Shown here in pieces: positions 1 through 32,401 of a DNA stretch of 32,401 bases. The DNA comes from Candidatus Schekmanbacteria bacterium (lineage in GTDB: Bacteria; SZUA-182). The stretch is from NCBI GenBank assembly GCA_016235675.1, contig JACRJN010000075.1, positions 1-32,401 on the forward strand, written 5' to 3'. A program made the position numbers and the translations under genes. The notes under the pieces were generated by a model. The model was not told the origin of the DNA. It made no database searches and saw only the letters and a list, made by a program, of their open reading frames with translations. Within the stretch, counting starts at the first letter, position 1. Each line of letters starts with the position of its first letter.

Positions 1-183
1 GTGGGTAGTAAACTGGGATTCGATTTCCATATCCGAGAGCGGGAAAACCAACTCCCGTTTTTGCAGGGACTTATTGATCAAATTGGTCGTGAACTCTTTG
101 GTCTGTTTTTTCACCTCTTTGCCGTCATCTTCCTGATAGACTATGGTGTTGCCGCCGAAATCTTTCGCCGCGCAATCTGCTTT
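1..183 (-). pseudogene. Unrecognised minus-strand open fragment, cut by the window edge
   Basis: The minus strand is open from just after a TGA at 184-186 down to base 1, giving 61 codons with a normal-looking composition (for example KEFTTNLINKSLQKRELVFP). No start codon is evident at its upstream end. A second protein-like minus-strand frame lies just upstream (about 186-240), so this may be one gene broken by a frameshift. I do not firmly recognise the family; a loose resemblance to the nuclease end of phage large terminases is a memory-based guess only. The + strand frame through the same bases looks less protein-like. It may be part of a decayed mobile or phage gene. Confidence 0.3.
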
Positions 184-288
184 TCAATTCCAGCGGGCGG
201 GATTTATCCAGACCGGTCAATTCCTGGACGATGGATATTCGGATTTACCGTCCCGCCTGTATCGGCTGTTACCTCCCGCAATATTCCA

Positions 289-417
289 GCCACCCGTTAC
301 GCCGACATCTGCGGCCAGGATGAGGCACTGAAACTGGTGCGGGATTATGCCGAGTTGCCGCTGCTACACCCGGAGTTGTTCCAACACGTGGGTGTAAAAC
401 CAGGCCGGGGAATTTTG
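289..417 (+). pseudogene. CDC48/proteasome-type AAA+ ATPase fragment
   Basis: Frame 1 encodes a stretch like the segment just before the P-loop in CDC48/VCP and proteasomal AAA+ ATPases: an ADICGQDEAL block followed by ELPLLHPELFQHVGVKPGRG. Family members normally continue at once into a Walker A (GPPGTGKT). Here the match stops at about 417 and the frame runs into unrelated residues and a stop at 451-453. No Walker A or B, no second-region-of-homology motif and no upstream domain is visible. It is a short relic of a larger gene, not a working protein. The long frame from base 1 that contains it is otherwise not convincing coding sequence. Confidence 0.6.
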
Positions 418-453
418 AACCAAGGCTTAAGGCAGGTGCATATAATTAGTTGA

Positions 454-1031
454 CAACTATTGCTGTTTTATTCAGCGTGTCCCCGGTGTCCCCACTAAAC
501 AAAAACCATAGCTTTAAAAAAACAGTGCCCGCAACAGCTTACCGAGATGATTGCAAATCTGTATTGTTATTACTATTTAGAACGCTAATGTGTGTTGGAT
601 TTAGCTTTTCTCACCTTGGTATCCAGCGATGATTTGAACACAAACAGGGTCTTTTACAAAGGATACAGGGTCGTATCGGCATTATTGCCAATTACACAAT
701 AACTAGTTGATATATAGAGCGCATATCAATATTTAGGCCGAATTACAAGCAACAGCGTTGCAACTTGAACCGCACAGCCCATAATCCCTCATAAACCCAA
801 GCGGGACACGGTTTTACAGCAAATAGACAGCTAATGTTAACAATTGAAAATCAACGGCACAACAATATGCTGTTTAATTATTGATTTATAACGGGTTATG
901 CGTTTATGTAAATAACGCCGGAAGCCTTTGCATGAGGGTTGTTTCCCCAAATCAGAAAACCCTCAGGGGCAAAGCGGGAGTTCGCCGCCCAAACTATGCG
1001 CAAAAAAGCCGTTGCCGCTTAACACCCCCTT
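454..1031. other. Gene-free AT-rich stretch
   Basis: I see no convincing gene, tRNA or terminator here. Short frames on either strand lack protein-like composition and ribosome sites. A short in-frame tail ending in TAA at 1020-1022 could be the relic of a small gene such as an antitoxin ahead of the DUF5615-like gene, but only about 26 codons are open. Confidence 0.5.
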
Positions 1032-1436
1032 ATGAAATTTTTAACCGATGAAAACATATCAACCTTTACAGTCGACTTCCTACGCAATCTCGGCTATGAT
1101 GTAAAAGACATCAAAGAGCAAAATCTGCACGGTATAGACGACACGGAAGTTCTGTCCTTGGCGCAAGCGGATAAGCGCATCTTAATCACTCACCTTACGC
1201 AACTGGGTGTTTCGGCTTGTCCCCAAGCCGAAACCGGGGCTGTGCCGGAACTATTAATAACTCCCAAAATCTCTCAAAATGTCATTCCCGTGAAACTTGT
1301 CCTCGTGAAAACGGTGAACGGAAATCCAGTATTATCAATAACTTCTGGATTCCCACTCCCCGTTTTCACGAGGACAAGTTTCGTGGGAATGACAAAATCG
1401 GGAATTGCGGCACAAACCCGAAACCATCAGAGATAA
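1032..1436 (+). pseudogene. DUF5615 PIN-like toxin gene, truncated by repeats
   Basis: The first 54 or so codons match the start of DUF5615 (Mut7-C/PIN-like) toxins: MKFLTDENISTF, then a region like GYDVKDIKEQNLHGIDDTEVL and the strand DKRILIT. In the family this strand is followed by HDxDF and further acidic residues of the nuclease site. Here the reading frame instead enters a palindromic repeat block at about 1200-1209 and the remaining 75 or so codons are repeat translation. The catalytic second half is therefore missing. Such toxins are usually paired with a DUF433-type antitoxin upstream; none is intact here. The gene is probably inactive. Confidence 0.65.
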
Positions 1437-1475
1437 CGTTCCTCTATCCACTTTCGGCTTGAGGACAAGCCGAAA
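1209..1475. repeat. Composite palindromic repeat that breaks the toxin gene
   Basis: Two similar hairpins, TTTCGGCTTGTCCCCAAGCC at about 1209 and TTTCGGCTTGAGGACAAGCC at about 1451, flank an inner inverted repeat at 1280-1394. The inner arms begin with TGTCATTCCCGTGAAACTTG and end with the complementary sequence. The inner element shares its TGTCATTCCCG/CGGGAATGACA ends with repeats at 6616-6683 and 21425-21523. The nested layout suggests one small palindromic element inserted into another. Confidence 0.75.
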
Positions 1476-1518
1476 GACCCGGATATGCGTAACATAAATA
1501 AATAAGTTTATTTTGTGG

Positions 1519-1577
1519 GCGTCATTGCGAGCTTAAGCGAAGCAATCTAAAGTTCGTGCGTCTGAGATTGCTTCGGC
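1519..1577. repeat. Partial copy of the GCGTCATTGCGAG repeat
   Basis: This stretch starts with GCGTCATTGCGAG and contains GAAGCAATCT and AGATTGCTTCG, the same parts as the complete copy at 8678-8758. The right terminal CTCGCAATGACGC is missing, so the copy is truncated. Confidence 0.7.
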
Positions 1578-1671
1578 GATAAGACTGCTGAGCTATGACA
1601 GCATAAACTCAGTTATTTATAAAATCGTGTATACGCACTTTTTGACGGAAATTTCCGCAAACAAACCGATT

Positions 1672-1687
1672 TGGCACAAATATTGCT
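1672..1687 (+). promoter_or_regulatory. Sigma-54 (RpoN) promoter
   Basis: TGGCAC, five bases, then TTGCT reproduces the -24/-12 sigma-54 consensus with exact GG-to-GC spacing. It points toward the ATPase gene starting at 1985, leaving a leader of roughly 290 bases. An imperfect palindrome (GTGTATAC, about 1628-1635) lies about 40 bases upstream and could be part of an activator site, which is speculative. Sigma-54 control by a PrsK/PrsR pair is known for PEP-CTERM/exosortase polysaccharide systems, so the site fits the context, but no activator gene is in the window. Confidence 0.65.
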
Positions 1688-1743
1688 TCATTAACATATA
1701 TGTATATAGATGCCTTTTCTGTTATCAAACAAAGGGAACTGTA

Positions 1744-1818
1744 CCGCAACACAAATAATATGATTTCCCCTCAGCAGTGCCCAGATAGGTAGCGGGAAAC
1801 ACAAATTATGCGTTGCGG
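1744..1818. repeat. Imperfect inverted repeat in the leader
   Basis: Arms begin with CCGCAAC and end with GTTGCGG, with TTTCCC/GGGAAA at the inner ends and a 23-26 base central spacer. The arm sequence GGGGCTGTGCCG also occurs near 1237, so this is likely another dispersed repeat and not a dedicated regulatory RNA. If transcribed from the sigma-54 site it would form a large hairpin in the leader. Confidence 0.55.
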
Positions 1819-1984
1819 CACAGCCCCTAATGCTTGATATGGGTAATCGCTATACATGATAAATGATATAGAAGAAGGCAGCGCAAAAATATCCGAAAAA
1901 ACAGGGAATAATATACCGATTATGCTTCTCATTATGTAGTGATAACAACTCTATTGTTTTTCAGCTTACAAGGATTCGGGAAAA

Positions 1985-2890
1985 ATGAAAAACAACATTC
2001 GGGACAAAATGCACAATGATATTATTCAAAAGGAGATGGTCAACTTCGTGCAAAAATATTGGGGGTTGGCGAGTTCTCCCTTTGATACCGTGCCTAATCC
2101 CAATCTGTTTTATTTCTCCACCACGCATAAAGAAGGTATATTACGGATAGTTTATGCAATAAAGGGACGCAAGGGAGCTGCCATGCTGACCGGAGAAGTC
2201 GGCAGCGGAAAGAGCACCGTGACCAGACTGCTGATTCAAAGACTGCTTGGTTTAAATTACGATGTGGCTTTAATTAATAACCCCACTTTCTCAGGTTTGG
2301 ATTTTTTGCGGGAGATTATTTTCCAGTTGGGAATAGAAAGCACAAACTGCGATAAATGTCTTCTCTATCGTAAATTTAATGAAAGACTATTACAGAATTC
2401 AAAACAGGGCAAAGATACCGTTATCTTCATAGACGAGGCTCAAGCAATCGGCGATATGGCTACATTTGAAGAATTGAGAATGCTGCTTAACTTCCATTCA
2501 AACGACAAATTCCTGCTTACCTTAATTCTGGTAGGCCAGCCCAACCTCAGGAATATGGTTGCCGGAATTTGTCAATTCGAGCAACGCGTAGCCGTTAGCT
2601 ATCATTTAGAGCCGTTACCCTTAGTGGACACAGCCCGCTATATTATTTACCGCATGGAAAAATGCGGCATTCAAACGAACATTTTTACCAACAACGCTTT
2701 GAAGCTGATATATCAATATACCTCAGGCATACCGAGGTTAATTAACCATTTGTGCGATATGTGTTTGCTTTCAGGATGTCTGTCGAAAGCCAAAAAAATC
2801 GCTCCGGATATAGTGGAATATGTAATTTCAGACAGGGGGGTGCCGATTCACAGACAGAGATTAAGTCCGGTTAGGGTAGCTAACGGTTAA
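1985..2890 (+). CDS. ExeA-like AAA ATPase of a polysaccharide locus
   Basis: This 301-residue protein is an AAA ATPase of the ExeA/general-secretion type. It opens with the family signature YWGLASSPFDTVPNPNLFYF (about 25-44), then Walker A GEVGSGKST (about 70-78), Walker B TVIFIDEAQ (about 145-153), the LVGQPNL strand (about 182-188) and an arginine-finger-like QFEQRV. No transmembrane segment or C-terminal peptidoglycan-binding domain is visible. Relatives of this size are common in exosortase-linked exopolysaccharide loci (the XrtA-associated ATPase family), where their role is not settled. The start at 1985 has an AAGGA-like site upstream; the family match begins near residue 22, so an internal ATG (2012 or 2036) is also possible. 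It is the first gene after the sigma-54 promoter, with the HD-GYP gene 34 bases downstream. Confidence 0.85.
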   Translation: MKNNIRDKMHNDIIQKEMVNFVQKYWGLASSPFDTVPNPNLFYFSTTHKEGILRIVYAIKGRKGAAMLTGEVGSGKSTVTRLLIQRLLGLNYDVALINNPTFSGLDFLREIIFQLGIESTNCDKCLLYRKFNERLLQNSKQGKDTVIFIDEAQAIGDMATFEELRMLLNFHSNDKFLLTLILVGQPNLRNMVAGICQFEQRVAVSYHLEPLPLVDTARYIIYRMEKCGIQTNIFTNNALKLIYQYTSGIPRLINHLCDMCLLSGCLSKAKKIAPDIVEYVISDRGVPIHRQRLSPVRVANG

Positions 2891-2924
2891 AAACATTGAT
2901 TTCCCTGGAGAGTAATACAAATTT

Positions 2925-3953
2925 ATGGCCAGAAATATCGACTTAATAAAAGAACCCAATAAACGCAAATATAATATGCTGTTTAACGAATTCATCAGCA
3001 TGGATTACTCCCATCCGGCCATTAGCGCTGCCCGGGAAAAACCCGCAATAGCATATTCGGATGCAAATGTAATTTATAATAAAGCGGTGAAGGTTATTGA
3101 GGACATTTCCCCGCAGGTGGAAAACGATTTTGCGAAAGTTGATTTAAAAATACATGATACAAAAGACATTATAACGTCAATCGTCAACAGCCTTCAATCT
3201 TGCGACTGTTTGTTGCCCCTGTCTTTGCATTCAACGGAAAAAAAACATAATTTGGCCTGTCATATGGTAAATGTTTCCATCCTAAGCATAAAAGTGGCCA
3301 TGGGCATTAATTTACCCCCGGATGATTTGGTGAAAATCGGACTGGCGGCTGTTTTTCATGATCTGGGCAAGCTGAAAGTGCCCCAGCAGATTATAAATGC
3401 GCCTCACAAGGTATCCCCGGAAGAATATGAAGAGATAAAAAAGCATTCCGTTTACGGATATAATATAATCAGCAGTTGGCGCAACGAGTATAATAAATTA
3501 GCGGAAATAGTCCTGAACGTTCACGAAAGAGAAGATGGAAGCGGTTACCCCAATGGATATTGTAAGGGTAAAATTCACCAACATTCCCAAATAATAGGAA
3601 TAGTGGATGTTTACGAAGCATTGACCCATCACCGCCCTCACCGCGCTCGCGTGCTGCATTTTGAGGCAATGAGATTGATCCTGACTGAATACAAAGCCGC
3701 TTTTCCCAAATGCTTGTTGAAAACCTTGCTGCAACAATTATCGGCCTATCCGTTGGGTAGCTTTGTAAAGCTTAATTCCACAGAAATAGCCCAGGTAATT
3801 CAAACCAATTCCCTCTCCCCCCTGCGTCCGGTAGTCAAAATAGTATGCGACTCCCAAGGGAAAAGACCCGCTAATCCCCAAATATACAATTTGGCGGAAA
3901 ATTCCTTGCTATTTGTAATAAGTTCGTTATTTGAGGAGAATTTTATGGTATAA
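2925..3953 (+). CDS. HD-GYP domain protein, probable cyclic-di-GMP phosphodiesterase
   Basis: The 342-residue protein carries an HD-GYP domain from about residue 105 to 300. Visible motifs are His113, the FHDLGK metal pair (His145-Asp146), His174, HEREDGSGYP (200-209) and DVYEAL (228-233). The usual HHE motif reads VHE here, so one metal-site histidine is replaced; this occurs in some members but may change metal number or activity. The N-terminal 100 residues have no recognised domain and no receiver domain is present. HD-GYP enzymes degrade cyclic di-GMP, a signal that promotes exopolysaccharide production, so a control role over the locus is plausible. A CTGGAGAG ribosome site precedes the start. 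It is probably cotranscribed with the ATPase gene. Confidence 0.85.
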   Translation: MARNIDLIKEPNKRKYNMLFNEFISMDYSHPAISAAREKPAIAYSDANVIYNKAVKVIEDISPQVENDFAKVDLKIHDTKDIITSIVNSLQSCDCLLPLSLHSTEKKHNLACHMVNVSILSIKVAMGINLPPDDLVKIGLAAVFHDLGKLKVPQQIINAPHKVSPEEYEEIKKHSVYGYNIISSWRNEYNKLAEIVLNVHEREDGSGYPNGYCKGKIHQHSQIIGIVDVYEALTHHRPHRARVLHFEAMRLILTEYKAAFPKCLLKTLLQQLSAYPLGSFVKLNSTEIAQVIQTNSLSPLRPVVKIVCDSQGKRPANPQIYNLAENSLLFVISSLFEENFMV

Positions 3954-3960
3954 TATTGTT

Positions 3961-4974
3961 ATGACTGATATTTTTTTTAATCTTAATTTTCACGATATAA
4001 CAGTAAGTTATAAAAGCAATAATGAATTATTCAGCGATGAATTGGCGCTGGAATTTGTCCAGTGCGCTACAAAAGAAAAATCAATCAGGACGGATATTAG
4101 GATAAATTTTTACGACCTTGATCTTAATCCCGGTTTAGCCGATAAAATAGACGCCTTGCGCTCAAGCAAGCATAAGATTCAGGAGGCCAAATTAAGAGAA
4201 TGTCTGGTTCAGATAATAGACCTTACCGATTTTTCCATCAATATTTGGGTTAAGGGCGATTGGAATATCGACCAGACGTTATTGATTGTGGTTGGCGCTT
4301 TGGGGGGGATGCTAAAGCTTAAATTGCAGCCAAAGCTCAGGCTGGCCGGGTTTCATGCCGCAGCCTTGGCCTGGAATAATCGGGGGGTATTGCTGCCCGG
4401 AGATACCGGAGCGGGCAAAACCACTCTGGCTTATCGCTGTATTCAGGCCGGTTTCGGATACCTTTCGGATGAAGACAGCCTGATAGCTAATCCAGCTAGT
4501 GAAAATAGTTCTCAACCTTTACAAATACTGGCATACCCCCGACGTTTGCGACTGAGCAGGGAAATCACAGCGCTTTATCCTCAGTTAGTTTCAAAGCACC
4601 ACAGCTACCGTCCCTATCAAATTTTCGATCAGTCAGGATTTATATTTAATTTGTATAAAACCCAGCCAAAAGCTTATTTACAGTCAGTTACATTAACTAC
4701 CTGCGTTATTTTGAATAACGATCGCAGTTATACCGGCGTCCCGGAAATCACCCTGCCGGGTAAAGCCAAAGCCAGATTTGCGCTTTTGCATTTTCTGGAG
4801 TCCATAACGTTTGATAGCGACGCGCCGGTCGAACTCAAATCATTATATCCTAACCGGCAAGGTTTTTATTTGGTAGATACAATCTTTGAATCTATAACGA
4901 TATATGAATTAAGGTACAATATTTGCGACCATCTTGATTTGATCCCTGAGTTTTTAAAGGAAACATTATTATGA
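3961..4974 (+). CDS. HprK-related P-loop kinase of a peptide-modification module
   Basis: This 337-residue protein resembles HPr kinase-like proteins. A poorly conserved N-terminal half is followed by FHAAALAWNNRGVLLPGDTG and Walker A GDTGAGKTT (147-155), then YLSDEDSLI (168-175), the HprK-type acidic motif. The classical HprK N-terminal domain is absent. Relatives include the HprK-related kinase A family of exosortase loci and the kinases of paeninodin-like lasso clusters, which phosphorylate the C-terminal serine of the precursor peptide. I chose ATG 3961, eight bases after the HD-GYP stop; the frame is open upstream to 3931 but that part overlaps the preceding gene. The strong GAGGAGA lies further upstream, so coupled translation is likely. 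The stop overlaps the PqqD start as ATGA. Confidence 0.82.
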   Translation: MTDIFFNLNFHDITVSYKSNNELFSDELALEFVQCATKEKSIRTDIRINFYDLDLNPGLADKIDALRSSKHKIQEAKLRECLVQIIDLTDFSINIWVKGDWNIDQTLLIVVGALGGMLKLKLQPKLRLAGFHAAALAWNNRGVLLPGDTGAGKTTLAYRCIQAGFGYLSDEDSLIANPASENSSQPLQILAYPRRLRLSREITALYPQLVSKHHSYRPYQIFDQSGFIFNLYKTQPKAYLQSVTLTTCVILNNDRSYTGVPEITLPGKAKARFALLHFLESITFDSDAPVELKSLYPNRQGFYLVDTIFESITIYELRYNICDHLDLIPEFLKETLL

Positions 4975-5249
4975 ACCGTAATATTAGCATCCCGGAAACG
5001 GTGCTTTGGCGAAAAGACGGTAATCAGGTTGTACTTTTCGATGAAGAACGAGGCGAACCGTATCTTTTGAATGAAACGGCAAGCAGAATATGGGAGCTTT
5101 GCTCAAATTCGATGCCGGTCAACGAAATTACTGCCGCCCTGATGGCAGAGTTTGAAGGGGATCAACAGGTTATCAAAACCGACACCCTGACCTTGCTGAC
5201 CTTGCTTGAGAAAAAGGGGCTTTTGAGGTTTAGCGCCAGTGTTGCTTAA
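4971..5249 (+). CDS. PqqD-like peptide chaperone (RiPP recognition element)
   Basis: The 92-residue protein has the PqqD fold signature: the strand pair VVLFDEERGEPYLLNETASR, then IWEL (about 40-43), a DGxxTVxEI-like helix (NSMPVNEITAAL) and a C-terminal LLTLLEKKGLLRF. PqqD-like proteins bind the leader of a precursor peptide and hand it to modifying enzymes, commonly radical SAM/SPASM enzymes. It starts within the stop of the kinase gene (ATGA overlap) and overlaps the radical SAM start by 11 bases, the tight coupling typical of partner proteins. A family called HPr-rel-A system PqqD chaperone is found beside HprK-related kinase A in exosortase loci; this gene pair matches that order. Confidence 0.88.
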   Translation: MNRNISIPETVLWRKDGNQVVLFDEERGEPYLLNETASRIWELCSNSMPVNEITAALMAEFEGDQQVIKTDTLTLLTLLEKKGLLRFSASVA

Positions 5250-6267
5250 GGCTCCGTTAGAGGTTTTCTGGTGTGTAACTAATCGCTGCAACTTACATTG
5301 CCGCTTTTGCTCTGCGGATTCCGGCTCCGAATCGGTACAGCGGGAAGCGGATATAATGGAGCGCGGGTTTATCCTGGATCAGATAATCCAAAACCGGGTA
5401 TTGAAGGTCTACTTAACCGGCGGAGAACCTTTGTTATGCCCACAAACTATTGATTATATAAAGGTATTAAGCGGGCACAAAATTTTTGTCGAGCTTACCA
5501 CCAATGGTACGCTATTGGATGAAAAGACCGTTCGGGATTTAAAGGCATACGGAATAAACCGGGTACAGGTGAGCATAAACGGTTCATCCCCGGAAATTAA
5601 CGATGGGCTGATGGGTGCCTCCTTCGACCTGATCCTGACCGGTTTAAATAAATTAATCGAACACAAAATAAACACCCATGTCAAAGTTACCATTACCAGA
5701 CACAACCTGACAGACATCCCCAATCTGATTAGATTATTGCTGAACATGGGCTTAAACCAGATGGAATTGTTTGAAGTTATCCCCTTGGGACGGGGTTTTT
5801 TGCATTATAGTGAGTTGAGGCCGGATGAGTCGGAACTCATGGCCTTGCGAGAGCATATAGCCGGACTGGGCAGCGGGCATAAAATACGGTTTCGCAGCTT
5901 TTCCCTGGCAATGAAAGAAAACGACCAGGCAAGCGCCTGCTCAATCGGGCATCAGCGCTCCAGAACCTGCCTGATTATGGCAGACGGAAATGTAATCCCT
6001 TGCGCTCCAGCCCAGGTGTGGAATTTTAACAACAATGTTCTGGAAAAAGGGCTTAGCCGATGCTGGCACGCTCTTGAAGATTACCGGCAGTGCCTTGCGC
6101 CAAAACGGCTTGGCGGCAAATGCGGCAATTGCGATCTGCAAGAAAGCTGCGGTGGCGGCTGCCGGGCGCTGGCCTATCAGTTTACTAACGACTTATGGGC
6201 AGAGTACACCCTTTGCCCGCATATTAAAGGACTTAGAATATACAATTATACCGTTTTTCAGGAGTAG
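5239..6267 (+). CDS. Radical SAM/SPASM peptide-modifying enzyme
   Basis: This 342-residue enzyme has the radical SAM cluster motif CNLHCRFC (Cys17, 21, 24) and the SAM-contacting YLTGGEPL (about 57-64). The C-terminal SPASM domain is complete: Cys234-x15-Gly-x4-Cys255, then Cys295-x2-Cys298-x5-Cys304-x3-Cys308, and Cys326, the full seven-cysteine set for two auxiliary [4Fe-4S] clusters. SPASM enzymes beside PqqD proteins usually modify RiPP precursors, for example by thioether or carbon-carbon links. The start is GTG 5239 (or TTG 5242), inside the end of the PqqD gene. The TAG stop lies inside a palindromic repeat beginning at 6261, so the last two codons may be repeat-derived. The likely substrate is the small peptide at 6382. 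Confidence 0.9.
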   Translation: MLLKAPLEVFWCVTNRCNLHCRFCSADSGSESVQREADIMERGFILDQIIQNRVLKVYLTGGEPLLCPQTIDYIKVLSGHKIFVELTTNGTLLDEKTVRDLKAYGINRVQVSINGSSPEINDGLMGASFDLILTGLNKLIEHKINTHVKVTITRHNLTDIPNLIRLLLNMGLNQMELFEVIPLGRGFLHYSELRPDESELMALREHIAGLGSGHKIRFRSFSLAMKENDQASACSIGHQRSRTCLIMADGNVIPCAPAQVWNFNNNVLEKGLSRCWHALEDYRQCLAPKRLGGKCGNCDLQESCGGGCRALAYQFTNDLWAEYTLCPHIKGLRIYNYTVFQE

Positions 6268-6332
6268 GGACTTCAGTCCCGTTCCCCGCCTGTTCGCATC
6301 GTGTGTCTGGACGGGGCTAAAGCCCCTACTCC
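6261..6332. repeat. GGAGTAGGG palindromic repeat, copy 1
   Basis: Ends GGAGTAGGGACTTCAGTCCC and GGGGCTAAAGCCCCTACTCC are near-complementary, each arm itself a small hairpin. A related copy lies at 8822-8873. The left end supplies the TAG stop of the radical SAM gene. Confidence 0.85.
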
Positions 6333-6381
6333 AAATGACTGCGGTATTTTAATATGTTCCATGTCCCTAAAGGAATAGACC

Positions 6382-6564
6382 ATGCAGAAACCGGAAAAAC
6401 CGAAATGGCAGACACCGCAAATTGAATCCCTGGAAATCAGCAATCCGAAAATATGCAACCGGCCTTTTATCCAGGATGAAATTTGCCAGGCTCAAGGGGT
6501 ACCCATCGGGAGCATCCCTTGCACTCCAAGTGCCAAGGGCAGCCCAAGTCAAACTTTTAGCTAA
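6382..6564 (+). CDS. Candidate RiPP precursor peptide
   Basis: A 60-residue reading frame has a good AAGGA ribosome site eight bases before the ATG and sits between the radical SAM and B2-like protease genes. The N-terminal half reads like a RiPP leader: KPKWQTPQIESLEIS contains W9-x2-P12-x-I14, the same spacing as the Tyr-x2-Pro-x-Leu motif bound by PqqD-like proteins in lasso systems. The C-terminal part has three cysteines (25, 35, 47), several Pro/Gly/Ser/Thr and ends in Ser60. If cleaved before Cys25, Asp32 and Glu33 fall at positions 8 and 9. No homolog is recognised by name. Support is position, ribosome site and leader motif; a chance short frame remains possible. Confidence 0.6.
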   Translation: MQKPEKPKWQTPQIESLEISNPKICNRPFIQDEICQAQGVPIGSIPCTPSAKGSPSQTFS

Positions 6565-6567
6565 CAA

Positions 6568-6587
6568 ACCCGATTTATCGGGTATTT
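6568..6587 (+). terminator. Weak terminator or attenuator hairpin after the peptide gene
   Basis: ACCCGATTTATCGGGT forms a seven-base-pair stem with a very short loop, followed by ATTTT, four bases after the peptide stop. The T-run is short, so it may attenuate and not end transcription. A related palindrome (CCCGATTAATCGGG) is at 27584-27597, so it could also be a dispersed short repeat. Confidence 0.3.
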
Positions 6588-6597
6588 TCAGAGCTTA

Positions 6598-6698
6598 TTG
6601 CAAGAGTCCCGAAAATGTCATTCCCGCAATGATTTTGAGCGGGAATCTGGTTTTATCCCCGATAACTTCATTCGGGGATGACAAATAGTTTTGCAAGA
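6598..6698. repeat. TGTCATTCCCG repeat flanked by an 8-base direct repeat
   Basis: The core at 6616-6683 begins TGTCATTCCCG and ends CGGGGATGACA, with inner GCGGGAATCTGG and TTTATCCCCGATA segments. TTGCAAGA occurs at 6598-6605 and again at 6691-6698, which looks like a target-site duplication around an inserted element. Related repeats are at 1280-1394 and 21425-21523. Confidence 0.65.
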
Positions 6699-6728
6699 AC
6701 CTCTTCAGTCAACAATTGAGGCAAGTCA

Positions 6729-7280
6729 ATGCTGAAAACTGCAATTATCAAACGTAACATATTGTACTTTTTGAGAATCAATACGGAATTTATCGTGCGC
6801 TGGCAATTAGCCGTATATTATAACCGTCTTGGGTATTTTTTTTCCCCTAAGCTCTGCGCTCTTAAAGACCGGATGGGAAAGCCGGCGAATAATCGCTTGT
6901 TTTGCCGGAAAACACGACAAATTATGGCCGATACGTCAACTTGTAGGGAAAAAACTCAGGCCGTATTTAATTATCTAAAACAAAAAAAAGGCGAAACCTT
7001 TGCCCTGCCCTGGCTGTTTCCTGAAGAAGCTTGGATATTACCGGCTTTGGACTGTAAGGGCTTTTCAGTGTTAATGCTGGAAATGCTTAAACATCTTGGA
7101 ATCAGCTCCCAGTTATGGATTGGCATAATGGCGGGTAACCATGAATATACTGGCCATGCCTGGCTGGTAGTGCAAAATGAAACTGACGATATGGTCTATG
7201 ACAGAAAATACCGGCAGGGGGTATCCTTAACCGGGTATAATCCAGATTGCGCATATATATTGACTGCCAGGATTATATGA
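6729..7280 (+). CDS. Lasso-B2-like transglutaminase-fold protease
   Basis: This 183-residue protein looks like the B2 leader peptidase of lasso peptide clusters (Transglut_core3 type). The catalytic triad can be placed as Cys109 in LDCKGFSVLMLEML, His143 in GHAWLVV and Asp158 in VYDRKY, with the usual family sequence KHLGISSQLWIGI between Cys and His. B2 proteins remove the leader together with a PqqD-like B1 protein, which here would be the gene at 4971. The N-terminal 60 residues are rich in basic and hydrophobic residues, as in longer B2 relatives. The start has a GAGG site about eight bases upstream. The lasso cyclase that normally accompanies B2 is absent from the window. Confidence 0.75.
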   Translation: MLKTAIIKRNILYFLRINTEFIVRWQLAVYYNRLGYFFSPKLCALKDRMGKPANNRLFCRKTRQIMADTSTCREKTQAVFNYLKQKKGETFALPWLFPEEAWILPALDCKGFSVLMLEMLKHLGISSQLWIGIMAGNHEYTGHAWLVVQNETDDMVYDRKYRQGVSLTGYNPDCAYILTARII

Positions 7281-7310
7281 TAATTAACCTTAATCTCCCT
7301 CCCCCTTGAT

Positions 7311-7484
7311 GGGCATAAGCGCTAACTTAAGGCATTTTTAAAGTTCCCTCTCCCCCTGGGAGAGGGTTAGGGTGAGGGTTCAAAAGATAAATTATCTTAA
7401 GAAATCAATTAGATAGCTTAAGGTACCCTCACCTTAATCCTCTCCCAGGGGGAGAGGAAAATACTTAAGTTAGCGCTTATGCCC
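7311..7484. repeat. Large nested inverted repeat
   Basis: Two perfect 21-base arms (GGGCATAAGCGCTAACTTAA plus G at 7311-7331; complement at 7464-7484) enclose a second near-perfect pair at about 7346-7379 and 7425-7456 of the CCCTCTCCC...GGGTGAGGG type. Outside the arms, CTCCCTCCCCCTTGATGGG and CCCACCAGGGGAGAGGGG look like a third interrupted palindrome. This suggests repeated insertion of palindromic elements into each other. It fills most of the gap between the B2-like and nucleotidyltransferase genes. Confidence 0.85.
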
Positions 7485-7546
7485 ACCAGGGGAGAGGGGA
7501 CTTTATAGGTAGCAACTAATTGATGTAAACCGCGGGGGGATTTACA

Positions 7547-8755
7547 TTGTGGACACGGGAAGAACAATTTATTATTAATCGCCTGGCGCTCGTTCAAAAG
7601 CCGCCGCAAAGCTTAAACCGGCTGTCCCTGGAAAATTTAAACTGGAATAGCTTTCTTGAACATTCCCGTCGGCACGGGCTTTCCGGTTTGCTCTACCACT
7701 ATTGTCAATCGCCCGGAACAAAATTTCCTGCCCCCGTTCTCGATAGCCTGCGCAAGGAATATTACCATAACCTGATACAAAACACCCGCTTACTCAAAGA
7801 ATTAGACAATCTTTTGGAAAATTTTGAGCAAAAGCGGATCAAGGTTATGCTCTTGCAGGGCGTTGCCTTAAGCTTATGCCACATTTACCCTTCCCCCGGC
7901 TTAAGACCGATTACCGATATTGACCTTTTAATCGACGATGAAAACTTATCTTTAGCCCGTCAAGCGCTTAAAGATTCAGGGTATCGCGCAATCCCTCTTT
8001 ATCCCGACCTTTTTTGCCGCAAAAACATAGTAATAGACCTGCATACCTCGGTTGCCAACCTGTCCCGGATTTCAGCGCGTCGCTATGCGGTTAATCTGCC
8101 GAATCAGCGTTTGTGGGAGCAAGCGCAAAGGATACGGGGCAGTGCCTATATTCCCGATATAAATGACCTGATTATTATCCAGTCGGCGCATTTGCAAAAA
8201 CATTCCTATTCCCGGCTAATCTGGTTTATGGATATAGCCCGGTTAATGGAAAAATACGGTGCCGATCTTGACTGGGACAAAATATGGCTTAGGGCTGAAG
8301 AATTTAACTTGCAACGTCCATTATACTTTACCCTGCGCTGCTTAAAAGCGCTTCTGAATTATCCGTTACCCATCGCCTTGAAGGATAATCCGCCCGGCTG
8401 CAAACTGAATCGCCTGGAAAACCGGCTGATCGAAAATTTAATTTGCGGTAACCGGGTGGAAAAAATGGGGGATTATCTGTATTTTGCTTCCATTAAGCAG
8501 TTTAAACAGAAGTTTTTGTTTATAAAAGAAAACGTCTTTCCGCAAAAAGAGGTAATGAGCCAGGTAATCAGGCATTCCAATCCGATTATAATTGCATATG
8601 GTTATATCATCCGCTTTTGGCAGTCCTTATGGTATGGGCTTAAACTGTTTGGTAGCGTTCTCAATAAGAGACCCAAAGCGTCATTGCGAGGCAGCCTTAT
8701 CGCCGAAGCAATCTCATCCACACGCATGGGGATTGCTTCGCTCCGCTCGCAATGA
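7547..8755 (+). CDS. Family-5 nucleotidyltransferase (PF14907 type)
   Basis: The 402-residue protein matches the uncharacterised nucleotidyltransferase family: VMLLQGVALSLCHIYPSPGL then RPITDIDLLID (120-130), where the two Asp of DID are the expected metal ligands, followed by ALKDSGYRAIPLYPDLF. Members occur with HprK-related kinases in exosortase loci and in lasso clusters, where one (PsmN of pseudomycoidin) is reported to add sugar to a phosphorylated C-terminal serine. A similar role on the peptide at 6382 is inferred. Start is TTG 7547, with GGGGGG about eight bases upstream. Residues from about 378 on are translated from the palindromic repeat at 8678-8758, which also provides the stop; the original C-terminus is probably lost or replaced. 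Confidence 0.8.
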   Translation: MWTREEQFIINRLALVQKPPQSLNRLSLENLNWNSFLEHSRRHGLSGLLYHYCQSPGTKFPAPVLDSLRKEYYHNLIQNTRLLKELDNLLENFEQKRIKVMLLQGVALSLCHIYPSPGLRPITDIDLLIDDENLSLARQALKDSGYRAIPLYPDLFCRKNIVIDLHTSVANLSRISARRYAVNLPNQRLWEQAQRIRGSAYIPDINDLIIIQSAHLQKHSYSRLIWFMDIARLMEKYGADLDWDKIWLRAEEFNLQRPLYFTLRCLKALLNYPLPIALKDNPPGCKLNRLENRLIENLICGNRVEKMGDYLYFASIKQFKQKFLFIKENVFPQKEVMSQVIRHSNPIIIAYGYIIRFWQSLWYGLKLFGSVLNKRPKASLRGSLIAEAISSTRMGIASLRSQ

Positions 8756-8758
8756 CGC
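8678..8758. repeat. GCGTCATTGCGAG palindromic repeat, complete copy
   Basis: Terminal inverted sequences GCGTCATTGCGAG and CTCGCAATGACGC enclose GAAGCAATCTC and GATTGCTTCG. The element overlaps the 3' end of the nucleotidyltransferase gene and encodes its last 25 residues and stop. Confidence 0.9.
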
Positions 8759-8783
8759 CTCAGGTCTGCGGTATTTCTACGCC

Positions 8784-8903
8784 AGTACGCCGTCCATTTT
8801 ATATTGACGGGTTGGACTTATGGAGTAGGGGCTTTAGCCCCGTTCGGATTTACGGGACTAAAGTCCCTACTCCAACCCGTCAAAACTAAATGGACGGCGT
8901 ACT
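8784..8903. repeat. Nested inverted repeat containing GGAGTAGGG copy 2
   Basis: Outer arms AGTACGCCGTCCATTT (8784-8799) and AAATGGACGGCGTACT (8888-8903) are perfectly complementary, and ACGGGTTGGA pairs with TCCAACCCGT further in. Inside sits a GGAGTAGGGGCTTTAGCCCC repeat (8822-8873) related to 6261-6332. Confidence 0.88.
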
Positions 8904-8936
8904 AGCAAGATGTTTTGAAGAACCAAGGATGGGTTT

Positions 8937-11108
8937 ATGATAAGCAATAAATGGAAAATTCTCACGCTTGTGTGTTGCCTGCTTATTTTCTCCGCTTGCG
9001 CCAGGCAGATAAAACTGGCCGAATCTCCCCCCGATTTATGGTCGGCAAATCGCGGCCCGACCGGAAGTGGATTCTTCAAGAGTCTGATTGCATCCGATAT
9101 TAACGGCGACGGTTTGCCGGATTTGGCAGGAGGCGGTTATAATCCCGGAAACATAAAAGTCTGGCAAAACGCCGGCGACGGAAAGTTTAAGGACGCCCAG
9201 GATTTTTTCCCGGACATGGGGGAAGTAAGGGCGCTGGCGGCAGCGGATTTGGACAAAGACGGGAAGACAGACCTGGTCTCCAGCGTTTGGAATGTTCAAC
9301 CGGGAATCTATATCTGGTATCAAAGGGACGGCGGCAAATGGGAAAGGTTTGCCGTAACGCATACCGGAAAATATGAGGATATATGTATAGATGATGTAAA
9401 CAGCGACGGTTATCCCGACATTATTGCCGCGAATGCAGCTTCGGAAAATAGCGGCGGCATTCAAATTTGGCTTGGGAGCAAGGAAAACACCTGGAATCAG
9501 GAGCAAGGCCCTACAAAAATTGGGATTTTCCGTAAGGTTCTGACAGCAGACCTTAATCGGGACGGGAAAAAAGATATTCTGGCTTCCGGCTGGGGACAAA
9601 CCGGGGGGATCAGATTATGGACGGGAAACGGCTTGGGTGGATGGAGTGCCGCTGCGCCTATTGTAGAAAACGGTTATTACCGGGGATTGGCGGTGGCCGA
9701 TTTTAACGGGGACAATCTTTTGGATGTCATCGCCTCCGCTTTCCAGAAAGGGATTGAGGTTTGGTGGGGCAACCCCGACGGGAAATGGGAGAAACACTCC
9801 AAAGTCGTGGAAGAGGGAAGTTTTTGGAGTCTGGAGGTCTGCGATTTGAACCGGGATCAATACGACGATATTGTGGCTTCGTCTTTTTCCAACCAGGGGA
9901 TGACAGTTTTTTTACCCGGAAAAGAAGAGTGGTTAAAGGATACCAGCTTGTCCGAACAGGGAAGTTATTATGACATAACTTGCACAGACTTCAACCGGGA
10001 TGGGGTAGCCGACATTGCCGCGGCAAGCTACGGCGAGGGGATAAAGGTATGGGTGCATGGTTCGGGCCGCTTCGGTTATGAAATCAAGACTGAGCAGGCG
10101 GAAAAGTTGAAACTCGAAACGGAAAATCTGTCAGCCAAGCCCGATTCGGCGGCGCTGGATGATGAACAGTTAAAACAGGTTTCGGAAAATAAAGTGTTTA
10201 AAAATATGGAGGGGGTTTCTGAATATTTAATCGGCCCCAAGGATATTCTGGAAGTTACCATTTGGGAGGGATCAACCTTTACTAAAACCGAGGCGGAGGT
10301 GGACGTTCAAGGCATAATATCCATCCCTTATTTAGATGTAAAAGTCGGGGGGGTTACCTGTAAGGAGGCCGCCGATATAGCGGTAACCAAACTTTCCACC
10401 ATTATAAAAAATCCCAGGGCTAACGTGAGGGTCAAGGAATGCAACAGCAAGCAGGTTACTTTGCTTGGCGCGATACGCTCCCTTTCCCGGCAGCCCACCG
10501 GGCCGGGGATATATAAGCTGTGCGGCAAAACCAGTCTGATGCAAATGATAAGCAGCGCCGGAGGGTATACGGAAAAGGCGGATTTGCAGCATATCCGCAT
10601 AAACCACACCGAAGGGCAAACCGTGTATGCCGACATGTTTAAAGTAATTTCCCAAGGGAATATCCAGGAAGATATTGTTTTGGACAACGGAGATTTGATA
10701 CTTATTCCCGAAAGGGAAGAGACCCAGGTAGAAGAAAGCAAGGTATATATCTTCGGCGAAGTGGAAAAACCCGGCATGTATAACATAAAAGATCAAATGA
10801 ACGTCCTGCAACTGATCGGGCTTGCCGGAGGATACACCAGCAGCGCGGTATTGGAAAGCACCCACATCATCCGGGGCGACCTGACGCGTCCGCGCATTAT
10901 TGCTTTAAACCTGGAAAACCTCCTGGGAAAAGGCGACTTAAGCGAAAATCCGGCGCTTGAACCCAATGATATTGTTTTTATTCCCAGAAGCTCCCTGACG
11001 AATGTGAACAGCTATTTTGCCAAACTTATTCCCATGTTGCAGTTCTTTCTTTATCCCGGTCTTTATCGGGATTACTATACCACTGGCGGCGGGTTGCGTC
11101 TGCATTAA
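8937..11108 (+). CDS. Outer-membrane polysaccharide export lipoprotein with N-terminal FG-GAP propeller
   Basis: This 723-residue protein joins two parts. A signal peptide ends in a lipobox (FSAC, Cys21). Residues 45-380 contain seven repeats spaced 48-52 residues apart, each with a calcium-loop motif: DINGDG (54), DLDKDG (104), DVNSDG (153), DLNRDG (205), DFNGDN (255), DLNRDQ (303) and DFNRDG (351), as in FG-GAP/VCBS seven-bladed beta-propellers. After a linker (385-425) come a polysaccharide export domain (about 429-500, YLIGPKDILEVTIWEG) and two SLBB domains (about 504-590 and 602-683), the core of Wza. The C-terminal tail (about 695-710) could be the membrane-spanning helix. Typical Wza is about 380 residues, so the propeller is extra. 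It should form the export channel; the propeller may bind sugar or protein at the periplasmic or outer face. Start has AAGGA upstream. Confidence 0.9.
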   Translation: MISNKWKILTLVCCLLIFSACARQIKLAESPPDLWSANRGPTGSGFFKSLIASDINGDGLPDLAGGGYNPGNIKVWQNAGDGKFKDAQDFFPDMGEVRALAAADLDKDGKTDLVSSVWNVQPGIYIWYQRDGGKWERFAVTHTGKYEDICIDDVNSDGYPDIIAANAASENSGGIQIWLGSKENTWNQEQGPTKIGIFRKVLTADLNRDGKKDILASGWGQTGGIRLWTGNGLGGWSAAAPIVENGYYRGLAVADFNGDNLLDVIASAFQKGIEVWWGNPDGKWEKHSKVVEEGSFWSLEVCDLNRDQYDDIVASSFSNQGMTVFLPGKEEWLKDTSLSEQGSYYDITCTDFNRDGVADIAAASYGEGIKVWVHGSGRFGYEIKTEQAEKLKLETENLSAKPDSAALDDEQLKQVSENKVFKNMEGVSEYLIGPKDILEVTIWEGSTFTKTEAEVDVQGIISIPYLDVKVGGVTCKEAADIAVTKLSTIIKNPRANVRVKECNSKQVTLLGAIRSLSRQPTGPGIYKLCGKTSLMQMISSAGGYTEKADLQHIRINHTEGQTVYADMFKVISQGNIQEDIVLDNGDLILIPEREETQVEESKVYIFGEVEKPGMYNIKDQMNVLQLIGLAGGYTSSAVLESTHIIRGDLTRPRIIALNLENLLGKGDLSENPALEPNDIVFIPRSSLTNVNSYFAKLIPMLQFFLYPGLYRDYYTTGGGLRLH

Positions 11109-11159
11109 GCGACAGCATCGGGTAGTTTTGATGTAAAGGACTTAGAAGATATTGATATA

Positions 11160-11241
11160 CCCCCCCACCCTAACCCTCCCCCGCAAGGGGGGAGGGAATT
11201 TATCCCCCTCCCCCTTGATGGGGGAGGGACGGGGTGGGGGT
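11160..11241. repeat. CCCCCACCCTAACCCTCCC palindromic repeat
   Basis: This G/C-homopolymer-rich palindrome (CCCACCCTAACCCTCCCCC then GGGGGAGGGACGGGGTGGGG) lies between the export and chain-length genes. It belongs to the same broad type as the inner arms at 7346-7456. It could act as a transcription barrier but has no T-run. Confidence 0.8.
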
Positions 11242-11302
11242 GATTATTGCAATCCAGAAACAGTATATTTGAAAATTCCAAGTCTCTAAAGGATAAAACC
11301 GG

Positions 11303-13495
11303 ATGTCCCAGTATGAATTAACTTTACGAGACTATTGGCGGGTAATAAGAAAGCGGAAGAGCGTTATTATTCTTACCACTGTGGTGTTAGCCGCGTCCAC
11401 TTATGTTATAAGCGAACTGCGCAAACCGCAACCTTTATATCAAGCCACATCTCAGGTCAAAATTGAACAAACCAGTAATATGGCCGGTTTGTTTGTGGAG
11501 ATGTTTACTTTTTCCGGCGGCGACAATTTGGCGACCCAGACCAGAATTATCAAGAGCTTTCCGGTAATGGAGCAGGTAGGAAAAAGATTAGGGGTCATTC
11601 CGCAAACTGTATCCAGCGAGGAGGTAAATAAATCCGACAAGTGGCTGGACATCATTTCCGGCATACAGGACAAAATAGATACCCAACAAGTGGAAAAAAC
11701 CAATATCATCGAGATAACATCCACTTCATCCAACCCTGAAGAAGCCCAGAAAATCGCCAATTGGACAGCCGAGGAATTCCGTGCATTTAATATTTTCAAT
11801 AAAAATAAGCAGGTGCTGGAAGCCCGTAAATTTATTGAACAGCAATTGGTGACGGTGGGAGACAGATTAAAAGACGCTGAGGAATCCCTGAAACTATTTA
11901 AGGAAAGCAGCGGTTTGATGGCCTTGTCTGAAGAGGTAAGCACCAGCATAAAGAACCTGGTGGACGTGGAGAGCGAATACCGGCAGACAATGGAGGTCAA
12001 AAACGAAATCCAGTCCCAAATCGAAGCGGTAAAACAAAAAAGAGTAGCGGCAGAGAAACCTACCCCCAGAATATTTACCGACAAAGAACTTTCCCTGACC
12101 TTTAAATTAAACAGTGATCTGTTGAATCTGCAATTAAAAAGAGACAATCTCCTGTTAAACAATTTTCCTGAACACCCTTTAGTGAAAGATGTAGACGCCC
12201 AGATCGAAAATGTCCGCAGCGAATTGCTTCGGGATTTAGACGCCAAGCTTAAGACTTACCAGTCCCGCGAGGACAGTCTGGCTTTAGATTATTATAAACT
12301 GAGGCAGCAATATCAAAAACTGCCCGACAAAGCTTTGACTATGGCCAGATTGCAGCGGGAAGTCACGGTAAACGAGGAATTGTTCTCCCTGCTTAAAAGC
12401 AAACACCAGGAGGTGCTGATAAAGGAATCCGAAAAGATTGAAGAGGTCAGCCTGGTCAAACCGGCGCTATATGTTTCCGTTCCCATCAACCCTCCCCAGA
12501 CCACGAGAAAAACCCTGGTGGGTGCCGTCATCGGCTTCATGCTGGGGCTGGTATTATCCTTTGTTTCCGAATCGTTCGATACCTCGATCGGAACTATTGA
12601 GGATGTCGAATCTTACCTGGAACTGCCCGTGTTGGGCGTTATCCCTTATTTTGAATCCAAGGCGGTCAAAAAATATCTGACCGACAGTGCCTCAAAACAT
12701 TTTCAGAACCACGAGCATCTGTCTTCTTATCATCTGGCGCTGCATTTTATGCCCAAATCGCCCTTGGTGGAAAGTTATCGTTCCTTGCGCACCAGCGTTC
12801 AATTCGCCGCCCTGAAAAGCAACGCCAAGGTCTTGCTGTTGACCAGCACCTCTTTGCGGGAAGGCAAAACCTCCACCGCCATCAACCTGGCAATAACCTT
12901 ATCGCAAACAGGCAAACGGGTGCTGCTGGTTGATGCTGACTTACGAAAACCCACCATCCATCATATCCTGGGCATTGAAAAGTCACCCGGACTATCGGAC
13001 ATCCTGATCGGCCACGTCCAATGGGAAACCTGTGTTCAAACCATAACAGATTTGTTGCTGGGAAATCTGGGGTTTGAAAATATCATAACCTCTCCCGGCG
13101 TGGACAATATCCACATTATCACCTGCGGAACATTGCCCCAAAATCCTTCAGAATTTTTGAATTCAGAGCAAATAGAGGACTTGATCGCCATTTGGAAATC
13201 CCATTATGATTATGTTCTTTTCGATACCCCGCCTACACTTCCTATAACCGATGCGGTGATCTTAAGCTCCAAAGTAGACGGGGTTATCATCGTCTATCAG
13301 GTAAGCAAAATAGCCCGGACGGCCTTGAAAAGAACCAAATTGTTACTGGAAAGCGTCCATGCCAAGGTCTTGGGTGTGGTGCTGAATTCCATCCGGGCTG
13401 AAGTCAGCCCGGATTTTTTCCAGTTCAGCTACAACCTTTATCGTTATTACGGGCATGAAGACCAGGCTAAAATCAAAGCTAAGGGGAAGCAATAA
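11303..13495 (+). CDS. Wzz-type chain-length regulator fused to BY-kinase
   Basis: The 730-residue inner-membrane protein has a Wzz domain with TM1 at about 20-36, a long coiled-coil-rich periplasmic part, and a proline-containing TM2 (PINPPQTTRKTLVGAVIGF, about 395-425). The cytoplasmic half is a bacterial tyrosine kinase: Walker A STSLREGKTSTA (about 515-526), Walker A' LLVDADLRKP (about 540-549), Walker B YVLFDTPP (about 636-643). The C-terminus carries a tyrosine cluster (Tyr710, 713, 715, 716), the expected autophosphorylation site. It partners with the export protein upstream to set chain length and drive export. No Wzb-type phosphatase is seen in the window. Ribosome site AAAGGA precedes the ATG; the next gene starts three bases after the stop. 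Confidence 0.93.
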   Translation: MSQYELTLRDYWRVIRKRKSVIILTTVVLAASTYVISELRKPQPLYQATSQVKIEQTSNMAGLFVEMFTFSGGDNLATQTRIIKSFPVMEQVGKRLGVIPQTVSSEEVNKSDKWLDIISGIQDKIDTQQVEKTNIIEITSTSSNPEEAQKIANWTAEEFRAFNIFNKNKQVLEARKFIEQQLVTVGDRLKDAEESLKLFKESSGLMALSEEVSTSIKNLVDVESEYRQTMEVKNEIQSQIEAVKQKRVAAEKPTPRIFTDKELSLTFKLNSDLLNLQLKRDNLLLNNFPEHPLVKDVDAQIENVRSELLRDLDAKLKTYQSREDSLALDYYKLRQQYQKLPDKALTMARLQREVTVNEELFSLLKSKHQEVLIKESEKIEEVSLVKPALYVSVPINPPQTTRKTLVGAVIGFMLGLVLSFVSESFDTSIGTIEDVESYLELPVLGVIPYFESKAVKKYLTDSASKHFQNHEHLSSYHLALHFMPKSPLVESYRSLRTSVQFAALKSNAKVLLLTSTSLREGKTSTAINLAITLSQTGKRVLLVDADLRKPTIHHILGIEKSPGLSDILIGHVQWETCVQTITDLLLGNLGFENIITSPGVDNIHIITCGTLPQNPSEFLNSEQIEDLIAIWKSHYDYVLFDTPPTLPITDAVILSSKVDGVIIVYQVSKIARTALKRTKLLLESVHAKVLGVVLNSIRAEVSPDFFQFSYNLYRYYGHEDQAKIKAKGKQ

Positions 13496-13498
13496 ACC

Positions 13499-14914
13499 AT
13501 GCTTACACATCGGGATGAGGGGTATCCGTTTAATCTTTATATTCCCGGAATAATCCTAATATCCCTTCTTACCGCCTGGGGCATTGTGCAACTGTCGCCT
13601 TCTACCTCCATGTTTTTGGTTGTTTTGCTGGCGCTTTTTGTCGTCGGCTTTCTTAAAACGGAATGGGCGCTCTATCTTTTGATTTTTTCCATGCTGCTGT
13701 CTCCGGAAATTGTATTGGGAAGCTTAAGTCACGGAACTGCCGTGGAAAGCAGCCGTTCACTGGTTATCCGTCTGGATGACGTATTGGTTTTAATTATCAG
13801 CCTGGGATGGCTGGCGAAAAGTGCGATTTACAAAGAGTTGGGGCTTTTTCTGAAAACGCCGCTTAATAAGCCTATCGTGGGATACGTCACGGTCTGCCTT
13901 TTTTCCACTCTCCTGGGAATACTGTTTGACCGGGTTCGGGATAAACTGGGGTTGCTTTATGTCGTTAAATATATTGAATATTTTTTCATTTATTTTATTG
14001 TGGTCAACAACCTGCATTCCAGAAATCAGGTCAAGCGCTATTTAGTAGCTATTTTACTGACTTGCGTCATTGTATGTGTTATCGCTCTGCTGCAAGTGCC
14101 GGAAGGCAAAAGGGTTACCGCTCCCTTTGAGGGAGCGGTGGGCGAACCCAATACCTTCGGAGGTTATCTGGCGCTGATTTTTTCTGTTGTGCTCGGATTA
14201 TGTTTTAGCCTGCGCTCCCCCAACAAAATCCTGGCGCTGGCCGCTATGGCGGTTATGATTATGGTGGCATTTGCCTTTACGCTGTCCAGAAGTTCATGGA
14301 TTGCGCTTGTTCCTATGTGGTTGACGCTGCTTGTCTTTTGCAAAAAAAAGGAAGCCCTGATAATCGCTACCGTTTTAGTTGTAATAACCAGTGCTCTGGT
14401 TTTGCCCGCGCAAGTGGAGGAGCGAATCAGCTATACCTTCCAGAAACATTCCCGCGATTCTTTGGAAATCGGGGGTATAAGCTTCGATCCGTCCACTTCG
14501 GCCCGGATAAAAAGCTGGAAAAACGTTTTGCAAGACATTAAAAACCATCCCCTGATGGGCTTTGGTATTACCGGATATTCTTTTGTGGACAGCCAGTATT
14601 TTCGGACTCTGATCGAAACCGGATTTGTGGGGTTGCTGGCTTTTCTCGGTCTGCTCCTGGCTATTTTCAGGCAGATTATGCGCAATCTCACACAAGTCAA
14701 GTCTCCCTTGTTTTACGGCCTGGAACTGGGAATGCTGGCCGGCATCGTCGCTATCTACACTCATGCTATAGGCGCAAACTCCTTTATCATTGTGCGGATC
14801 ATGGAACCGTTCTGGTTTCTTTTGGCCATCGCGGTGGTGTTACCGGAAATCGAGCGTCAAGAAGCGGAGGGAAATACGGGAACTGAACTGAAGAGGATGT
14901 TCCCCTATAGATAA
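13499..14914 (+). CDS. Wzy-like polysaccharide polymerase / O-antigen ligase family membrane protein
   Basis: The 471-residue protein is strongly hydrophobic with about a dozen membrane segments and a large non-membrane loop at about 310-360. The Wzy_C signature region is visible: TLSRSSWIALVPMWLTLLVF (about 260-279) with the conserved Arg-Ser pair, and HPLMGFGITGYSFVDSQYF in the loop, where family members carry a catalytic histidine. Position directly after the Wzz-kinase and before the flippase supports the polymerase role over a ligase role. Polymerases diverge fast, so the substrate cannot be read. Confidence 0.87.
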   Translation: MLTHRDEGYPFNLYIPGIILISLLTAWGIVQLSPSTSMFLVVLLALFVVGFLKTEWALYLLIFSMLLSPEIVLGSLSHGTAVESSRSLVIRLDDVLVLIISLGWLAKSAIYKELGLFLKTPLNKPIVGYVTVCLFSTLLGILFDRVRDKLGLLYVVKYIEYFFIYFIVVNNLHSRNQVKRYLVAILLTCVIVCVIALLQVPEGKRVTAPFEGAVGEPNTFGGYLALIFSVVLGLCFSLRSPNKILALAAMAVMIMVAFAFTLSRSSWIALVPMWLTLLVFCKKKEALIIATVLVVITSALVLPAQVEERISYTFQKHSRDSLEIGGISFDPSTSARIKSWKNVLQDIKNHPLMGFGITGYSFVDSQYFRTLIETGFVGLLAFLGLLLAIFRQIMRNLTQVKSPLFYGLELGMLAGIVAIYTHAIGANSFIIVRIMEPFWFLLAIAVVLPEIERQEAEGNTGTELKRMFPYR

Positions 14915-14927
14915 TAGAGGTTATTTC

Positions 14928-16355
14928 ATGTCTACTTTCAGGAAAATTGTAAACAACACGGCTATTCAAGCCTGTGGGTCTGCCTTTAATACCGTGACCG
15001 GGTTATTGGTTACCGCGGCTTTGGCTCGCTATCTGGGCAAGGACGGGTATGGGGAATATAGTTTGGTTTTTGTCTATTTATTCTTTGCCGGAGTAATAGC
15101 CGACTTGGGTTTTGACGGTATTCTTGTCCGGGAATTAGCCAAAGTTCCCGATTTAACCAGCCAAAGGGCGGTTTCCTTAATTTCCAATACTATTATCTGG
15201 AAATTGGTTTTTTCCGGTCTGGCATTGGCGATAAGCGCGGCTTATCTTTTTTTTCGGGACTATCCGCTCAATACCAAATTAGCGGTAATTTTATTGGAAT
15301 TAACCTTATTTGCGGGCGCAGGGGAAAGCCTGGAAGCCATTTTCAAGGTTAACCTACAGATCAAGTACAGCGTTATCTCCAGCCTTATTTCTCAAGGAAC
15401 GCATCTGTTTTTCCTCCTGCTGTTTATTTATTTAAAAACCACGCTGTTAGTTTTAATCGGCGCCTATTTTCTGGCTCGTTTGGTACGGTGTGTCGTCGTT
15501 TATCTGTTTTCCACCAAATTTATCCGTTTCCGCTTTTGTTTGGATAGAAGCCTGATGAAATTTTTGTTTCTTGAGTCTTTTCCCCTGGGGATAGCCGCCG
15601 GGCTTTGGATGGTTTATTACCGGGTCGATACATTAATGCTGGATTATTATAAAGGGGTAGGGGCGGTCGGGCAATACAATGCGGCTTATAAATTCGTCGA
15701 TCTGTTTTTATTGTTTTCTGGAATGATTATGGTTTCGATTTATCCGATAATGTCTGCCACTTATTCCGATCACATTGAAAGCTTGAAGAAACTATACCAG
15801 AAATCGATCGATTATTTGTCTATCGTCGGGGCGTTTATAACCTTTTTTACCTTCATTTTTGCCAAATACATCATCACGCTCATATATGGCACCAGGTTTT
15901 TAGATTCGATCCCGACTTTGCGTATTTTGGCCTGGGTGGGCATCTTTATCTTTGTCAGCAATATTTACGGGCACATGTTTATTGTTCTTGGGCTGCAAAA
16001 GCGGGACTTCCTTTTGCTCAGGTTTTTGGGACTGGTGGTCAATGTTTTCCTGAATTTGAAATTAATCCCGGCTTGGGGCGCCAACGGGGCGGCAGCGGCA
16101 ACCGTTTTTACCGAATTCCTGATTTTCCTTCTGGCGCCGATTCTTATCGGAAATAAGTTTTCTTATCATCCTTCATTCAAGAACCTTTTCAAGTCTGTCG
16201 GAACGGCGGTTTTCCCCTGCCTGTTGTTTCTTTTCGTTCCTTTTTTGGCGGAGAGTATTTATCCGGCCATAATATTGTTTTTAACCTTAAGTCTGCTGAT
16301 GTTCCGGCGCGATTATTTGCAAATGTGGGAATTTTTTAAGGGGGAAGTTAATTAA
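14928..16355 (+). CDS. Wzx-like polysaccharide flippase
   Basis: This 475-residue multi-pass protein belongs to the polysaccharide transporter (MATE-like/MVF) superfamily. It begins with the typical AIQACGSAFNTVTGLLVTAA and ARYLGKDGYGEYSLV, has about 12-14 membrane segments, and contains YYRVDTLMLDYYKGVGAVGQ (about 227-246) as in O-antigen flippases. It would flip undecaprenyl-linked repeat units to the periplasm for the polymerase upstream. TAGAGG lies ahead of the ATG. The next start follows its stop by one base. Confidence 0.93.
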   Translation: MSTFRKIVNNTAIQACGSAFNTVTGLLVTAALARYLGKDGYGEYSLVFVYLFFAGVIADLGFDGILVRELAKVPDLTSQRAVSLISNTIIWKLVFSGLALAISAAYLFFRDYPLNTKLAVILLELTLFAGAGESLEAIFKVNLQIKYSVISSLISQGTHLFFLLLFIYLKTTLLVLIGAYFLARLVRCVVVYLFSTKFIRFRFCLDRSLMKFLFLESFPLGIAAGLWMVYYRVDTLMLDYYKGVGAVGQYNAAYKFVDLFLLFSGMIMVSIYPIMSATYSDHIESLKKLYQKSIDYLSIVGAFITFFTFIFAKYIITLIYGTRFLDSIPTLRILAWVGIFIFVSNIYGHMFIVLGLQKRDFLLLRFLGLVVNVFLNLKLIPAWGANGAAAATVFTEFLIFLLAPILIGNKFSYHPSFKNLFKSVGTAVFPCLLFLFVPFLAESIYPAIILFLTLSLLMFRRDYLQMWEFFKGEVN

Positions 16356-16356
16356 A

Positions 16357-17223
16357 ATGGAAATTTCCGCAGAAATTTTGAACCAATTTTATCAGGTTGG
16401 TTGGGAGCAAAGGTGGATTTCACGCCTGGATCGCAAATTTATTCCCGGCGAAGCCGGATTCAAATACAGACTGTTTACTACCCTCAAAATGCTTAAGTTC
16501 CACCGGGGGGAAGCCTTTTTTATCCTGGATTTGGGATGCGGGGTAGGAATCTATGACATCCAGATATTGAAAAGCTTTAAAAAAGCGCGCAGTCTGGCGG
16601 TGGATTTATCGACGGAGCAGATTAAAGCCGCCCGGATGCTGGTCAACAAAGCCGGGGTGCAGGACAGAATAGATTTTGAAGCCGCCGATGTCGCTTCTTT
16701 TTCCGCTCAAATAAAGCCCAATCTGATTCTGGCCACCGAAATATTGGAACATCTTCCCGATCCTGCTCCCGTCTTGGAAAATATCAAGCGGACGGCGGAT
16801 GAAAACACTCAAATTATTATTTCCGTTCCCTGCAAACTTCACGAAACCCAAAATGACTGGGTTTATCACCGGCAGATAACCGGGGATAACTGGCAAAATA
16901 TCCAAAGTGAAAAAACCGAGGAATTGAATAATGCCGAACCCCAATATTCCTTTTATCATAAGGAATACACCCCGCAAGAAATTCAAAAGGTCTTAACCGA
17001 CAGGGGGTTTGTCATTAACCGGATTAATTTTTGCTATTACCAGTACCCGGAGCATTTAGTTTCCGGGAGGTTTAAAAGAAAACTGGTTAAGCTGTTGAAC
17101 TACCTGAACAGAAGGATAATTTTTAAACCCATGGATTACTTTTTAGGTTATATCCTGGGGGAAAATTACTTCGAGACTATCATTTTGGATTGCGCCTTAG
17201 CAAAACCGAGGCGGGACAAATGA
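16357..17223 (+). CDS. SAM-dependent class I methyltransferase
   Basis: The 288-residue protein has motif I FILDLGCGVGIYD (about 55-67), an acidic motif II region (LAVDLSTEQ), and a post-motif LILATEILEHLPDPAPVL, as in Methyltransf_11/23 enzymes. The C-terminal third has no clear domain but contains several aromatic residues. In this setting the likely substrate is a sugar of the repeat unit or its lipid-linked form, as is common for methyltransferases embedded in exopolysaccharide loci. The substrate is inferred from position only. It overlaps the next gene by ATGA. Confidence 0.85.
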   Translation: MEISAEILNQFYQVGWEQRWISRLDRKFIPGEAGFKYRLFTTLKMLKFHRGEAFFILDLGCGVGIYDIQILKSFKKARSLAVDLSTEQIKAARMLVNKAGVQDRIDFEAADVASFSAQIKPNLILATEILEHLPDPAPVLENIKRTADENTQIIISVPCKLHETQNDWVYHRQITGDNWQNIQSEKTEELNNAEPQYSFYHKEYTPQEIQKVLTDRGFVINRINFCYYQYPEHLVSGRFKRKLVKLLNYLNRRIIFKPMDYFLGYILGENYFETIILDCALAKPRRDK

Positions 17224-18020
17224 GCAGCGAACGCCTGGAAAAAATTTGGGAACCGTGGTTTGAAAAAGGGGATTATCGGGCGGATTTTACCCGCCACCTG
17301 GAAAACAGGTCAAGGTTTTACCGGCTTATTTCGGGCTATCTTACACAAACAGCCAAGGTTTTGGAGGTGGGCTGTGGAACGGCGATAGACAGCAATTTAC
17401 TTTCCGCCGCGTTTAAATCTGCCGATTTTTACGCTACGGATATATCGGCTAAAAGCGTTCGTTTAGGCCGGCGCATATCGGCGCAAGCGGGCAACCGGAT
17501 CTTTTTTATACAAGGGGATATAAATCGCCTTTACTTTAAGGACAAGATATTCGATGTAATCTTCAGTCAGGGGGTTTTAGAGCATTTTCCCGAAGCGGTT
17601 AGTGTTGTTAAAGAACAAGTCCGAGTGTTGCAGGATGCTGGGGTATTAATTATAAGCGTTCCCCAGAGATATACCGCCTACACCCTGATGAAGAAAATTA
17701 AAATGTATCGAAAAATATGGGATTGGGAATGGGAAACCGAATATTCCCGTAACAAGTTGAAAAGATTGGGGCAGGATTGCGGACTGCGGGAGATTGAGTG
17801 CATCGGATACCAATATTGGCGTTCCTGGTGGGAACCGGCTTGGGTTTTAAGCGATTTTTACGACAAGTTTTACCGGCGGCTTCCCTGGCAAGGTAATGTC
17901 GTTTCGCGAAGTATCAAAAAACATTATGACACCTGGCGGCAGCTTCTGGAACAAAGGTACGGGATGTATTTTATGCAAAATCTGGTCATAGCGTTTGCCA
18001 AGGAGAAGACAACTAATTGA
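17220..18020 (+). CDS. SAM-dependent class I methyltransferase
   Basis: The 266-residue protein has motif I VLEVGCGTAID (47-57), ATDISAKSVRL and the post-motif VIFSQGVLEHFPEAV, followed by ISVPQRYTAYTLMKK as in UbiE/Coq5-like sugar methyltransferases. The frame is open ten codons further upstream, but ATG 17220 has a GAGGCGGG ribosome site and the usual ATGA overlap with the previous stop, so I chose it. It shares little detailed sequence with the methyltransferase before it, so the two probably act on different positions. The stop overlaps the next TTG start (TTGA). Confidence 0.85.
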   Translation: MSSERLEKIWEPWFEKGDYRADFTRHLENRSRFYRLISGYLTQTAKVLEVGCGTAIDSNLLSAAFKSADFYATDISAKSVRLGRRISAQAGNRIFFIQGDINRLYFKDKIFDVIFSQGVLEHFPEAVSVVKEQVRVLQDAGVLIISVPQRYTAYTLMKKIKMYRKIWDWEWETEYSRNKLKRLGQDCGLREIECIGYQYWRSWWEPAWVLSDFYDKFYRRLPWQGNVVSRSIKKHYDTWRQLLEQRYGMYFMQNLVIAFAKEKTTN

Positions 18021-19225
18021 AACTGCTGCATATTAATGAATATTATTCCCTGGAGGGCGGGCTGGAACAGTATCTGTCCAATTTATGTCTGGAGTTGGAA
18101 GCCAGGGGGCATGAGAATATAATAGTTTACGGCAGCGAGGGCACGAAAACGCCGGATCATGGCCGCAAGAGTCTGCATATCCCCCAAATTACGGCTTATA
18201 AGTGTCCCGATATTGCATCGAAGCTGGATAAGCTGAAGCGCTGGCTGGCTGAAGAGAAGCCGGACATAGTTTTTGTCCACCAGGTCTTGAATCACCGGCT
18301 TATCCAATTTCTGGCGCAGCATAAGCCCATTATTCGATTTGTCCATGGCTTTAAATTAACCTGTCCCGGAGGGAGGCGTCTTCTCAAACCGGAAAACAGT
18401 GTCTGCCGCCAGCCTTTAAGCTATAGCTGCCAGATTAGAGCCTATTGGGGACGCTGTATGCCGCGCAACCCCAAAGTAGGATTGGAATTGATTGCTAATT
18501 GCCGCAAGCTAGCCGCTGTTCATAAAAAATACGGTCGCTTGATTGTAGCCAGCGGCTTCATGAAACAGATTCTGATTAGCAACGGATTTGATCCGGCCAA
18601 AATTGCCGTAATCCCTTATTTTACCTATTTGCCCCGACTGCCGGAAAATGACAGCGAGTTACCGGAGTCTTTGATTTTATGCGTATCCAGATTGACCCCG
18701 GAAAAGGGGGTAGACCGTTTGCTTAACGCTTTGCGCCAAGTTGACGAATCGGCTAAGCTGGTTATCGTGGGAGACGGGCCGAGCCTGCCGGAATTGAAAG
18801 AAAAAGTCAAAACCTTAAACCTGGCTGCGCGGGTAAAATTCACCGGCTGGCTGCCCAACTCACAGATTGCGCAATATTACCGCCAATGCACACTGGCGGT
18901 CGTGCCGTCCCTGTGGCCGGAGCCTTTTGGTATCGTCGGCATCGAGGCTATGGCTTACGGCAAGCCGGTGATAGCCTTCGACAACGGTGGTATTGCGGAA
19001 TGGCTGGAGGATCAGGTAACCGGGTATCTGGTAGGACGGGGCAACGAAATCATGCTGGCCAAGAAGATCAATTATTTATTGCAGCATCGGGACACAGCCC
19101 AAGCCATGGGAAACCGGGGACGCCGGGCGGTTGAATTGCGATTTACCCCGGAGGAGCATGTAAACAAGCTGTTGGGGCTTTTTGAGGATATTGTTCGGCA
19201 AACTCATCTACCGGTTTCTATATGA
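18017..19225 (+). CDS. Glycosyltransferase family 4 (GT4)
   Basis: A 402-residue GT-B fold enzyme. The N-terminal half starts HINEYYSLEGGLEQYLSNLC, with the glycine-rich acceptor-side loop. The C-terminal half has LCVSRLTPEKGVDRLLNAL and SLWPEPFGIVGIEAMAYGKP (about 296-315), which contains the E-x7-E nucleotide-sugar motif. A cysteine-rich insert (RLLKPENSVCRQPLSYSCQ, then CMPRNP) is typical of a GT4 subgroup. Start is TTG 18017 overlapping the previous stop, with AGGAGAAG upstream. The donor sugar is unknown. Confidence 0.88.
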   Translation: MKLLHINEYYSLEGGLEQYLSNLCLELEARGHENIIVYGSEGTKTPDHGRKSLHIPQITAYKCPDIASKLDKLKRWLAEEKPDIVFVHQVLNHRLIQFLAQHKPIIRFVHGFKLTCPGGRRLLKPENSVCRQPLSYSCQIRAYWGRCMPRNPKVGLELIANCRKLAAVHKKYGRLIVASGFMKQILISNGFDPAKIAVIPYFTYLPRLPENDSELPESLILCVSRLTPEKGVDRLLNALRQVDESAKLVIVGDGPSLPELKEKVKTLNLAARVKFTGWLPNSQIAQYYRQCTLAVVPSLWPEPFGIVGIEAMAYGKPVIAFDNGGIAEWLEDQVTGYLVGRGNEIMLAKKINYLLQHRDTAQAMGNRGRRAVELRFTPEEHVNKLLGLFEDIVRQTHLPVSI

Positions 19226-20340
19226 AAATATGTGTCATTTCACCTTACTATCCGCCGCATGTCGTCTGCGATGGAATCGCAGATTATACCGAGAAATTGT
19301 GCCGACATATGGCACAGCGGGGGCATCGAATTATAGTTTTGGCGTCGATTGGATATAAAGCATCATCGAATGACAACGACGATTCCATTCACGTTAACCC
19401 CTTTGTCGCCAAATGGGATTTTAGGGCATTTTTGAAACTGCTCAAATTATGCAGGCAGGAAAGATTCGACGCGGTAAATCTGCAATATTCCCCGCCGCTT
19501 TACGGGTTCTGGTTCAAGCTGCTGTTTCCACTTGTATCTTTGATTTGTCCGACTACCGTTACTTTTCATACCTTAACCGGCGGCGGACATCCCAATAAAT
19601 TGATCGCTCCCGTTCTGGCGCTGTTTTGCTCCCATTGTATCAGCGCCAACGAGGAGGTAAGCTATTTGATAAAGAAATATCTGCCCTGGGAAAACCCGGT
19701 TCAGATACCCATCGGTTCCAACATCGACCCGGTGGAAATTGATCCGCAACTCATCAGGCAAAAATATAATCCCGAAAACAAGCTGATTTTAACCCACTTC
19801 GGCCTGTTTTATCCCGGCAAAGGGGTGGAAACCATATTGGAAGCGGCGCAGCAACTCAAGACCGAATTTGCCGGCTTCAAGCTCTTTATGCTGGGGGAAC
19901 GCTGGCCGGGAAAAGAGGATTATTATCTTGGGTTACAGCAAAAGGCCAAGGATTTGGGGCTGGATGAATGGATAACCTGGGCGGGGTATTTGCATGAAAA
20001 AGCGGTATCGGAGTATCTGGCGATAACCGATATTATGCTGCTGCCTTACGATCAGGGAGCGTCCATCCGCAGAGGCAGTCTGATCGCGGCTTTGTCTGCC
20101 GGTCTGCCGGTTATCACTACGTATCCGGCCATACCATCGGTCTATATCCAAGCGGATGAGAATATAGCGGTAGTACCGTCAAAAAATTCTCAGGCATTGA
20201 AAGACAAAATACTGGCGCTGGCCAATGACCCGGCGGCCAGAAAAAGACTGGGGGAAAACGCCCGGCGGCTCTCTGGCGAGTTTTCATGGGACAATATCGC
20301 CCAAAAAACCCTGCAATTGCTTGAAGGTAAAAGATGCTAA
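19222..20340 (+). CDS. GT4-like glycosyltransferase
   Basis: A 372-residue GT-B enzyme starting KICVISPYYPPHVVCDGIAD, the standard N-terminal strand. The C-terminal domain shows LTHFGLFYPGKGVETILEAA and LPYDQGASIRRGSLIAALSA (about 273-292), a variant in which the usual E-x7-E acidic pair is replaced by the RRGSL-type motif seen in some GT4 subfamilies. ATG 19222 overlaps the preceding stop. Sugar and acceptor cannot be told from sequence. Confidence 0.85.
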   Translation: MKICVISPYYPPHVVCDGIADYTEKLCRHMAQRGHRIIVLASIGYKASSNDNDDSIHVNPFVAKWDFRAFLKLLKLCRQERFDAVNLQYSPPLYGFWFKLLFPLVSLICPTTVTFHTLTGGGHPNKLIAPVLALFCSHCISANEEVSYLIKKYLPWENPVQIPIGSNIDPVEIDPQLIRQKYNPENKLILTHFGLFYPGKGVETILEAAQQLKTEFAGFKLFMLGERWPGKEDYYLGLQQKAKDLGLDEWITWAGYLHEKAVSEYLAITDIMLLPYDQGASIRRGSLIAALSAGLPVITTYPAIPSVYIQADENIAVVPSKNSQALKDKILALANDPAARKRLGENARRLSGEFSWDNIAQKTLQLLEGKRC

Positions 20341-21386
20341 GGCATATTTCCAGATGGTATTATCAACTGCCGGTCAAGTTTGCCGGGTCAGGCTATGCTT
20401 TACCCTGCCGAAACGCGGTATTTGAGCTTACCTATCAGTGCAACCTGAATTGCCGGATGTGTTCGTTTAAAAACGAAATCCGGCATACTTCGCGCCAAGG
20501 CAGTGATTTTTTGCCGCTTCAGCCGGGGGAGATTATCCAGGCATTGGCGCAATTTCCCAAACATAGCAACATTGCCTTTACCGGCGGGGAAATCCTGGTA
20601 AAGCAGGGCGTTATGGAAATACTTGAGGCGGCGGCCAAAAGACACCGCATAAGTCTGGCTACAAACGGTACGCTGCTTGACGACGATATAGCCCAAAAAC
20701 TGGTGGACTGGGGGGTTATGGCAATCGGTTTTTCCCTGGACGGAACGCAGGATATACATAATGCCATTCGGGGAGATAATAACGCCTATCAAAAATTAAT
20801 AGCCGGTCTGGAAAGCATAAACAAAAAGAAATTAAACCACTCCTATCCCCGGCTTGGACTAAACGGGGTGATTTTAAAGCAAAATTTTTCCCAACTGCAT
20901 CATAATTTGCATTTGGCCAAACAGTTGAAGATAAACACCTGTACTTTTCAAATATTTGATCCTTCCTGGAGCAGATCGGGCTGGCGACTGTGCGACTCTA
21001 TCGATACCGGGCAGAAGGTTATGCCACAGGTTGAAACCATAGACGCCGATTGGCTGAAAGAAAGCCTTGAAGAAATAGAGCGCAAAGCCGTGGAATTAAA
21101 CGTTAACGTTAAATTTATGCCATCGCTGACCAGCGCGGAAATTGTGGACTATTACCGCCAACAATTTAATCCGGCAGGTTGGAAATGTTTTCTGCCCTGG
21201 AGCACGATGCGCATTTCGCCTTACGGGGATGTCTTCCCTTGTCTGAATTTCAAGATCGGCAATATTCGGCAGACAAAACCCGCCACCTTATGGAATAGTT
21301 ATCATTACCGGAATTTCAGGAAAAGCCTGGCCAAGGTTAATTTGTTCGAAAGTTGCGCCGGATGCTGTAAGATGCTGCGAAGCTAG
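20334..21386 (+). CDS. Second radical SAM enzyme with a short SPASM-like tail
   Basis: This 350-residue protein has the cluster motif CNLNCRMC (Cys36, 40, 43), a TGGEILVK loop, and LATNGTLLDD and IGFSLDGTQD strands of the radical SAM barrel. The tail has Cys285-x12-Gly-x4-Cys303 and Cys341-x2-Cys344-Cys345 and then ends, so the full seven-cysteine SPASM set is not present; it looks like a shortened (twitch-like) auxiliary-cluster domain. It overlaps the upstream glycosyltransferase by seven bases. Radical SAM enzymes inside glycosyltransferase operons may modify sugars or a peptide; the target is unknown. It could act on the same peptide as the enzyme at 5239, which is speculative. Confidence 0.83.
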   Translation: MLRHISRWYYQLPVKFAGSGYALPCRNAVFELTYQCNLNCRMCSFKNEIRHTSRQGSDFLPLQPGEIIQALAQFPKHSNIAFTGGEILVKQGVMEILEAAAKRHRISLATNGTLLDDDIAQKLVDWGVMAIGFSLDGTQDIHNAIRGDNNAYQKLIAGLESINKKKLNHSYPRLGLNGVILKQNFSQLHHNLHLAKQLKINTCTFQIFDPSWSRSGWRLCDSIDTGQKVMPQVETIDADWLKESLEEIERKAVELNVNVKFMPSLTSAEIVDYYRQQFNPAGWKCFLPWSTMRISPYGDVFPCLNFKIGNIRQTKPATLWNSYHYRNFRKSLAKVNLFESCAGCCKMLRS

Positions 21387-21424
21387 CGATCCTTTTCAAT
21401 GTTGCTGACTTAAGGGGTTGGTGT

Positions 21425-21523
21425 TGTCATCCCCGAATGCCTTTATCGGGGATATGGTGTTGTTTTAAAACCAGATTCGTCCCCGAAGACTTTTATCGGG
21501 GATAACACCATTCGGGAATGACA
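21425..21523. repeat. TGTCATCCCCGAATG palindromic repeat
   Basis: Outer ends TGTCATCCCCGAATG and CATTCGGGAATGACA surround inner TTTATCGGGGATA copies. Related copies are at 1280-1394 and 6616-6683. It separates the second radical SAM gene from the GT9 gene. Confidence 0.82.
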
Positions 21524-21545
21524 AATAGAAAACGCTATTATATCC

Positions 21546-22715
21546 ATGCAAGCGATAAAATTCTTAAGAAAACTCATTAAAAGCGGGCAATTTGTCATCT
21601 GGAAGCTAATAGGGATTTTTCAGCCTTCCAGTCGCGGGATCGACCAGGCGGATGAAAACCCGCCGCGCATTTTAGTCATCCAGCTAAACGCTATCGGCGA
21701 TTTACTGATGACCACGCCCGCGATAAACAGCTTGAGACAAAAATTCCCCCAGGCCCGGTTGGATGTTTTGGTCAGACCCCATACCAAAGAAATACTGGGC
21801 AATAATCCGCATATTAACCACATTTACACCCTTGAGCGTCAGCCGCTTCAGCAAGGATGCCTGAATTTGACTTACCTGGCGGATACGGTGAAAACCATCC
21901 GGCGGCTTTCCCGGCAGCGTTACTCCCAAATCCTGGATTTTTCCGGCCTGTTTCAAACCGCCTGGATTGGTTTTATGATCGGCGCCCAATACCGGCTGGG
22001 GTTTAAGAAGAAGGTTAAGCTGGGGTGGTCTGAAATTTACGGCTTTGATTACCTATACACCTTGGAAGTAACTTCTCAAAAGAATCATCTTATCGAGCAG
22101 AATCTGGAACTGCTAAAACCGCTGGGATGCAATCCGGCGGGGCAGGAAATGGAAGCGTTTCCTGCCCAGGCTGATTTTGATTATATAGATAAGACCCTTA
22201 AAATGGAGGGCGTTTCGGCTAATGATAGCGTTGTTTGCATTCATCCCGGCGCCAAATGGCCGCCCAAGCGCTGGCCGGAAAAAAATTACGCTGAACTGGT
22301 TTGCCGGTTGATGCAGCAGGAGGCTAAGGTGTGTTTACTGGGTGCCAAAGATGAAGAAACGCCGCAATCGCTTATGCGCCGGTGCGGTTTTAAGCCCATC
22401 AATCTGGCGGGGAGACTAAATTTGTTGCAAACCGCCGCTTTGATAAAAACAAGCCGTTTATTTATCGGCAACGACAGCGGGCCGATGCACATAGCAGCCG
22501 CCATGCACACGCCGTCTCTTTTGTTTTTCGGCCCGGTATCGCCGGAAACTTCGGCTCCCAGAAACGCCGATGCCTTTATCTTTTATAAAAACCCCGGTTG
22601 CAGTCCCTGCACGTTATACTTTACAAAAGACCGCTGTGAAAAGGGACAAAACATCTGTCTGGAAATAATCGGTGTGGACGAAGTATGGAACAAAGTATTG
22701 CAAATTCTAAAATAA
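21546..22715 (+). CDS. Glycosyltransferase family 9 (heptosyltransferase-like)
   Basis: The 389-residue protein matches ADP-heptose:LPS heptosyltransferases: ILVIQLNAIGDLLMTTPAIN (about 39-58), IHPGAKWPPKRWPEKNYAEL (about 232-251) and FIGNDSGPMHIAAAM (about 304-318), the nucleotide-sugar site. The cysteine-rich end (CSPCTLYFTKDRCEKG) is common in the family. In a non-LPS locus GT9 enzymes can transfer sugars other than heptose. It starts a new run of tightly packed genes after a repeat-filled gap. Confidence 0.88.
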   Translation: MQAIKFLRKLIKSGQFVIWKLIGIFQPSSRGIDQADENPPRILVIQLNAIGDLLMTTPAINSLRQKFPQARLDVLVRPHTKEILGNNPHINHIYTLERQPLQQGCLNLTYLADTVKTIRRLSRQRYSQILDFSGLFQTAWIGFMIGAQYRLGFKKKVKLGWSEIYGFDYLYTLEVTSQKNHLIEQNLELLKPLGCNPAGQEMEAFPAQADFDYIDKTLKMEGVSANDSVVCIHPGAKWPPKRWPEKNYAELVCRLMQQEAKVCLLGAKDEETPQSLMRRCGFKPINLAGRLNLLQTAALIKTSRLFIGNDSGPMHIAAAMHTPSLLFFGPVSPETSAPRNADAFIFYKNPGCSPCTLYFTKDRCEKGQNICLEIIGVDEVWNKVLQILK

Positions 22716-23854
22716 TATCGGCTCCCCATAATATTTTATATCTTCATGAAGCCAGAGTCTTTGGCGGCGGGGAAAAAAGCCTGCTGAACCTGATCGCAAA
22801 CCTGCCCCGCAGCCGGTTTAACCCGCTGGCGGCTTGTCCTTTCGACGGTCTGTTTGCCGAAAGATTAAGGGGATTGGGCGTCAGCGTAAAGCCGCTGGTC
22901 TACCCCAATTTACGGGATATTGCGGCTGTAGCTGTGACGGTTTTGAAAATCAGAAAAATCATCCGACAAGAAGCAATCGCCCTGGTACACGCCAACACCC
23001 CCCGCGTAAACATCATGGCGGCTTTGGCGGCTAAATCCTGCGGCATTCCGGTAATCTGGCACGCCCGCAACCTGTTAAGCCCCAACATGATCGATCTTGA
23101 CCGCCGGTTTATTTTTCTGACAAACAAAATTATTTGCAATTCGGATGCGATCAGGGACAGATTCGCCGACAGCCCGGATTTTCAGCGTAAAACCGTAACC
23201 GTCTTAAACGGAGTGAATTTAAAGGAATTTGACCCGGACATCAAACCGGTGAATCTGCATCGGGAATTGGGCATAGAACCGGACATCCCCCTGGTTGGTA
23301 TTTTAAGCCGCCTGAATCCCGACAAGGGACATCTGTATTTTATTCAGGCGGCGGTACAGTTGCTAAAACAAGGAGTCAAGGCGCATTTTGTAATTGTCGG
23401 CGAGGATAAAACGCCGGAATGCACTGTTTACAAAGCCAAGCTGGGGCAGATTATCAACGCAGGCGGGGCAACGAAAAACATCAGCTTTCTAGGCTTTAGG
23501 CCGGACATGCCCCAGGTAATCGCCGGACTGGATATAGTTGTGTTGGCTTCAGACGCCGAGGCTTGCGGGCGGGTATTGCTGGAAACACAGGCCGCAGGCA
23601 AGCCGGTGATCGCCACTAACTCAGGAGGTACCCCGGAATTGGTAGAAAACGGTGAGACCGGAATCCTGATTCCCCCGATAGATGCGGCAAGCTTGGCCCA
23701 AGCTTTGCATAACTTGCTAATAGATAAAGACCTTGCCGCCAAAATGGGACAGGCTGGACGGATGCGGATTGAACGTCTCTTTTCCATCGAACGACACGTC
23801 CAGAAAACGGCGGCCATTTATCAGGAATTGCTATATCATGAACATAGGCATTGA
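22685..23854 (+). CDS. Glycosyltransferase family 4 (GT4)
   Basis: A 389-residue GT-B enzyme. The N-terminus has YLHEARVFGGGEKSLLNLIA (acceptor-side glycine loop). The C-terminal domain has GILSRLNPDKGHLYFIQAA and DAEACGRVLLETQAAGKPVI (about 291-310), where Glu-x7-Glu is intact, then NSGGTPELVENGETGILIPP. It overlaps the end of the GT9 gene by 31 bases, with no good ribosome site, so translation is probably coupled. Confidence 0.88.
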   Translation: MEQSIANSKIISAPHNILYLHEARVFGGGEKSLLNLIANLPRSRFNPLAACPFDGLFAERLRGLGVSVKPLVYPNLRDIAAVAVTVLKIRKIIRQEAIALVHANTPRVNIMAALAAKSCGIPVIWHARNLLSPNMIDLDRRFIFLTNKIICNSDAIRDRFADSPDFQRKTVTVLNGVNLKEFDPDIKPVNLHRELGIEPDIPLVGILSRLNPDKGHLYFIQAAVQLLKQGVKAHFVIVGEDKTPECTVYKAKLGQIINAGGATKNISFLGFRPDMPQVIAGLDIVVLASDAEACGRVLLETQAAGKPVIATNSGGTPELVENGETGILIPPIDAASLAQALHNLLIDKDLAAKMGQAGRMRIERLFSIERHVQKTAAIYQELLYHEHRH

Positions 23855-24959
23855 TATTCGGGAATTGCAGGCCAATCTGATGACCGGTATCGGCAGATAC
23901 CTGGTTAATTTTTTGTACTGGGCTATTCCCCAAAATCCGGATTGTTCTTTTTACCTGTACGGCAATCAGGATACTTATTTTCAGTATGTCTCGCATAATG
24001 TAACGCTGCGCATAATTCCCGAACAGCAGACCCTGTATTGGGATCAGGTTACTTTACCCCGGCAAATCCGGCAGGATAAGCTGGATGTGTTTTTATCGCC
24101 CTATATCAAGGGGCCGATTTTCTCCCCGGCGCCTCTAATTACCACCATGCACGATCTGCTTTTTTTGTCTTTGCCGGAATACCGAAAAAATATAGGATGG
24201 GAATTGACTTACAAATGCTTTGCCCGGCTGGTAGGGGAAAGCGCAAAGGCGGTTATCACCGATTCCCTTTACTCGCAAAACGACATTGTGCGCCTGCTTA
24301 AACTTCCCCGGCAAAAAATAAAAGTGATTCCGCTGGCCGTCGCACCGGAATATTATCAGCCTGTCGAGGCCGCCGCCATAGAACAACTCAGGCAAAAAGC
24401 CGGGATTAGCGGACGCTATATCTTATACGTGGGCAATTTTAAACCCCACAAGAATATTCAGCGCTTAGTCAAAGCTTATGCCGGACTGGACGAAAAATTA
24501 AGGCAGGAGTACCGGTTGGTGTTATGCGGCAGGCCGGATAGCCATTGTCTCCAACTTCGTCAATTAATTCAAGAGCTAAAGATTGAGGACGAAGTTATTT
24601 TCCCCGGCATGGTAACTAAAGAATTGCCCGCCCTGTATCGTGGGGCGGATTTGTTTGTTTTTCCCTCGCTTTATGAGGGATTCGGCCTGCCGGTGGCCGA
24701 GGCTATGGCCTGCGGGGTGGCGGTCGTCACTTCCAACGTAACTTCTCTGCCTGAAGTGGCCGGGGATAGTGCGGTATTGATCGACCCCAGAAATACGGAA
24801 AGCTTAACGGAAGCCATGTCTTGCCTGCTGACCGACCAAAAGCTAAGGGCAGCATATGTACAACGGGGATTGCAGCGGGCGCAGTTGTTTCATCCGAATA
24901 AATTCGGGCCGCAAGTTTTAGCTTTGTTGAAAGACATCCGATTGGAAAGCAAACCATGA
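23838..24959 (+). CDS. Glycosyltransferase family 4, mannosyltransferase-like
   Basis: The 373-residue protein starts MNIGIDIRELQANLMTGIGR, the form seen in many mannosyl- and rhamnosyl-type GT4 enzymes. Further on are YVGNFKPHKNIQRLVKAYAG, GMVTKELPALYRGADLFVFP and SLYEGFGLPVAEAMACGVAV (about 278-297) with intact Glu-x7-Glu. The frame extends 35 codons upstream inside the previous gene, but ATG 23838 matches the family start and has CAGGAATTG upstream, so I prefer it. Gene overlap is 17 bases. Confidence 0.88.
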   Translation: MNIGIDIRELQANLMTGIGRYLVNFLYWAIPQNPDCSFYLYGNQDTYFQYVSHNVTLRIIPEQQTLYWDQVTLPRQIRQDKLDVFLSPYIKGPIFSPAPLITTMHDLLFLSLPEYRKNIGWELTYKCFARLVGESAKAVITDSLYSQNDIVRLLKLPRQKIKVIPLAVAPEYYQPVEAAAIEQLRQKAGISGRYILYVGNFKPHKNIQRLVKAYAGLDEKLRQEYRLVLCGRPDSHCLQLRQLIQELKIEDEVIFPGMVTKELPALYRGADLFVFPSLYEGFGLPVAEAMACGVAVVTSNVTSLPEVAGDSAVLIDPRNTESLTEAMSCLLTDQKLRAAYVQRGLQRAQLFHPNKFGPQVLALLKDIRLESKP

Positions 24960-26101
24960 CCCAGCTTTTTGTAACTTGTGATTTTCCTCCTATATCCGGG
25001 GGACAATCCAGATACCTGTATAATTTATGGGCCGGGATAGCCGGTTCGGACACAATAGTGCTGGCGCCCCGGACGACGCAAGACTGCCAAGAGGATCCGT
25101 TTTTCAAGGGCAAAATCGTCAGAAAATGGATTCCCCTGGGGACAAGCTGGACGGCCAGACTGCTGCGGCCTTTGGTTTTATTGATTCATGTATTGAATAT
25201 AGCCGGGAAAGAATCCTTAACCGTTATTCATTGCGGGCAAGTCATGGCCGCCGGTTCAGTGGGCTATATTATCCATTTTATATACGGTGTCCCCTATTGT
25301 TTGTACATAAATGGAGCGGACGTTTTGGAGTTTTGCCATAGTTTCCCCTGGACAAGGCTTTTGCAGGCGATTTTTTGCAAAGCTGACCGGGTGTTCGTAA
25401 ACAGTAAATATACCAGGCAGTTGATTCAAAATCTTGGGGTGGATGAAAAACGAATAACCCTGATAAATCCGGCCATTGATTTGAGTCCCTTCAATCCGCC
25501 GCCGGACACATCCGCCCTGGCCGCCAAATGGAATCTGCAAGGCAAGCGGGTAATCCTTACCATAGGCCGGTTGATTGAACGCAAAGGACAGGATATGGTC
25601 ATCCGCTCCCTGCCTGCTATAATCGAGCGGTTTCCACAGGTTCGCTATTTGATTGCAGGACAAGGGCCTGATTGTAAACGGCTTCAACTATTGGCGCAGG
25701 AATTGGGCTTGAGTGAATTCGTCATTTTCGCAGGCTTTGTGCCGGAGGCTGAGTTGCCGGTCTACTATAACTTATGCGAGATTTTTATTATGCCCAGCCG
25801 GGAGATTCGGCAAAAAGGGGAGGTGGAAGGCTTCGGCATAGTTTATCTGGAAGCCAACGCTGCTGCAAAACCGGTTGTCGCCGGAAAATCCGGCGGGGTA
25901 ACCGATGCGGTAATCGACGAATTTAACGGCTTGCTGGTGGAACCGCAATCAGTCAAGCAGATCGAATCCGCGCTCTTACAGCTTTTAAGTAACGATACCT
26001 TGCGGCAGACTTTGGGGGAAAACGGGAAAAGAAGAGTGGCGGAAAAGTTTGACCGGAGGGTGCAACAGACGGTTTTTGAAAGAGCCATTTCTGCGGCATA
26101 A
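24956..26101 (+). CDS. Glycosyltransferase family 4 (PimB-like)
   Basis: A 381-residue GT-B enzyme with FVTCDFPPISGGQSRYLYNL at the N-terminus and LTIGRLIERKGQDMVIRSLP, AGFVPEAELPVYYNLCEIFI and GEVEGFGIVYLEANAAAKPV (about 288-307) in the donor domain. This pattern is shared with PimB/WcaL-like mannosyltransferases, but the sugar is not certain. ATGA overlap with the gene before, and the next gene's ATG follows the stop directly. Confidence 0.88.
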   Translation: MTQLFVTCDFPPISGGQSRYLYNLWAGIAGSDTIVLAPRTTQDCQEDPFFKGKIVRKWIPLGTSWTARLLRPLVLLIHVLNIAGKESLTVIHCGQVMAAGSVGYIIHFIYGVPYCLYINGADVLEFCHSFPWTRLLQAIFCKADRVFVNSKYTRQLIQNLGVDEKRITLINPAIDLSPFNPPPDTSALAAKWNLQGKRVILTIGRLIERKGQDMVIRSLPAIIERFPQVRYLIAGQGPDCKRLQLLAQELGLSEFVIFAGFVPEAELPVYYNLCEIFIMPSREIRQKGEVEGFGIVYLEANAAAKPVVAGKSGGVTDAVIDEFNGLLVEPQSVKQIESALLQLLSNDTLRQTLGENGKRRVAEKFDRRVQQTVFERAISAA

Positions 26102-27280
26102 ATGACCAATATGGACAAAATCAAGGTTGTACACATTATCACCCGGCTAGATCGGGGCGGCTCCGCCGAAAATACCTTGCTGACCGTCATCGGTTTAAAC
26201 AAAGCCCGCTATGAGGTTAGCTTAATCAGCGGGTGTTCTCAGAATCCGCCGCAAATATTGATGAATCAGCTTGCAGAAAGCGGCATAAAGTTTATCGTCA
26301 TAAACGATCTGGTGCGGGAAATCAGTCCCTGGCGGGACATCAAAGCCATGCTGACCATCCGCAGGTTAATCCGGGGGGCGGATATTGTCCATACCCATAC
26401 CTCCAAGGCTGGAATCGTGGGGCGCTGGGCGGCGTTTGCGGCAAAAGTCCCCCATACTGTGCATACCCCCCACGGACACGTGTTTTACGGTTATTACAAC
26501 CGGATCATAACCCGGTTCTTTATTCTGCTGGAAAGAATCAGCGCATCAGTTACCGATAAAATAATCTGTTTGACCAAAAAAGAGGCTGAAGATTATACAA
26601 CCCTTGGTATCGGCGGCCTGCAAAAGTATATGGTGATTCACAGCGGGGTAAAACTCGATAATTTCCGGGCAACCAGCGATTCCGGTCGTCTGCTTCGGGA
26701 AAAACTGCATATTCCCTTACAGGCTAAAATAGTAGGCAGTCTGGGACGATTGGAAGAGGTAAAAGGGTATAAATATTTTGTGGAGGCGGCTTCTGTAATA
26801 GCAGACCAATTCCCGGCGGTCTATTTTTTACTGGCTGGAGACGGTGCGCGGCGCGCTGAATTATCTGAACAATGTAATAGGCGGGAATTGCAGAAACGGT
26901 TTATATTTTACGGCTGGCAGGAAGATGCGGCAACGGTAATGTCCGTTATGGATATATTTATACTGCCCTCGTTGAACGAAGGTATGGGGCGGGTATTAGT
27001 GGAAGCCATGTCGATGGGAAAACCGATTGTCGCTACCGCGGTAGGAGGGGTGCCGGAATTGATAAAGCATGAACAAAACGGAATTTTAGTTCCTCCAAAG
27101 GATGCACAGGCATTGGCTTGCGCCGTAACCAGGCTGTTAAAAAATCCTGAATTGGCCGATAAAATAGCCTCGAATACTAAACGTGACGTCGATCAATACA
27201 GCGCGCAGAAAATGCTGGAAAAAATTGAAGGTTTGTATGAACAAATGTTAGTGTATACTTTTAAAACTCATAAATTGTGA
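26102..27280 (+). CDS. Glycosyltransferase family 4 (GT4)
   Basis: A 392-residue GT-B enzyme starting KVVHIITRLDRGGSAENTLL with VHTHTSKAGIVGRWAAFAAK, and a donor domain with GSLGRLEEVKGYKYFVEAAS and SLNEGMGRVLVEAMSMGKPI (about 290-309). These features resemble GT4 enzymes of the EpsF/WcaL-like kind found near the end of polysaccharide operons. Start could be ATG 26102 or 26111. It is the last gene of this run; a 390-base repeat-rich gap follows. Confidence 0.88.
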   Translation: MTNMDKIKVVHIITRLDRGGSAENTLLTVIGLNKARYEVSLISGCSQNPPQILMNQLAESGIKFIVINDLVREISPWRDIKAMLTIRRLIRGADIVHTHTSKAGIVGRWAAFAAKVPHTVHTPHGHVFYGYYNRIITRFFILLERISASVTDKIICLTKKEAEDYTTLGIGGLQKYMVIHSGVKLDNFRATSDSGRLLREKLHIPLQAKIVGSLGRLEEVKGYKYFVEAASVIADQFPAVYFLLAGDGARRAELSEQCNRRELQKRFIFYGWQEDAATVMSVMDIFILPSLNEGMGRVLVEAMSMGKPIVATAVGGVPELIKHEQNGILVPPKDAQALACAVTRLLKNPELADKIASNTKRDVDQYSAQKMLEKIEGLYEQMLVYTFKTHKL

Positions 27281-27323
27281 TCTCAAAAATTGGAACAGAG
27301 ACATAAAAACGAGCGAGGGAATC

Positions 27324-27476
27324 TTGGGTTTCGTTCCTCAACCCAAACACAGGCAGGATGCCTGTGCTACCAAGAAAAGACACAGGCAGGATGTCTGTGC
27401 TACCAAATAATAGCGGGCGCAGCCCGTACCGGTAGCACAGGCATCTTGCCTGTGATGCGGGCAGCGCCCGCACAAA
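27324..27476. repeat. CAGGATGCCTGTGCTACC repeat cluster
   Basis: Two direct copies of CACAGGCAGGATGCCTGTGC plus TACC (27348-27371; 27381-27404 with one change) are followed by an inverted copy beginning GGTAGCACAGGCATCTTGCC (27431-27454). Short palindromes TTGGG...CCCAA (27324-27347) and GCGGGCAGCGCCCGC flank them. This is a compact cluster of dispersed palindromic repeats with no gene in it. Confidence 0.88.
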
Positions 27477-27614
27477 AGCGGCACGAATAATGGAATCCGG
27501 GGTTTTTACTTTTACGGCAAACATACAGGTTGAAATTTTGCCGAATAATAAATCGCAAATTATGAACTCATTAAGTATAGTTTCCCGATTAATCGGGGGG
27601 AAGTACTATTGAGA

Positions 27615-27642
27615 TTGACATTTATGCGTACGGTATTATAAT
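27615..27642 (+). promoter_or_regulatory. Near-consensus sigma-70 promoter
   Basis: TTGACA (27615-27620), 16 bases, then TATAAT (27637-27642) match both consensus hexamers exactly. The predicted start lies about 20 bases before the TTG start of the WbqC-like gene, next to its GGGAGGGGGG ribosome site. A palindrome CCCGATTAATCGGG (27584-27597) sits just upstream and could be an operator or repeat remnant. It would drive the last five genes independently of the sigma-54 promoter at 1672. Confidence 0.75.
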
Positions 27643-27669
27643 GCGCTTTATGGGAGGGGGGGAAATCTT

Positions 27670-28383
27670 TTGATTATCGCCGTTCATCAACCGCAGTATT
27701 TGCCTTGGCTGGGCTATTTCGACAAAATGGATTTGGCCGATGCCTTTGTGCTGTTGGATAATGTTCAGTACAAAAAAAACGAATGGCAAAACCGCAATCG
27801 AATCAAAACCGCCACCGGCTGGCAATGGCTTACCGTACCGGTATGTTACAATTTCCCGGAAGCAGTCGGCCAGGTAAAGATTAATTGCCGGGTGAACTGG
27901 CAACATAAGCAGCGGCAGGCCATAATTTCAAACTATCGCCAGGCGGAATTTTTCGAATACGGCGCCAATTTCTTATCCGACTTGTTTGACCGGACTTGGT
28001 CAAATTTGGCGCAGGTTAATATCTTTACCGTGAAGAAACTAGCCCGGCTGTTGAACATCGACACCCCCATCTGGATAGCATCCGAGTTGGGGGTGTTTTC
28101 CGACGACCCGGATGAGCGGTTGATTCAGGTAGTGCAACAATTGGGAGGAGACAGCTATTTGGCCGGAGCGGGGGGACATAATTATATGGATTTGAGCAAA
28201 TATGAGCGCTCAGGTATCGAAATAATTTTTCAGCAGTTCAATCATCCGCAATATTCTCAATTGTTTAATGGTTTTGAGCCTTGCTTGTCCATACTTGATT
28301 TGATTTTAAACCATGGGCCGAAAAGCTTGCAAATTATTAGGGGGGGACGAAATGAACATTTTGGCTATAGGCGCCCATCCTGA
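27670..28383 (+). CDS. WbqC-like protein
   Basis: The 237-residue protein matches the WbqC family end to end: IAVHQPQYLPWLGYFDKMDL (3-22), then LLDNVQYKKNEWQNRNRIKT, and a C-terminal LDLILNHGPKSLQII. WbqC-like proteins occur in O-antigen and capsule loci; their reaction is not settled, though linkage with amino-sugar and aminoacyl modification genes is common. Start is TTG 27670, supported by an unusually strong GGGAGGGGGG ribosome site 8-10 bases upstream. It overlaps the PIG-L gene by 32 bases. Confidence 0.9.
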   Translation: MIIAVHQPQYLPWLGYFDKMDLADAFVLLDNVQYKKNEWQNRNRIKTATGWQWLTVPVCYNFPEAVGQVKINCRVNWQHKQRQAIISNYRQAEFFEYGANFLSDLFDRTWSNLAQVNIFTVKKLARLLNIDTPIWIASELGVFSDDPDERLIQVVQQLGGDSYLAGAGGHNYMDLSKYERSGIEIIFQQFNHPQYSQLFNGFEPCLSILDLILNHGPKSLQIIRGGRNEHFGYRRPS

Positions 28384-28987
28384 TGACATCGAATTTGGCT
28401 GTGCCGGTACTTTAATCAAATACGCCCGGCAGGGACATCACATCTTCCTGCTGATAATGACCAAGGGAGAGGGCGGAGGGAATGCCGCCGTTCGTAAGGC
28501 GGAACAAGTCAAATCCGCCCAAATTATCGTCGCAAAAGAAATTTTCTGGGGCGATTATGTGGATACCAACATCCCAACCTGTAAGGAATGTATCCAATAC
28601 ATAGAGAAAATCGCCGAACAGGTAAAACCCGATTTCATTTTCATAAATTACTTTGACGACACCCACCAGGATCACCGGAATCTGGCCAGTTGCACTCTTT
28701 CGGCTACCCGTTATACCCGCAATGTACTTTTTTATGAAGGCCCCACCACCCAGAATTTTACGCCCACTACCTTTGTCGACATAGAGCAGGAACTGGAAGC
28801 CAAACTGCAATGCTTGAAGGCTCACGCCTCGCAAGTATTAAAGACCAACATCGAATCGCTTTCTATTATCGATCTGGTGCGGGCTTCGGCCAATTTCAGG
28901 GGGATTCAAAGCCGAACGCGGAACGCCGAAGGGTTTATGCCGCTACGACTTTTTATTAACGTAATGGATATTGGAAAAGCCCTATGA
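28352..28987 (+). CDS. PIG-L family N-deacetylase
   Basis: The 211-residue protein begins NILAIGAHPDDIEFGCAGTL; the AHPDD motif (8-12) holds the zinc and catalytic Asp residues. A second zinc ligand region is DDTHQDHRNLASC (about 103-115). PIG-L/LmbE enzymes remove acetyl groups from N-acetyl sugars. The frame is open 13 codons upstream, but ATG 28352 fits the family start and has AGGGGGGGA before it. Together with the aminotransferase downstream it suggests an amino-sugar or acylamino group on the repeat unit. Overlaps the next gene by ATGA. Confidence 0.9.
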   Translation: MNILAIGAHPDDIEFGCAGTLIKYARQGHHIFLLIMTKGEGGGNAAVRKAEQVKSAQIIVAKEIFWGDYVDTNIPTCKECIQYIEKIAEQVKPDFIFINYFDDTHQDHRNLASCTLSATRYTRNVLFYEGPTTQNFTPTTFVDIEQELEAKLQCLKAHASQVLKTNIESLSIIDLVRASANFRGIQSRTRNAEGFMPLRLFINVMDIGKAL

Positions 28988-30039
28988 AAACTGACTTAGC
29001 CGAATTTATTTCCCATTCCAGACCCACCTTGGGCGATGAAGAAAAAGCGGCTGTAGCCGAAGTTATGGCCAGCGGTCAGATTGCCGAAGGGGAAAAGGTA
29101 CATCTGTTTGAACGGGAAATGTCCCAATATATCGGGGTGCAGGGGGCAGTTGCCGTCAACTCCGGCAGCGCCGCGCTTCACCTGGCTTTGCTCTCTCTGA
29201 AGGTCGGCGCAGGCGATCAGGTTATCATCCCGGTCTATACCTGCACCGCTATTTTAAACGCCGTCTGCTACGTAAAGGCAGAACCGGTACTGGTAGATGT
29301 AGACCCTCACAGCTATAACCTGGAGCCGGCAAAGGCTAAAAAAGCCCTGACCAAAAAGACTAAGGCTATCATCGTACCCCACATGTTCGGTCAAGCGGCT
29401 GATCTTGCCGAGTTGTCCGCACTGGGAGTTCCATTAATCGAAGATTGCGCCCAGGCGCTGGGCGCCGGTTATCAGGATAAGAAGGTAGGGGGATTCGGGG
29501 TGTTATCCGTTTATTCCTTTTATGCCACTAAAATGATCACCACCGGCGAAGGAGGGATGGTAACAAGCAATCAGGCAGACCTGTTAACAACGGTTCGGGA
29601 TTTGCGTCACTATGACCAAAATGAGAGCTACAAAATCCGCTATAACTATAAGATGACGGATATTGCCGCCGCCATGGGACGGGTTCAGTTGGGCAAACTG
29701 CCCCAAATGCTGGCCAGACGTAAACAAATTGCCCAAATGTATCTGGACAACCTTGGCGGCTTGGATTTTGGATTGCCGCATATTTATGCTGATCGGGAGC
29801 ATGTTTTCTACCGGTTTGTGATTTTAGTTTCGGGAGGATTGGAAGAAAAGATAAATCAATTAAGGAAGATGGGCATAGATTGCACCCGACCGGTGTACAA
29901 ACCTTTGCATCACTATTTGAGTCAATCCGGGTTTCCCGTCGCTCAAGCCGTATGGGAACAGGCATTGTCATTACCGATATATCCCACTCTAAGGGATGAG
30001 CAAATCCGATATATTATCCGGAGTGTGCAGGGGGTATAA
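28984..30039 (+). CDS. DegT/DnrJ/EryC1/StrS sugar aminotransferase
   Basis: The 351-residue PLP enzyme has GSAALHLAL (61-69), PHMFGQAADL, IEDCAQALGA (152-161, with the PLP-nitrogen-binding Asp154) and SVYSFYATKMITTGEGGMVT (175-194) with Lys183 as the Schiff-base residue. These enzymes transaminate keto-sugar nucleotides. Position 162 onward reads AGYQDKKVGGFG, the standard continuation. No dedicated keto-sugar synthesis genes (dehydratase) are visible nearby, so the substrate must come from elsewhere. The stop shares one base with the next ATG. Confidence 0.93.
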   Translation: MKTDLAEFISHSRPTLGDEEKAAVAEVMASGQIAEGEKVHLFEREMSQYIGVQGAVAVNSGSAALHLALLSLKVGAGDQVIIPVYTCTAILNAVCYVKAEPVLVDVDPHSYNLEPAKAKKALTKKTKAIIVPHMFGQAADLAELSALGVPLIEDCAQALGAGYQDKKVGGFGVLSVYSFYATKMITTGEGGMVTSNQADLLTTVRDLRHYDQNESYKIRYNYKMTDIAAAMGRVQLGKLPQMLARRKQIAQMYLDNLGGLDFGLPHIYADREHVFYRFVILVSGGLEEKINQLRKMGIDCTRPVYKPLHHYLSQSGFPVAQAVWEQALSLPIYPTLRDEQIRYIIRSVQGV

Positions 30040-31223
30040 TGCCGAATGAAACACCGCCAAGGCATATAAACAGACTGCTGAACAAAGAAGGGGCTGTCTT
30101 TCATTACCTTTACAAAGTAACGATACTGCTGTTTCTGTGCTTGTTATCGCCCCCCGTAATTGAATATTTCAGGGTAATTCAGCAAATGACCCTCTTCATT
30201 TTTTTATTTTCCATAACCGTTTCTTTTGTATTAACCCCTTGGGTTAGAATGCTGGCGCATAAGATGAACGCGCTGGATACGCCCTCTGAGCGGAAGATTC
30301 ATGCTTCTCCTACCCCGCTTTTAGGGGGGATAGCCATTTTTATCGCTTGCTGGGGGGCAATTCTGATTAATTCCTGGCCGGATGATGCGACAAAAGGGAT
30401 ATTATGGGGTTCTTTGTTGATTTTCGGCATGGGCATCCTGGACGACATGTTTCAGGTATCGGCCAAGCCGAAACTGCTTATCCAGATTATAGCCGCGATT
30501 ATTGTCGTCTGTTCGGGAATGGTTATTACTTTATTTCCCAAGCTTTCGCCGTGGGGAATGGCGGCCAATTACATTATTACATTGGTCTGGATTGTGGGAT
30601 TGGCTAACGCCCTGAATTTTTTCGACGGGATGGATGGTTTAGCCGGTGGGTTGGCAGGCATCATCTCCTTGTTTTTATTTGTACTGGCCTGTCAGAGGAC
30701 GCAACCGGTGGTGGGCAGGCTAGCTACGGCGCTCGCAGGCGCCACCTTGGGATTTTTGCCTTATAACTTAAAAATCAAACAAGGGGCCAGCATATTTTTG
30801 GGCGACTGCGGTAGCGCCATGCTCGGATTTGTTCTGGCGGCGCTGGCCGTCAAAGGGGAATGGGCGGACAATAATCCGGTTGTTTCTTTGAGCGCCCCCC
30901 TTCTGATTTTCGGCGTACTGATTTTTGATTTGTTTTATATAAGCATCGAGAGAGTTGCCAGCAAAAAGGTTACCAATTTCAGCGAATGGTTGAAATATAC
31001 CGGAAAGGATCATCTGCATCATCGGCTGGAAGCCTTGCTGCAAAGCAAGCTGAAAAGCGTGTTGATGATTTATCTGCTGAGTTTTACGCTGGGATTAGGG
31101 GCATTGGCGTTAAGATACGCCCGAACCGTCGAAGCCGTAATTCTTATCGTTCAGGCCGTCTTAATCCTTTTAATCATTTCAATCCTTCAAATTGAAGGTA
31201 CTAAAAGAGAGAAAAGAAAATGA
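30039..31223 (+). CDS. WecA/MraY-like polyprenyl-phosphate sugar-1-phosphate transferase
   Basis: The 394-residue membrane protein carries the family motifs DTPSERKIHASPTPLLGGIA (80-99), GILDD (132-136), NALNFFDGMDGLAGG (190-204), a GDCGSAMLGF loop and HLHHRLEAL near residue 328. About ten membrane segments follow an N-terminal extension of roughly 45 residues with an extra hydrophobic stretch. It would load the first sugar phosphate onto undecaprenyl phosphate, starting repeat-unit assembly. Its place near the end of the locus and under its own promoter separates initiation from chain extension genes upstream. Confidence 0.92.
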   Translation: MPNETPPRHINRLLNKEGAVFHYLYKVTILLFLCLLSPPVIEYFRVIQQMTLFIFLFSITVSFVLTPWVRMLAHKMNALDTPSERKIHASPTPLLGGIAIFIACWGAILINSWPDDATKGILWGSLLIFGMGILDDMFQVSAKPKLLIQIIAAIIVVCSGMVITLFPKLSPWGMAANYIITLVWIVGLANALNFFDGMDGLAGGLAGIISLFLFVLACQRTQPVVGRLATALAGATLGFLPYNLKIKQGASIFLGDCGSAMLGFVLAALAVKGEWADNNPVVSLSAPLLIFGVLIFDLFYISIERVASKKVTNFSEWLKYTGKDHLHHRLEALLQSKLKSVLMIYLLSFTLGLGALALRYARTVEAVILIVQAVLILLIISILQIEGTKREKRK

Positions 31224-32242
31224 ATCTACTGATAACCGGAGGTGCAGGATTCATCGGGTGTAATATGGCGGCTCATTTTATGAGCAAAGGATACCGGGTT
31301 GTATTATTGGACAACCTCTCACGTCCTGGAGGGCATAATAATTTAAACTGGCTTAAATCTCTGGGCGCACTGGAATTTGTCAAAGCGGATATTAGAAACG
31401 CCGCTGAAGTAAAACGGGTATTTGACATTTACGGCCATTTCGACGCAGTATTGCATTTTGCCGCCCAGGTAGCCGTCACTACCTCCGTGACCGACCCCCG
31501 ATGGGATATGGAAACGAACCTTCAGGGGACTTTTAATCTGCTGGAGGCCGCCAGGATGTGCGCCGCCAAACCTATTTTTCTCTATGCTTCCACCAACAAG
31601 GTATACGGTGAGATCGCTAACCTAAAAGTAGTTGAAGCAAATGACCGTTATCAGTACGCCGATTTGCAAAACGGCGTATCCGAGGACTTTCCGCTGGATT
31701 TTCATTGCCCCTACGGCTGTTCCAAGGGGGCGGCAGATCAGTATGTAATCGGTTATTCCAGAATCTATGGGTTAAAAACGGTATGTTTCCGTCAATCCTG
31801 CATTTACGGGTATCATCAATTCGGCATGGAAGATCAAGGTTGGGTGGCTTGGTTCTCCATTGCCGCAATGTCGGGCAGACCCATTACAATATACGGAGAC
31901 GGCAAGCAGGTACGGGATGTTTTATTTATCGACGATTTGGTGAGTCTGTATGACTTATCGTTAAACCATATCGACAAGATGAGCGGCGAAGCTTATAACA
32001 TAGGCGGCGGTTTGAAATATCAGCTTTCTTTGCTGGAACTAATCCGGATGCTGGAAGAAAAACTGGGGAAAAGCATTCCTCTGACATTTTTCCCCGCTCG
32101 TCCGGGAGATCAGAAGGTATTTGTTTGCAATATTTCCAAAATAAAACAGACCTTGGGATGGGAACCTCAAACGGATATTACAAGCGGTATAGAAAAACTC
32201 TTTATCTGGATTGAGCAGAATCGGAATCTGTTCCTGGCTTAG
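31220..32242 (+). CDS. NAD-dependent epimerase, CDP-paratose 2-epimerase-like
   Basis: The 340-residue extended SDR enzyme has the Rossmann motif TGGAGFIG (6-13), LYASTNKVYG (121-130) and the catalytic Tyr165-x3-Lys169 in PYGCSKGAADQY. The segment FRQSCIYGYHQFGMEDQGWV (190-209) is characteristic of CDP-tyvelose/CDP-paratose 2-epimerases (RfbE type). CDP-glucose 4,6-dehydratase and CDP-paratose synthase genes, which make the substrate, are not in the window, so the real substrate may differ or those genes lie elsewhere. ATGA overlap with the gene before. Confidence 0.88.
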   Translation: MNLLITGGAGFIGCNMAAHFMSKGYRVVLLDNLSRPGGHNNLNWLKSLGALEFVKADIRNAAEVKRVFDIYGHFDAVLHFAAQVAVTTSVTDPRWDMETNLQGTFNLLEAARMCAAKPIFLYASTNKVYGEIANLKVVEANDRYQYADLQNGVSEDFPLDFHCPYGCSKGAADQYVIGYSRIYGLKTVCFRQSCIYGYHQFGMEDQGWVAWFSIAAMSGRPITIYGDGKQVRDVLFIDDLVSLYDLSLNHIDKMSGEAYNIGGGLKYQLSLLELIRMLEEKLGKSIPLTFFPARPGDQKVFVCNISKIKQTLGWEPQTDITSGIEKLFIWIEQNRNLFLA

Positions 32243-32261
32243 GTACTGTAACGAAATAACT

Positions 32262-32401
32262 CAGGGCAACCTCATATAAATTTAAGAGCAAGAATCTCTT
32301 TTAAAACATCATTGTCCCAACCGGCTTTTTTCCGTAACCCTTTAATTGATTGACGTTTCTTTTTTACACTGCGTAGCATATTCAACGCCAAATGGCGAAT
32401 A
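32262..32401 (-). mobile_element. Terminal part of an ISAs1-like insertion sequence
   Basis: The putative element end begins at CAGGGC near 32262 and contains the transposase 3' end. Only one end is in the window, so target duplication cannot be checked. The element borders the polysaccharide locus on its right side. Confidence 0.55.
32272..32401 (-). pseudogene. 3' end of an ISAs1-type transposase, cut by the window edge
   Basis: On the minus strand, ending at a TGA at 32272-32274, 42 codons read IRHLALNMLRSV then KGLRKKAGWDNDVLKEILAL. The KAGWDNDxLLKVL-like ending is characteristic of ISAs1-family transposases. The gene runs off the right edge, so whether it is intact is unknown. CAGGGCAACCTCATATAA starting near 32262 resembles an ISAs1 terminal inverted repeat and probably marks the element's outer end, 20 bases after the epimerase stop. 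Confidence 0.72.

Follow-up and report, generated by a model that had tools for sequence, protein, structure and literature searches.

The window analyzed here, a stretch of 32,401 nucleotides from a Candidatus Schekmanbacteria contig (JACRJN010000075.1), contains six genes in one direction between positions 3961 and 8755. They encode, in order, an HprK-like kinase, a PqqD-like protein (a discrete RRE), a radical SAM/SPASM enzyme (rSAM), a 60-aa peptide, a B2-like protein and an NTP_transf_5 protein (Table 1). The preliminary description of six co-directional genes, the first three overlapping, holds: all frames are present where it placed them and on the same strand. The kinase and PqqD genes share 4 bases (ATGA) and the PqqD and rSAM genes share 11, with GTG as the start codon of the rSAM. 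The gaps on the side of the last three genes (peptide, B2-like and NTP_transf_5) are 114-266 bp and have palindromic repeats inside, thus the operon is compact in its first half only. The repeat located between the rSAM and peptide genes has inverted arms of 22 nt and 12 matches in the genome, 3 of the others being 99% identical over full or nearly full length. Polysaccharide genes of the Wza/Wzc/Wzy/Wzx type follow downstream of the NTP_transf_5 gene. As previously claimed, no Asn-synthetase-like macrolactam (lasso) cyclase was detected among the Pfam-scanned window proteins. No archaeal/SipW-type signal peptidase was detected among the window proteins scanned, and the B2-like protein is present instead.

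Table 1. Features of the six-gene module and its surroundings in the window.
Feature	Position	Strand	Basis
HprK-like (HPr kinase/PEPCK fold) serine kinase, predicted precursor phosphorylation	3961..4974	+	Profiles, fold search, residues
PqqD-like discrete RRE (leader-binding protein, B1 analogue)	4971..5249	+	PF05402, profile vs solved structures
Radical SAM/SPASM peptide-modifying enzyme, PqqE-like	5239..6267	+	PF04055, PqqE structure, Cys motifs, clade
Palindromic (MITE-like) dispersed repeat, between rSAM and peptide genes	6262..6345	+	Genome matches, inverted arms
60-aa precursor; WQTPQI in the leader, C-x9-C-x11-C in the core, QTFS at the C-terminus	6382..6564	+	Counterparts in 11 other loci
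Predicted leader peptidase: B2-like cysteine protease with transglutaminase fold	6729..7280	+	Below-cut-off family scores, shared motifs
Nested palindromic repeats, between B2-like and NTP_transf_5 genes	7297..7505	no strand	Inverted repeats I1, I2, I4
NTP_transf_5 protein of PsmN/LppN type, phosphorylated peptide as predicted substrate	7547..8755	+	PF14907, DxD
Start of polysaccharide locus: FG-GAP/Wza-like export, Wzz/tyrosine-kinase type, O-antigen ligase/Wzy type, Wzx-type flippase	8937..16355	+	Pfam; context, outside module

The PqqD-like protein (PF05402, E 7e-17) and the NTP_transf_5 protein (PF14907, E 4e-48, with a conserved DxD at D124-x-D126) score over the Pfam cut-offs, as does the Radical_SAM domain of the rSAM (PF04055, E 1e-24), while its SPASM match (0.008) falls below. 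The best structure match of the RRE profile is 9x90_B, titled lasso peptide biosynthesis PqqD family chaperone, at 8.5e-10, with 9x8z_B at 0.3. Together with a [Y/W]xxPx leader, which reads WQTPQI in the window and is also seen in the 11 other loci, this match identifies a lasso-type discrete RRE. The published preference of paeninodin RREs for Trp leaders is consistent with the WxxP motif of these precursors. The rSAM carries C17-x3-C21-x2-C24 and seven SPASM cysteines (C234, C255, C295, C298, C304, C308 and C326), and both sets are invariant in the six aligned loci, as expected for a radical SAM/SPASM maturase. A viperin match reported by PADLOC was rejected since it reflects the common radical SAM core. 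The closest solved relative of the rSAM is PqqE (6c8v, 1e-32), mycofactocin and PqqE maturases stand near the top of its NCBIfam ranking, and PqqD stands alone here as it does in the PQQ pathway, which would suit a peptide-derived redox cofactor pathway in which the rSAM prepares a peptide that is then trimmed to a small product. However, the enzyme scores far below the cut-offs of those maturase families, the precursors do not have the Glu-Tyr or Val-Tyr cores known from PQQ and mycofactocin but conserve cysteines and a C-terminal Ser, and no cofactor-dependent dehydrogenase was recognized alongside the module. We therefore consider a cofactor pathway very unlikely.

The kinase and the B2-like protein both score below curated cut-offs, and these two assignments rest on relatives and conserved residues. 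For the kinase, the family E-values are 0.012 (Hpr_kinase_C) and 3.7e-8 (HprK_rel_A), its profile matches the HprK structure 1ko7 at 6e-4, and a Foldseek search with a low-confidence model (pLDDT 56) returned HprK/PEPCK at E ~2e-5. H132, K153 and E171 are invariant in an alignment across six loci. The published catalytic set of paeninodin-type kinases is His-Lys-Asp-Asp, whereas here the invariant His and Lys are accompanied by a D/E-E acidic pair, the first position being D170 in the window and E in G388, G389 and G390 (identifiers of related loci), and the second being E. For the B2-like protein, Transglut_core3 (3e-5) and lasso_biosyn_B2 (0.0012; 19.3 vs a cut-off of 33) are the family matches. 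A PDB sequence search with it gave no relevant match and its structure model is weak (pLDDT 38). C109/H143/D158 and the LDCKGF and GHAW motifs are shared with G369, G388 and G387.

The search for related loci covered several hundred genomes, with large phyla represented incompletely, and undersamples the true distribution, so the number of loci is a lower bound. A first scan of the whole collection with the single rSAM as query found nothing, and an alignment-based scan returned mostly distant rSAMs, among which only loci of the G114/G253 type belong. In total, 11 further loci were found in three other phylum-level groups, and their rSAMs form one clade with that of the window (99/97). PqqD adjoins the rSAM in all 12 loci, the kinase in 6, and NTP_transf_5 and B2-like genes are neighbors in 4 each. 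The NTP_transf_5 gene adjoins the kinase in G050, G388 and G390, and no adjacent B2-like gene is present in G389, G390, G050, G147 or four kinase-less loci. All six genes occur in G388, and G369 retains the first five in the order of the window. The preliminary description depended on other genomes keeping the rSAM and B2-like genes beside those for the kinase and PqqD, and these two loci keep all four together. It depended also on conservation of the peptide frame, which has its counterparts in the 11 other loci.

A small peptide gene adjoins the rSAM in 12 of 12 loci, most with a Shine-Dalgarno-like stretch, and dN/dS in two close pairs of related peptides is 0.09 and 0.28, indicating purifying selection. 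A chance frame was rejected on these grounds. Every peptide carries WxxPx[IL] in its leader and ends in Ser (FS in 8, LS in 4), and C-x9-C-x10-12-C is found in 9 of the 12. The core is not uniform, since the G050 and G147 precursors have two cysteines with other spacing and a Tat-like N-terminus. The precursors that end in LS are those of G114, G253, G379 and G395; the kinase adjoins none of these, and in G395 the entire assembly is without a kinase match. Thus, the C-terminal Ser is not necessarily a phospho-acceptor, and the link between kinase and Ser is one that we infer.

These four loci, which consist of PqqD, rSAM and peptide, raise the alternative that the RiPP unit comprises only those genes, with the kinase and NTP transferase being part of an HPr-rel-A/exopolysaccharide system and adjacent just through the shared location. 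Several further kinase, PqqD and NTP_transf_5 loci in the same genomes would fit this. On the other hand, the kinase lies directly beside the rSAM/PqqD genes in six loci from three phylum-level groups despite changed gene order, and precursors ending in FS go with the kinase-adjacent group. In addition, the six adjacent kinases score at E <=2e-42 against >=6e-16 for all others in these genomes, with a profile that was built from three of the six. We consider this alternative fairly unlikely.

The reading that we favor, and judge probable from the sequence comparisons, is a RiPP pathway that forms the radical SAM counterpart of paeninodin-type lasso peptides and of linear polyphosphorylated peptides (LPPs), with the rSAM in the place of the macrolactam cyclase, phosphorylation of the C-terminal Ser and possibly a sugar. 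The PqqD protein would bind the WQTPQI leader and present the precursor to the enzymes. Thioether bonds of the sacti/ranthi type are the most likely primary modification, which the rSAM would introduce into the Cys-bearing core. The kinase would phosphorylate the C-terminal Ser and the NTP_transf_5 protein could attach a sugar or nucleotide at this phosphate, while leader removal would fall to the B2-like protease. Phosphorylation followed by sugar addition has been published for PadeK and PsmK/PsmN: PadeK phosphorylates a C-terminal Ser and PsmN adds hexoses onto phospho-Ser. The sequences show the gene set, conserved catalytic residues and a conserved precursor with its RRE motif, Cys spacing and C-terminal Ser, whereas we infer each reaction, the succession of steps and any export of the product along with surface polysaccharide or coupling to it. 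As an extension, the mature peptide could be coupled to exopolysaccharide through the NTP_transf_5 step and the glycosyltransferases of the locus. In the window, G389 and G390 the setting is a glycosyltransferase locus, G147 has FkbM and flippase genes as neighbors, and the activity of PsmN on a phosphorylated lasso peptide offers a precedent. However, there is no direct sign of such coupling, G369 and the kinase-less loci are in no obvious polysaccharide locus, and the role of the LPPs was also left open by their authors (PMC13381572), making the extension quite unlikely.

Among known systems, sactipeptides and ranthipeptides also have a radical SAM/SPASM enzyme adjoining a Cys-containing core peptide, whereas here no maturase family matches over its cut-off, the RRE is separate, and a kinase and NTP transferase are present. 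The SynChlorMet cassette (NCBIfam ScmC/D/E/F) presumably likewise brings together an HprK-like protein, PqqD and PqqE-like rSAMs, judging from the model names, but has two rSAM models. This identity was dropped because the window proteins stay below the cut-offs for ScmC (14 bits vs 125), ScmD (19 vs 100) and ScmE/F (~100 vs 400). The HPr-rel-A system shares the kinase and PqqD pair, and is not known to have an rSAM and peptide core; it was also dropped, with PqqD_rel_X at 32.5 vs 35 and HprK_rel_A at 32.8 vs 200. Paeninodin and pseudomycoidin (PadeA/K/B1/B2/C, PsmK/PsmN) share with the module the discrete lasso-type RRE, the WxxP leader, the C-terminal Ser and the NTP transferase, and probably also the HprK-like kinase and the B2-like transglutaminase fold. 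They differ in having a macrolactam cyclase, in whose place the module has a radical SAM/SPASM enzyme, and the core here bears Cys. With no cyclase among the Pfam-scanned window proteins, a lasso peptide identity was dropped. LPP clusters, which sit in capsule loci, resemble the module in the RRE, HprK kinase, NTP transferase, missing cyclase and polysaccharide setting (PMC13381572, 2026). They have a SpI/SipW-type leader peptidase and a phosphorylated core Ser3 (PMC13381572), in contrast to the B2-like protein, C-terminal Ser and additional rSAM here, and their leader, YxxPxVLxHQxIxFETxxS, is not matched by WQTPQIESLEI. With no SpI among the window proteins scanned, the module was not assigned to the LPPs. 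The earlier view that it joins the paeninodin/LPP toolkit (RRE, HprK-like kinase, NTP transferase, B2-like) to a radical SAM/SPASM enzyme in a setting free of a cyclase is upheld, as a conserved RiPP-type cassette. Our literature search found no published description of this cassette and no paper combining HprK, radical SAM and RiPP. The earlier suggestion of a possible new class is nevertheless tempered because the LPPs already lack a cyclase in capsule loci and the RRE-Finder paper mentions in passing discrete lasso-type RREs with adjoining radical SAM enzymes. We give about even chances to an undescribed RiPP class, in at least four phylum-level groups, whose peptides are modified by the rSAM, phosphorylated and glycosylated at the C-terminus and in many cases produced from polysaccharide loci, the rSAM taking the slot of the lasso cyclase. 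The loci provide conserved precursors for the radical SAM/RRE/kinase combination, whose shared Cys spacing and C-terminal Ser give specific, testable predictions, and would join two peptide-modification chemistries that no paper we found describes together. They also add to the repeated occurrence, so far unexplained, of phosphorylated RiPPs together with polysaccharide loci. If such a class is real, the module would represent a single branch within a broader combinatorial family, where an RRE and HprK-like kinase, often with an NTP transferase, pair with a cyclase, a SpI peptidase or several rSAM lineages.

The module in the window comprises six co-directional genes. An HprK-like kinase (K) is encoded first, followed by a PqqD protein (B1) and a radical SAM/SPASM enzyme (rS); next come a peptide of 60 aa (A), a B2-like protein with a transglutaminase fold (B2) and, last, an NTP_transf_5 protein (N). 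Overlaps among the first three genes are 4 and 11 bases, and the spacers ahead of the peptide, B2-like and NTP_transf_5 genes span 114-266 bp with palindromic repeats inside. Genes for an AAA_22 ATPase and an HD-domain protein lie 5′ of the module, and a like pair is found near the module of another genome, G387. Wza-, Wzc-, Wzy- and Wzx-type genes with many glycosyltransferases and sugar enzymes follow 3′. The PqqD, radical SAM and NTP_transf_5 proteins give clear family matches. The kinase and the B2-like protein score under the curated cut-offs, and they were assigned from relatives and conserved residues. For the kinase these are His132 and Lys153 together with an acidic pair, and for the B2-like protein Cys109, His143 and Asp158. 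The fold match of the kinase, from a low-confidence predicted model, is HprK/PEPCK. Catalytic roles of the module proteins are putative, being assigned by homology.

Features in the window and in related genomes
Feature	Source	Positions	Remarks
Six-gene module	window	3961-8755
84-bp palindromic repeat	window	6262-6345	between rS and A; 12 matches in the window's genome
Nested palindromes	window	7297-7505
FG-GAP repeats fused to Wza-like polysaccharide export domain with SLBB repeats	window	8937-11108	fusion looks unusual
Second radical SAM/SPASM protein	window	20334-21386	amid glycosyltransferases; outside module clade
Module precursors	L002 (G050); L006 (G147)	1242-1445; 1394-1603	MKRREFLEKGKK start and short apolar stretch, twin-arginine-signal-like, before WxxP
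LPP-like cluster	L114 (G000, the window's own genome, contig 4)	3623-8257
Candidate precursor	L114	3623-3784	carries YTKPRI
Radical SAM, HprK-like kinase and SipW/S24-type peptidase-like genes	L118 (G147); L120 (G050)	4722-8785; 5346-8127	G147 run also has PqqD and NTP_transf_5
PqqD, kinase, ScmF-like radical SAM and Transglut_core3-type protein in one run	L119 (G147); L121 (G050)	5644-8455; 2751-5517	no precursor recognised
PqqD, small protein, radical SAM and kinase-like frame	L123 (G379)	3051-6004
YQKP candidate precursor	L123	4026-4196

Single-sequence searches with the radical SAM protein picked out G050 from 145 genomes, with a weak match in G114, and also identified G147 in the phylum of G050; after profile searches, 11 further loci were known in total, spread over three other phylum-level groups. 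The two sweeps covered 386 genomes each in largely overlapping sets, and 980 genomes were searched overall, many of them repeats and with large phyla outside the sweeps. Nine of the 12 radical SAM proteins and three of the six kinases were part of the profiles that found or scored the remaining ones. No match came from eight further genomes belonging to the same class as the window's, which indicates a patchy distribution. In a tree, all 12 radical SAM proteins form one clade (support 99/97) and other radical SAM proteins of the same genomes fall outside it. Gene order is K-B1-rS-A-B2-N in the window, K-B1-rS-A-B2 in G369 (NTP_transf_5 gene on a separate contig), N-K-rS-A-B1-B2 in G388, N-K-rS-A-B1 in G390, K-rS-A-B1 in G389 (contig ends at K), rS-A-B1-B2 in G387 (contig ends at rS), N divergent to K-B1-rS-A in G050, B1-rS-A in G147 (contig ends at B1), and B1-rS-A without an adjacent kinase in G114, G253, G379 and G395.

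At all 12 loci, a short frame with the leader motif WxxPx[IL] adjoins the radical SAM gene, mostly with a Shine-Dalgarno-like stretch. Short frames with WxxP are rare across the fetched DNA (124 in 2.8 million strand-bases, true ones in redundant loci included). C-x9-C followed by x10-12-C occurs in nine of the 12 precursors. The window and G390 peptides, from different phylum-level groups and with only 40% overall identity, have C-x9-C-x11-C and VPIGSxPC in common. Peptide dN/dS was 0.09 (G388/G387), 0.28 (G114/G253) and 0.47 (G390/G389).

An RRE (leader-binding PqqD-like protein) profile built from the window, G050 and G147 matched the solved structure 9x90 ("lasso peptide biosynthesis PqqD family chaperone") at E 8.5e-10 and 9x8z ("PqqD family protein") at only E 0.3; judging by their titles, these would be the paeninodin-type and linear polyphosphorylated peptide (LPP) RREs of PMC13381572. 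Leaders with Trp are reported as the preference of paeninodin RREs and leaders with Tyr as that of LPP RREs (PMC13381572), and the WxxP motif of the module precursors agrees with the former.

PadeK places a phosphate on the C-terminal Ser of its own precursor, and PsmN adds hexoses onto phospho-Ser. The last residue is Ser in all 12 module precursors. Eight finish with FS, six of them from loci where a kinase gene is adjacent and two from loci cut by contig ends; the four from loci without an adjacent kinase finish with LS, which weakens the link between Ser and kinase. In three of these four genomes, a weak kinase match lies elsewhere within ~1 kb of an NTP_transf_5 match, so the kinase could possibly act in trans; G395, with no kinase match in the genome search, stands against this. 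From the conserved Cys, our guess is that the radical step would form thioethers.

Other clusters combine similar parts. L114 encodes an HprK_rel_A-like kinase, an archaeal/SipW-type signal peptidase, PqqD, NTP_transf_5, a SPASM-domain protein and the candidate precursor; the SPASM-domain protein resembles sulfatase maturases, with no Radical_SAM domain detected by Pfam. This cluster suggests that LPP-type clusters may occur outside Bacillota. The radical SAM lineage at L118 and L120 is distinct from that of the window, and the ScmF-like protein at L119 and L121 is another radical SAM lineage with the same partners as the module.

Our literature search found no paper joining HprK, radical SAM and RiPP. 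Identity with a lasso peptide system was rejected since no cyclase was found among the Pfam-scanned window proteins, with LPP since these proteins include no SpI and the leader is wrong, and with the NCBIfam-defined SynChlorMet and HPr-rel-A systems since the window proteins score under their cut-offs. The chances that experiment would prove the module a class of its own are about even; by its parts, it should operate like the lasso peptide and LPP systems.
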